Below, in pieces: positions 1 to 64,000 of a DNA stretch of 64,000 nucleotides (within the stretch, counting starts at the first letter, position 1; each line of letters starts with the position of its first letter). The notes under the pieces are model-generated. The model made no database searches, was not told where the DNA came from, and saw only the letters and a list, made by a program, of their open reading frames with translations. The translations under genes were made by a program, and so were the position numbers. The stretch spans positions 434,001 through 498,000 of the forward strand of contig JAADJZ010000012.1 of the NCBI GenBank assembly GCA_011032825.1, read 5' to 3'. Source of the stretch: Massariosphaeria phaeospora (taxonomy: Eukaryota > Ascomycota > Dothideomycetes > Pleosporales).

Positions 1-70
1 AGTTAGACAGATTAACGTAATCAACCCGGCGGAACAGATTAAGCTCTTAGTAAAGCTTAACGGTTACCTA

Positions 71-3000
71 ATGAAAGCCTTGATCGACACAGGAGCACAG
101 GATAACTTTGTTTCCGCTCGAGCAGTGTTTGTAGCCGGTCTACAACTACTGAAGAAACAACAGCCTTATCCACTTGCTAGTGCCAACGGACAGCTTATAC
201 GGGCGCAACCGGTAGTTACGCACGAGATAAGTAACGTACCATTGCACATCGGACGACACCAAGAGAAGTTAGCCTTCGACGTCTTTGGACTAGCTATCCA
301 CGACATATTTTAGGACTTCCCTAGTTAAGAAAGCATAATCCCCTAGATCGACTGGAGGAAAAACACGCTTTCACTAGAGTGTTGCAGGAACAGCGCTCCT
401 GACACTATGCCTGCGCATCGGCAGAGTTTGATAGCAGATAAGAGGACAATCAACGTAATTGCATCGACAAAGGACGGCCTTAGAACACAAAGGTCCAACT
501 CAACAGATACCGACTCGGAGCCCTCGGATCAACAAGTTAGAGTAAAGAAGGAAATTAGCGCACTTTTAGGAATACCCTACGAGTACAAAGAGTTTAGACA
601 TCTCTTTCGGGAAGTAGTAGATGCAGAAGCATTACCAGAACACAAACCTTGAGACCACGAGATCGTCTTACAAGAAAGAAAGCAACCGACTTTCGGCCCA
701 ATATACGGACTATCGGAAAAGAAGTTAGGCACACTCCGCGATTACATTAGAGATAACCTAAAGAAAGGTTACATACAACCATCACAGTCACCTGCAGGAT
801 ACCCGATTATCTTCGTACCAAAGAAGAACGGCGTACTACGACTATGCGTTGACTTTCGAAGGCTCAACGACATTACGGTCAAGAATCATACCCTCTACCG
901 AATATTACAGAATTACGGGATCGATTATCCTACGCAAAGGTCTTCACAGCGCTCGACCTACGGGATAGTTACCACCTTATCAGAATCAAGAAGAGTGAAG
1001 AATGGAAGACAGCGTTCCGAACGAGATACAGACATTACGAATACACTGTCATGCCATTTGGGCTCACGAATGCCCCAGCAACCTTTCAAGAGCTTATCAA
1101 CAACGTGTTGAGAATGCACTTGGATATCTTTGTCGTCGCCTATCTAGACGACATCCTCATCTATTCCGAAACTCAAGAGGACCATGTTGAACATGTCAAA
1201 ACGGTGCTAAGGTGCCTCGACAAATTCAACCTCTGACTCAAACCAGAGAAGTGCGAATTCACAAGCGCGAAGTCGCATTTCTCGGATACGTAGTAGGAGC
1301 GGACGGAGTACGTATGAGCGAAGACAAGATCAAGGTAGTCAAGGAATGGCCACAACCTAAGAACGTCAAGGAAATACAATCCTTCTTAGGGTTTCTGAAC
1401 TTCAATCGACAGTTCATCAAGGATTACTCGAAAATCGCCATACCTTTGACAAAGCTTACGCGAAAGGATACAGCCTTCGCATGAAGCAAGGAAGCAGAAG
1501 AAGCTTTCCTAACAGCTCAAGAACGCAAGCATTAGTCACCATGCTTCCGGATATTTCAAGCAGAACAACCTCCTACGCTTTGAGACCGATGCGTCGGATC
1601 TCGCGCTAGGAGGATGTGCCAGCCAATTGCACGAAGGCAAATGGCACCTATCGCTTACTACTCACGCAAGTTCTTAGGACCTGAAGAACGATACAACGTG
1701 CACGACAAAGAGCTGCTAGCTATTGTTGCATGCTTACAGCATTGGAGAGTATACGCAGAAAGCTGCTCGGAACTCACGATATTCACGGATCACAAGAACT
1801 TAGTCAATTTCACGACCACCAAAGTACTCAACCGAAGGCAGGTTAGATGGTCAGAAATGCTAGGCCAGTACAAGTTCAAGATCGTGTACACACTAGGAAA
1901 AGACAACGGCAGAGCCGACGCTCTCAGCCGAAGACATGATATCACCGGAACAAAAGAAATTATCGACACCGCGATACTTAAGGTCAACCAAGACGGATCA
2001 CTAGGACCAGCTAGAACGCTGAACGTACTCCTAAAGACCACAATTACAGTTCCAGAAGAATTGCAAGAAGCAATTATACAACAACATCACGATACCTAGT
2101 TCACGGTTACCTGGAATCACAAGAACGATGGAACTCATCAAACGAAACTACGAGTTCAGCGGAATGAAAGACAAGGTCACCGCAATCGTCAAAAAATGTG
2201 CAGACTACTAGAAAAACAAACACAGTACCACGCACAATACGGAGAAATGCAGGCCCTAGAGCTACCAGATGAGCCTTGGACTGATATCTCTATGGATTTC
2301 GTAACAGGATTGCCCTCGTCAAAGGACCCTGCTACAGGAATAGCCTACAACGCTATTATGGTTATAGTCGACCGATTTACCAAATACGCGGAAATGATAC
2401 CTTTCAAGAACACGTACACCGCGCAACAACTAGGATTCATTCTCCTAGATCGACTTATCAGATACCATGGGATACCCAAATCAATTATTAGTGACAGAGA
2501 CAAGCTCTTCACATCGAACTACTGGACGACTCTGTTAGCCGCAATTGGAACGAAACGCAAGCTATCGACAGCATATCATCCACAAACAGACGGGCAAACA
2601 GAAAGAACGAATCGAACTATGAAGACATATCTAAGGATATACAGCAACGAACAACAAACCAATTGGGTAGAGCTTCTACCAATGGCACAGTTAGCGTATA
2701 ACAACAAGTTGTCGGAGTCTACAGGACAGACACTTTACTACGCAAATCACGGGAAACACCTACATCTCTTTGAAAGAACGCTTCTAGGCGCGAAAGCCGA
2801 GACTGCTACAAGAGCAGTAGAGGACCTCAAAAAGTACATAAGTCACTACGAAGTAAACTCGAGATAGCACAACGCCAAAGCATCTCATATGTCAACCGAA
2901 AACGAAAAATGGCACCTTAGCTAAAGAGGGGGGATAGAGTTTATCTCCTTACAAAGAATTTGCGCACCAAACGACCAAGCAAGGGTCTAGACAACGTCAA

Positions 3001-3234
3001 AGTCGGACCATTTTTGATATCAGAGCAACGAAGCCCAGTCAATTACAAATTAGACTTGCCCAAAGACGCAAAGATCCACCCAGTATTCTACATATCCTTG
3101 TTGGAACCAGCTGACCCACAAACGCCACTCCAGCGAACCTTTCGCTACGAAACCGAAGAAGAAGACGAATTGAAGTCGAAAAGATTATCGCACACCGAGT
3201 CATGGATAACCAGGAAGAATACCTAGTCAAGTGA
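71..3234 (+). pseudogene. Ty3/gypsy pol polyprotein relic
   Basis: Pieces of one polyprotein are visible in shifting frames. They are the aspartic protease (DTGA near the start of the 71-313 segment), reverse transcriptase with an intact YLDD box (about 1141), RNase H (about 1575-1950, ending in the typical GRADALSRR), and integrase (2196-2867) with Asp (MDFVTGLP), Asp (SDRDKLF) and Glu (DGQTERTNR) of a DDE core. At 3175-3234 a chromodomain begins (EVEKIIAHRV...) and is cut by TGA at 3232. Several stops sit where the family has tryptophan (for example TGA at about 650 in a KP-W-DHE context and at 1482 in an FA-W-SKE context), which fits TGG to TGA transition damage. No functional product is expected. 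Confidence 0.88.
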
Positions 3235-3726
3235 TCCTAGCACGGTATCGATAGGAACACCATGACCAGCAACGGAAGAATCGATCAGGCCCATCGTAGC
3301 CCACATCGCAGGCGAAAACTCCATCCCAATCGACGCCGCAGGACAGTCAATTTCCTCCGCCGGCTCGGTTTCGCCCGACGCTTCCATCTCTGACGCAAGA
3401 CAAAGAGTCTTCTTGCGCGCCCGCTCTTCTGCCTGTTTCAGAATCTTCTTATTTCGCAGCAGACGATTTATCACCTCTGCCAACAATTTCTCATCTTCAT
3501 CCACTTTCTTTCTATACTCCTCACGAGTACGATCCAACGACTCCCACGACATGTTGACACACGCCCGACCCAGACGCGTGCACTCGGCGCACTTCAAACG
3601 GGAATCCGGCATAACAAAACAATCCAGGCCTTGCAGGAAACAATGATTACAAGCGATTTCGGCGAGTGTATTGGCTTGACGGATTTCAGAGCTAAGACGA
3701 AGGCGACGATGAGTTGACGAAGACAT
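3223..3726 (-). CDS. antisense ORF of the gypsy element, zinc-cluster-like plus coiled coil (167 aa)
   Basis: An intact ORF lies on the strand opposite to pol, between the end of integrase/chromodomain and the LTR. Residues about 27-60 show two CX2CX6C modules (CNHCFLQGLDC and CAECTRLGRAC) separated by about ten residues, which is the spacing of a fungal Zn(II)2Cys6 cluster. The middle (about 65-110) is strongly charged and heptad-like (EEYRKKVDEDEKLLAEVINR), consistent with a coiled coil. The C-terminus is acidic. It is unbroken although the neighbouring pol is full of stops. Function is unknown; it could be an element-encoded regulator or a captured host fragment. I infer coding status from the ordered cysteine pattern and length. 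Confidence 0.6.
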   Translation of the reverse strand: MSSSTHRRLRLSSEIRQANTLAEIACNHCFLQGLDCFVMPDSRLKCAECTRLGRACVNMSWESLDRTREEYRKKVDEDEKLLAEVINRLLRNKKILKQAEERARKKTLCLASEMEASGETEPAEEIDCPAASIGMEFSPAMWATMGLIDSSVAGHGVPIDTVLGSLD

Positions 3727-3825
3727 CGCAAGTTGCTACCAGCTAGATGCGGGGTAACTCCGGCTACTTGTACGAAATAAGCGGCCCCCACAATTCGAGG
3801 ACGAATCATTGGAGAGGGAGGATGA

Positions 3826-4275
3826 TGTTACGATCCAGTATTACAACCAGGCCCAGCGCGAAGCGCCCGGGTTATAAGCCACCAATAGGGTCACACAGCA
3901 AGCTGACCGAACCTCGGTCACGTGACCGCTCACTGATGAGCGCTCAAGAATGAGCGCGCTCAATGGTGAGCGCTCAGCAACGAGCACTGCTCAATAGTGA
4001 GCGCTCAAGAATGAGCAAAGGACATTCTCTAAGTATATAGACTACGAGAGACAACGCACTCTTACAGTCGTTGTCTTCAATCTCAATTACCCAAGTTGAC
4101 TCTTACTTTGACTTCTATACTCTTTGCAGAACGAAGCCCGCTACTGCCTTAGTATTGAACGCCATACAACCCCCCTTGGTCCATCGAACTCACTTCATCC
4201 CTAAGAACCAACCTAAGCCTGATAAAAGACTCTTCCAAGTCCGCTCAGCCTTTACAAGTACTTACTAGGCGAACA
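3826..4275 (+). repeat. putative 3' LTR of the gypsy element
   Basis: It begins TGTTACGATC right after a polypurine tract. It contains a CACGTG-centred 14-bp palindrome (3915-3928), a run of TGAGCGCTCA palindromes (3937-4016) and a TATA-like TATATAGAC about 4036, then a CT-rich leader. The end is not proven. Confidence 0.6.
3915..4016. promoter_or_regulatory. array of palindromic boxes in the LTR U3
   Basis: CGGTCACGTGACCG at 3915-3928 is a perfect palindrome. It is followed by TGAGCGCTCA at 3937-3946, an expanded version at 3951-3962, TGAGCGCTCA at 3967-3976, a degenerate copy at 3981-3993, TGAGCGCTCA at 3998-4007 and a half copy at 4012. The array lies about 20-120 bp upstream of the TATA-like box, where an enhancer of an LTR promoter would be. 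The binding factor is unknown. Confidence 0.55.
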
Positions 4276-4299
4276 TAGGCGTTGCCTAGATGCGCGCTC

Positions 4300-4985
4300 T
4301 GTACAAACAAAAGTACAAAAGTATTTTTATTACCTTGCTAAAGAATACATTGTTGTTTTAAAAATCTTGCGCTCTACTAGCAGATACTTCTAGCAACAGC
4401 TAAAGCTAGCGTAAACAAAAGTACCGCAAGATTAATAAAAAGCTTAAAAAGAACATGCGCTTCTTATTGCTCTAGGCATTTTAGAATAAGCTAGATGCCT
4501 ACTTTAATAAAGCTTAAGAGACTAATCGCTTTGTGCTAGCGCTCTTCTAGAGGCGAGCATCTATTAAGGCCAAATACCTACGCTTTTTACGTATGGCGGT
4601 TGATATACTCTCTATACCTGCTATGAGCTCTAAGCTAGAGAGAATCTTCAGCCAAGCTAGCTTCCGTGTTATAGCGCATCGAAATCAGATGCTTGAGGCT
4701 ACACTAGAGGCTTCACTTTGCCTACAAAACTAGAGCAAATCAGGGCTCGTAGATGTCTCCAACCACTACGAGGCGCTACGGGGCACCTACTTTGCTATTA
4801 ACGAGGATTACCCCCCTGTACGTGATCTCTCTACATGCGATGAGTCAATTGCTGGCGGAGTACTGTTTCAAGAGGATTGAGGCGACGACGATAGCTACAC
4901 TCATTTTTATAGGCAACAGGCAATCTCATTTGATCAGGCAATCAATATATAGTGTAGATAGCTAGCAACAATCAAGCGCTAGGTC
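4300..4985 (+). pseudogene. hAT transposase C-terminal relic
   Basis: A reading frame from about 4555 to 4730 encodes the hAT dimerisation region (AVDILSIPAMSSKLERIFS, then a ...RNQMLEATLEASLCL stretch), the hallmark C-terminal block of hAT transposases. Upstream sequence from about 4300 reads as the same protein but is broken by many TAG/TAA stops. The tail continues weakly to about 4985. No terminal repeats were found, so only a fragment survives. Confidence 0.75.
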
Positions 4986-5328
4986 AACGATCGTACACTG
5001 ACACCGGGTGGCGAAATCTCGCTCCGGAGGCCATTGATAGACCCCGTAGGATTAACCTTTTAGACCATGCAGATATCTAGCCTATACAAGTTACTATGGG
5101 CGGGATATCCGACTTGGCGCCCATAGAAATCTCCGGAGGTTGCCCATGGGCGAATGGAGGATTCCTTCTCCATCCATGCCGAACGCTGCAGTTACCGCAA
5201 GATCTAGCGTAGTAATATAGACTAGAAATGCCTCGTTATACAACAAACTGAGATTTTTTTCTTACGCGTTGTGTTTGTAAGCACACAAGCAGTTTGTGAA
5301 GCAATCAAAGCTTTGAATAAGCAAAGAC

Positions 5329-5488
5329 GATTGTGTATAGTCGCAAACGCAAGGCCTCCAAAGAACAAGGAAGATTGTGTACAGTCGCAAAAGCAAGGCC
5401 TCCAAATAACAAGGAAGATTGTGTACAGCCGCAAGCGCAAAGTTTCCAAAGACCAAGGAAGATTGTGTACAGTCGCAAGCGCAATCAG
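5329..5488 (+). repeat. 44-bp minisatellite, about 3.6 copies
   Basis: Units start at 5329, 5373, 5417 and 5461 (last one partial), each beginning GATTGTGTA(T/C)AG followed by a CGCAA(A/G)(A/C)GCAA segment and a CCAAAGAACAAGGAA-like tail. The period is exactly 44 and not a multiple of three, so the ORFs across it are unlikely to be genes. Confidence 0.9.
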
Positions 5489-6074
5489 TCCATTATCGAA
5501 TAGGGGAAGACAAAGAAATTTGTGCCCCACATGTCGGACCTAGTTGCTATGTCTTATGATAGTCTCTCACAAACACCTACAGTAAGATTCGATTGGGGTA
5601 GAACGTCCGTGCAATACATCTCGTATGGGAGTAAAGGCAAGCTGCTGCATCTGCGACTGTCGATTCCCACGGCCTTTTCTCCATCTTTTCCATCGTCCCC
5701 ATCCGAGCTGGCAGCGCGCGCATATGAAGCCTCGCTTTTGGATGCAGGCTTCGGTCGTGGGGGAAGGGTACTGGATGAGAAAAGAGGTCTCGTGGAGATC
5801 GAGCTTGGGATAGGAAGGCCTTGTATTCATGCGGCTGGGGTCCTAGCGCTTGGTAGGCAGTGAGACAGTGAAGGGCGTATCTTCTCTTTAATTTCCTCGT
5901 CAACTACATGCTGTTGTTCCACGTCGGTGCTTCACTGGTGCCGTCAATCACCAATCCATGATTGGTGCATAGAAGACAACAGAAAGACAACAGGAAGACA
6001 ACAGGAAGACAACAGGAAGACCACAAGTAAACCAAAGGTTAGGGAGTCTGTATAGTACATGCGCAGTCAAACTC
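5489..6074. other. no convincing gene; overlapping ORFs
   Basis: All three forward frames and two reverse frames are open in part of 5522-5903 without recognisable protein signatures. The best forward candidate (from 5522) has no domain or splice support. An 11-bp tandem repeat closes the segment. Confidence 0.4.
5974..6017 (+). repeat. 11-bp tandem repeat AGACAACAGGA, four copies
   Basis: Units lie at 5974, 5985, 5996 and 6007, the first with one change (AGACAACAGAA). A fifth degenerate unit (AGACCACAAG) follows. Confidence 0.9.
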
Positions 6075-6561
6075 CTACTCGTCCTCGTCGTCGGGCTGCA
6101 CAACGTGGCAGTGCTCAAGCGACTTCTGTAGTGCCTCCACTCGCGCAGCCTGGTCAACCTCAATCTTCGCCCTGCCCATGCCCTTGTCGTTGGCGAGTGC
6201 CGTGGCTGGGAAAAAGTCTGCGTCTGCCGACGGTTGCGCGAACTGCATGGAAAGCTTGTCGGTCCATAGCGTCAGCACCTTCTGCACCGCATGAGGCGGA
6301 CCATCGACGGTGAGCTTGTGCAATTGCTGGTTTGCCGACGGCGCCGGTGCTGAGTTGCGGCCGCCGCGTCGCTCAAATCTGCCAGGCCTTGCGGCGCGGG
6401 GCAAGGAGCTCAAGACGCGGTGGTGGCGCGCAAACAACAGCAGTCGCGAGCGGCGCAAGGCGTGAGCCAACGAGGGGCGATGAGCTCATGAAGCGGCTGC
6501 GACGGACAGCGCACCGGTAGGAGCGTGCGATGCGTGGGGTAACTCACGAGATTGTGCGCAT
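6075..6561 (-). CDS. conserved-looking small hypothetical protein
   Basis: The reverse strand carries a clean reading frame ending at 6075 whose last about 85 residues look like real protein (HKLTVDGPPHAVQKVLTLWT... to a VVQPDDEDE acidic tail). A plausible start is ATG at 6559-6561 encoding MRTIS, followed by a GTGAGT donor. Splicing to the acceptor near 6375 (CTGGCAG) would restore the frame, giving a roughly 100-aa product. That intron would be longer (about 170 nt) than the others in the window, so the 5' structure is uncertain. I do not recognise the family. The alternative upstream ORF (6486-6806) is low-complexity and probably not coding. Confidence 0.4.
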
Positions 6562-7125
6562 GGTAGAGGGGTGGGTGGTGGAGGAGTGTGAGACTGCAGC
6601 GGGTCGGCGTCTCGACAGGTCGCCGCCGCAGGTGCGCGAGGCAGGTGCACGAGGCGGGTGCGTGAGGCTAGCGGCAGGTGCGCGAGCGCGCGGGACGACG
6701 TCGAGATTGTCGTGGTGGTGGTGGTGGAGGAGGCGAGATGGGAGAGGTTGTTGTTGAAGGTGAGTTCAGGTTGGGGAGGTGGGGCGTCGGAGCGAACTTC
6801 CGCCACTCACACGGCGACGGGCCGGAGTTTTGCCGATGGGCGGGACACGCGTAGCAGTATCGTCAATTGTCGGCGAGGGGGCCAGGGAAGTGGGCATACC
6901 TACGAGAGCTGGGGAATCGTGGGCGGTGAGGGGCTAGACGCGTAGGCGGATGCAAGTGGAATTGGCGCGGACTGCTAACGCATGGTTGGCGAGGCGATGA
7001 GGCACCGCTCGTGCCGCTGCGTGTCAGAGCTCAACAATCGGCCGCCAAGCCGCTATATACCGTCTCATCGAGATGTCGGACGTCAAGCACAAACTCCACC
7101 TGACTGTCTCGTTCTCCCCATTCTC

Positions 7126-8542
7126 ATGCCCTCGCGGAAACGAGCTCGATCAGAAACCTGCGCGACGCCCGAATTATCCGTCTCAGGACCCGCAAAGCGT
7201 CGCGCAGTCTGCTCATCGCCTCCTCGGCATTCGCAGCGTTCTCTAAGCCCTCCTCTGCCCCTAACGCAGACGAACCTTAAGGCCCTTACGGACAGCCTGA
7301 AGTCACCATCCGACCCCGAATCCTCCCCAATCATCGCCAACCAACGCCTGGGTCTGGCAATGTCGCGCCCATCCTCACCCACCCGACCGAACAACAACCT
7401 CGACACAAGCCTTAAGCTAGCCGCCTACCAGATCTTCGTCGACTACGGTCGCGAGCTCCCTCTCCCCCTGAAGGAGCACGTATCCACCATAATTCTCGCG
7501 CCGCGCGATCCAGATGTCCCGCCATCGCCCAACGCTGGCAAGATTAAACAGCAGCGCCGCGTAGCCGCACAGCAGAATGAGAGAAACGGCATAAAACGAA
7601 TTGAACCATACATGCTATTCCGTGGGGCAGCAGAGGATGACCCACGGGTGCTTGCTGCGCCGTTGGTGTATTCCAAGGACGAGATCAATCTACACCGGTA
7701 CTTCCTGCCGCTGCCGCCGGATAAGACTGTAAAGGAAGACTGGAAGGAACTTTCGCAACCTCGACCAGATACTGCGATTGGGTACGTGACGAGGAGGGAT
7801 GCGCAGAGCACAGAGCCGCTAAGTGTGACTGCGTTCACTGCTGAGGAGGAACGGTTACTCGATGGGTGAGCTTTTCAGCGATTCTACCTTTCGCCCTGTA
7901 CTGACAGTGCCTGTGTGCAGCTTCTGCCTCACGCAATATCTCCTCTTCCCGTTTTTGACCTCGCAATGGAAGACGCCTAATTCAAACGAGAACATTTCAC
8001 ACGCGCACAACCAAGCTGCTCGCGATGGTGCCGTCATTGTAAACTACCTCCACAAATTTTACAGCCTTGCATACCCGGATCGGCATCCGCTTGTTATCGA
8101 TACAGCGCACTACTCGTTCACCTGCGATCTCCATACGGCGCAGATATGGGTGCATTGGCACGACCAGGAAGGACACTATATGGAGATGATATTCGAGTTC
8201 TCGCTGAGGGTAGAGGATGACATTGTGAAGGCAAGGGGCATACTTAAGAACATCCTTAACTATGCGCTTGGGGGTAGGTTAGAGAACATCAAGAACGCGC
8301 TGCCGGCGTTTGAGAAGAGCAGGGTAAAGGGCAAGGGACCAACGATTAGGGCGGGAATGAGTACGGTGGCGCCGTCAGAGGCAGGGTCAGAGTTTATCTT
8401 TCAGCTTCCGATAACGCCGCAGTCGTCGGCAAGCGATCCAACGAAGAAGAAAAGGAAGTTAGCGGAGGGTGGGGTTGGGTTTGTTGTGGAGGCGAACGAC
8501 GCGGAAACAGATAGCTTGGACAGTGTACCGAATTTGGGTTAG
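7126..8542 (+). CDS. nuclear-type hypothetical protein, DUF7924-like
   Basis: Two exons, 7126-7865 and 7921-8542, are joined across a 55-nt intron (GTGAGC...TGTGCAG), and the join keeps the frame through DG-FCLTQYLLFPFLTSQWK. The N-terminus begins MPSRKRARSE, a basic nuclear-localisation-like stretch, followed by about 100 Ser/Pro-rich residues. The second half is folded and carries the block SQWKTPNSNENISHAHNQAA, which I associate with the fungal DUF7924 family (usually at the C-terminal half of 350-500-aa proteins). A KKKRK basic motif lies near the end. The ATG at 7126 was preferred to the in-frame ATG at 6982 because the intervening peptide is arginine-rich filler. Molecular role unknown. 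I am sure it is a gene, less sure of the family name. Confidence 0.8.
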
Positions 8543-9979
8543 GGAAGACGAGTCACTTCGAATCGCGTGTTCATCTGCTTCACGAGATTGCGGAGGTGTC
8601 AGAGGAGGAAGGTGAGGCAGATCGCGAAGTGTGGTGAGAGTTTCGCGATTGTGGAGCATCGGGTGCTACGAGGCTATTACTTGAGCATAGTCATATGCTA
8701 CCCAACTTCAGTAGCGTGGTTGCTATCACCACTTTTGCCGATGACTGAATGATGTGAATTTGCACCCTCCTCACCCACCAAGAACCTGCAGCACCCCTTT
8801 CTCCCATATCGTATCCAGACGGCGTGGGTAACCCAGTACATAGATACGAATTACGCAACATGCTAGTCAGCTTCTCAAGTACCACACCTAGAAAGCCGCC
8901 CCAACAACCGTCCTCGCCCTCGTCTATTCCGTGCTTTAGCAAGTTTCCATAACTTATAGTCTAACCAACCGAAATATGCCACGAATCGAATCTGTTCCGA
9001 GTTTCTCAAAGCGGTCCGAATCAGGGTCCAGCACATGCACACCATTTCTCCCCGCTACGAGCTCGTTTTGCGGATAGGCGTAGTATACGTAGTGCTCATG
9101 GCCAACAATAGTAAACACAGGCTCAACCATAGCCGCCGGCTCGAATAGAGCCTGTGCGGTACATGCAAGTTGCTGTTTCTTGCGCATAGCTGTAGCAATC
9201 CATATACTCGTGGTGGCTTATGTGGCCCGAGTCTTGAAGTAGCCTCTGCTCGAGTGACCTGATGCGCGCGACGCGTTTGCTGCTATAGTGCCTTCTGCTG
9301 CCAGCGAGCTGTAAAATTAATGCGCAGCTCATGCAGCAAAGACAGTCAACGTAACGTTGGGTTATGAACGTCCTATCATTCAATTACTTAATTAAAAGTG
9401 ATTGCGCGCACGTGACGAAGCGATGGTGGGGCAGGCAACCAAGCCGCCTAACGTTTTTTCCATACGATATCGTCGTCGGGCACCAACATCATGCGGACTT
9501 CTCAACACCACCGAGTCCTTTCGGTTGAGCGCTTGTACTCAAGGCTGCTCAGCGTTTTAAAGTCTCCGCACTCCCGCTCCTTGCTCGCTCCTTGCTTGCT
9601 CCATCCGCAAAGCTACCCACAAGTAGTATCACCAGTCTTCCGAGGTAAATTCCGGCCGAAGTATTTTATCCATAGCTATGACTCAACTGACATGCCATCG
9701 CGCGATTCGTAGCTTCCCTTTCGCTGCCGCTGTTGCTCGAGTCCCCCAAAATCGCGCCCCCCGCCATTCGACCGCCGCCCCATTCGAGCCTCACGAGCCT
9801 CCCACCAGCGATACGGAGCGTTGTCGAACTTGAAAACCATATCAAAGCTCCCTTTTTGACCTGGTGGAAAGTGGGTAGAGAGCTATTCTTATTGGTGGCT
9901 CGATCCATCAGATCGCATATACCTCTCCTACCTACGGCACCGACACCTCCACACGTGGGCTCAGCAAAAACAGTTTCAC
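8543..9979. other. intergenic region, weak reverse ORFs only
   Basis: Two short reverse ORFs (8954-9187 and 9123-9383) overlap in different frames. The first reads plausibly (PVFTIVGHEHYVYYAYPQNE) but has no start context, splice partner or family. The rest is promoter-like, with a CT-rich tract at about 9565-9610. Confidence 0.4.
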
Positions 9980-10222
9980 ATGGCTGAGCAGCAGAATCTG
10001 GAGTATGTCGCGGCTAGCATACTTGAAGGCGTGGACTATGCTAGGAAAATTGAGTGCAAGGGTGAACTGATCAGGATTTCCGACCCCAAAGCAAAAGCGG
10101 GTGCTGCACCGCACTGGGTATACGAGAACGTTGCTACGATTAGGGAGCACAATGTTCCCCCATTGTTTGAGGTCGAGGTAATAAATGGTTGGGTAAAGCT
10201 GACCAAGTCCGCTGTTGCTTGA
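9980..10222 (+). CDS. small hypothetical protein (80 aa)
   Basis: An uninterrupted ORF starts in a good context (CACATGGC). The product (MAEQQNLEYVAASILEGVDY... ending WVKLTKSAVA) has balanced composition and no transmembrane segment or signal peptide. Its 3' end overlaps the last exon of the reverse-strand gene 10140-11292 by about 80 bp, so one of the two ends may be wrong. Family not recognised. Confidence 0.45.
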   Translation: MAEQQNLEYVAASILEGVDYARKIECKGELIRISDPKAKAGAAPHWVYENVATIREHNVPPLFEVEVINGWVKLTKSAVA

Positions 10223-11292
10223 ACTCGTTGATCTGCCGGAGCCCTTCCCTTCGGCCCACCCAGAGTGTGATGGAAATATCTTCGTTCTCGTCTCTAGGGA
10301 CTAGTGTGGACATACATTCAGTTGTTTCCTCTCCGAGTCTCTCTTCCATTTCCCATTGCTTGCTAGTCCGCATTGCATCGTATAGCGGGGTGTTCAAATC
10401 AGTAATGAGGTGTCGGAGCCCTTTCGAGAACATGTATTGAATTTCTATTACGCATTAGTAGGAGCACCTTCTCAAGTATTAGAATCCGTTCACTTGCGTC
10501 GGTTTGCTACTTTTGCCTCCATTTGTTGTGGAGCCGATAGTGTCGAAGCTGGAACATTATCCCCGTTTTCGATTCCAATGCGCCTACGCTTTCGGCTGTC
10601 CTCTGGGTTCCGTGTGAGATCGTCGACGGCTGGCTTTGGTTAGTTTACACTATTTGCAATAGCCCAGGCACCAGACCTTGAAGAAATTCGTCGTATACAA
10701 GAGAGCTTTTCAAAGATCCTTCGTCAGCCTTGAGTAGATGCAACGTCTCCCGTACCGTGGGTGGCCAAGTTTGCACCAACTCTGGCTCAATATCGTCAAG
10801 GAGGCAGGTGAAAACATCGGAAGCCATCGAACCGGCAGCCCAAAGAGTCGGAGGGTACGCAATTGCCCATGAAATTACCCCGTCAGCACTTAAGCCTCGG
10901 ATAAACTCGCATCTCTCGCGCGTAGATTCCTTCCTGGTCTTCATATCGTCGGAATCAAATTTCGAATCCTTTGGGCCCCCAAATATTGTGATGATGTTCC
11001 TCCTGAAGATGTGTGAGTTCTTGAGTCGACCCTTAGCGAAAAGGTCGCCCCTCGATGACTGTGCGTTCGACCGGAGTTCCTTGCTTTCTTCCCATGCTCG
11101 CTCTGATCGCGACTCCTTAAGCGTCTGAACTTCATCCTCAACGTTCTTCGCCGCGTGCGAGATGCCTAAGCCTAGGTCGGTTAAGATGTCCCACTGAGCA
11201 TCGTTTGGATAGACTTTTCGGAATCTCGGTTGCAACTGTTCAAGCTTGACAAGTAGACCCCTCAGCTGCGAAAGCAACACCGCTACTGACAT
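10140..11292 (-). CDS. hypothetical multi-exon protein
   Basis: Exon 1 runs from ATG 11292 for about 200 residues (MSVAVLLSQLRGLLVKLEQL..., with a helical, heptad-like start). A 47-nt intron (GTCTGG...CTAAC...CCAG) near 10633-10680 fuses VYDEFLQ to AVDDLTRNPEDSRKRRRIG in frame, giving a basic NLS-like patch. A third block (MFSKGLRHLITDLNTPLYDA..., 10433-10140) clearly belongs to the same gene, with a good TACTAAT branch site and TAATAG acceptor at about 10445, but the donor phase I could find does not match. There is either an unrecognised splice or a small frameshift. No known domain; it could be a regulatory N-terminal region of a fungal NLR-like protein, but nothing proves that. Confidence 0.5.
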
Positions 11293-13047
11293 TTTGAGGA
11301 TTGCGGAGAACAGATGACTAGTGGGCAGGAGCAGCTAAATATATGCCACGGGCATGACTAGGCAACCCTGTTTGCAATTTAGAAGATATGCAGTTGACGA
11401 GTTTATGCAGGTCTGCAGAGCTTCTGTCATATGGCTGCGTTATTTCTCCACAAAAGGCTAGCGTAGCACTCCCTAACGAATCGAATCCCAGCACTTCGAG
11501 GAATCTGACATCGGCCCCAGAGTGGATCCGCGACGCTAACACGGGTCCGCTAGATATCCGCTGTCAACAAAGCCTCGTCATCACGGCTTGCAACTGTTGT
11601 TGCAATATGGATCAGTCGCCCGACTACAAAGAACTTTATCTTGGAGGACAACGCAGGCAGGAAACAGTGCTGCGCCAAGGTTCGCATCTCGTGAAGGTTC
11701 GAATATCAAGAAACTGGGCAGGAGCTTGTTTTGTGCAGGTCTGCAGAACCTATACCTCAGCCATTCCACGCCCGGCTAACCCCAAAAGAGCCTACGGTTA
11801 CCGCCTGACAAATTTGGCCTAGCGTTTACCCATCAGCACAGGTGTCTGGAATCGTCAGTGACTAGGTCCCTCGATCCTCTAAGCGTTACGCTGCTGCCTA
11901 GCGTGGCCATTATCGCTCATTGATGCAATGCCATGATATTCTAACTTTTTCTCTCGCAAACTTTCCGCGGTCATAGCCTTAATTTGTCCTCCACCATATC
12001 TCTCTTCGTGCTGACCTTTGCCCTGTTAGAGACGCCCCCTTTGCTGAAAAAGATGCTATGCCCATTATCCTCGATACCGACCTCACTACTGCCGTTGACT
12101 TTACAAGGGCCAAGAACATCGCCGTGCACAAGAATATGGCATCTGCAAGATTCTAACCGCGATGTGTCAGCATCTTCGACAGCACCGATACGTCCTACCA
12201 GATACGCCATGTAGAAGGTGCTCGTGAATCCCGACATCGAATACCTCCCTTAGGAAGACCTATGATTACTAGTGTTCAGCAAATTCAACATATTATGTGT
12301 ATTCGCAGGCTGGCCAAGATCTAGCAGACCTGCATAAATCTAATAGCTGCCAAAAATGTCACAAATTCTCTTCCTCTTGCAACACTCGCAAGCAAAACAT
12401 GCACTCTTTGACCTCCAATCGGAAATCAGACACGCTTTCATTGTAAAATTAGCAATCTTGTTGACACAGAGTACCAACCTTTCCTGCGGCCTCGCGCGGC
12501 CTTCCCGGAATTCAGTTCGATACAATCGATGGCATAGAACATGCTTGCTGCTCCTGCAGAATACAGTCTATGCATCGTTGACGCTGAGAACAGGCTCATT
12601 TCAACGAAAGGTGGGTAGAGGTGCGCATGATGGGAGAGGAAGTATAAAGGATTGCACACTGTCTCACCACTTCATCATTCCAAGTTCATGCTAAAGTCGT
12701 CTACCTCATCATTCCCAGCCCCATCGTATCTTGTCCATTACCGTCTTTCCTCAGTGCATGGAACATAGTGAGTACAATTTCCTCGGACTACTCCCGTTCC
12801 CATTCCCCTCGGCGCTTCATCCCGCAATTCGTCTTCTTCAACTCCTTCCCTCTGCCCCGTCTGGATCATCAGTGCAAGCTCGGCTCCTGCCCGCACCACC
12901 ATATACAAGTGCTCAGGAATAGCCACCATATCCCAGAGCAAAATAACCACACCACAATCACTCCTCAGCTGACGAAAATAGCTCTTCTTTTTGCCCTATC
13001 ATGACATTGCATGCCAGTCCGCTGTCTTCAGCATCTTCAATATCGTC
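11293..13047. other. intergenic, with traces of decayed coding sequence
   Basis: At about 12030-12235 the forward strand reads as protein-like sequence (DAMPIILDTDLTTAVDFTRA, then ...CVSIFDSTDTSYQIRHVEG) with stops and no start, suggesting a gene fragment. The remainder shows only short overlapping ORFs. 12660-13000 is pyrimidine-rich and promoter-like. Confidence 0.4.
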
Positions 13048-14117
13048 ATGACGAGCAACCAATCCAATTCTTCCAACGCCTCAAGCACTCTTTCGACCCG
13101 TCAGACAGATGGTAGCGGTGCGAATGGCGGCAGTCGCCAACCTCAAGGGGGGACGATGAACGAAGCCGGACGAGCGTCGCAAGCGCCAACGGCAATTCCT
13201 GTGGGTTCTTTGCGAGTCGAGAACACTTCTGGAAGCAAGCAAGAGCTTCAAGTGTTCGCCAATTACACCCAAGCGGATAGAAAACCTAATGGGACGCATT
13301 GAGGCGTGGTTGTTTGTCTTCAGCGTTCTGGCCAATGGCAGGCAAACGAGGGAACATTGTTCTTCCGGAAAAGTTGGATAGCGTAGTACCCCGCATGCAC
13401 CGCCACGTCTATTAATGATTTTGAATACCTCACGTGCTATCTTGATGACAATAAAAGCTCGATGCCTGCCCTTTCCAGCCTCTTCGTTATTTCGACCTCC
13501 AACAACCCAACATTGACTTGGTCATAATGCTTTGCGGGATCGTAATTACAGGTCTTGCACAGGAAGCCCGCAAGATCTCCGAAACAGTCGCTTTCCTGCC
13601 CAACGATCAATGGAAAGACGTGCAGCTGGAGAACCACACAGCAGCAAGCATAGCACTGTCGCACATCCCTGGAGAAGTTACAGCCACGTTCAGAACGGAG
13701 CTCAACAAGACCATAGTATGGTAGATGGTAGTTATTATTAGGAATATTCGCTGATCTGTGTACAAGGTGCGTGAAGTCCAGCGTCTAGTAAGAGACGTTG
13801 CGAAAGCGAAGATTAGGAAAGCAGGGCCTGGAGAATACGAACTTCCGCCCACAGTTCTTCGTGCGCAGACAGTATGTCAGCAACCACCAAGCTGGCTGGA
13901 GACTACCGAAAACGAGATCAACATAATCCAACCCCTCCATTACTCTATCGCCAACGCGAAGCTACGGCTGCACCGCAAGCGGACTGGAGAAGACGATAAG
14001 ACCAAATTGCAGCATGGTGCAGTCATTGTGGTATTCGGGGGTGTTATGTACCTGCCGGAGCCCTTGAGTACTCCATTTCTTATGCACAGATTGTTGATTG
14101 AGCCAGTAGACGATTAA
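13048..14117 (+). CDS. hypothetical protein, probable multi-exon gene
   Basis: A first block from ATG 13048 (MTSNQSNSSNASSTLSTRQT, Ser/Asn-rich, to about 13300) is followed by a second block 13552-13715 entered through a TTACAG acceptor. A third block 13767-14117 is joined by a 51-nt intron (GTATGG...CTGAT...TACAAG) that keeps the frame (TELNKTI-VREVQRLVRD). The joint between blocks one and two is unresolved; they could be two genes. The C-terminal part is charged and ends HRLLIEPVDD. No recognised domain. Confidence 0.45.
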
Positions 14118-14129
14118 CGATACTGGTAA

Positions 14130-15540
14130 TTGGAGAACAAACCGATGTTTTCTAAACGTTGCTCCTCTATGCGTAAGTCTGCGACAAAGATAGATAGAGG
14201 TATGTCAGATAATAGCGGTATGTAATCTTCATAAGTAGATCGCGCATCTGTTGAGGTAATAATTGAGTTATTCTCTTTATCTTCTTGCATGATATCTGGT
14301 TGCGGTTGATGTTCAAAATTGATGCCACTAGATAACGCTTCAATGTCTGATTAGCAAGATAAATAAAGTTGTTTTAAGAGATCTACTTTCTTATTCTACT
14401 CTTAACGATGGAGCATGGGAATTGTAGTTGTCGGTCCGCTAAGACGACTGTGTACTAGCCGTAACTGCTTGGTAGCTAGGAGCGCCTGCTGAATGCCTTA
14501 CTCGGTATTCTGGCCTCAAGTTGCCATCGCACGAAGTCTAGCTGGCTTTTGGTACTGTAACACTACTAAGAGTAGGCATGTGGAAGCACCTTCTTAATGC
14601 GCGCTATGTGCTGTCGTCGCCGTTGTAATCACGCGCGAGGGAATGCCTTGTTGAAGCGATTGAAGAACGTTTGCTGCTGAATTGTCATCCATAACATCGA
14701 CCAACTCACAGCTATTCCCGAGGCCGTCAACGGTCAATTGGATAGCTACTTCGGTGTCGGTTGTGATTTCTCGTTGGTTTTTTGTTGCTACTACTATGTT
14801 AGCTACTAGTACTTTCCAAGGCTCTGTAAAGTAATTGAACCAGAACCCAAAGGACTCACCGCGATCTGTTTTACTCTTTTCCAGTTTCTGTTTCTTCTAG
14901 CCGTAAGGCACACTAGTGAGAGTGCTCTGTAGCACGCCGTAGTAATTCTGTCTTATTGCACCTTCCGCCTAAGAATTTGGTTTCCGTCTCTTTTTGGTGG
15001 GAGTAGAATTATGGCTTTCGAACTGTACAGCTTTGTTCAGATCATTGCCCCATGGACGAAAAATGTCGTTTGATAATTCTTAGTAGGTTAAGCATAATGG
15101 AATTTGGTTGCTTGCCTCTTTTTAGATAACTTAATACAGAATTGGCAGCCGGAGCCTATTGTTTACAGTCGCTAAAAAAGCTATTACCAAGTCCTTTCAA
15201 TGCGACAGTACAAGTCTAGTTATCTGCTTTCTTTTAGCTAATAATTAGTTAATTGCAAGAAGCTAATCTAGTTCACTTACTAGGATCCTTTGTCGAGTAG
15301 CTAGATAGCGCTAGAGTAGTCTGACTCTTTGCTGGAGCTATGTATAGTTGCGCAAAGCTGAATTATGTTCCTCCACTTGCGGCTAGTGTAGATGAGATTA
15401 GCTAAACTTGCTCTTACATCTTTTTCGCTGCTGACATTGACAATTCTAGGATATGAGTGAACGCGTGACACTAGAGTGTCTAGAGGTGTACCTTTGGGGT
15501 GCAAGTCTGCTAAGGCTACGCATAACGTACGCTTCTAGAT
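14130..15540 (-). pseudogene. decayed gene or element of unknown family
   Basis: The reverse strand reads as protein through a frame interrupted by TAG/TAA codons. 15540-15301 gives HPKGTPLDTLVSRVHSYPRI... and RASLANLIYTSRKWRNIIQL. About 15060-14600 gives RPWGNDLNKAVQFESHN, a lysine-rich stretch, then GESFGFWFNYFTEPWKVLVA and TTDTEVAIQLTVDGLGNSCE. The region is AT-rich compared with neighbouring genes, and stops look like CAG/TGG to TAG changes, consistent with RIP. I do not recognise the family. It may be a repeated host gene or a transposon cargo. Confidence 0.45.
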
Positions 15541-15578
15541 GCGTTGCGTCGTGCTATTGAGCCGTTGCAAGATGACAA

Positions 15579-15623
15579 CCCTGCTGCCCGGCCGTCCGAG
15601 CCGCCCGGCCGTTCGAGCCACCC
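15579..15623 (+). repeat. 5' terminal inverted repeat of pogo copy A
   Basis: Eight end bases (CCCTGCTG) are followed by two tandem 17-bp units, CCCGGCCGTCCGAGCCG and CCCGGCCGTTCGAGCCA. A subterminal CACCAAAAC follows. Its inverse complement is exact at 17655-17699. Confidence 0.95.
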
Positions 15624-15668
15624 CACCAAAACAACAACCAGACTTCAACACGCGATAAATCTATCAAT

Positions 15669-17546
15669 ATGAGCTCAATTGAGGCAGCGATTGCAGCGAT
15701 CGAATCGCTAGAACCAGGAGAACAGTTCAGCTATCGTCAAGTTGCAGCAGAGTATCACTGTAACCGTACAACGCTCGCGCGGAGGCATCAAGGCATTGCA
15801 GGCTCACGCAGTACTATGGCAGAAAACCAGCAAGCGCTCCACCCCCAGCAAGAGCAGGAGCTCTTACGCTATATTGAGCGCCTTACAAGGCAAGGCCTGC
15901 CTCCCTCACGGCCTATGATACGACGTTTTGCTTCGGAGATCGCGAAAAAAGAGCTTGGAAAAGGCTGGGTTGATCGATATATCCAGCGCCACGACGTCCA
16001 TCTTATCTCACGCTGGACCACCGGCATCGATCGCTCGCGCCACCAGGCTGACTCTCTATCAAAGTATAGTCTCTACTTCGAGCTTCTGCGCAGCAAGCTC
16101 AGCCAATACGATATCGAGCCTCGTAATATGTACAATATGGATGAGAAGGGCTGCATGCTAGGAATACTCACTCGCTCAAAGCGGGTGTTCAGCAGGAGGC
16201 TATATGAGGAGGGGAAGATCAAGGCTCACATCCAGGATGGCAATCGGGAGTGGATAACGCTGCTGGCCTGCATATGCGCTGATGGATCAGCCCTCGCGCC
16301 TGCGCTGATATATCAATCAGCCTCAGGCTCGATACAGGACACCTGGCTGCAGGCTCTGAGGCCCGAGGATCGAGTATATATATCCTCCTCACCTTCTGGC
16401 TGGACAAACAACGATATAGGACTATCCTGGCTCAAACAAGTATTTGATCGATCTACGAAGGAGAAGGCAGGGCGGAGCTATCGATTACTAATCCTTGATG
16501 GCCATGGATCTCATCTCACGATGGATTTTATCGAGTACTGCGATCGGAATAGAATCCTCCTTGCAGTATACCCTCCTTATTCAACTCACACCCTCCAGCC
16601 GCTTGACGTCGTCATGTTTAAGCCATTCTCAACAGCCTACTTAAACTAGGTAGCTGCTTTCATGGAGAGGTGCCAAGGGCTTACTTCTATGAGTAAGAGA
16701 GACTTCTATCCTATGTTTATAGCTGCCTAGGAGGCCTCGTTCAAGAAAGAAACTATACTCAAAGCTTTTGAGGCAACTGGCCTCTCACCTCTTAACCCAG
16801 AGGTGATACTCAAACGATTCAATCAGCCAGCTCAATTAGGCTAATCAAGTGATAGCGACTCCTCAGCCTTGAGCGCCTCTAACTGGCGGAAAACTGAGCG
16901 CTTTCTACGCCAGGTAGTGCACAATAGGAGTGATCCACGAGCTCAAAAGCTCAGCCGAGCCTTTCATTCTATTTTAGTTCAGAAAAGCCTTCTTACAAAC
17001 GAGGCTCAAAGCCTTATGCAAGCTCTTATTAATGAGAGGCAGCGTAGAAAGCGAGGCAAGGCTCTGCCTCTAGAGGCAGAGGAGGAGTATCACGGTGGAG
17101 CTAAATTCTGGTCCCCAAGGAAGGTGAAGGAGGCACGTGATCGCCAGGTTCAACAAGGGCTTGAAGAAGAGCAACTACAACACCAGAGAGCTGAGGCAGC
17201 TCGCGTACGTGAAGTGAAGAAGCAGAAGAAGCTTCAGGCAGCTCAACAGAAGCGTGCAGCAAGGGCAGCAGCTCAAATAATAAGGCAGGAGGAGAAGGCT
17301 CGTAAGGCTGCTGATCGAGCCTCACGACAGGCAGCTCGTAGGACTCAACAACGACTCCAGCAAGCTCAAAAAACTGCCCAAAGAGGCAAGAGGAGAGACC
17401 TCAAGGCAGCTACTAAGGCAGGCTCAAAAAAGAGAGCAGCTGCGCAGCCTCAGGGTGGTAGTGAAGCCTCAGGTGCTGCAGCAGGCCCACCACCATCTCA
17501 ATCACGACACGGCCGAGCAATCAAGCTCCCAGCTAAATATAGATAG
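15669..17546 (+). pseudogene. pogo-like DDE transposase, copy A (three stops)
   Basis: The order is an N-terminal psq-type helix-turn-helix (MSSIEAAIAAIESLEPGEQF), then a CENP-B-like second DNA-binding region (QQALHPQQEQELLRYIERLT), then the DDE core. Catalytic Asp lies in the NMDEKG context and Asp in LILDGHGSH; the third acidic position is in the PYSTHTLQPLDV region. The first 326 codons are open to a TAG at about 16648, where copy C has CAA (Gln). Two more stops follow (TAG replacing TGG of copy C at 16728; TAA at about 16842). The long Ala/Arg/Gln-rich C-terminus to 17546 is open (ending RAIKLPAKYR). It is probably inactive, but near-intact enough to have been mobile recently. Confidence 0.88.
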
Positions 17547-17654
17547 CTATATATATCAATTAATACCTATAGAACTCAACTCTAGAATATATCGCGATAA
17601 TAGCTATTGTTCGTGGCTCTACAGCCTCAAGTTAAGCTGCTGTTTTGGTGTTCA

Positions 17655-17699
17655 GGGTGGCTCGAACGGCCGGGCGGCTCGGACGGCCGGGCAGCAGGG
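17655..17699 (-). repeat. 3' terminal inverted repeat of pogo copy A
   Basis: It is the exact reverse complement of 15579-15623, including both 17-bp units. Confidence 0.95.
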
Positions 17700-17919
17700 A
17701 AAAAGCCTAACGCTACTATCGCCAGTCTCTGCTGCGTCATATGTGAGAAAGGTGTAAAGTTTAGACTACCACTCTTTGTTGGCCAGAGTGCCTCTCGAGT
17801 ATGACATCTAGAGTGTGTTGCACAGGTTATGTTGACTTCGGAATAACTGAGGCGCGATGCGCAAGGCTTTGCGAAGGCAGTTACTCTTATAAATCAGCTC
17901 GCACTTGAATTTTGGATTG

Positions 17920-18296
17920 ATATGTTTACCTCAGATTCCGTTATCCCATCGTATTGGCCTGCTTCGAGCTTGCGACATAGACACGACATTGTTGATGTGT
18001 CGGTTTTCCAAGGAGGTCTCATGTTAACTGCCCACATGTCGCTAACCAAATTGGCGCGGCTAATTAGAATTAGAATTAGCCGCACTAATTGGTTAGCGTG
18101 GGTTGTCCCCGCACCTCGGACAGGCTTGCACATCCAACACAAGAAGCGCCATGCATGGACCAACAAAGTGAGCGCTTTCCATTTATCATACCTGCTGAAT
18201 GACAGTTACAAGCTGGGCCATTACTTCCCGACCACTCATCGAGTATGCTGCGCTCGGGACATAGAAGTCGATCAACAGGTGCATAAACAGAGCCGG
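17920..18296 (+). repeat. unnamed palindrome-bearing repeat, copy 1
   Basis: It shares ordered blocks with 29340-29605: TTCCAAGGAG(G)TCTCA, CCCA(CA)TGTC-CTAACCA, a large palindrome, and CGCTCGGGACAT(A/T)GAAGTC. The palindrome at 18040-18098 has arms starting CGCTAACCAA and GGCTAATT. The copy is cut at its 3' end by pogo element B (TA at 18297). Confidence 0.6.
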
Positions 18297-20237
18297 TACC
18301 GTGCCCGTGCGCGCGGCGCCCGGAGTCGCGCGGCGCCCGGGGAACACCAAAACACCAGACAAGCCACCAACTTTGACGCGTCGCATCTCAACCACCACAA
18401 CAGCTATGGAGGCCGCGCTTGCAGCGATCAAATCGCTCGAGCCAGAAGAAAAATTCACGTACCAAGAAATAGCTAATAAGTTCAACGTAAACAGAACTAC
18501 ACTGTCCTGAAGACACCGAGGCCGTCAGAGTACGCAGGAAGCCTAGAGAATCAACCAACAAAAGCTTAGCCTACAACAAGAAATAGAACTCGTGAACTAT
18601 ATTGAAGACTTTACAAAAAGAAGGCTGCCTCCTACGAGAGAGATAATACAAAATTTCGCATCCTAGATAGCTACAGAGCCCGTGAGCGACGCTTGGGTAA
18701 CGCGCTTTCTCTACCGACAAGGCAATCATCTCGTCTCTAAATAGTCCTCTGGGATAGACTCTCTCCGCTACAACGCTAATTCAAACGTCAAGTACGCGCT
18801 GTATTTTGACTTGCTGCATGCTAAAATAAAGCAGTACAACGTACAGCCGCGTCACTGCTACAATATAAATGAGAAGGGCTTTATGATTGGTGTAACAGGT
18901 CGCTCAAAACGAGTGTTTACTCGACGGCAATAGGAGAAGAAAGAGGTGCAAGCATTACTCTAAGATAGCTCTCGTAAGTAGATAACTCTTCTAGCAGCTG
19001 TTTGCGCCGATGGGAGCGCTCTGCCGCTTGGTCTTATCTTCTAAGCGTCATCAAGGTCACTGCAGTCAAGCTAGGTAGCCAACGTCGAAGCAGAAAAGCA
19101 CAACGTCTTTATCACCTTATCCCCGTCTAGCTGGACGAACAATGACGTTGAATTAGCATAGCTTAAGCAGGTTTTTAACCGCTGCACGAAAGAGAAAGCG
19201 CGCAAAAGAAAAGACTAGCGTCTTTTTATACTTGATAGCCATGGCAGTCACTTTACACAGGATTTTATCAACTACTGCAACTCCCATCGTATACTTCTCG
19301 CTGTATTTCCGCTTCACAGTACTCATACGCTTTAGCTACTTAACGTTGTTTACTTTAAACCTCTCTCTAGCGCCTACTCTAAGGAGCTTACCAATTACCT
19401 CTAAAGGACACAAAGGCTCCTCGCAGTCAAGAAGAGAAACTTCTTTCTACTATTCTAGAGAGCGTAGGAGTCCTCTCTCACGACAGAGATTATTCTCAAG
19501 TCCTTTGAAGCTACTGGTATATGGCCTATAGAGCCAGAGGTTATACTCGATCGGTTCCAAAAAGAAGAGAATAGGGAGCAGGAAAACAGTGAATTACGGT
19601 CTTTAGCACTTAAAGATAGTAACTGGCGTAAGATAGAGCGTTTCCTACGCTTTGCAGTAAAGGATAACGCTACAGGAGAAGCAAAGTTGCTCTCTCAAAC
19701 GCTCCACCAACTCTAAGTGCAAAACGAGCTACTACACTATGAGAACGATGGGCTGAGAGAGGCGCTTACTATCAAGAAAAAGCAAAAGAAGCGCGGCAAG
19801 CTTCTCGACCTACAGCAGCGCAAGGAGTACCATGGTGGTGCTGTCTTCTAGTCTCCGCGGAAGATTAGAGAGGCACGTGCACGGGAGGCAGTGAAACAAC
19901 AAGAAGAGCATGAGGAGCAGCTTGCAAAGGCGAACAGGAAGGAGCTCCTAGCTGCTGCCAAGCTACTCTAAGAGCAGCAGGCAGAGGAGAGGCGTGTAGC
20001 GAGAGAGGAGGCCAAGGTAGTGCGTGCCAGGGGGCAGGCTGAGAAAGAAGCCGCGCGCGCTGCTCAGATCGCAGCCCAAAACACCAAGAGAGCACCTCAA
20101 ACTACCTAGAAGGGCAAGCGCAAAGCTTCAGGTCCTCCTCTACCGAAGCCCAAGCGACAGAGACGCGGTGGCGGCTCTGCAGCTGTTGCGGAGCCCCTAG
20201 AAGCTGCACCAGAGGCTCCACCCAAAGTCAACTCCTA

Positions 20238-22366
20238 CCGAGGCGCCCGGCGTGACCATCCACCCGGCGTGACCATCCAGCCGAACACCGAACCCTGACA
20301 ACTACATAACTTCAACACGACACAACTCCACCAATATGGGAGCAATTGAGGATGCGATTGAAGCGATTGAATCGCGCGAGCCAGGAGAACCTTTTTCATA
20401 TAGGAAAATAGCAGCCATCTATGGCTGCAGCCACGCAGCGCTCAGCCGAAGACACCGAAGCGTCTCAACCTCATGCAGCACCAAGGCTCAAAACCAGCAA
20501 GCGCTCCACCCCCAGCAGGAGCTGGAGCTCCTACGCTATATAGAGCGCCTTACAAGGCAAGGCCTACCTCCTACACGGCCTATGATACGACGCTTTGCCT
20601 CGGATATCGCGAAAAAAGAGGTTGGAAAAGGCTGGGTTGATCGATATATCAAGCGACACCAGGTTGATCTAATCTCACGCTGGGCCACCGGCATCGATCG
20701 CTCACGGCACCAGGCTGATTCTCGGTTGAAGTATACCCTCTACTTCGAGCTTCTACGCAGTAAGATCAGCCAATACGATATAGAGCCTTGCAATATGTAC
20801 AACATGGATGAGAAAAGCTGCATGCTGGGAATACTTACTCGCTCAAAGCGGGTGTTCAGCAAGAAGCTATATAAGGAGGGGAAGATCAAGGCTCACATCT
20901 AGAATGGCAATCGGGAGTGGATAACGCTGCTGGCCTGCATATGCGCTGATGGAACAGCCTTTGCGCCTGCGCTAATATATCAATCAAACTTAGGCTCGAT
21001 ACAGGACACCTAGCTACAAGCCCTAAGGCCTAAGGACCAAGTATATATATCCTCTTTACCTTCTAGCTAGACGAACAACGATATAGGACTAGCTTAGCTC
21101 AAACAAGTGTTTGATCGATCTACGAAAGAGAAGGCAGGGCGGAGCTATCGATTACTTGTCCTAGACGGCCATGGATCTCACCTCACGATGGATTTCATCG
21201 AGTACTGCGATCGGAATAGAATCCTCTTTGCAGTATACCCCCCTCATTCAACTTACACTCTCTAGCCGCTTGACGTCGTCATGTTTAAGCCATTCTCATC
21301 AGCCTACTTAAACCAAGTAGCTGCGTTTATGGAGAGGTGCCAAGGGCTTACATCTATAAGCAAACGAGACTTCTATCCTATGTTTATGGCTGCCTGGGAG
21401 GCCTCGTTCAAGAAGGATACTATACTCAAGGCTTTTAAGGCAACTAGCCTCTTACCTTTCGAGCCAGAGGTGATACTCAAACGATTCAATTAGCTAGCTC
21501 TATTAGGCTATTCAAGCGATAGCGACTCCTCAGCCCTAAGCGCATCAGATTGGAGGAAGATCAGACGGCTGGTCGATCACGCTGTAGCTGATAGAGACCA
21601 GAAAAAGATTTCAAAGCTCAACCAAACGATCCACCGACTCTCGATTAGATCAGTACTAGCTGAGCATGAGAATGTGAGACTCAAGGAGGCTCTCATCAAT
21701 GAGAGGCAGCGTAGGAAGCGAGGCAAGGCTCTGCCTCTAGAGGCAGCTGAGGAGTATCACGGTGGGGCTGTATTCTGGACTCCAAGCAAGGTGGATAGGG
21801 CACGTGATCGCCTGCGGCAGCAGGAGGCTGAGGCGGAGCAACAACAACTCCAAAAAGCAGAGATATCTCGCGTACGTGAGGAGCAGAGGCAGGAGAAGCT
21901 CAAGGCTGTTGAGGCAAGGCGTGCAGCGAGAACAGCAGCGCAATTGATGAGGCAGGAGGAGAAGGCTCGTGAGGCTGCTGATCGAGCCTCACGACAGGCA
22001 GCTCGTAGGACTCAACAACGACTCCAACAAGCTCAAAAAACTGCCCAAAGAGCTCAGAGGAGACGCCTTAAGGTAGCTACGAAGGCAGGCTTAAAAAAGA
22101 GAGTAGCTGCGCAGCCTCAGGGTGGTAGTGAAGCCTCAGGTGCTGCAGCAGGCCCACCACCATCTCAATCACGACACGGCCGAGCTATCAAGCTCCCAGC
22201 AAAATATAGATAGCTATATATATTAATTGAGGCCTGTAAAACTAAGCCCTAGAAAATATCGCGATTATAGCTATCGCGCGTGGCTCAATAGCTTCATGTT
22301 GTGGTGTCGATTTTGGTGTTCGGGTGGATGGTCACGCCGGGTGGATAGTCACGCCGGGCGCCTCGG
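20238..22366 (+). mobile_element. pogo-like DNA transposon, copy C, nested in copy B
   Basis: The 2129-bp element is flanked by a TA duplication (20236-20237 and 22367-22368). Its inverted repeats contain two tandem 17-bp units, CCCGGCGTGACCATCCA, with one or two mismatches between ends, preceded by CCGAGGCG and followed by CCGAACACC. It disrupts the last dozen codons of copy B. Confidence 0.95.
20336..22213 (+). pseudogene. pogo-like DDE transposase, copy C
   Basis: MGAIEDAIEAIESREPGEPF starts a helix-turn-helix that differs markedly from copy A over the first 50 residues, whereas from QQALHPQQ onward the two are almost identical. It is broken by at least six TAG stops (first at about 20900, CAG in copy A). 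The C-terminal 179 codons (21674-22213) are open and end with the same RAIKLPAKYR as copy A. Confidence 0.88.
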
Positions 22367-22399
22367 TACTCTCATGCACGCTTTGTGCGTGCCACTTAG

Positions 22400-22850
22400 C
22401 TGTTACTTCGCTCCTCCGTCCACACTCCTTGCCGCTGCTGCTTGGACTGAAGATGGAGTCTGGAGACCATGCCTTGTCCCACAACTTGAGCTCAATACCC
22501 TCTTATTTTGCCATTGGACGCAGAGGACCTGGCGCGGGCATTGAAGGATGTCGTTCAGCAGCAAGGCCGGCCAGGGGACGCCCTGCTCAAGGACTTCACC
22601 TAAGACAGCCCTACCAGTAGTTCAAGCTTCCGCACATGCGCACTTCTCAATTGGCAGGGGTGTCACCAAAGAATGCAACGCGGCTGGTGAACTTGCGCTC
22701 GTTCAAAATCAATAACCACAAGCTGCTTTCTTTCCTTGTAGCAAAGCACTGTTGAGCAAGTTATCATGAGCTTGTGGTGTTCGTGATGTAGTATTTGTAA
22801 ACTACAATAGAGTACATGAAGAGGGGGAGAAGGTACCGTCTTGTGAGCTA
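22400..22850. other. intergenic; possible C-terminal gene fragment
   Basis: 22530-22603 encodes a protein-like tail (AEDLARALKDVVQQQGRPGD, then a short end and TAA) without a visible start, possibly the remnant of a host gene interrupted by the transposon cluster. Nothing else was seen. Confidence 0.35.
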
Positions 22851-23933
22851 CTAAGGCCCCATGATCCTCAATGCAAACTCATACACTCCGAGAGTGATGA
22901 CTGCTGATGGTATAGATCGAGCCATATGAGGTATTAGGCCACGGTCCTGCTAGGCCTCCTGATTGGCCGACGGAACGAAAGCATTGCCAAAGGCCAGTAT
23001 ATCGTGGCGGCGAATGAGTTTCAGTAGGAGCTTGACGTAAGCGAGTCCTGATAACCTGTCCATAATCAGCAGCAGTCGACAGAGAGTGGCAGAGAAACTA
23101 CTTCATGAGGGTATGTCAACAGGACCGTCGCGCACTTAGCAGATCCTGATGCTCCACTGGTGCTGATCCAATGCGACAGCTCTTCGTTCAGCCCGCCCGT
23201 ATCGTTCAGCGACTTGCGATACAATATCTTCAACTGTTCATAGAGGACCAAGTGAAGAGCTGTCTCGACAGTCCCCAAGTAGCTTGCGCTCAGGCCTCTG
23301 TAAAGCCCTTTGATCCCTTCTTGTGCCACCACTTTCCGAACGCAGTCGATAGTGTTCCGGTACTGCTGAGTATTTTTATCAAGCTGAAGACGTGTTTTGA
23401 TAAGCCAGATAGGGTTTGTAGCAGTTGCGGTGGCTATCCCAGCGGCGACAGCGGCTTGTGCATGGAGAAGCGCGGCATCGTCTCCGTAACCAAGCGTGGT
23501 GCCAAAAGACTTGCAACTGCCATACGTGTAGAACTTGATTGCGGTCGCAGGCACTACGCCCGCGATACTCGGTGCGAGACCGCGGAAGAAACCGCGCCAA
23601 CCCTCTAAGCTGTGGATTGCTCGTATAATTAGGGCCGTCTCGTGGAGATGTTGGGCAGGGCGAGTGACGAGGCGCGCGGGGGTTCGTGTACTGCGATAGA
23701 GGTCCGACTGCAGTCGCGTCCTGAGCACATCGAGAGGGCTTGTCAAAACGGCGGTAACAATACCGCCGCTCCTGCGCACAGGGTCAGAGAAGATGCGATT
23801 TTTTCCAAGGACACATCACTTACGCGCCAGCAAGCAAATGCACAGAGGGACTAGGAGAGCTTCTTGGGGTTGGCGCAGAGGCTGTGTCGCTATGAGACTC
23901 AAATTTGGGGTGGGAGATCGGTGGAGGTTGGTT
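22851..23933 (-). pseudogene. mitochondrial carrier pseudogene, Rim2-like (pyrimidine nucleotide carrier)
   Basis: Three exon blocks encode a mitochondrial carrier. 23933-23824 ends in VHLLAGA; 23771-23102 is the main exon, with the signatures SPLDVLRTRLQSD and NPIWLIKTRLQLDKN and repeat 3 starting TYPHEV; after a 46-nt intron (23056-23101) comes VIRTRLRQAP... to the stop at 22851. The two introns are well formed. NPIWLIKTRLQLDKN and DCVRKVVAQEGIKGLYRG match the Rim2/SLC25A33-36 type, which moves pyrimidine nucleotides across the inner mitochondrial membrane. It is broken in two ways. There is no in-frame ATG before an upstream TGA (about 23935), and near 22945 a frameshift separates QSGGLAG from GLIPHMARSIPSAVITLGVY, consistent with loss of about five bases. 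A functional paralogue presumably exists elsewhere. Confidence 0.82.
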
Positions 23934-23939
23934 TCATTG

Positions 23940-24397
23940 TTGAGTTGACGACCTTCGCTCCGTCGCGCTTTTTCCTGCCGACATACGAAGAAGATGGTAT
24001 TTGGCGTTGCACCAATCAGTGTGCATTGACCACCAAGGCCGGTGCGTCACCAATTACGAGCTTCTTCGTAAAGCAGCTAGCGTCACACGCCGCCCCACCA
24101 CCCAGCCACGCGCGGCTACCACTGTGGATGCGGCCCAATTCGTTCGTACATCAGGGCCCTCGACCCCAGATACAAATCAGCGTCATTACATTTGCGCTAG
24201 GATGTCAAGTTCTCACAGCAATAGACCCCGGCAACACAGCAGTTGGTTAGGGATATCACAAAGCAGACGCACGCATTGTCACAGTGACTAGTGATCCGGC
24301 AAAACAATTTCTTTATAGATTACGTGACCTTGCCAGACCTCAGAAAAGAGCGTGGTTGCTCTGGGAGCGTAGATTGTACCGAGTGTTGTGTGGGAAC
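23940..24397. other. intergenic, no supported gene
   Basis: Forward ORFs 23864-24250 and 24001-24291 overlap in different frames and lack domain or splice evidence. Confidence 0.4.
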
Positions 24398-25051
24398 TAA
24401 GGGCCTGTTCGGTGCAGGATCTGGAGCCTCCTTTTCGGCCGGATTAGGCACCGTTTTGGGAACGGCGATTGAAACGGTGGCGTGTTCGGTAATACGGAGG
24501 TTTGCCAGGGCGATCTGGAGGTCTCGTTTTGTTAGCTCAGCCACCAAAATTTAAACCCCTGTTTAGAGGATTTTGACCCACAATCTTCCGTTTTGAGCGA
24601 TCTGAAAGCTCCGTTCCCACGACTGACCCCCAAGGGGTCGGTCGTGACGCCGGAGCTCCCATCTCTGACACGTGATCATGAAGCTTGAACGCCCTGTTGC
24701 TGTCGCTCTCACTAGTATAGTTGCTGCTGCTGCAGCAGCGATCACCGCTCACACAGATGGGTATACCGAGCCCTCCGGCGTACGTCAGTTCGAATCCGAT
24801 CGCGATCGTGGCAGCGCTTGGGTGGCTTCTTGTTTGAGCGACGACGCTCAGCTCTTGGCGGAGACTCGACTGCGTCCTGAGGTATTCGAAGCGCTCGTGG
24901 GATGGCTAAGGGAGGATGGTGTACGCGGAGGGAACGCTTCAGTGGAAGAGAAGCTCCTCACTTTCACATATATATGTGGCAATAGAGCTTCTTGGCGGAA
25001 TACTCGGTACTGTTGCGGCCGATCGCTGGATACTATATCCAAGTAAGCCAT

Positions 25052-25059
25052 GTAAAAAG
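25052..25059. repeat. 8-bp target-site duplication, left (GTAAAAAG)
   Basis: Identical to 28203-28210 on the other side of the hAT element. Eight base pairs is the hAT-specific duplication length. Confidence 0.95.
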
Positions 25060-28000
25060 CAGACTCCGCAACAATCAAGTCAAGACAATCTGAGACTGAT
25101 TTCTTGACTTGATTAGGCGAGAGCAGCCCTACGGATTGTCTTGATTGCAGATTGAGGTGTCGTGAGGCAGTTGAGATTGTCTTGACTTGACTTGATTGTC
25201 AGAAATTTTAGATTTTGGTATCGTAGCTACTCCCCTAGAGTTACGATCTCTAACGAGTCTGTCCAGTTGTATATATCGTACTCTCGCGCCAGTAATTCGT
25301 CTGTAAAGCTCTCGCTGCTGCTGCCGCTGCTGTCACCGTCGCCGCTGTGCGTTTCATTTGCTTTTATAGTAGTGTAGCCAGCCCGAGTCCATGCCCGTAT
25401 AAGCTGTAGAGCCGCAAGTAACTTACTCCCGATCGCGCGTCGTTTTGGCTCAAGTAGATTACCAAGCTCACTAAAGAGCCGCTCGCACTCACAGCTTGAG
25501 GCAGGAATAGTCAGTATATCGATTGCAAACTGGCTTAAACACGGGTATTTTGAGCGCATCGCAATTCAGTACTGGATAACGTTACCGTCGTCAAGGCTAC
25601 GCCATGGCGGCTCTTGATCAAGCCAGCGGTCATACTCATCGCCTTGCGAGGCTGCTGCTGTGTGATTGCGCTGTGTATAGGCTTCGATTACGTTGTCTAT
25701 ATCGCTTGTTCGGGCAGCTCGAGCTGCTGGAATAGCCACTGGCGTTGGCAGCTTTTTATAGCTTTTCCAAAGCTGCTGGAAGCTCTTATTAGCGGCCTCG
25801 ATCCACTCTAGCTTCTCGCTTCAACTGTTTTTACAGTAGTATTTGTAGAGAGGGTGGAGGCACGTAGCAGCGTAATAGACTAGGGAGTCGTCGAGCTTGT
25901 TGTAGTAAGCGTCAGCCTTGTTCCAGGCAGCGCGGAGGTTGATATGAAAGTGATCTATAGGCGCAATCGTTAGCAAGGAAAACCTATAAGTAGCTGCAAA
26001 ATCTACTTTCTAGCGCCTCGTTATGCGCGTTGAAGTCAACGTCAATCTATGGCTGCGCAAGCTCTTCGAGGTTACGCAGTATATACTCGAAGACTGGCAG
26101 CACTTTGTAGATTGCGCCAAAACTGCCAACTTTACTGCAACTCTCTAGCCTCTTCGTTGCTATCTTAAGCGGCTTAAGGCAGTTCTAGTACTCTGTAATT
26201 GTTGCCCAGTCGTTGGCAGCGAGCTCGCCTTGCTTCATCCAAGCCGGCACAATCTTGCAGGCGCTGCCGCTGCGCTTTTCGTTAAAAGCGACACTTTTAA
26301 TGTGGTGCTCTATATATCGATCAAAGGCGCCGTAGAGCTTTGTCGCGCGCTCAATAGCAGCGTGATACGAGTTCCAGCGTGTGACGACTGGGCGTACGGG
26401 TGTAAGGAGTAGGATCTGATTATCGGCCAGCAGCGCTTTGTTAGCGTCGCGCTAGCAAGCCTGAAAAAGCTCATGCTGCTGCGGCGTCCTGATGAAGTTG
26501 ATAACTGCAATTAGTGTACCTAATTGCCTATGTCAGCGCCACTCGCGCATGTACAGCTCTTCTGTTCTAAGCTGCTTTGCAACGTTGTTGTACGAGTCCT
26601 TGTCGTCGCCGAAAAGCAGAGCTTGTCTAATAAGATTAATCGTATGAGGGCTGCAGCGGAGACGACGGTGTATAGGATCAAAGCCGCCGTAATCGCGCGC
26701 AATTGCTGCAATTGCGGTGTCATTATTTAACGCGTTGTTGAGGACAAAGTAGCCTAATCGATTAGGTGTAACCTTAAACTCTCTTAGCGTCTAGATAACA
26801 ACAGCAGCAATAGCCTCGCCTATAGAAGTTAGCTAGGTTGCGCTGAATGTATTTTCATCTTGCCTGTGTGCGCGCCAGCGAGCTGCGAGAAGCTAATAGG
26901 CAAGTCGTGTACGGCACCAGCTGCTGTAGCAAAATAAGCAACAATCCCAAAGAAGCCGCGCTTCCCGCTCTTAGTCGTCTAGCCGTCAAAGCTTATGTGT
27001 ATTTTGCTTACAGCTGCAGACAGGGCTAAGACTATCTGCGGCTTTAGCAACTTAAACAGCCTTATCGCGTACGTTGCGACACTGCGAGGGCTTTGCCACA
27101 ACGCGCTTTCTGCCTTTGAGTTGGCGAACTTGATCATATCGCGCGTCGATTGCCGCGCGATTATTTCCATTGGCATATTGTTGTCGACGAGCTAGAGAAC
27201 AAAGGCGAGTCAAAACTGTTGTACGTTAAAGTAGCCAAATACGTTGGCTGCTTCTTGGGATAGTTCAACGCTACCGTTGATTGCCTGCTGCAGCGATAGC
27301 TGACCTTGCCCGTACGCGATGCTGCTTTTCGCGTCGAGATCGTTAGACAGGCCATGGCCTCGTGCAGCCTTCCGGAGGTGAGTTGCTGCTACAAACGTCG
27401 CTCTCGTTATATCGTATAGGCCACCACCGAAGACCTTGTGAGAATGGCAGTATCTGCATACAAACCACACGCTTTTTAGGTTGCTCCGCTTAACAACGCG
27501 ATAGCTATACTGATATATCTAACTCTTCTTGCCTGTTGGCGCCTTAACTGGCTTCATGTATTGCTTCAGCCGCTCCCAGTCAATCCCATCAAAGTGATCG
27601 GCCCCGTCAGTCTCCCACGTTGACCGGCCTGCGCCAGCGTCGTCTGCTATTGATCTAGTGCCAGCGTGGCTGCCCTCGGTGGGCGCGGCGATCTCAGCTT
27701 TAGGTTGCGACTCCAAAAATTGCGTTTCCCACGCTAGCTCAGACGGCGACTTGGTGGCCTGGCTAGCCAGGGCTTCTCGGGGCGACAGCGATCGCTGCGA
27801 TAGGCGCAGTCGTTTAGCAGCTTCAGCAGCAACTGTAGGTGCGCTGCTGCGCTTCTTTTGAGATCGAGGAGGCATTGCAACGCGTTGTTAAAAACGAAAG
27901 ATATGGGCAGAGGATGGAGGGGTGAGAGGAGCTCCGCTAGATAGGTATTGTAATACCTACGACTTGGCAGGACGCGCCACGACGCGTCACGACGCGCTAT

Positions 28001-28202
28001 CACAAGAAACTCCATCCTTTATCTATCCTTCCCCTCCACCCCTACAGCAGCGGCACAATCTCATCAATCTGGCAATCTAGATGTCACGGATTGATTGATT
28101 GAGCTACTAATCTAAAGACTAGCTTCTTGATTTGATTATAGCTTCAATCTGGCAATCTCACAAGATCAATCTCACAATCCGGATTGATTGTTGCGGACTC
28201 TA
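25060..28202 (-). mobile_element. hAT transposon with terminal repeats and 8-bp TSD
   Basis: The 3143-bp element has ends CAGACTCCGCAACAATCAA (left) and the inverse complement TAGAGTCCGCAACAATCAA (right), flanked by GTAAAAAG on both sides. The transposase is on the minus strand. Subterminal regions (25080-25200 and 28050-28200) are rich in CAATCT/TTGATT-like motifs in both orientations, as is usual for hAT transposase binding sites. Confidence 0.93.
25227..27875 (-). pseudogene. hAT transposase with BED-type zinc finger, degenerate
   Basis: The N-terminus (27875) is MPPRSQKKRSSAPTVAAEAA with a basic region. A BED-finger-like block follows (VWFVCRYCHSHK...ATHLRKAARGHG, 27470-27360). Next come hAT core fragments (STRDMIKFANSKAESALW, IHISFDG) and finally the dimerisation block (FAIDILTIPASSCECERLFS, 25559-25400). 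Many stops interrupt the middle. It is therefore non-autonomous now, although both ends are preserved. Confidence 0.85.
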
Positions 28203-28210
28203 GTAAAAAG
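28203..28210. repeat. 8-bp target-site duplication, right (GTAAAAAG)
   Basis: Partner of 25052-25059. The Harbinger intron sequence continues immediately after it. Confidence 0.95.
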
Positions 28211-29339
28211 TGAGCAAAAAGGCGTGTATTGCTCACAAAGTTGCAGACACTTTCATGAGATCCTCAACGCTCTAATCTGACTCTACCTAGAGGTAGTACA
28301 CCGCGCTTCAACAGAGATCCTAGAGGCCATAAAGGACAATCCCAAAAAGTGGCCTATGTTCAAGGACTGTGTAGGAGCACTTAACGGCTCTTATTTTCAT
28401 TTGCATGTGCTAGCTGGTGAGCAAAGGCGCTTCCGTAATCGTTATAGCAAGCTTACCCAAAACGTACTCGCCGTCGTCGACTTCGAGATGAACTTCTAGT
28501 ACGTACTGGCTAGGTAGGAGGGCTCTGCCCATAACGGGAGAGTAATCCGTGACGCTATCCGACGAGGGTTTGGAGCTCCTCTAGGACGCTACTTTCTCGC
28601 AGATGCTAAGTATGCCAACAGGGATATACTGCTTACTTCGTACCGCGGCGTGCGTTATTATCTGCGAGAGATTAGTCAAGTAGCGAAGACACCGAGTAAC
28701 AAGTATGAGCTGTTCAACTACCGGCACTCGTCCTTAAGGAACGTGGTAGAACGCATCTTTAGGGTGTTTAAGCGACGCTGGAGAGTGTTCGACAGGTCGC
28801 ACAAGTTCTCTATTAAGACTTAAGTGAAGCTTGTGTATGCCCTCGTTGCGCTGCACAACTTCATTAACAGGCACTACCTAGTAGATAAGGACTTCAGAGG
28901 CGAGCTTAGTGACGAAGAGAAAAAAAAGGACGAGCTTAAGAGCAACGGTAAGGCGGAGGACGTTGAAATGGACGCGCTAAGGGAGCGGATCGCAGACATG
29001 TTTTGGCAGAGCTATTGTAAGGCTACTAGGCGAAAGTTGTAGGTGTAGCAGCGAGCGTAGTAGTAGTAGTAAGAGTAGTATAGGTGGCTTAGATAGAAAG
29101 TTTCGTTAACACTAAGCTCGAAATTGTAGGAGGCTGCCGGTGCAGTGCTTGATGATGAGATCAAGTGTTTGCAACATCTTATATAGTTAGCCATGATTTC
29201 GGCATTCCATTATTCTATGCAACTCACGGCAACACAGATGTCGATGCATACACACCTGCACCCTACCGTTGGCGAAGCCTGGTGTGTGTTGATGCAGTGA
29301 GATGCATAATCCTGTCGTCGGAAAGCTTGGCGTGGCTTG

Positions 29340-29605
29340 CCGACGCATGGATGTATGAGGGTGCATGTCTGTCTTCCAAGGAGTTCTCACGGTAGCTGCT
29401 CCCATGTCACTAACCACATTCGTACGGCTGATCAGAATTCTGATCAGGCGCAGCGATTCGGTTTAGTGACTAGAACGTGGATCTTCGCTGCGCCTCGCCT
29501 CGCCTTCCAGCAATGAGATAAGCGCTTCGATTAATTGGTCATGCTTGCTGCATAACGCTCGGGACATTGAAGTCAACTATTAGTTGCATAGACAAGATCG
29601 CTTAC
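29340..29605 (+). repeat. unnamed palindrome-bearing repeat, copy 2
   Basis: It has the same block order as 17990-18290: CTTCCAAGGAGTTCTCA, CCCATGTCACTAACCACATT, palindrome 29406-29470 with a perfect 20-nt core at 29428-29447 (CTGATCAGAATTCTGATCAG), then CGCTCGGGACATTGAAGTC. Overall identity is moderate, so the copies are old. Reverse frames of both copies contain VSDM-x-A...R-x-PWKTD, hinting at a formerly coding or co-conserved stretch. Confidence 0.6.
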
Positions 29606-31203
29606 GAGGGAGACCGTTGAGGTTTCAATCCCGTGCTAACGTACAAGGGTGCAGCTGAAGCTATTCCGAGAGTTCCTCTTTATTGGGCCATTAGTGTGTG
29701 CATTGGGTTCGATGATGACCTGATAGCTGATGTGCAGGATATATCATGCATGCTTTCCACGAGGCTGAGACGACCTCCAGTTATTGCCTTACCGCCCTTC
29801 ACCGGTTGCCTTCCTGCAGCAAGAACCCGAAATATTGCCTTCTTTCTAATCCATCTTCCCCGCTGGAATGGCTCGAGCTTCTGCATCTACCTGCAAGGCG
29901 GCAGTATGTAGGCTCACACTTGCTGCACTCAGATCTAACTGTGTCATAGGAAAAAGACACGCCCAGTATTGCGACGATAGGGTACTCGAACAGTTGGACT
30001 TCTGAGCAATGGATTCGGGAAAGTCAATACCATGCTCAGGCTGAAGAGGACAAGTCCTTTGCATGCTGCTTCGGTTGGTTCCCATCGTTCACGTCGCTCT
30101 TTCCGACTACCGCACCCAAGAAACGACCCGATAGCCCCGACCGCCTCAGTTTGCAATGTGCGGGCGACACTGAGCCCAGTGTTGTGAACAGTCCGACGAA
30201 CAAGCTCGACTATAGCACACACTTGCACACTTGCGCTAGCTGCGAAGAATCGTTCTCGGGCTCCTACCCTCACCGCGCGAACACCTACAAGTGCCCAAGA
30301 ACAGCCATTGATGGTACTACTCGCTCCAAAACTTTTTGGTAGAGAGCTAATTAAGTCAAGAAGAGAAGCCCAATCTTTACATCAAGAACACCCAACACGA
30401 CTCCTCGATCAACCCGGATACAGAAGGACTTTCTTCGACATCGTCGCCATTGGCGAAAGAAACAGCTCGGATCTGGGACATTTATGAGAGACGAGCATTG
30501 CATTATGGGCAGATCTTGGAGAACACCCTACCATCAATACGGAAATCAGCTGGCCAAGCACTGGAGACTCCTCGCACTGCGACAAATGACGACGACTCGC
30601 AACTTGCTAGTTCCGTAGATCAACTCTCCACCGTTGGCTTTCTTGGGGACTTTATTGAAAGTAAATGTGAGTTAGGCCAAACGTTTAACTTTAAGGTATG
30701 CTTCCCTTGTGTATTAGATGCAAAGCTGACAGACGTAGGGCAACTGTATTCTAGTAACGACAGAAATCATCGTTGGTACCACTGAGTCGAGGAACACACT
30801 TGTGGCAGCACTCCTGGCTTTCAGGCGCATAATTGCCAAACATCAAAACTTGTAAATAGTTTCTTAATGCCATCAACTTTTCCCATCATTATGACATTCT
30901 CCATCGCCAGTGTTCTGCCAACGTCAGTCGTATGCGAGCAGATCACCTGCACGCAGTGCCGCTGATGCTTTACCCCCATACCCTACGTCGGCTTTTCGGA
31001 ACGAGTGACACGGCACGCCGTGTGCGCTTATCGAGAACGACTCCGTGTACTGCATGTACTACGCTGGGGCAAGCGACCTCGCCACCAGAACGACGTTGGT
31101 GTCTGAGCGCGGCGTGAAAAGCTGCTCTCTCCCTGTTGATCTCTGTACTGTCTTCTTTCTCTTCTTCTTCTTCTTCTTCCTCCTCCTCTCCCTCCCTGTA
31201 AAG
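29606..31203. other. intergenic with an uncertain coding-like stretch
   Basis: 30365-30685 reads as protein in the forward frame (PLAKETARIWDIYERRALHY, then ...VDQLSTVGFLGDFIESK, followed by a GTGAGT donor-like site at about 30667), but no ATG or downstream exon could be fixed. 31140-31200 is a CTT-rich pyrimidine tract typical of a promoter immediately upstream of the next gene. Confidence 0.4.
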
Positions 31204-32365
31204 ATGACAGACAGCCAGCCACAAGCGAACAATACCAATCACTGCTCTATCCCTTTTTCGACTCCCGCAAATCCAGGTATCAATGGTATTTGAGCTCTTT
31301 ACGCTTGTTATTCTTAACTGACAGCCAGTGTTAGGGAACCACAAGACGCATAGACCTGGTTCGTGTTCTACACATTGCCGATATCTAGGCAAACCATACC
31401 CTAATGAGCCAGGCGATCGTGCGGACAAAGTGACTCGTGGCTTTCACGTCGCCGACAAGGGGCACTGGAACAAAGCGGTTTGCAAAGGCGGAGAGTTACT
31501 GTATACAATAGCTGGTGACGAGCGGCGGGCGGGAAACTGGTTTAAACTTCCTAAAGAGAGTGGAGAGTCCGAATATCAAGACCACAGTAAGCTTCCCAAA
31601 CACCTTCAATGACATATCCATGCTCAAGACTGACGCCTTCGCTAAGGCGAACTCGAAAAATGGGGCTACAAAGCAGCACCATGGGACAACTTCTATGACT
31701 TAGACGTCTCATTGCCCATCAAGAAGGCGCTAGCGGGTCTCGGTTTAGACACGCGCACGATCCAAGAGCACAGCAACAACCGGTGCATGCAGCTCGAGCA
31801 CGAAGTTGAAGTCACCGTTGACGGCACAAAGTACACTCCCACGATTGCGTACTTCACCACCGTCTTCAACCCCACCGAAGGCGTCATCATCGCCTGGGGA
31901 TCCTACGGCGCGCGATACCAGGGCTCAAAACGAAAGCCGCCGATCACCGTGCTACCCAAATTGCAGAGCTGGAGTGACATCACATGGCTGCAGTGGGCGG
32001 AGATTGCTGGCAAAAATGCGAAGAACCTGCGCTACGTCTTCTGCTCACCCGTCGCGAACACAGAAGCACAGTGGCTGATCAATCGTGCTTTCCAGCTATG
32101 CGGTAAAGAATTGAAGACTTGGCCAGGCGTGGACTTCGACATGGAAACGGATGAGGGTAAAGCACTTCTCTCGAGTCCGAACGGCGCGGGTGTCGCGTAT
32201 TTGCTGTTCACGCATAAGCGGCACCTCGGTAGGAAGACTATCAGTAGGGTCACTGTCTTCGCGGATGACGGAAAGAAACAGCCGAGACCGCCGTCACTAG
32301 TATATCACATTGCGGATGCGCCGCCACCGGAAGGTGAAGAGAACAAAGGTGTGGTGCGCATGTAA
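31204..32365 (+). CDS. hypothetical protein, three exons (349 aa)
   Basis: Exons are 31204-31276, 31329-31586 and 31647-32365. Both introns (52 and 60 nt; GTATCA...CCAG and GTAAGC...GCTAAG) preserve the frame, and the three exons total exactly 350 codons. The product starts MTDSQPQANNTNHCSIPFST, has no signal peptide, and is a mixed alpha/beta soluble protein with Cys/His spaced in an early segment (GSCSTHCRYLGKP). The C-terminus is proline-rich. I do not recognise the family. The start is preceded by a strong pyrimidine tract, supporting the chosen ATG. Confidence 0.75.
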
Positions 32366-33175
32366 GACAGTGGCGAAATTTGCCTCCACATCGCTATATT
32401 TAGTTGGACGGTGATTGAGTTGAGTGAAAGCTTTGCCCGGATTCTCGAACCACTTGATCAAGCGCAATATGGGTCTCTTGGACTGCTATGATTTGTGACT
32501 TGTCCCCGTAAACCTTAGCTGGCTCAACTTCAATGTTGAGTTTTGTGTGCGCCATAGCCCATGATAGAAAGTCAGTGCAAACCCAACCGTTGCCTGCCTC
32601 GAAAACTTTACCTTCTCTGAGTCCCTTTTTCTTCGATGCGCTGTCGGTAACGGCGGTGGCGAAGCCCAGAGAGGAAGCTGTCCTTGATGAAAGAATTCTA
32701 CGCGAGCGACCGCCTTCCCGTCTCCCTCTGGACACCTGAGCCGTGCATTACATCTCATGTAGCCTAGCCGCCACAATATTGAATCGCGAGCAACGCTCGG
32801 GCAGGAGCATAAAAAGCCGGGATCGACAACTTGCCGCGAATGGCATCAAGCAGCTATGCATGCAGTCGACCCGTCAACAACGTGCAGACTGCGGAGCTAA
32901 ATCTACAGTCACTTAAGATGGAACCAATCTTAGCAGGATTCGCGTTGGTCGTGTGGGTCGGACTGCCGCTGTGTTGCAGCCACCTTTCAGGCGGTCATGG
33001 ACCACAGCCAGCGACATGGGTATCCCAAAGCTGCAAACCATGCAGGCTCGACAGAACGCCGCTATACGGCTTCGCGTGTGGCTTCATCTTTCACGACGGC
33101 ACTGTGCGCGCAACTCTGGATCACTCCGCACCTTCCCTTGCTAAAAGATAGTAATTCGATCAATCTCGACTACAG
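32366..33175. other. intergenic, no supported gene
   Basis: Short ORFs in both directions overlap. A TATA-like ATAAAAAG at about 32809 may belong to the next gene's promoter. Confidence 0.4.
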
Positions 33176-34385
33176 ATGTCGTCCTCAGGAGAAGTTTCCA
33201 ATCAGATTGACAAAGCAATCAGTCATCAACGTCTATTCGACAATCACCTCTCCAACCCCACAAAGTTTGACCACTACAGAGACAAGATCTTTGCCGAACG
33301 AAAGGATGTTAACGATATGCTTGAGCAATGTTACGTCAAGCATGTGCCCTACCATGAGATATGGCCTCAAAATTGTACAGCAGCTGTCAAAGAAAGAGCA
33401 AAGACTGAACAACGATGCATCTCTACAACGCTCCATATTAGGCTCAGCATGCACAAATCGCTCCGCGACGTCACTGAGCCCACAAAAGTCAACCTTGCGA
33501 TGGATTTTCATGGTGGAGGAGGTGTAAGTTCATTCTGCTACCTTGAGCTGCGAGTCACTGCTGACCAAATAGTTCACGGGAAGTCCGAACTTCGTCCCCT
33601 GGATGCACAAACCCAGGTTGGAATACCAATTTCAGAAGCGAACGATCATCCTCGTAGATCCGGAATATCCTCTCCTTCCCCAAAGCGACGGCCGAGCCAT
33701 CCTTGAGAATCAAGAGCATATCGTGTCTTGGCTATTCGAACAGGCAGAGACAATTATCCGAGAGGAAAACCGCAATTTGGAGGTAGACTGGACACATACA
33801 CTTCTGTCTGGATCTAGCTTTGGCGGCGGCCTTGCTCTGGACATGGCCCTGAACGCTATTTGCTCTAGCAAAGCCTTGCCCAAGAATCTGGGCATCAAGC
33901 TGCATGTCCGATATGGTCTCATTCATCCTTACGTCAAGGAAGGCGGAGAATATATGGGAGTCAAAGTGTCTCGGGAAGAGGCAGAAGATTACAGTCTGAA
34001 GATGCGATCACTCCGAGATGCGGACGTACTGCTTATACCGCAAGCTGCCAGGGATCCTCCAGACGGCATGTTTGGAGCATACAGCAGCTCCGTCTCGGGA
34101 CAAGAAGACACTAGCTGGTCAGAATATTGGCGCGCCCAGTCATTTTGTTTCCGACTCGTAAGGAGGAACAGTGCCCCGCCGTATAGACTGGCTATTCGAC
34201 TTGACCACGGCACATCCGATAGTTCTGTGTCATATAAGGATTCGCAGAGCTTGAGAGACATCCTGTTGGCAAAATTCTGGCAAGTTCAGGTCGAACTGCA
34301 CCTACAACCTAACCATGAACATGGGTACGATTACGATAACAGCTTGGGAACGATGGAGGCTTGGTATTCTGCGCGACTGGAATGA
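33176..34385 (+). CDS. alpha/beta hydrolase-3 family protein (386 aa)
   Basis: Exons 33176-33523 and 33573-34385 are joined across a 49-nt intron (GTAAGT...CTGAC...AATAG), giving HGGGG-FTGSPNFVPWMHKP. HGGGG supplies the oxyanion hole; GSSFG (about residue 196-200) is the nucleophile elbow; a late Asp (LDHGTSD) and His (NHEHGYD) can complete the triad. The pattern is that of fungal hormone-sensitive-lipase-like esterases/deacetylases, whose substrates are usually small esters. No signal peptide is seen, so a cytosolic location is likely. It stands alone, with no obvious pathway neighbours. Substrate unknown. Confidence 0.85.
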
Positions 34386-35252
34386 ATCTGTTCCGTGCAG
34401 CCCGCCCCATATCTCTCGACAGCCGAGCTCGCTTTCTAGTTCTTCTGCGTCTCTATTTGCAGTTGTTGGCGTCGTCCGATGTATCAACGACCGTGGCCGA
34501 GCACGGCGGCGGATGCGTATTTGAGGCGGCGGTGACGGCGGCGGTGATGGCGGTAGCGGACGTGTGCGGAGGCTTGGGCGCGTCTTCTGGCATCTGGTTG
34601 CGAGCCTTGTTCATTCTCCTATTGTTGTCTTCTCGTAAGAAACTTCGTGGCTTTTGTCTAGAACGAGCCTTGAGCAGTAATTAACCGCCGCTATCCCTCC
34701 AAACTCCAAGTGATGGACGACTAACATAGGGCCTCTAGCTAAAAGCAGTCACATGAAAGCGATTTTTCCCTATGTAGGATTGCTTTGGAGACGACGAGTT
34801 GTTCGAGGTGGAGGGTTGCGGCCAGAATATATCCCTAAACTCAATACGAACCCAGTCAAACGCGCCAAGCGCCTCCGCCAAACGTCTCCACCAAACGCCT
34901 TACTGCTGCCACATTGCCCTTTCACCCGCACACGTAACGTGGCTTGTGTGCTGCGGAAGGTGAAGAAAATTCTTTGTCAAACCAGCTTCAAGCACTTCAG
35001 GGCATGACAAGGAGGTGGATGAGTATGAAGGGGTTAGCGTTCAAAGCAACATTCACAATCACTACCCGTGGTTGCCCGGCGCCTGCTACAACACGACTTC
35101 TTGGAGCTAGACACGACTCATCACTCGAGAAGCAGCACATTGCGATATCATCTCTCTTTTAAGTGAGTGCTGACAGTATAGCGCGAATTGACGAAGGTAT
35201 GATGAAATTGTAGAACTGTGGCTTGAGTGATCGTCTCTGGTATTCAAAGCCT
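34386..35252. other. intergenic, no supported gene
   Basis: GC-rich ORFs at 34315-34684 are shadows of low-complexity sequence. Nothing with a domain or intron was seen. Confidence 0.4.
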
Positions 35253-35821
35253 CTAGTTCTGCCCAGAAGTCATTCCCGGGTGATGAACAACCGGAAACGC
35301 GATGCCAATTCGATCTCGCTGATCTCCAGCAGTGGCTGACGCCTGCATCATGTCGAGATACAGCAGCATTTCCTTCAACTCCATGCCCTCCTCTCGGACA
35401 ATGTTTTCTGAATGCCAAGGTATCTGTTGAAATCCATAAGCCTTGTTAAGGCACTCTACTTGTTCGAAAAGCTCCTGGGCGCTAAACTCTCGTGACAACT
35501 CCGTGTGCTTGTCGATCACGCTGAGCTGTTCAATCGCCGCCTTCCAAGTAAAGGGCATCAAATAGTGTATGACGTAAAGCACATTGTGTTCTGCCTGTGT
35601 CCAACTCTTGGAAAGTCCGAGAGAGCTCTGTTGGTCTTTACAGCGAGCAGCAGCTGTGCTGTAATGTGATCAGCACGGCCTATACAACTATAAAATCGAA
35701 CATACCTAATCGTAGCTATTTGAGAATCGGATGAGGGCGGCAGAGCAGATGGCATATGAGTCGACTGAGTCGTGTCGAGGTTTGGATGTATTTTCTGATG
35801 AGTTCCGGGGTGATCGAACAT
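35253..35821 (-). CDS. small hypothetical protein, possible Myb/SANT-like
   Basis: Exon 1 starts at ATG 35821 (MFDHPGTHQKIHPNLDTTQS...) and is joined by a roughly 50-nt intron (GTATGT...GCTGATCAC...TTACAG) to exon 2 with the frame kept. Exon 2 carries SKSWTQAEHNVLYVIHYLMP and continues as a helical protein to the stop at 35253 (about 145 aa). The W-x2-AE-HN-VLYVIHYLM segment resembles the first helix of SANT/Myb-like domains, but the second tryptophan helix is not obvious. Function unknown. Confidence 0.55.
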
Positions 35822-36732
35822 GGCTGAAGAAGTTGTATTCTTTGGAGTGGCTGGCGAGTATCGTACCTAAAGCTTGGAGTGAAAGTCTGTTGTATATAGA
35901 GGGGTATGAAGGGGCCGTTCCCGAAAGATACACTGCGGAACGAACACCCGCATTTGTGCGCACTTCAACCTTGCAAAGCCCAATGATCCCCGCATATGCA
36001 TGCCGTAAGCGCTCATGAGGAGATCGTTGGAGCGCGTCGATGTGGAGGTATGAACAGTGTCACCTTGCTCATGAGTGACGCGGAATGCATTTCGAAACCA
36101 TCTAAGGCAACCGTTCTCCTCGTCTTGTGCTTCAAAGTTATCCTATCTGGGCGTTATATCGATGTGTGACTGAGATGGTGTCACGTACTTTCGCCTTGCA
36201 AGAGGTCTGTCTAATTCTTTGCAGCCCGTCGATCTCTAGTTTCGTGATGTCCTAGATAGAGAATTATTGCCAGTTCCATACATTTCTATCAATAACTATC
36301 TCTTATCTCGTGATGTATTTGAGTAGTGTGTGTGTGTAGAGGTGCACAAAGTTGGTATGGTGGACGGCTCGCTTGCTAGGTATGTTGATTATAGAGGGGC
36401 GTCGCAAAGCAGACGCTCGTGGCGGTTACGTTTGGCGCTAGTCCTTTGTAACGAACTACTGGTGGTTCGCGAATAGGGTATAGCGCCTATGTGCTCCTAG
36501 ATACCAAAGGTACCTGCATAAGCCGCGAGGTCCACGGGCGGGGGCTGGGCGCAAGAGCGGAGACTGTGCATCGAGCGACATGCGACGCTAGTTGAGCCTC
36601 GGCATCCTCTAAAGCCTGAGGGACTTGCGTTGCCAAGGAAAGGCTAATGAGCTAAGCGCTCATCGACCCTTCAAATCCCGACCGCCTCCAGCCGCCACAA
36701 CGCTTTTGGAAACTCATAGACCAACCAGCATC
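35822..36732. other. intergenic, promoter of the GNAT gene
   Basis: No supported ORF. It contains a short TG run at about 36328 and GC-rich sequence upstream of the 36733 start. Confidence 0.5.
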
Positions 36733-37761
36733 ATGGCCCCCAATGCAGAGACGGTGAGTAAATTCACGCGTGTGTATATAAAGCTGATAGCCCAGTCTTT
36801 TACTCTCATACCCACCTCTCCTTTGCGTCGACAAATTGTCAAGTTCAATGAGGAGCTGACCATACGGTATATCGACAAGTCACCTCGGACGGACCTGAGC
36901 ATGTCAAAAATAGTGTATGAAAAGTATGATGGAGGCGAAGTCACCGACGCCATGTTAGCAGAAGCATCCCAGCTCTTCGACGAGAATTACGGGATTTGGG
37001 GTAGCAATGCCGCGAAGACAGGTGCTTTCGCAAAACCACGTGAGCTGGATCGAACCTATACCTACTCGTACTAACAAGGTAAACAGAGAGTCGTGTGAGA
37101 CTTAGTAAGGAGCGTCTTCGCACGCAATATCTACCCGACGGTGCCGCCTGCTCTTACGTCAGAGTTAGCATCGAAGGCCGCCTTGCGGGAAATGCCTTTG
37201 CCTGCCGTTGGATCTATCATGGTCAAACAGTATGTTGGATCACTCAATTGGTCGTCCATCGTGATTTTCGGGAACGTGGAGTCGCAGCCACTCTGTTGAA
37301 TCAAACCAGGCAGCAGGATGATGACATATACGGTATTATGAGCTCTCATCCTGCTGCCTGCTTGGCAGCTGCAAAGGCGTTTGGAAGTATACATTCGCTC
37401 GGCCATACCTTAAATCAATGCTTACTTCATCGCAGGCGGTCTCAGCGCTGCATATCTTGACTTTATTCGTCAACATGCAGGTGCTGTGATGGAGGCATCA
37501 CCAATTGGCTATATCAAAAACGCCAAACTGCGGGGCAGTCTATTCGATACTGAGGAGACTAACGGAGCTGTCTCGTCTGTTTACACTCAATTCTTCGTCG
37601 ATCACACCGAGCCGCTTGAAGCATTGGCGTGGGTGCGAGAGGGCATGGACTGGCCACTTGGGGAACTGCTTGACGGTTACGAGTTTCTCTTCCTTCTTCC
37701 GGTGAGACGCCGTGGCCGATCGAGTTCTCGTTCGGCTTCTCGGTCTGATGCTGTCTCTTAG
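36733..37761 (+). CDS. GNAT family N-acetyltransferase (296 aa, four exons)
   Basis: Exons are 36733-36753, 36796-37039, 37087-37386 and 37436-37761. The introns (42, 47 and 49 nt) have good donors, the second with a perfect TACTAAC branch site, and exon lengths total 297 codons. After splicing the protein begins MAPNAETSFTLIPTSPLRRQ. The acetyl-CoA signature is ITQLVVHRDFRERGVAATLL (R-x2-G-x-A loop), followed by YGIMSSHPAACLAAAKAFG, typical of a fungal GNAT group that I recall as widespread and uncharacterised. The third domain portion (PLEALAWVREGMDWPLGELL) is shared by that group. The first intron is a multiple of three and could be retained. The acceptor substrate is unknown. Confidence 0.85.
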
Positions 37762-37834
37762 GATTTCTTTGGCACAATTGGATGACAATGAACCATTTAG
37801 AGCGAGCAAAAAGTCACTCAATCTCGTACAGTCC

Positions 37835-40615
37835 CTAATGAGCTATCTTTGGCAATGTCCATCCTGCCCTCGACTGTAATTCAGATGTAACATAGTGAAA
37901 CAAGTATGTCCCAATGCCAGGAATCAGGTACTGAGGTTGTTTTCTGGAGATGACCTCTCTTGCCTGCCTGAAAGCATGCTTGCTCTCCTCCACCCGTCCA
38001 AGTTGCAGCCGTGTGAGTGATACGAAAAGATAAATTATGCCACAGGTAAAGACATCTTCCTCACCAGGATTATAAAGGCTGTTCTGGTCCAAAGCAGCCA
38101 TCCAACATCCTTCTGCTTCGTTTAAGTGAGAAATGCGGGCCCGTGCTATTAGTGCTCGCACATGCCCAATCTTGTCGTTGATGTCTGGTTCCAAGAGCTT
38201 GTTGTATAAATCCAGAAGTTCCTTGATCCAAGTTTTGGCCTCATGAAATAGACCTTGTCTGATGTCCACCTCCAAGAGGGACAGTAGCAGCCGTCGAAGG
38301 CCCCTGGAGTGCCGGTGGGATTCTCTTGCACCACCAATCTCACGTACTACCATCTCTTTAGCTTCCTTCAAATGGGTTTGCGACTGGTTGTTACATTGTG
38401 CGTAATCGAGTTCGCAGTGGAGGTCAGAGAGATGAGAGACAATTAACAACCTCTTGGACTCAAGAAGACCAATCGTAGCAATACAGCTGTCTAAACAATG
38501 CTTTGCTTCCTCAAACCGACCTTGACCTCTTAGAATTCGGCCGCTACACAATAATTGGTCGCAAAGAAGATAGACTTCGCCTTCTGAAAGATTGTCGCTG
38601 GAGGGAAGCCATTTCAGTGTCTCATGTGCGGTATCGAAATCGAATTTGTATGCCAGATTGTAGGCTTGCGAAATGCGCAGACGCCCGAGGGAAACCCAGG
38701 ACACCTGAATGTTTGGGCCGTGGTGATGTAGGAACTGTCGTATAACTCGGTCTGAATCCTGTATACGTCCCTGGGATCGAAAGAAGACGCTCCACTCGTG
38801 CGCAATCTCAGCGTGTAGATGGGTCTTGTGCAGGTAGGATCCAGAGTTGGCGGCCTGTACAAGAAGTTTCTCCCTAGTATTCGCTGTTTCCAGTCGGGAG
38901 GCGGCCAGCAGAGTCTCCACAGTCTCCTGGCAGTGAGGGGGTTCCAAACCGTTTTCCGCATGCAGGCGCAAAAGATGACGAAGTGCGTCTAACAACTCCC
39001 TTCCTATAGACCCGAACCTGGTAAGTGGTGTTAGCTAAGCAGTGTGAAGTATTTCAATGTTAACTTACGAGGGGTCGATAATCGGACTGCGTGGAAAGAC
39101 GTGACAGCAAAGCCTGAATGCTTCACGGAGCCAGTGCTCTTTAGCTTGGTAGAAGGCGTTTCGAGCAAGCTCATCATTGGAGACGTAACTTGAGTCTATT
39201 ACGTGAATAATGGAAAGAGAAATAAGATGTTCGATATTGCGACTTAGCACCTTCGCATCTAGAAGATCCATGATATCCGGATGGAGACCTGCATGAGACG
39301 CTGTTACTTGACAGGGCTTACCATGCTGGTTCATACGTTGTTGGGAACAAGTTGCGCGATCGAGCACAATCTTTGGGACGCGGCCGCCCATAGCGTAAAG
39401 TAGTGGTAATATGATCTTTTTTGACCAAACAGAGCCGGCTACATCTAGCGCATTAGCACCGTATGAATTGAGTGATCAAACATCGCGCTTACTTTGTAAA
39501 TGCGTCGATGCGCTGTGATGACTGTTCGGACATGTAATAGCGAAAGACATAGGTCCATACTTCGCAGCAGGACCTACCCTGTACACGAGCTCAACAGACT
39601 GAGGTATAGTAGCAGGGTCGTACTTAAGCGCGGTACATATCCTCTCGATACTATCGTCTATTAGCTCAGTTTGACGCCAGGACGAGCTTCATACGAGATT
39701 GTGGTGGCTGGATTGACCACGTGGATCATACTCAAGATAAGGCCTGGAATGGTGTACTCGGGGCTGAGACAATCGCTGAAGTGATACTCCACATAGTCTT
39801 TCCCCAGGAGACGATCGTAGATGGTCTGAAAGCTGTCATCGAGAATGCCTAGAAGGTTTTTGGGCGATAATGCATCTACGAGGTTAGCTTACTTTTACCC
39901 ACAAACGCACCTGAAGTACATACTGATGAAGAAAATCTCTGTAGCACGGTATATGGCCCAGCCGCCTCGGGCAAGTTTGCAGATGATGCTGTTAATCCGA
40001 GCGGCCCGAATGAGTAGCCTTCTACGATCTTTTTCACGGAAGGAGGTGACCTTTTGGAGTATCCGGTCCACCTCTTCGCAGGAAACCCCAATTTCTCTCA
40101 GAAACAAACAATATGACAAAAGGATCAAAAGCTGAAAGTAGGAGAACGATTTCTGAAGCTCCATATTTTGGAGTGAACGTTCCGCAAGGAGGGCAAGATC
40201 TACCCCTACGGCGATAAGCTCGTCTTCTCGTCTTGTATACCCTTGAACGGGGTCTTTCTTGCCCTCTACGCTACTTCTACTTGTCAAAGAATAGATGGTG
40301 CGCTCATAATTCTGTGGACTCTCGACAAGTTCAGCCTGCCTCTTGTGCCATTCAGTAGACTTGGGGAGATGCTGTAGGAAGTAATCTCGAGCCTTGTCCC
40401 GTTTCTCCAGTGGGCCTGTTGTAGCTCTTTTCCTCTTTCTTGGTCCAGTTCCTTTGGAAAGCTGCGCAGAGGAGATAGTGGTAGGACTGTTTTGTACAAA
40501 CGTTCGCGACTTCTCGTCCAATCTAGGGCAATCGCAACAGTGCTGCCGCAGAAATTCAAGGTAACTCCTGCTGACAACCACAAGGTCGTCATTTGTTATC
40601 GCTGTGGGGTTCATC
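37835..40615 (-). CDS. multi-exon TPR-containing protein, possible fungal NLR-like receptor
   Basis: The gene reads right to left. The first block 40615-39900 (MNPTAITNDDLVVVSRSYLE..., with a KRKRATT basic patch) is followed by a middle block around 39830-39480 (GILDDSFQTIYDRLLGKDYV... and ...YDPATIPQSVELVYRVG) whose splice junctions I could not fix. The block 39440-39067 contains WSKKIILPLLYAMGGRVPKI and VLDRATCSQQRMNQ. A GTAAGT...TTACCAG intron then leads to the large last exon (about 39020-37835) with helical repeats (AEIAHEWSVFFRSQGRIQDS, RILRGQGRFEEAKHCLDSCI), which look like degenerate TPRs. No P-loop was seen, so an NB-ARC/NACHT receptor is not shown. Could also be a TPR scaffold. Confidence 0.6.
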
Positions 40616-41121
40616 ACAAGGTGTGTCGACAGGGAAAGATTTATCGCGTGTAGAAATTTGGCCCGTGTACTGGGTTGGGTGTGTTGATGTCTGGCCGGCA
40701 ACTACCGTAGTGAATCTACTGTGCCAGTTGGCGTGACGAGCTCCACGACAAACTGTGGTCTTGGCGTAAACTCTCGACCATGCGCGCCTTTCTTCGTGTA
40801 AGTACAAAGGTGTAGGAGGGGCGTTGCATCGCTTCAGAGCAGCGCTGCAGGTTCTTGCGAGTGAGTGAATTGAGACGAAGTTGGCAGCTGAGGGCGAGGG
40901 AGAACTCGGGGGTGTGGGCGACGAAGGCACTGAGCGTAGATCTACCGTCGCTGAAGAGAAGTCCGTGCATCATTATGTCATCATTGTCCGTCCGCTAGAC
41001 CCGAGTACAAACTACATGCTAGACAACCTCAGGCGCACTGGAAAGAATTGTCACTCAACCACTACATTATCTCCACTATCTCTCCCGCGCGCATTTCTAA
41101 TCCGTCTGTAACTCACCATCC

Positions 41122-41487
41122 ATGAGCGCCGTAGGCTTCTACGATATCTCGGTCTCGATCGACAGGGTCGTCGCTCCCCCACGACCGCCGCTCAGCCTCC
41201 AACCCGCGGCTCCCTCACCACCGACGTTTCCGTTCCTTGCCCACAACGCACTCCAATCCCTCCTCCCACCGCGCTCGCCTCGAGACCCCGCTCGCACATT
41301 TGACGGCGGCATGTCAAACCAAGGCCACAAAATATCGAAGCGCCAGCTGCAAGAGGAGAGGCGGGAACACTACCAGCGCGGTCGGGCGGAGAGGAAGTCT
41401 GCACAGGACAGCATCAAGAACAGTCTGCCTTTCGACCTCCCCAACCAGCCTTGTGTTCACCTGCTAAAGTCCAAGTACGGGCCTTAG
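41122..41487 (+). CDS. hypothetical protein (121 aa)
   Basis: The ORF begins at an ATG after TAACTCACC and has a proline-rich middle, with a basic charged C-terminal part (GHKISKRQLQEERREHYQRG, coiled-coil-like). No domain recognised. Its stop lies next to a short tandem repeat and the copia relic, so the 3' end may have been altered. An internal ATG (MSNQGHKISKRQ) would give a 60-residue basic protein. Confidence 0.4.
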   Translation: MSAVGFYDISVSIDRVVAPPRPPLSLQPAAPSPPTFPFLAHNALQSLLPPRSPRDPARTFDGGMSNQGHKISKRQLQEERREHYQRGRAERKSAQDSIKNSLPFDLPNQPCVHLLKSKYGP

Positions 41488-41499
41488 TTGGACCGATTT

Positions 41500-41560
41500 G
41501 TTGAGGGAGGAGACCGACTCGATGTTGAGGGAGGAGACCGACTCGAGGTCGAGGGTAGGC
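41500..41560 (+). repeat. 24-bp tandem repeat, about 2.5 copies
   Basis: Units of the form GACCGACTCGATGTTGAGGG plus AGGA recur from the downstream side of the 41122-41487 ORF. The first unit carries GACCGATTTGT and the last degrades into GAGGTCGAGGG. Confidence 0.75.
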
Positions 41561-41690
41561 AGCTGGAAGATGTGCCTCGAAGCCCCACAATCACGCACGC
41601 TGGCATCCAAAACCCCAACTTCGTGGAGGCTTAAACAAAGTCCTAAGAACGACTAGAGCTAGATCAAAAGAACCTCCGCTTAGACTGTAA

Positions 41691-41909
41691 GACGTTGAAA
41701 GTTCCTAGTTATCAAAACTAGTTGAGCCTTCGTCTGACATTGAAAGTTTCTGGTTATTAAAACCAGTTGAGCCTTTGTCTAGACTCTAGAGCGTCGACAG
41801 AACCTAACAAACCAAATAAAACGTTAAAGACTTTTAGTTATCAAAATTAGTCGAGCGTTCGTTAGACGTTGAAAGTTCTTAGTTATTAAAACTAGTTGGG
41901 CCTTCGTCA
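41691..41909 (+). repeat. four 45-bp repeats each containing a small hairpin
   Basis: Copies start at 41691, 41736, 41820 and 41865 (45-bp steps within each pair, with a 39-bp spacer between the pairs). Each reads GACGTTGAAAGTT, then a hairpin such as CTAGTTATCAAAACTAG, then TTGAGCCTTCGTC. The hairpin arms co-vary: CTGGTTATTAAAACCAG in copy 2 and TTAGTTATCAAAATTAG in copy 3 keep the pairing (copy 4 has one mismatch). They lie directly upstream of the copia coding relic. Confidence 0.8.
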
Positions 41910-41985
41910 CAACTAACAAAGAAACTCTAAGTTGATCCCTCGTTTAGAACACAGAACGTTGAAAAATCCTTGAGCTTCCGCCTTT

Positions 41986-43743
41986 ATGGCAGGAACGAAA
42001 GCAGGCAACATTCAGAAGGTAGATAGAAATACTTTAGATAAAGCAAAGCTCGAACGCATGCTTCGTAGAAGCAGGATGCTCTATCGAAGTAAGCTGCCGC
42101 CAGAGCCACCTTTGAATGGCTTGCGAAAGGATTATCCGATGTATGACCTTTTCAAGAAGGCCGAGAAAATACACCTTAAGAGCTACAAACAAACTAAATC
42201 ATAAGTAGAGTTCCCCGCCAAAGAAGCGAAGCTAAATAATTACTAGATACTTGACTTAATGTAGGTCTACACATACAAGCTTGACAAGCACTATTAATTC
42301 TAGAAGTGCAAGGCGCGTTTGGTTGTAAGAGGTAATTAGCAGAAGACTGTTACTACTTAGGAAACCTACGCAGCAACTTTTGCTAGTCGATTATTTAGAA
42401 TGCTTACGGCAATTGCCGCTCGATTCAATCTTGAGCTCAAACAATTTGACGTTACGAATGCCTTCGTCAATGCAGATATCGATAGGAGCGTCTACATGAA
42501 GATGCCTATAGGCTACAGAAAGCTAGGCACCGTGTTGCAGCTCAAGAAAGCGCTCTACGGCTTTCGGATATTCTCGCTACTTTGGCAACGTCACTTCACG
42601 GCCTATCTTACTACACTCGGTTTTAAAGAGGTGCCTCACGAGCCATGTTGCATGATCAAAGACGAAGTGTTTATCTTCTTTTACGTTAATAACATTATCC
42701 TTGCCTATTCAAAGAGTAGAGAGAACGCCGCTGAGAGGGTAGTTCGAGAGCTAAGGCGGAAGTATACCCTCACTAGAAGCAAAGATCTACAATAGTTTCT
42801 TAGACTTAAAGTGATTTGAGACTGCGATTAAAAGAAGATCTGGCTTTTACAAGCCGCCTACGTCGAAAAGATTGCACGACTTGTTACTAACAAGGAGACT
42901 AGGCATGATACACCGATGGCTAGAGTTGAGCTTACTCCTCGAGAAGGATTCGCACTCCCCTTAGAGATCAATTTCTATCAAAGAAAGATAGGCTCACTGC
43001 TGTTCGCTGCAGTCAATACTCGCCTAGATGTTGCCTTTGCTGTCTCACGCCTAGCCCGCCACTTTACGAATCCTGGGAAGACGCACTAAGTTGCTGCGGA
43101 CCAAGTACTTTTGTACTTAAAATCGACTCACACTATGGCGCTATCGTTCGGTAGAGAGAATACAATCGTAGTGGCTAGCGACGCTTCGTTTGCTAATAAT
43201 ACATTAGATCGCAAGAGCTCTCAGGGCTACATTATTAAACTGTTTGGAGGACTCGTCGCATGGAGGGCCAACAAGCAGGACACTGTCACTACGTCGACTA
43301 CTAAGGCTAAGTTGCTTGCCCTCTCGCAGGTAGCTAAGGAGGCTATGTTTACCCGAATGCTCGCTACTGAGCTCCAGGTCGCCCTTGAAGACCCGATGAT
43401 TACAATTCAATGCGACAACAAGCAGACGATTCGGCTGATCGATCAAGAGATCTCTCAACTGACGACAAAACTCCGGCACGTTGATATCCACAACCACTGG
43501 CTGAGGCAAGAGGCAAGAAAGAAGACAATTCGAGTGATATACGTCCCATCAAAAGAGATGCTCGCAGACGGCCTCACGAAGTCACTGCCTGGCAACAAGA
43601 TGCCTACATTTAGAGACCAAATGGGTCTTCAAGACGTAAGAGAAAGGATACAACCTCGATTGGAGAATTCCGCCGAACTCGAAGAAAGACTGGACGCACT
43701 CAACTATATTGGGTCAGGCTGGCCCGAAGCGGGTCAGGCCTGA
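41986..43743 (+). pseudogene. copia reverse transcriptase/RNase H relic
   Basis: A frame from 41986 leads through a stop-ridden linker (KCKARLVVRGN) into reverse transcriptase (ARFNLELKQFDVTNAFVNAD, 42415-42475). The catalytic box reads FYVNNIIL where copia elements have YVDD, so both Asp codons became Asn, as G-to-A damage would do. The RNase H region 43111-43743 is open (DASFANNTLDRKSSQGYIIK; KEMLADGLTKSLPG). At least eight stops lie between. Confidence 0.9.
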
Positions 43744-43750
43744 GGGGGTG

Positions 43751-44134
43751 TGTCAGATTAGAGGTAGAATCCGGAAGATGTTGGATGAGGCCGCTGAAAC
43801 ACGGCATGTGACCCCCCTGTCCCTAGATAGACTAGCGCGAAGAGCCTTCGCTCATCCGCAGCTCGAAGAGACGAGAAGGAGAGGAGACGGAAGGACGACG
43901 AACAGAGAAGACGAGAATACACACGATTATCACAAGATATTATCACGAACCCATGATATCTGACATATATATTAAGCCTGTTCTAGAGATTCTAAAAGTT
44001 TTAAACGTTCTAGAGTTCTAGAGTTACTTGAAACTCTTTAGAACTCGTAGTCTTCGAGTCTTGAATGCTTAGTAAGCTTAGTGTTCTCTAATAACCTAGC
44101 GTAGCCTCGCTTCGGCAGAACCTAGATCGTAACA
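43751..44134 (+). repeat. 3' LTR of the copia element
   Basis: It starts TGTCAGATTAG after the polypurine tract and ends GTAACA, giving TG...CA ends. It contains a TATA-like CATATATATTAAG at about 43964. It is a single copy in the window, so the ends are inferred. Confidence 0.75.
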
Positions 44135-44594
44135 GCACAATGCCTAAACTTGCTAAAAGAATACAGAAAAAGCTTTTAGTTCTAGAGCTAGCACAACGTA
44201 CGCAGGTTCCTTGTTTGATAGCAATTAATCTCATGTTCTTTGAGATGAGTTGGTTGTGCCAAGAAATTTTGTCGGGTTCGATGATCTGTCGGGTTCGATG
44301 ATCTAATACGTTAGTTACTATTTATTTCTAGTTAGAAACGCGTTGCTGTAGATTAAGTTTTTAAGACAAGATTAATTCGCGAGCTTACAATAAGTACCTT
44401 ATTTGTTTTCAGCGTAAGCTGAGTAGGTGCTTCGTTTCGTGGCGCGCATAATAAGAAGTTTGGAGGCTTTGAAAACGGGGCTGATTAACGATACTATTGC
44501 GCAGGCTGGAACGATACTTATTCCGCCGCAGCTCTCTCTGAGACGAAACCACCGTTCTATAAGAAATTATATTGACCCAACCCCTTCGTACAGA
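44135..44594. other. AT-rich intergenic sequence with a 17-bp direct repeat
   Basis: GTCGGGTTCGATGATCT occurs twice in tandem at 44271-44304. No gene seen. Confidence 0.6.
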
Positions 44595-45696
44595 TCAGAT
44601 GCCCAACCAAGACTGCTTCACGAATCCCATCGCCCCGATCGCATGCAACTCCCAGGTGCTTTTCGTGTGATCAAACGCGTGGTCCTCACCAGGCGCGATG
44701 TCCAGCCGGATGGTCGTGCGCGGCAACTTCTCCCTCGACAAGTCGACGAACTCTTGGATGGTGCGTAGATAGACGACACTATCGTCGTCTCCGGTTAGGA
44801 TCCATCTAAGAGAACCATCAGCGTCGCATTCCATGTCGCAGTAGCATTCGTGACTTACATCTTCGGTGGCAACTTTGCACCGGCTTTGATCCTCAGGAGC
44901 GGCAGGAATTCGGGGCGCTTCAGGCTCCTGTTATCGAAGAGGTGCGAGTAGTAGAGTCCGTACTGTGCTGCTGCGGCGGCAAATGCGCCTCTATCCATGT
45001 CCGCTTGGCTTGTGACTTCCTTTCTCGACTCATCAATCCATGCGACCACGGCCTCTTTGGATGGGAGAGTGTCGAGCGGAAAGCGGAGAATGGTAGGTTC
45101 ACCATCCTTGGGTCCGTTGACTATGACTTCATCTGCAGGGTTGACAAAGGGATACGCCATCGCCATCGCCGATATCTCTTCTGGGTGCGACAACCCGAGC
45201 TGCACGGCGCAATATCCCCCCGCCGAACTCCCGGCAAGCAGGAGACGAGTCAAGTCGAGCGAAAAACCTGGAGCGCGTCCTTCGAAGATAGCTGGAAGCT
45301 TGTTGCGTGTCCATTGCCAGAAATCCTCAATGTCCTCTAGTTGGTCTGCGACGCCGTTCGCAGTCGGGAGAAGGCGATAGTCGCCTGAGATTACCACGGC
45401 CGATTCCTCGAGAGCCAGCTTGAGCACCCAGGGAGAGAAGAAAGGTGCGAACAATGAGTGCCCGTTCACGAGAAAGCCGCCATGGAGGTTGACAATGACA
45501 GGACGTTTACCCGGTTGGACGTTCTTCGGAACCAGGATGGCTGCTCCGATATCGTGAGAGCCTACCGTCTTGAAACTTTGATGCGATGTTAGCGGAGCGC
45601 CGCGGACCTGTTTCTCAGATAGCTAGAGCTCGCGTACCTTTCTTTGAAGACAGTGAAGTTGTTGAACATGGACTCGTCGGGCCATTGGACAGCCAT
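44595..45696 (-). CDS. alpha/beta hydrolase-3 family esterase (328 aa, three exons)
   Basis: Exons are 45638-45696, 44859-45575 and 44595-44805, with introns of 62 nt (GTACGC...CATCAAAG) and 53 nt (GTAAGT...CTGAT...CTCTTAG). Exon lengths sum to 329 codons. HGG (residues 51-53) forms the oxyanion hole, GSSAG (135-139) carries the nucleophile Ser, and the last exon supplies acidic and His residues in APGEDHAFDH. No signal peptide. It is divergent from the epimerase gene at 46172 across a 475-bp promoter with four phased TTTCCG boxes, suggesting co-regulation. It could remove an ester or acyl group in the cluster's pathway; the substrate is not predictable. Confidence 0.88.
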
Positions 45697-45890
45697 GGTG
45701 GTCGTTATTCGAGCGAATGAATTGCTGGAGCTTGAGGATTGAAGTATTGGTGGTATGTCTGGTGAGTATATACCGCTTGCTCTGTTATTGTAAGGTTGGG
45801 ACGATGCGGTACTTATGTATCTCTAAGATCAAGCCTCGGGGTTCCTTGCCAGCTAGCGCCACTCCATCTTCTCCAATGTGGGAGCCCCAC

Positions 45891-45955
45891 TTTCCGTTGG
45901 AGACTGCGAGTTTCCGCTTACGACACCAGTTTCCGTGCCGTCTTCCCGCTTTCCG
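45891..45955. promoter_or_regulatory. four phased TTTCCG boxes in a divergent promoter
   Basis: TTTCCG occurs at 45891, 45911, 45930 and 45950, with spacings of 20, 19 and 20 bp, about two helical turns. The complement CGGAAA contains the CGG half-site favoured by Zn2Cys6 regulators, and such a regulator is encoded 1.4 kb away. The array is almost equidistant (about 200-280 bp) from the two divergent start codons. Binding is inferred only. Confidence 0.6.
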
Positions 45956-46171
45956 CTGACGATCACGGATCCTGAGTATTCCACTTCCCGTTCATCCGGC
46001 TTTTTCAACATCAAGCACATTCTGCGCCGCGGAATTGAGCTTCGTGCTGCGACACTAGCGAATACTTAAACCAGTCAGTCCCTGGTCTCGTCGCTTGCAA
46101 CGCACATTTGTTTGTGCAACAACTGCAGCGACTATCAGTACTCACAACTGACCGTCTTTCGCCATTCACAA

Positions 46172-47062
46172 ATGCATCTTTCTACGCAAACCTGGATGCG
46201 CCCCGAGCCCCTAGAGCAGACACTCAAGCGTGCCAGCAGGCTCGGATACTCTAGTATTGAACTTGCCGGAGAGCCAAGTCTATACCATGTTCAGGAGACT
46301 CGCCAGTTGCTCGACAAGTACGGCATGCATTGCTGGGGAACAGTTACGATGCAATACGGGAAGCGGGACTTGACGGCGGCCGACGAATCGCAACGACGAG
46401 ACACTATCCAGTACATGAAGGATGTAGTCTTGTTGTGTTCCGAACTTGGTGGGAGCATCGTCACGGTTGTTCCAGCCAGAGTGGGAAAGCTGGTCCCTAC
46501 TTCTGCGCCCGAGCTTGAGTGGAAATGGGCCGTGGAAGGCTTGCGCGAAGTCGCCTCCTTTGCCGAAGCAAGAAAAGTCAGGATAGGACTGGAACCGCTC
46601 AATCGATTTGAGACGTACTTTCTGAACCGGGTGGATCAGGCGCTGGCTTTGGCGGACGAAGTCGGTCACGGTTGCGGTATCGCGTTTGACCCTTTCCATC
46701 TTGCGTTGGAGGAGGAGGACATGTTTGCAGCGATGCGCGCTTGCGGGCCTCGCATCGTCGACTTCCACGTGGCGGATCACAATCGCCAAGCCGCAGGAGA
46801 TGGCAATTTCGACTGGCCTAAGATCATGTCCGCGCTGGCTGCCACTGGCTACGACGGCGGCCTTGCCGTCGAATTTATGCCCCCGATTGACCGCACGCCC
46901 GTGGGCAGGTTCGGCGCCGACCAACTCGAAACAGACGCCGTGGATGTGTCTCCAGACCAGCTTCAATTCATCCTCGACCACGGCTCCGGGCTTTTTTCGG
47001 ACACATACTACACCGGGCTGTTGCGTCGATCGGCCGAGACGATACAACCTTTTCTGAGCTGA
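46172..47062 (+). CDS. sugar isomerase/epimerase-like TIM barrel (ketose-3-epimerase type)
   Basis: This is a single-exon protein of about 296 aa. The start at 46172 (MHLSTQTWMRPEPLEQTLKR) was chosen over 46112 because TIM-barrel epimerases begin with such a strand. Metal ligands expected for the AP-endonuclease-2/ketose-3-epimerase fold are visible in order: Glu in IGLEPLNRFETYF, Asp in IAFDPFH, His in IVDFHVADHNR, and Glu in LAVEFMPP. The family interconverts keto-sugars or dehydrates inositols and similar polyols. Its neighbours are the divergent hydrolase and, downstream, the Zn2Cys6 regulator. Exact substrate unknown. Confidence 0.88.
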   Translation: MHLSTQTWMRPEPLEQTLKRASRLGYSSIELAGEPSLYHVQETRQLLDKYGMHCWGTVTMQYGKRDLTAADESQRRDTIQYMKDVVLLCSELGGSIVTVVPARVGKLVPTSAPELEWKWAVEGLREVASFAEARKVRIGLEPLNRFETYFLNRVDQALALADEVGHGCGIAFDPFHLALEEEDMFAAMRACGPRIVDFHVADHNRQAAGDGNFDWPKIMSALAATGYDGGLAVEFMPPIDRTPVGRFGADQLETDAVDVSPDQLQFILDHGSGLFSDTYYTGLLRRSAETIQPFLS

Positions 47063-47329
47063 ATGTTCGAAAGCTCATAGCGGGTGAATGGAATGGGCCA
47101 TGTAATTTTCACAGGCAAGAGTGGACGACAGCGACGGCCTCGGAGGAGCGCGGGGAAAGGAAGCAGAGCGCTTAGTCAGGATGTGGCCGACGCTAGCCTA
47201 GTCAGATTAGAGTTAGCCCACCAGCAAGTCCCGCTGACTAATAACAATCTCGTCCTGATGCTGCTTGGATCTGATTTCACGACGTGAACACCCACCGTGC
47301 CACCCACCCGCCGGCTGAACAACCTCGCC

Positions 47330-49619
47330 ATGTCATCAGCAGATCCTCCGTCGTTCCGGAAGCGCAAACAGCGTGTCGATGTAGCCTGCGACTTTTGTCG
47401 CCAGAGAAAGGTGGGCTGGTCCCGGGTGACACATTACTTAATTCCACGCCGCTGACAGTGAAAGGTAGCTTGGGTGCGACAACGCAAAACCGAAATGTGA
47501 AAACTGTCTCTCGTATCGTAAGGACTGTTCCTATTCCGGGACTTCTCGCAAGCAAAGGTAGTGTCAGGGTTTGTGACCGTGGGCGCAGCTGCTCACGGAT
47601 GGTAGCAGGTCTTCAGCGTCACGCATCGGAGCTCACGTCGAGATCAGTCCAGTTGAACAAGATGCAGAAGTTTCCGATACGCTCACTAGGACAATCGTCT
47701 CCACAAGACCGCAGTTGCTCCGATTCCATGGCCCGACGAGCAGCATGTTCGATGGAGGAAGTCTGCTCAGACGTGGAGACGTCAATGATTCGGCCGTACA
47801 GAAATCTCATCTGCTAGCCGAGACGGCAAGGCAACGTGCGCTCCCCCATCTCAGACCCGACAGTGCACTTATCAGTCTCTCGCAGGCCAACTGGAGCCCA
47901 TCAATCTGCGATTGCGCAAGCTCGACTTTGATGGCCTAAATCCCGATCAGACGGTGCTTCTGTTCTCCTTATTCTGGAACCGTCAACACGCCACTGGCTC
48001 AATCGTGTATCGACCATGCTTCATGAGAGATATGGCGAGCGACGGACCTTATTTTTCTCATCTTTTGCTCAACTCCATACTCTTCATTGCCTCCAAGTAC
48101 AGCACCGTAGCGTCCAGCCCCTGCGACGCGGCAGATCTGGACGCCGCCCCCGGCATGGGTTTCCGCCGAAGGGCCGAAAGCATACTTTTTGATCCCGTTA
48201 CCAAAGTGTTGACTAAGAGTAGTATCACGACGATCCAAGCTTTACTTCTCATGTCGGACGCGTTGTTCTCTTGGTGCGATGAGACGAGTCTGTCATGGCA
48301 TTACCTGGGCATCGCGATCAACATGATCATCGATCTAGGAATCCATGCCGAGAACTCTATCTCCAAAACTCCCGAGGACTTGGAGGTAGCGCGTAGGGTA
48401 TTCTGGGCAGCGTTCGGTAAGTCCATCTGTTACGAATTTGTATGGCGGTCTACTAAGCACCGATAAGTTCTCGATAAGCAGCAGTCGATATATCAGGGAC
48501 GAACTCCTCGTCTTCGAAACCAGGATTGCCGTGTGCCTGTGGAGTTTCTCGACGAATTCGAAGAACTTGAACCTTTCCATCCGCTGGGCTATTCTGGACC
48601 GGGTACACTAGACCTCCCGACATATAGCGTCTCAACATTTGAACAGCTTTGCACACTTAGCACCATTACAGATCGCATCCTTTCGAGCTTTTATGTGGAG
48701 AATAGTTCAGAAAGCGAACCAGAAGAACTACACCGGACTACTCAGACTTTACATGCCGATCTTATTCGATGGCAGGAGTCTCTTCCTGCGCATCTGTCAA
48801 TTAATTTCGATGATTCAGGCAACCCGAATACATCGAACGGCACCGTAGCGCTTCCTCATACACTATGCCTGATGCAAGCTAATACCGTTCCAATCCTCAT
48901 CATTCGGCTAATTCAGTGGCAGGCTGATGTTTCACACCCTACTCATTCTATTACATCGACCATTTGTGTTCGAAGGCCATCTGAAGTCCACCGCCGCACA
49001 TGCCCGGAACGAATTTACGATATGTGAATCCGCAGCAAGTGATATCGACGTTTTACTCCATTGGTACAGGAAACACTGGTGTATGAAGGCTCCTCCTTAC
49101 TTTGTGTCTTACGCGACTTACGTCAGCGCAACCATCCACGTGCGAGTCGCCGCACAGAATCCACACGGGGAGGCGCATCAACGCCTTCAAATCTGCCTAG
49201 AGATTTTATCTGAACACCAGAAGGTGTGTCATGCACCGCGTCGAGCCCTAGCTAATTTGCTTCTCGTGGTTCAACGACTCAATGTCAATGTTGGCAGTAT
49301 TCCCGTGTTGATGTCTCGCACTGCGAACTGTGACACACCCATAGTTGACGGACATAATAGTGAACCCGCAATGCTAGCTTCTAATGAAGTTAGGACGTTC
49401 CCAAACCAACAGGATCCTGTCGGTAACCTCATGTCGCCGACAAGAATCGCGGCGGAATACTCTCTTCAAGCTGAACCGGACGCCCCGGTCCTAGTACCTG
49501 ATCCACTTGGCGAATTCGATCTTGACGTAGGCGTACTTCCGGAGTGGATGTCTTTCTTTGACCTGGACCCTATTTTCGGCTTCGAAGACTTTCCTAATCA
49601 GTATGGCCCAGACCCATGA
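47330..49619 (+). CDS. Zn2Cys6 transcription factor (676 aa, six exons)
   Basis: Exons are 47330-47410, 47469-47557, 47609-47835, 47886-48416, 48468-48873 and 48923-49619. All phases match and the total is 677 codons. The zinc cluster spans the first intron (ACDFCRQRK then LGCDNAKPKCENC...KDC). The middle region (YRPCFMRDMASDGPYFSHLL..., ISTLGIHAEN-type helices) is a fungal-specific transcription factor domain, ending in the usual TLLILLHRPFVFEG. The last intron uses a GC donor (GCAAGC at 48874, acceptor GGCAG). The protein should act in the nucleus and is the likely pathway-specific activator of the surrounding enzymes. It is convergent with the four-domain fusion gene. Confidence 0.92.
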
Positions 49620-49922
49620 CGCACTCTACTTGGAATCGCTCATGCTTATACGCTACGAATTATCACTTCCAGGACCATAATTAGGACACGTCTGAATCCA
49701 CTTTAGAAATATGACCTAAGCTCAGAGAACGTCGTTACTGCAGCAAAAGCATACAAGCTACGGATTTGTCCAGAACCTTTACCTCCCCCTACCTCGACGA
49801 GCTGCGAACTCCGCTAAGCTTTCGACCTCTTGTACGAGCCCGAGGAATGTGACAAGCTCGATTCTCTACACTACAAAATACCTCTATACGAACATCGAAC
49901 TACAATCCCTATTCCTTCGTCC
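49620..49922. other. convergent intergenic region
   Basis: 303 bp between two convergent genes, with no ORF or repeat. It presumably holds both 3' ends. Confidence 0.6.
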
Positions 49923-52900
49923 TTAGACACCGTCGAATACCAATAGGCTCTGGATAGGGACCCTGCCGTATCCACGTTGGCGCAACAATTGCCGGCCACG
50001 GTGAGCAGGGAACTCGGCAATGACCATGATGCTAACATTTTCGGCGATGACACCAGCTTCATTGAGCAGCTGTAGTACCGCGCAGAGTGTCTCCCCTGTG
50101 GAAAGCACATCATCCACAACTACAACTGACGCGCCCCTGCGGACCACACCCTGCTCCATCTCCATCTTCTTCTCTTTCGCATTTTTGGATTCGACAGACG
50201 AGATGTACGACGACGTTTTGGTAACGGAAACCGTGGGAGGGGGCAGCTTGCCAGCTTCGCGAATCAACACCAACGGCACATCGACGCTGGAAGCCAGTGC
50301 CGGAGCATAGACTAATCCGCCGACCTCGCAGCACGCTATCGCGTCGACTTTGCCCCAGTCACCGATGAAGTGGGTTTCGAGCAGAGATGTGCACAGAGCT
50401 AACCCATCTGGCTGCTGGGCGATGCCGAGAACATGACGGAATTCAATGTTTGGGCGAGGAAAGTCGGGTACCGAGCGCACCATGTTGGCCAATCGTTGCA
50501 GATCTTCGTGGACGAGAGGAAACAAATGACGTTCAGCAAACCTTTCTGCCGCTCTATTTCCGGCTGTGTCATTATCAAAGATGAGACTGGGGCAGTAGTT
50601 CAAGGCCGCAATATTCGGCCTGTCCTTGTCGCTGTCCTTGCTGTTGTCAGCGCCGTTTTCAATGCCGCTCAAGCCCCGGCGGGTCCGTCGCTCCCGTTCA
50701 CTGGCTTGGACACGGACCTCGACTAGCCTACAGTCCGGCACCAAATGCGAAAAGGCTGCGACCGGCGCCTCGTCTCTCATCCCCGTGATGAGTAGCACTT
50801 CTACATCTGTTGCGTCATGTACCACCTCTAGAAAATGCTCCTCCGGTAGTCGAGGTCGCTGTCGTACCTGTTCCTGGAAAAATACTGTCAACGTGGGCCT
50901 GTGATGCTCCTTGTAAGCACGGTCGAAACGTAGGCGGCCAAGGTCGGCACCGCTTGCCGCCGCGTACTCCCGCTTGGTGGCATCGCTGATGCTGCTTACA
51001 CGCGCTGTGAGCGGTTTTCGGGCGCATCTGGGGAAGATGGAGACCCAGGCATCGGCACAATAGTCTTTGCCAGCACAGCTTTCGCCCGTGACAAGAATGA
51101 TAAGCTTCTGCTGTGTTGGCGTTTTTGGGAGCGGACAGGCGTAAGCTAGTACGCGGTGCGGGTCTGAGATTCCCTTGAAACGGGCTATTTCTGTCCCATT
51201 TTGTCCAAAAGCCTTGGCCGCCAGCACGACGTCCCTCGGGTCCGGTCCAAGGTCAGCCCCATATACTCCAGTACAATTTCTCAAGGACAACAAATCTCCA
51301 ACGACATTGTAAACCCATTGGACGGCAGATCGGGAAGCTTCAGTGCCATCTTGATGGCGGGGCCAAACACTAGTTATCACGCAAGCAAAGTCCCAGTCTC
51401 GACAACCAAAAGCAGTGGCATCCGGGCCAATGTCGCCAATCGCGCCTCCACCTTGCAGCAGATGGAGATAGCAGAGCGGAGAAGGACGAGTCGCGATGGC
51501 TGCTACTAAGCTGTCAACGACATTCACTTCTCCAATACGTTTCAAGAACAGACATCGCTTGAACGAGGACGTCTTGCCGCCGCCATGCCCGCCGTGCATG
51601 CGTGACACATACATCTCGGCCTCGAACAAACCGACACCGTCAACGGTCGCAGAACTTTCTTCCAGTGGCTTCGAATCGTCTTCAAGCCCCAGTATTGCAC
51701 CTACATCAATAGGCGAGGGCGTTGAGGCAGTTGTAGGCGTGATAGATTCGAACATGGTCACTCCGAGATGTAACTTTCCAACGTCCCAATACAGGTAAGC
51801 GTCTGCAGAATAGTTTCGGGGGAGTTTTCTTGCGACAAGATCATCAAAGTCTCTGAGCCTTTGCCGCGCCTCGAGGTTGTCACTTAGTGGCACGATCCAG
51901 TTACGAGTCGAGAACGTCGGAGCCCTGCAAGCCTTGAAAGTTACACTGATTACAATACCGAAATTGGTTCCAGCACCGCAGATCGCCCAGAAAAGCTCGG
52001 CTTCATTGCTCGGACGGACGCCACCAACTGGCCAATGTGAACTCGGTACACGGCCGAGACAGAGGATGTCGCCAGTAACAACGCTAACCACGACAGCACC
52101 GACAACTGCATCACACGCGAGCCCGTGCGATCTAGCTAGGTGTCCGATGCCGCCTTGGAGCCATAGCCCCGCACCCACGCTTGGACGAGCTCCGAGAGGC
52201 ACTGTTACGCCCATCGTCGTGGTCTTGCGGATGATATCACCCGTTTTGCAGCCAGCCTCGACAAAAACCAATGGGCCAGAGTCAGAGTTAGGACCCGAAT
52301 CTATGTCGTCATCTCTAGTCGCGATAATATCTATTTGGTCAAAGGCGCCCATATCGACTGCAACGACGTTAGGCCGGAGACAGTGACCGCTGTGACCTCC
52401 GCCGAGAATTGTCAGACCGACCTCCTGTTTGAGAGCCCATCGAACACACTTTTGGACGTGTGAAATCGCTGTCGGTCTCACGATACATGCTGGGCTGTGG
52501 ATGCGAGCTTCCCAGTTTTTGACCACCTTGCCCCCATTCGCCGATGGAACCTGCGTCAGCAAGTCCGGCAACGACGTCGCGTGTTTGTTGAAAGCCATCA
52601 TAATATCTGGTGCGCTGAACAAAATGCGGCCTGGGTGGGCTCCATCGTTACGGCCCAAGGCACGGCATACCTTTCGCCAATTGTCACGCGTAATCGCGTC
52701 CTGCGGGACAAACCCGGCAACGAAAGGAGCAAAGCAGTCCAGTGCTTCGTTATTGTCCAACACGCGAACCACTCCGGTAGGGAAAGAAGCAGTTCGATGG
52801 CATACCAAGCTACCTAGGTTGAGTGCGCCATCGCGATGGAAAACCACTACGATCCCGCCTTGTGATTCCTCGACAAGCATACCTAGCGCTTTTTCGATGT

Positions 52901-53402
52901 ACTTCTGTTTAGAATTCATGCCATACATGCTGTGGCAGAACAGGATGATGTCGTACTTCTTGTCATGTTCTCTTACGTCCTGCAGCACGAACGGATTTTG
53001 AAAGATATCGGGCGCGTTCTTCACACTGGGCAGCGGGGACTCCGTGTCAAGGGAGGCAGAGTATAGCCATTCTTCCAACTTTGCCGCAAACAAACCGTTC
53101 GGCTCGAACGCAGTGTATTTCCCGATCTTCCTTCGCAGACGGGTGGGGAGGTATCCGAGTACGCTCTTCGGGCCGGGTCCGATCTCAAGCACCGAAATAT
53201 GAGAGCGCGAAGTGCAGAGTGTGGCTAGCAGCTCGGATAGCTGGGGGATTATGAAGTCCTTGTACGTCGTCCATCCGGGGCCTTGCATCAGGATGTCGAA
53301 GCCGGCGCTGTATTGTGTGACGGACAGCGACTGCTTTGAAGAGGGATTTGTCGCTTCGGCTTTTTGCCTGAGGGCCTGCTTTAGGGAGTTGAGGGTAGCC
53401 AT
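49923..53402 (-). CDS. four-domain fusion: methyltransferase-like / BBE FAD oxidase / phosphomevalonate-kinase-like / adenine phosphoribosyltransferase
   Basis: One uninterrupted ORF encodes 1159 residues. Residues 1-270: SAM-methyltransferase fold (VLEIGPGPKS at 71-80; YDIILFCHSMYG at 150). Residues 295-755: FAD-binding type-4 oxidase with GGGHSGH (334-340), whose His can carry the flavin, while the second Cys linkage site is Ala-Arg-Pro-Ser (LGARPSVGAG); it ends in a DPHRV BBE-like tail. Residues 765-965: P-loop GESCAGKD (773-780) followed by ISDATKREYAAASGADLGRL and an EVRVQASERERRTRRG arm, as in animal-type phosphomevalonate kinases. Residues 968-1159: APRT-like, with VRSVPDFPRPNIEFRH, an EVGGLVYAPALA block and the PRPP loop VVVVDDVLSTGET (1093-1105). 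There is no signal peptide and no intron. The combination suggests modification of an adenine- or nucleotide-derived metabolite. Domain identities 2 and 4 are strong, 3 good, 1 moderate. Confidence 0.9.
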   Translation of the reverse strand: MATLNSLKQALRQKAEATNPSSKQSLSVTQYSAGFDILMQGPGWTTYKDFIIPQLSELLATLCTSRSHISVLEIGPGPKSVLGYLPTRLRRKIGKYTAFEPNGLFAAKLEEWLYSASLDTESPLPSVKNAPDIFQNPFVLQDVREHDKKYDIILFCHSMYGMNSKQKYIEKALGMLVEESQGGIVVVFHRDGALNLGSLVCHRTASFPTGVVRVLDNNEALDCFAPFVAGFVPQDAITRDNWRKVCRALGRNDGAHPGRILFSAPDIMMAFNKHATSLPDLLTQVPSANGGKVVKNWEARIHSPACIVRPTAISHVQKCVRWALKQEVGLTILGGGHSGHCLRPNVVAVDMGAFDQIDIIATRDDDIDSGPNSDSGPLVFVEAGCKTGDIIRKTTTMGVTVPLGARPSVGAGLWLQGGIGHLARSHGLACDAVVGAVVVSVVTGDILCLGRVPSSHWPVGGVRPSNEAELFWAICGAGTNFGIVISVTFKACRAPTFSTRNWIVPLSDNLEARQRLRDFDDLVARKLPRNYSADAYLYWDVGKLHLGVTMFESITPTTASTPSPIDVGAILGLEDDSKPLEESSATVDGVGLFEAEMYVSRMHGGHGGGKTSSFKRCLFLKRIGEVNVVDSLVAAIATRPSPLCYLHLLQGGGAIGDIGPDATAFGCRDWDFACVITSVWPRHQDGTEASRSAVQWVYNVVGDLLSLRNCTGVYGADLGPDPRDVVLAAKAFGQNGTEIARFKGISDPHRVLAYACPLPKTPTQQKLIILVTGESCAGKDYCADAWVSIFPRCARKPLTARVSSISDATKREYAAASGADLGRLRFDRAYKEHHRPTLTVFFQEQVRQRPRLPEEHFLEVVHDATDVEVLLITGMRDEAPVAAFSHLVPDCRLVEVRVQASERERRTRRGLSGIENGADNSKDSDKDRPNIAALNYCPSLIFDNDTAGNRAAERFAERHLFPLVHEDLQRLANMVRSVPDFPRPNIEFRHVLGIAQQPDGLALCTSLLETHFIGDWGKVDAIACCEVGGLVYAPALASSVDVPLVLIREAGKLPPPTVSVTKTSSYISSVESKNAKEKKMEMEQGVVRRGASVVVVDDVLSTGETLCAVLQLLNEAGVIAENVSIMVIAEFPAHRGRQLLRQRGYGRVPIQSLLVFDGV

Positions 53403-53693
53403 TTGTGTTTAGCATAGGCGGATGGGTGTAGCGATGGGTCGATATGGGGCCTTATGAACGCAGAAGGCGTTTGCTGTGCAGGGGCGCTATACCCGATTAG
53501 GGTGCGCCGTGAAAGGAACCGGAGTTTGTCGCTTGTAAAGTGTGCGAGTTTGTATTTGCTAACAAGACCTTGTGCGGAAGAGTCTAGTTTTCCATGTACT
53601 GTAGTTTTCTCTCATGCATTCTACTTACCTAAGTACCTAGGCACTTACCCCAGGGGCCACATCGGACCGGGGCTCCGCGGTGCACGTGTACAG

Positions 53694-56074
53694 ATGATCT
53701 CGGGAGGCCTTCGCTCAGCTAGTGTGCGGGGTATCAGAGCACGCCCGGGCAAGGCGCTAGATGCCTCGGGCCCAAAGTTCCTCCGGGGCAGATGGACGAA
53801 GAAGACCAAGGAACAGCGAAAGAAGAACCTCTTGGAAGCATGGCCGGCCATGTCTCCCATCCATCGACCAGATTTTCACGCGTTCCACCGGGATTCGGCA
53901 AGGCAGGGACGGAATTCGACCGGCTTCAGGGAGGCGTACCTCTGGCCATATATCAATCAACAAAACCTCTCCAGCGGTAGAACCTTACTCCTTTTACTTA
54001 ACGCTCAGGGCAGAAATCCACCTATCGCCTTTCTTTATGCGGACCTCGAAAGCGCGCTGGTTGGGCATAGGACTGGTGCGCTTACTCCAGCTGGTCCGAG
54101 AGCTTTCGGGGAAGCACCCCAGCCACTTATGGACAACTGGCGCCTTCACCTGACTACGTCGATGTTGTCTCAGGGAGAAGCCTGCTTGCCGGAGATGGTC
54201 TGGAGGCTTTGGAGATCCAGGAGAAGCTTCTGGATTTTCTGGTATCTGTGACAAAGATTATCATGAAAGACAAGGGCCCCGATTTTGCGGACGAATCCTT
54301 CCCCGTTTTACCTCCTCTAATGGCACTCAGGATGGACGACTCAGAATGGCAGTCTGTACCTGCTTTGGCTGCTCAGGCACCTTACATGTCTCCACAAGCG
54401 GTAGATCTTTTGAAGTTGAAAGATCTAGTCAGCGCAAGATTGTCGGCTGCCAAAGATCACATATTATCGTTGAGAGAAGATCCCAGTTATTTCGCCGCAT
54501 GCGTCAAGGACTGGTTTGAACACACACCATATTGCGTGCCGGATAACCACGGGAAAGTACACCATCATGTTGCAAGTGCGGTGAGCCGCAGTAAGTTTAC
54601 GAATTGTTTGCTGCCTCGATTCATTTACTTTGCTTACCAAGACACGTATTGGTGGGAAACTCTACTATTACAACTGGATAGTGTGATTGCGCTGGATCGC
54701 ATGTACATTGAAAAACAACTGGAGACGGAAGAGGAATTGCCAGGCTATGTCGAGGCCCTTCAAATGCTCAAACATATACTCATCGGGCCTATGGAAAGGT
54801 GTTTCTTTAGTCATATCAAAGAGCAATTTCCGTCTTCTCCACCGATGCGACATCTGTTCGAAAGACAAGTCGGACCCAACGGCGTAGTTGCATTGAGATA
54901 TCGTCATGCAGTCAATCGCAGTATGTGGGACATAAAGGATTATCTGCTCTGGTTGTTTATGGTGCTGTACCAACCAGGATCAGCAGGCCGACAAGAGTCA
55001 CAAAAGTTACAGGACATAGGCAATCTCGCTGTTGAGCTAGAGAGACGCATGCAGATGAATCCGAAAGAAAAGGAGCGTGTGACTACCTTATTAGCTGGTA
55101 CCGTGTCAGATATAGGCCTCAAGGAAGAGCTCGTCCATCAACTTCAGCGCTACAGGCCACTTATATTTCTGGACGAACACGGAGACAGGCGCATGGCCGC
55201 ACGTGAGCGTGAGTTGGCCAACGGCCCCTGGGCTGACAATCTAGACAGCTCTTTGCGCGCCATTTCTGGCGCCCTAATGCCCGACGAAATTCCACTGGGC
55301 CGCAGAGGTTACCTCGCGGTGCAGAACTTCAAATATCCAAACACCAAGCGCCGAACCAAGGAGAACGTCGCGCTTATGCAATCAGCTGAGCGGAACTTGG
55401 ACGCATTGTGGCTCAAAGTGGACCAGCATCTTCAAGAAAAGCTGGACTCGACCGCATACCAGGTCTGGGCGCGACTGTCGCCAAAGCAAGATGAGATACG
55501 CAGGACGGAAGATTGGTGCGAACCCGAGCCCCTGCGATTACGAGCGGATCTTCAGATACCCTCCGTCCTTCAAGACTTCAAGGAATTGGACTTGGAACGG
55601 CAACGACGGACCGAAGAGACCATCGCAGCAAACAATGCGGCAAACACAACGCCAGCTCCAAAGACAAAGTCGCGCGGCCTGCCCGGCCCAGAAATTCCGC
55701 AGCGCGCCGCCATCGATGCTCCCGAAGTGGCCCCTCAACCAACCGCACCTCCGCCGCCGAGGTTCACATTGAAGAAGCGCGCGCTCAAGGTCTTCGCCAC
55801 CATCTTCCACAATCTCGAGCAGGCCGACCAGCCCGGCGAGATTGCGTGGCTCGACTTCCTCTACGCGATGGCGCAGACGGGCTTTGCTCCCGAGAAGCTG
55901 TATGGGTCTGTGTGGCAGTTCACGCCGGACGCGGTGAAGTTCGGTGTTGAGCGTAGCATCCAGTTCCACGAGCCGCATCCCCACGGCAAGATTCCGTACT
56001 TCAATGCCAAGCGGATTGGGCGCCGACTGAACCGAGCGTATGGGTGGCATGGTGCTATGTTCGTGGCTGAGTGA
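53694..56074 (+). CDS. ipa-like fungal protein, interrupted by a frameshift
   Basis: The C-terminal 621 codons (54209-56074) are one open frame ending RSIQFHEPHPHGKIPYFNAK...RRLNRAYGWHGAMFV, the conserved tail of a large ascomycete family often labelled ipa protein. The N-terminal part lies in another frame: LLEAWPAMSPIHRPDFHAFH, REAYLWPYINQQNLSSGRTL and NAQGRNPPIAFLYADLESAL (about 53835-54070). The frames switch between 54073 and 54100, where one frame gives ...GALTPA and the other resumes SWSESFRGSTPATYGQLAPS. No intron fits, so this is a single-base frameshift, either an inactivating mutation or a sequence error. The start ATG at 53694 is tentative. Function of the family is unknown; the tail resembles a HicA-type RNA-binding fold. 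Confidence 0.7.
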
Positions 56075-57091
56075 GGGGGTGGGTGTTTCTTTCTTGTGGT
56101 TCGTCGTCGTGGTGGGTGTTGGTGTCGGTTCTGTGATTGTTTTCTTGTCTTAGCTTCCAGAAATGGAATATGTTGCGCTACATGGCGAGCGACGTCGCGA
56201 GTATATACAGCGATCTAATGTCTCTTAGTGCTTTTGCAGGAGGTTCCTAGGGCCGCATTTACATAGTTCGCTCGTTCTCTCTATTCGTATATTCTCTCTC
56301 TCACGCTCTATCCAATTACATGTCCCTCCATTTCCCCTAATTCCCTTGTCTTCCACGCATCTCCTGTTCGCATCTTAGTCGGGGCCCAAGCACGCTTGCA
56401 GCCCCTCCGGCACCTCCGATCTCGGGCAGCATGAGCAGCGAGTGCCAACTCTCTCCACGCTCTTTCGCCGTTCGCGACGCGGTGCGAGAGCTGCCTAACG
56501 AGCAGTCTCGAGCTCCTGGACTCCCATAGCGACAGTGTCGCCTTCTATCTACCAGAGCCCATGCAAGCCGTATCTCGCAGCGACTCGGCCCTGCCACAGA
56601 GCACCGCCCTCAACATCATGACCTTCACCTCACCTCACCTTCACTCCGGCTCCTATGCCCTCCGCGGCCTTCCACCTCCTTCCACCCACGTCTCGCTTCG
56701 CCAGGCAACCCTGCTAGCGTCGTTTTCTGCTCGCTACCAAAATCTTCCACCGCGCTCCCTCCTTGGAACAAACTGCTAGCAAAACACATACAAACTGTTC
56801 CACTCCGGGAGCCCAGCTTGCGTGCCAGCCCTCTCACCGCCCTCGCCGCGGACCCAGCGCCCAAACTTCGCGCACGTGGCGGCGTTGCTGACTCTGCTAG
56901 CGTGCCCTCCTCCCCTCAGGTACTTAAGGCGCCCGCCCGCCCTGCTCCTGCTTTTCCTTTTCTCCTCACTACCTCGCTGCGAATCCCACAAGGAGAGCCA
57001 TTGCCTCCGGGGCCGTGGCAAGTCGCAGCAGTGGTAACCATCACACATGTCCTCCTCTTCAAGCGTCGCCATTCCTGTTTCCTCGTCGCGC

Positions 57092-57302
57092 TCTGCGTGC
57101 CTGGCTATCCGCCTTCATTTACCTCTGAGGGTTTCCATCCCCTTCCGCGCGAGGTCGCAGTCCTCGTCGGTGGTTCCTGGAGGTGTGATGGCCATCCGCC
57201 CCTTTGCGTCTGGCTATCCTGTTCGCGCCTTTGAGGGTTCTATCCCCTCCCGCACGAGGTGTTTATCCCTCGTCGGCGGGCTCGATCGTGCGATGGCTAT
57301 CC
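57092..57302 (+). repeat. diverged tandem duplication, about 106 bp
   Basis: Ordered blocks recur at an offset of about 106 bp: TGCGTGCCTGGCTATCC / TGCGTCTGGCTATCC, CCTCTGAGGGTTTCC / CCTTTGAGGGTTCT, CGCGCGAGGT / CGCACGAGGT, CCTCGTCGG, and GTGTGATGGCCATCC / GTGCGATGGCTATCC. Confidence 0.7.
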
Positions 57303-57433
57303 AAGGGTTGCGCGACTTGGAGATCCCGCGGTGCCCAACGTGGGTCGTCTAGGACGATGGGTGGCGGACTCGTCTGCTCTCTGCTCGTAGCTTCGTGTAC
57401 GGCATTGCCGCTGTCATGCACGTTTGAGCCACT

Positions 57434-57491
57434 GTAAGTCGCCTCCCCTCCCTCCCTCCTCTTCCTCTTCTGCCATACTAACTTCTGCCAG
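57434..57491 (+). other. orphan intron signature
   Basis: The donor is GTAAGT, followed by a long pyrimidine tract, a perfect ATACTAAC branch site and a TGCCAG acceptor, 58 nt in total. The flanking ORFs (57204-57437 joined to a short tail) would encode only about 90 unconvincing residues, so the host transcript may be a spliced leader or non-coding RNA. Confidence 0.65.
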
Positions 57492-57777
57492 ACCCCTCCT
57501 TTCCCACGCTCACCTCATGGGTAGAGTGGGTTAGGGGGTTAGAGCAGCAGAGCCACGAGTTTTGACGCGCGTCGAATCGTGCGGTCCTTTGTCGGATTGA
57601 CATCGGCGCCTCTTTACGTATTGGACGCCTGCCACGATTCGGGGTTGGACTGTGATGAAGATTAAAAGGATCGGTTAGGCGCCCAGGTCGGGGTAGGGAC
57701 TGACTGACTGGTGTTTTGCATCCTTTCAGACCCAATTACCTGACCGGCTTGGGAAGACGTGCCACTTGATCCGACAT

Positions 57778-58040
57778 ACTTTTGAGGGCTCTGGAGGATT
57801 TACTTTTGAGGGCTCCGGGGGATTTTTCTTTCGTTCGCATTCCACTTGTTGGCATTGGCATGTACTTTTCTTTTGTCCGCGTTTTTCCTGTTGGCATCTT
57901 CCATGTACTTCTTTCTCTTTCATTCCTTTGTCTCCTGTTGGCAATTTTCATGTACTCCTATCTCTCTTTTTGCTTTCCTTGTTGGCATGGACATGTACTT
58001 TTCAATCGTTCGTATTCTTCTTCTTGTTGGCACACCATTC
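57778..58040 (+). repeat. 24-bp duplication followed by degenerate 43-47-bp repeats
   Basis: ACTTTTGAGGGCTC(T/C)GG repeats in tandem from 57778. Then CTTGTTGGCA...CATGTAC cores occur at 57845, 57888, 57935, 57978 and (partial) 58023. Confidence 0.75.
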
Positions 58041-58581
58041 CCATACATCCTTCCCCCTATCAGAAATTAAAAATGTCCCCTTTAAGATCTTGACTGTTGC
58101 TGTGATGTGATGATGTGCAACGTGATCGCTGTGTGCTCTCCAACCCCATGCTTCGAAAGCGCTATGCACTTGAGTGAATTACCTACCGTCTATCCTATCT
58201 CGCTCTCTCCGGCTTTGGATCGTGCCTTTTCGTGAAGTGCCACGGTGTGGAATGACCCTCCAATGCAGCTCGAGCTCTTTGACTAGCATTCCCGAATCAG
58301 ACTCACGAGGTACAAGCCGATTAAGTAGCTGCATTGAGTAGACCGAATGAGCGATTCATACGAGCTGAGCTGGCTATGGACCAGGAGCGTAGTCAAGCCA
58401 GCTAGTTATGCCAAAACCGCAGGCCCCTCGACATATTCGTTTGCATTGGGTTCACTTCAAACTCTACATTCCAGCGTATTTCCAAGAACTGCTATAACTG
58501 AAATTTCCCCCCTACCTTCGCGCAATTGCACAGCACGCAAGAACCCGATCCAAACCGCCAACAACACTCACACCGCCATCG

Positions 58582-59993
58582 CTACGACAGCGGAAACCAC
58601 TCATTAAACCGCCCCTCCGGATCATGCTCCCGCTTAATCGTCCTCAACCTCTCCAGACTATCCCCATACACCGTCTCCAACGTCTCATCACCATGCGCAT
58701 TGTTAATATACCTGCTCTCCGTCAGTTTTCCCGCGCCCAACCAGTCCAGCATCAGTGATAACAGGCAACTTACGTGCTGCGTCTTGCCAACCCATCCGTA
58801 GCCTGCCACATCGCCCTCACCTTCTCGCCGTAGCGCTGCGCCGTCGCGTCGAACGCCGCATCGCGGTACGCAACTGTCAGTCCAGCGTGGAACCGCACTG
58901 TGCTGCGGAACGGGTATGCGCTGCTTGCGTCTGGCAGCGCGCGCGCCTTGGCTGTGGGCTGGATGTTGCAGAGCATGCTGCTGCGCTCGGCGCCGGGCTG
59001 GGCGATGAGTTCGGCCCAGATATCGTAGACGTTGCGCCACGCCGCGGCGTCCAGGTGCGCGAGGCCGGCCGCCCACACTGGCCGCCGGCCGCCTTTCATG
59101 CACGCGATGTTCGAGCCGTTGTTCCAGGACTCGTAGGGCAGCTCGGCGAGCTGTTCTGCCAGGGGCCCGATATCGAAGAGCGGTGCGAACGCCGCGCGGC
59201 CAGCGGCGGCGGAGCCGTGGTAGAACAGCGTGGTGAGGACGACGGGCCGCCCCGCGTTGATGAAGTGCAGCGATAGCGACATTTCGGGGGAGAGTTCGAG
59301 GTTCTGGATCGCATCCACGACGGCCTCGAGCTTGGCCGGGTCGAACGTCAAGGGCCCCGTCCAGGCGGTAAGGTCGCTCTTCTCTGCAACTGGATGCGCG
59401 CGGAGCACGGCAGACGTCACGATGCCGAAGTTGGGGCCTGCGCCGCGCATGGCCCACCAGAGATCGGGATCGGCCGGCGTGACGGTGACGGCGCGTCCGT
59501 CGGCTTTCACGACGGCGAGGGAAAGCAGGTCGTCGATGGCGAGGCCGTACTGGCCCATCAGGTTGCTGAAGCCGCCGCCGAGAAGGGCGCCCAGCGCGCC
59601 GACGCAGTTGCAGATGCCCGTCAGCGTGAGGGATTGCTTCGCTGCGGCTGCGGCCACGACGTCGGATATCAGCGCGCCGCCGCCGATTGTCGCTTCGGTG
59701 CCGGCGGGGTTGAAGGTGACGGATCGGAGGAGGTCGAGGTGGATGATGATGCCGTCGTGCTGGAGCTTGAACGTCGTGGCCCAGCCGTTGCCGCCGCTTT
59801 GAGCTAGGAAGGGGATGTGTCGTTCGTTCGCCCATTTCACTATGGCCTGGACATCCTCTGGGGTAGCGGGGTGGACGACGCTGCCTGGCTGCGGCGCCGC
59901 GTACTCGCTCCAGCGGAGAGGCTGCGCTGGCGAGCTGTCGATGGTCGAGCCGGGGGAGAGGAGAGGAAGTAAAGAGGATGTGTCGCAGGCCAT
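58582..59993 (-). CDS. BBE-like FAD-linked oxidase (449 aa, two exons), His-less
   Basis: Exons 58774-59993 and 58582-58711 are joined across a 62-nt intron (GTAAGT...GAGCAG) and total 450 codons. The FAD-binding type-4 domain spans about residues 38-210 (HPATPEDVQAIVKWANERH; LLGGGFSNLMGQYGLAIDDL), and the BBE domain is at the end (YINNAHGDETLETVYGD, EHDPEGRF). The position that normally carries the 8-alpha-linked histidine is Asn (SGGNGW, residue 69), but the G-x-C-x2-VG-x2-G cysteine site is present (Cys128). Flavin attachment is thus expected to be cysteinyl only, or absent. There is no signal peptide, unlike most family members, so it is likely intracellular. It probably oxidises an alcohol or C-C/C-N bond in a small molecule. 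Confidence 0.9.
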
Positions 59994-60588
59994 GGTGAAG
60001 CTTAATAACTAGAGCAACGAGAATAACCAAACCATGTGGGATTATGAAGAGCGTATCATCTATAGAGAGAAGTACTCGATAGAAGCAAAACCGTGCATCC
60101 ATGGTCTACATATGATATATTGTACTCGCGCGAGCCACGAATAGGTAGCCTAAAGTTGGTCAACCCCCAGAGCGAATAGCAACCCAATGTCTTGCTTACG
60201 GAGTCATCTCACTGTTGGATTATGAATGCGGACTTCCGCCCCACGGTGCGAGTGCATGTGTTGGGCACTTTAGCTTGAGAGCGGTGTGCGATTGAAACCC
60301 CTCTGCAGCTAGTACATAATCCGCTCCGCCCTGTGCGGGGTTGTCGGAGATAACGCCTTTGATCAGCCGAAGTTTGCTAGCGCCCGAGCGTGCCGGCCCA
60401 CGTGACAACGATTTCACTTTCACTCGTGTCCCACAGTGTCCTGCTAGTACGCTACGGGCAAGCGCTGTCGCTACACTCACGTGATCGATCTCTTGCCGCC
60501 CGTGAAGCATTTTTCAAACGACAAGTAGCTTATGAACTGCTCAGCCTTCCCATCTTCCCGCAACATCCACCCTCTAACAAACCACCCT
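59994..60588. other. intergenic region
   Basis: It separates the 5' end of the FAD oxidase from the 3' end of the beta-helix gene (same strand). No gene supported. Confidence 0.5.
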
Positions 60589-61653
60589 CTAACAAACACT
60601 CTTCTTCGCATTCCCCGAAATCACCCAATTCGTGTTATCCCCACACGGCGACTCCCTAACCGAATTATTATTCACCGCCAACGCAATCGACACATCGCGA
60701 TTATTCGGAAACTCCGACCTAGCAGCCAGCCGCACCTCGCCGCCGCCCTCGACAGTGCCGCCCTTGATGGCCACATTATAGCAATTTTCGATGAGAACCG
60801 CATTGTTGCCGTTGCCCCTAAGGTCGACGGACTTGATGTCGACGCCGCCGGACTGCGACACGCAGAAGATGCCGCGGCCGCCGCCGCGCGACACCACCTT
60901 GTCGACGAAGACGTTGGTGTCGTATTTCCCGTTTGGCGTTTGCCCGTTGTTGTTGGCCATGCGGAAGGTGGCGTAGCCGGTGTTTGCGGCCACGTTGTCG
61001 CCGTCGACGAGGGCGACGCGCGCGTTGGTGGTTTTCTGCAGGAGCAGGCCGCACTCGCCGACGTTGCGCGCGAGGACTTGGTTGATGGTGAGCTTGTCGA
61101 TGTTCCAGGTTTCGACGGCGTGGCTGCCGGCGCCCGTGATGTGGATGACGTCCATTTTCACGTTCGAGTTCGCGGCTTGGTCGCGGTCGAAGCGGATGCC
61201 CAGGCCGCCGCTGAGGTTCATGGTGATTTTGCCGAGGGTGAGGTCGCGCGTGCCGTAGAAGCGGAGGCCGAAGTAGGGGTTACCGGTCATGGTGAGGTAC
61301 GGGATTTGGACGCCCTGCGTGTTCAAAGACTCGATCGCACCGCGGCCGGACTTGTTGCCGACATTGATAGTGCCACAGCCTTCGAAGGTTTTGCCGCTGC
61401 TGATGGTGATGGTATTGGCACCGATGGAGCCGGATGCAGTGACTGACACGCGCTGGCCGCTACTGATGGAATCGAGCGCGGCCTGGATTGCAGCGCGGTA
61501 ATCAGAACCAGTGTAGACGTTACTGGAGCCCTTCTTCGCTACAAACGAGCTGCCCGAGCCAGTTACCGTAGCATGTGGTGTACCCGAGCCGCATTGGGCG
61601 TGCACGTAGGCGATGATGGCGAGCACCGTTGTTAGGATCGAAAGCTGCAACAT
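60589..61653 (-). CDS. secreted right-handed beta-helix protein (pectin-lyase-like fold, 354 aa)
   Basis: Single exon. Residues 1-19 (MLQLSILTTVLAIIAYVHA) form a signal peptide cleaved before Gln20. The mature protein has regularly spaced Asn/Gly-rich strands (ITISSGKTFEGCGTINVGN, YGTRDLTLGKITMNLSGGLG, VLIENCYNVAIKGGTVEGGG) typical of a parallel beta-helix, the fold of pectate lyases, polygalacturonases and related polysaccharide-acting enzymes. It ends with Cys (SGNAKKSVC), with paired cysteines suggesting disulfides. Specific catalytic residues cannot be assigned by eye. It is likely an apoplastic carbohydrate-active protein, and probably unrelated to the neighbouring metabolic genes. Confidence 0.8.
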   Translation of the reverse strand: MLQLSILTTVLAIIAYVHAQCGSGTPHATVTGSGSSFVAKKGSSNVYTGSDYRAAIQAALDSISSGQRVSVTASGSIGANTITISSGKTFEGCGTINVGNKSGRGAIESLNTQGVQIPYLTMTGNPYFGLRFYGTRDLTLGKITMNLSGGLGIRFDRDQAANSNVKMDVIHITGAGSHAVETWNIDKLTINQVLARNVGECGLLLQKTTNARVALVDGDNVAANTGYATFRMANNNGQTPNGKYDTNVFVDKVVSRGGGRGIFCVSQSGGVDIKSVDLRGNGNNAVLIENCYNVAIKGGTVEGGGEVRLAARSEFPNNRDVSIALAVNNNSVRESPCGDNTNWVISGNAKKSVC

Positions 61654-62342
61654 AGTTGTGTTTACAAGGCCGTTCTTACCCTAGATGGAGGTCCAAGAAC
61701 TTCTTATACTGTTCCCGAAGACAGGGCCATTAAGAATACCAATGTTCGAAAGTGCCATGATCTGGTATAGTCCATGCCTGTGCTCGAGAGATTCTTGTTG
61801 GTGGAAGATGTAATATCAGCGATCATTAGCCGTGCAATGTTGAGTGAAACATCTCAAGCGTTCTTCACGGCGTCGATATTTGTACAGTTGCACCAAAAAG
61901 ATACTGTCGTTAGTAAAACACTATGGTGCGTATTCTTTTAGCACCAAAAGTTGGACCTTTGAAGCATTTCGTCGTGATGTATAGTTTGTTATCCTAACTC
62001 TTAGTCTCTAGAGAGGGCGCCCAAGACGCATCGTGAATGGCGGCTGAAACCTCTTTGGTGACTCGGTTTAATCCCCCGGAGATGGAATAAAACGAAACCA
62101 CGAATGAGGGCTCGGTAAAAAGAAAGACTTTTTACCTCCTTGCAACCCCGCATCCACTCGTACGCCAAGCTTTGCCGTTAATCTGCTGCCGGCATAATAG
62201 TCATGTCTTGGTCATTACATCGCGATATATTGTGCGACCTCGTGTCTATGTTGTTCGTAAGTTCCAACCCTCGTGCGTATGCCGGGTATCTGTCGTGATA
62301 TCGTTTTCTTCCATCTTCCGTATGTACAAAACAACTCCATAC
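61654..62342. other. intergenic region
   Basis: It contains the promoter of the beta-helix gene and the 3' region of the P450. No other gene seen. Confidence 0.5.
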
Positions 62343-64000
62343 TTACAAAGCCCTCGGCTTGATGTTGAGGTACACAGGTTCCTTTTCTACCACAATAAAG
62401 GTCCTTAGATTCTCCCAAATCAAGCGCTTGTCCGGTACGACATCCATGTCGAATTGGAACATCATCTTAGCCAGCACGATCTTCAGTTCAGTCAAAGCCA
62501 ACAGCTTGCCGGGGCAATTGCGCTGACCCAAGCCAAATGGGAATTGGCTGTCGAGTGCATCGTTGAGGAACTCTGATGGGCGAACTTGGGCGGGCAGCCA
62601 GCGCTCGGGTATGAAATCGCTAGCACGGTAGAAGTATTTGGGACTGTGGGCTATCGCCATGGGACTGACGATCACGCTTGTCTGTGATGGGTTATTCACG
62701 ATGTCTTGCAATTGGGAGAGAGAAGACTTACCCGTCCGGGCAGCCAGTGTCCGCAAACCGTGGCACCGGCCTCTGGGACACACCGTGGTAGTCCGGCCGG
62801 GACTGGATTGCACAGTCTAAGGCCTTCCTGAATAACGGCTGTCAAATACGGGAGGTCCCTGGTGGAGGTCACATTGATCTCGTCTGCACTGGCGAAGCTG
62901 CTACGGATCTCATCTACCAGTTTCTGCTTCTTGTCGGGAGTCTGGGCAAGGTAGTTGGCAGTGCCAACGAGCGCGGTGGCTGTGGTCTCGCTGCCGGCGA
63001 TGATGAGGATCTGATAGGTCGACTCCACCTCGTCGCGGCTTATGTTTTCAAAGTCTGGGTTAGTCTTCGGGTCTAGCACGGGAGTCATGAAGTCATTCCG
63101 AGTCTTTTCGAAGTTCATGCGACGCGAAATCTTCTTAGCCGCGATCTGGTAGTGGTCGTCTTGCATCTTGCGCAAGCTTGGTGGAATCAGTGCCATGAGA
63201 GTCTTCTCGAGAAGAGGATAGAAGCGCGTGGCTGCGAGCATCACCATGCCTAATCTCGTCAGTGATGCCAAGACAATAAGGTCCGGGAGTTACTCACCCT
63301 TCAAGTAGGCATACAGCATCTTTACCCAGGGGTGGTAGGAGCTGCTTTGCATGCACCCAAAACTCTCCCCAAATGTTAAATCCCCAATCAAGTCAAATGC
63401 GAAGAAGTTGAACCAATCGTTTACATTGATAGCGGCACCATTTCCATTGGTCCCCGGCGCGGTAGCCATCTCCTGGAACTTGTCCATCAGGTACGTGGCA
63501 TAGCCGAGAATGACAGGTTCCTGAGCGCGAAGGGCACGCTCGGTGAAGGCGGGCAGTACAACCTTACGCATGCGTTGGTTCTCGTGGATGTTGATAGTCG
63601 TGACCATGTTCGTCGGCTGGCCCGGGGGACTCTTGAAGAAGATTGGATTCTTGTAAAAGGCGGGAGCTCCGCCTGGACCCGGCAAGAAGATCTGATCCCA
63701 GGCCTCCTTGCGGGCAAACGAGACCTCGTCCGGTGCGGTGCGCACTATGTCGCCATACTGTTCGTGGAGCTTGCGGACATCGCGCACGAGCTGGCCCCGG
63801 ACCAGGGACCAGATAAAGCCTATGCGGGTAGAGCGCCAGAAGACGGGACCCGGGATCTTGGCCAGCGGGTGAAAGTACAGGTTGTAGACGATGGAGTAGG
63901 CTTCATACTGGGGAGTGCCGGTTAGGATGTGTGCGAGGTACAGTAGTGTCGAGCTCCAGCGCTTGGGGGATGAATACGTACGGCCACGACCACGGCTACC
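62343..64000 (-). CDS. cytochrome P450, CYP65-like, 5'-truncated by the window edge
   Basis: Exons visible are (from the 5' side) 63982-64000 (partial), 63298-63907, 62732-63249 and 62343-62681. Introns are 74, 48 and 50 nt with GTACGT/GTGAGT/GTAAGT donors. The protein reads YNLYFHPLAKIPGP (hinge), HENQRMRKVVLPAF (helix C), AGSETTATAL (oxygen-binding helix I), EGLRLCNP (ExxR), PERW, and the heme loop FPFGLGQRNCPG, with cysteine as the heme ligand. The pattern matches the family that includes isotrichodermin C-15 hydroxylase-like enzymes of secondary metabolism. The N-terminal membrane anchor lies outside the window. It would be an ER monooxygenase. The substrate is unknown. Confidence 0.93.

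Follow-up and report, generated by a model that had tools for sequence, protein, structure and literature searches.

The window, a stretch of 64,000 nucleotides of a Massariosphaeria phaeospora contig, carries on its minus strand a single-exon gene (49923..53402) for a protein of 1159 amino acids, P0001, in which four domains are joined: a methyltransferase, a flavin oxidase, a kinase resembling phosphomevalonate kinase (PMK) and a domain with the fold of adenine phosphoribosyltransferase (APRT). The fusion is widespread, occurring in at least five classes of Pezizomycotina including many lichen-forming fungi and moulds. Quite possibly, the protein is a multifunctional enzyme that catalyses successive steps on one nitrogen-containing, phosphoribosyl-linked metabolite, a tentative reading in which we infer the activity of all domains, the order of the steps and the substrate class.

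The frame runs from an ATG at 53402, situated in the context AAACACAAATGGCT, to a stop at 49923. An upstream stop is located two codons before the ATG, the open stretch thus comprising 1161 codons, and on the plus strand the first frame of 49923-53402 has many stops. The original prediction had described an unbroken single-exon frame without a strand and had assigned the four domains from motifs; the frame was confirmed, the quoted motifs were all found, and the domain assignments held. Pfam placed the flavin, kinase and phosphoribosyltransferase domains above cut-off (FAD_binding_4, P-mevalo_kinase, Pribosyltran) and Methyltransf_23 below it, a fold model supporting the methyltransferase. In a homologue search, 7993 candidates were scored and 1106 matches obtained at E ≤ 0.001, of which the best 120 were examined. 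PF04275, PF00156 and PF01565 were present in all 120, including the protein of the window, and the other 119 were 66-72 % identical to the query over 96-100 % of its length. A misassembly, considered already in the original prediction, or a chance frame has a sole point in its favour, the span over four unrelated folds; since all 119 others repeat this layout of three Pfam domains at this identity, such an origin is extremely improbable and was ruled out.

Around the gene, in window positions 44000-64000, no repeats of 30 bases or more were found, and the 698 bases upstream of it matched nothing in the own genome except themselves. Near its 3' end are frames for a xylose-isomerase-like TIM barrel (46070-47059, plus strand) and a fungal-specific transcription factor of the Fungal_trans family (47789-48463, plus strand). 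Upstream, on the opposite strand, a 667-codon open stretch (54071-56071, plus strand) had no Pfam match at E ≤ 0.01. A second FAD_binding_4/BBE gene (58585-60105, minus strand) lies about 5 kb off, its Pfam match falling into two pieces that stand in different frames (an intron or a frameshift), and a cytochrome P450 frame (62699-63289, minus strand) covers part of the Pfam model. Towards its left end, the window contains an integrase core (rve) frame (2100-2864, plus strand) and a Tc5/DDE_1 transposase frame (15576-16646, plus strand).

How widespread the fusion is could not be told in the original prediction; the best 120 of the 1106 matches answer this, as it is common in Pezizomycotina. 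The named rows among them belong to Lecanoromycetes, Leotiomycetes, Dothideomycetes, Sordariomycetes, Eurotiomycetes and Geoglossomycetes, where the class was looked up for five species, with Sarcosagium as incertae sedis. Full-length open reading frames occur also on metagenome contigs; because these are usually unspliced, this suggests an intronless gene in many species. A scan of prokaryotes with two short peptide patterns of limited sensitivity, in which each of 84,980 species was represented by a single genome, yielded no orthologue and recovered only an ordinary spirochaete APRT (L015); viral contigs scanned with two short patterns of the same limited sensitivity yielded no orthologue either. 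In the databases, the relatives are mostly unnamed or carry automatic names, which are adenine phosphoribosyltransferase, phosphoribosyl transferase domain protein and FAD-binding PCMH-type.

Shortened versions of the protein exist, for example P0340 and P0360 of Fusarium oxysporum. Proteins comprising the C-terminal half are annotated in Elaphomyces (P0121, P0127) and Endocarpon (P0129), and the methionine just before the kinase is the exact starting point of 16 among 103 shorter rows. Both observations speak for two halves that catalyse unrelated reactions and are simply co-expressed on one polypeptide. Yet both halves are present in 120 of the best 120 of 1106 matches, and reading frames or gene models broken upstream would begin at the same methionine anyway. 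The half-architecture proteins may be split gene models, gene-model errors or decayed copies, and unrelated halves are an unlikely explanation.

The N-terminal domain (residues 1-290; 52533..53402, minus strand) is confidently modelled as a class I SAM methyltransferase of the histamine-N-methyltransferase (HNMT) type. HNMT was the nearest structure to the model and shares the fold at an identity of only about 15 %. SAM motif I, VLEIGPGP (71-78; 53169..53192, minus strand), has L72, E73, G75 and G77 kept in 120/120 rows. The Methyltransf_23 match at 54-174 reached only 8e-4, below the Pfam cut-off, and a sequence-only PDB search with this domain returned noise, mostly carbonic anhydrases.

Residues 291-765 (51108..52532, minus strand) form an FAD oxidase domain of the VAO/BBE type according to FAD_binding_4 (PF01565 at 304-447, 6e-12, 45.8 against a cut-off of 26.4) and to sequence matches with 6-hydroxy-D-nicotine oxidase (E 2.6e-15) and EncM (2.5e-11). 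The FAD domain and the histidine attachment motif are common to these BBE-like VAO enzymes and the fusion. The motif, GGGHSGHC (334-341; 52380..52403, minus strand), contains H337, which we take to be the flavin-attachment histidine, in 119/120 rows. Bicovalent VAO members carry a cysteine at the second attachment site; at the position that we presume to correspond, the fusion has R406 in 120/120, so the flavin would be attached mono-covalently at most. The C-terminal substrate part of the flavin domain had no sequence match to VAO relatives.

The kinase domain (residues 766-965; 50508..51107, minus strand) is PMK-like, of the NMP-kinase type, with a P-mevalo_kinase (PF04275) match at 771-888 of 4e-20 and 72.2 against a cut-off of 33.8. 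The original prediction had noted an animal-type PMK as odd in a fungus; this assignment stood, while an ERG8-type match was located elsewhere in the genome. The P-loop GESCAGKD (773-780; 51063..51086, minus strand) has G773, G778, K779 and D780 in 120/120 rows, and K810, Y813, K831, E832, R835 and R876 are likewise kept in all 120 full-length rows, the last also in 62 of 64 rows of a set which includes ten shorter, more divergent sequences. A family-wide loss of catalytic residues, which would have spoken against the kinase, was thus not observed. In a weak single-sequence alignment to human PMK (3ch4, E 0.12), these conserved residues fall on the P-loop and on K48, Y51, K69, E70, R73 and R110, in what we take to be the human numbering. 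The fusion therefore shares with animal phosphomevalonate kinase the GKD of the P-loop, the K/Y of LKEQYA, YKE--R and the first arginine of the TRR pair, R876 standing at the R110 position. The second arginine, R111, presumably a substrate residue like R110, is replaced by D877 (D in 116, E in 4 of 120), and the equivalog model TIGR01223 was not reached (29.9 against 188.15).

The C-terminal domain (residues 966-1159; 49926..50507, minus strand) combines an APRT fold with a PRPP-binding motif, both supported by Pfam, alignment and fold search. Pribosyltran (PF00156) matched at 994-1130 above cut-off (2e-19), and the motif was read as VVVVDDVLSTGET (1093-1105; 50088..50126, minus strand). D1098, G1103, T1105, F988 and R1048 are present in 120/120 rows, D1097 and K1052 in 119/120. 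Human APRT was the best PDB match and shares the fold, the PRPP motif, the clamp phenylalanine (Phe26, equivalent to F988) and the GKLP motif (K91, equivalent to K1052). It differs in residues with presumed roles in APRT activity; a literature search on these roles gave nothing but a docking study. In place of the pyrophosphate loop, the fusion has CCEVGG (1024-1029; 50316..50333, minus strand), with G1028 at the position of human Arg67 in 120/120 rows and glycine in 64/64 including the ten divergent ones. Human Lys88 corresponds to E1049 (E 119, D 1 of 120), a change that not all of the divergent proteins share (E 58, K 5, R 1 in the 64-row set). The pair E104-Y105, aligned to E1071 and S1072 in the protein of the window, is mostly lost, the 120 rows having Ala 84 times and Glu 4 times at the former position and Ser 93 times at the latter. 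A loop is nine residues longer than in human APRT, and three other domains are attached.

The databases name the fusion adenine phosphoribosyltransferase, and the human best match with its conserved F988 and K1052 would agree with a second adenine salvage enzyme, a true APRT with accessory domains. Against this, none of the NCBIfam APRT models listed reached its cut-off (99.3 against 125; 92.4 against 170; 88.7 against 185.85), and Arg67 is replaced by glycine and Lys88 by an acidic residue throughout the 120 rows, whereas three of three ordinary APRTs read (human, L004 of the own genome and the spirochaete L015) keep the Arg67, Lys88 and E104-Y105 positions as R, RK and EYG. L004, an ordinary APRT-like frame on contig C34, scored 170.2 against the cut-off of 125 (NCBIfam PRK02304.1-5) and 173.7 with TIGR01090, below 185.85; it was read as one open frame and probably contains an intron. 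A second APRT is therefore improbable, and slightly more so than unrelated halves. Of the adenine phosphoribosyltransferase in the original prediction, the fold and the PRPP motif remain; ordinary adenine salvage by the fusion is doubtful, as both basic residues are exchanged throughout the 120 rows and the genome has an ordinary APRT-like gene elsewhere. The replacement of these two residues and the loss of most E104-Y105 pairs imply that the last domain may even be non-catalytic, the loss of catalytic residues envisaged in the original prediction being partly seen while the PRPP motif is kept. An APRT fold has been recruited elsewhere, in the adenine phosphopsicosyltransferase 7f06, which was among the PDB matches of the fusion.

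In the own genome, PF04275 occurs once, in the fusion gene. The ERG8-type match on contig C7 is split, with 258.1 and 55.6 bits against a cut-off of 376.95 that it does not reach, and contains two in-frame stops that were taken for introns. Given separate APRT-like and ERG8-like genes, the fusion is probably required for neither adenine salvage nor mevalonate synthesis; roles in the mevalonate pathway and as the sole APRT were rejected on these grounds. A cytokinin-type substrate, suggested in the original prediction, found no support and was discarded, as PF09265, which we take to be the cytokinin-binding domain, was absent from the Pfam matches at E ≤ 1.

Constraint is about equal across the domains, with a commonest-residue frequency of 0.88-0.90 and a pairwise identity among the other rows of 0.82-0.84. 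At 261 columns, 118 or more of the 119 others agree on one residue; the query departs at only 11 of these columns, which include no motif residue examined, and yet has the longest end branch of the tree (0.41). Among 30 named relatives, an uneven sample taken from the query's closest matches without the query itself, mean identity was 83.7 % within classes (101 pairs) versus 81.3 % between classes (334 pairs) if Sarcosagium is placed in the Lecanoromycetes, and 83.5 % (90 pairs) versus 81.2 % (316 pairs) for the 29 classified relatives without it. Two Xylographa species were 86.0 % and two Monosporascus species 88.5 % identical. Trichoglossum and Lepraria, from different classes, shared 90.9 %, as opposed to 78.9 % for two Hyaloscypha (P0003, P0037, P0090, P0073). 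The tree of 31 rows is star-like with short inner branches, 11 of 28 being open. Class labels are clustered beyond chance (11 changes against a shuffled mean of 16.2), and the Leotiomycetes need 6 changes, 4 of them forced by starred branches. In AU tests of groups chosen after inspection of the tree, a single Leotiomycetes clade was rejected (p 5e-12), the Hyaloscypha pair had p 0.016, and the Xylographa pair was not rejected (p 0.26). The gene tree conflicts with class taxonomy and fits single-copy vertical descent poorly; the conflict may reflect hidden paralogy or horizontal transfer, which are indistinguishable here.

Conserved cofactor motifs and the equal constraint on all domains argue that the whole chain works. 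That four activities might act in sequence on one substrate, as originally proposed, is a reasonable reading. The multifunctional enzyme would consist of two modules, an N-terminal HNMT-type N-methyltransferase with a histidyl-flavin oxidase and a C-terminal PMK-like kinase with the APRT-fold domain. The substrate would be one small nitrogen-containing metabolite, purine- or imidazole-like, whose base or amine is tailored by methylation and flavin oxidation. The APRT-fold domain would bind PRPP or a ribose-5-phosphate compound and join or recognise the phosphoribosyl group, and the kinase would phosphorylate a phosphate group. The full-length structure model is poor (pLDDT 58, pTM 0.33) and offers no argument for a shared active-site channel or a domain arrangement; fold searches with it were used for the phosphoribosyltransferase part only; no kinase fold was among the matches listed, and the EncM rows for the flavin part had mostly large rmsd. 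Rather than plain adenine salvage, the remodelled APRT-type site suggests either a changed substrate or a sensor. In the latter case, which is possible at a lower probability, the APRT-like domain, alone or together with the kinase, would bind PRPP or adenine nucleotides as a ligand sensor like Bacillus PurR and control the methyltransferase-oxidase half.

A literature search aimed at the four-domain fusion gave no description recognised from titles and the beginnings of abstracts. Each domain family is already known; new is the combination, itself present in databases, mostly unnamed or automatically named. Cns3 differs from it, as its phosphoribosyltransferase part is presumably of the HisG type and it is not known to have a methyltransferase or a flavin domain. 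Likened by description only, Cns3 of the cordycepin/pentostatin cluster in Cordyceps militaris is a fungal precedent for a joined kinase and phosphoribosyltransferase in purine metabolism, being described as a nucleotide kinase with a C-terminal phosphoribosyltransferase (PMC11300563).

For the multifunctional enzyme, a specific product can be suggested with some reserve and is rather unlikely in this detail: an undescribed nucleotide-like metabolite, made by many filamentous ascomycetes from an N-heterocycle that is methylated and flavin-oxidised, ribosylated by the remodelled APRT-type site and converted to the diphosphate by the PMK-type kinase. If true, a hidden purine-type pathway would be packed in one intronless gene. 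The automatic database names are doubtful or uninformative, and a functional assignment would correct the annotation. A protein of about 1160 residues with a mean identity of about 81 % between classes of Pezizomycotina (29 classified named relatives) must have a function that matters; it is a good orphan-enzyme target, and its assignment might bring to light a nucleotide metabolite that is common among fungi.
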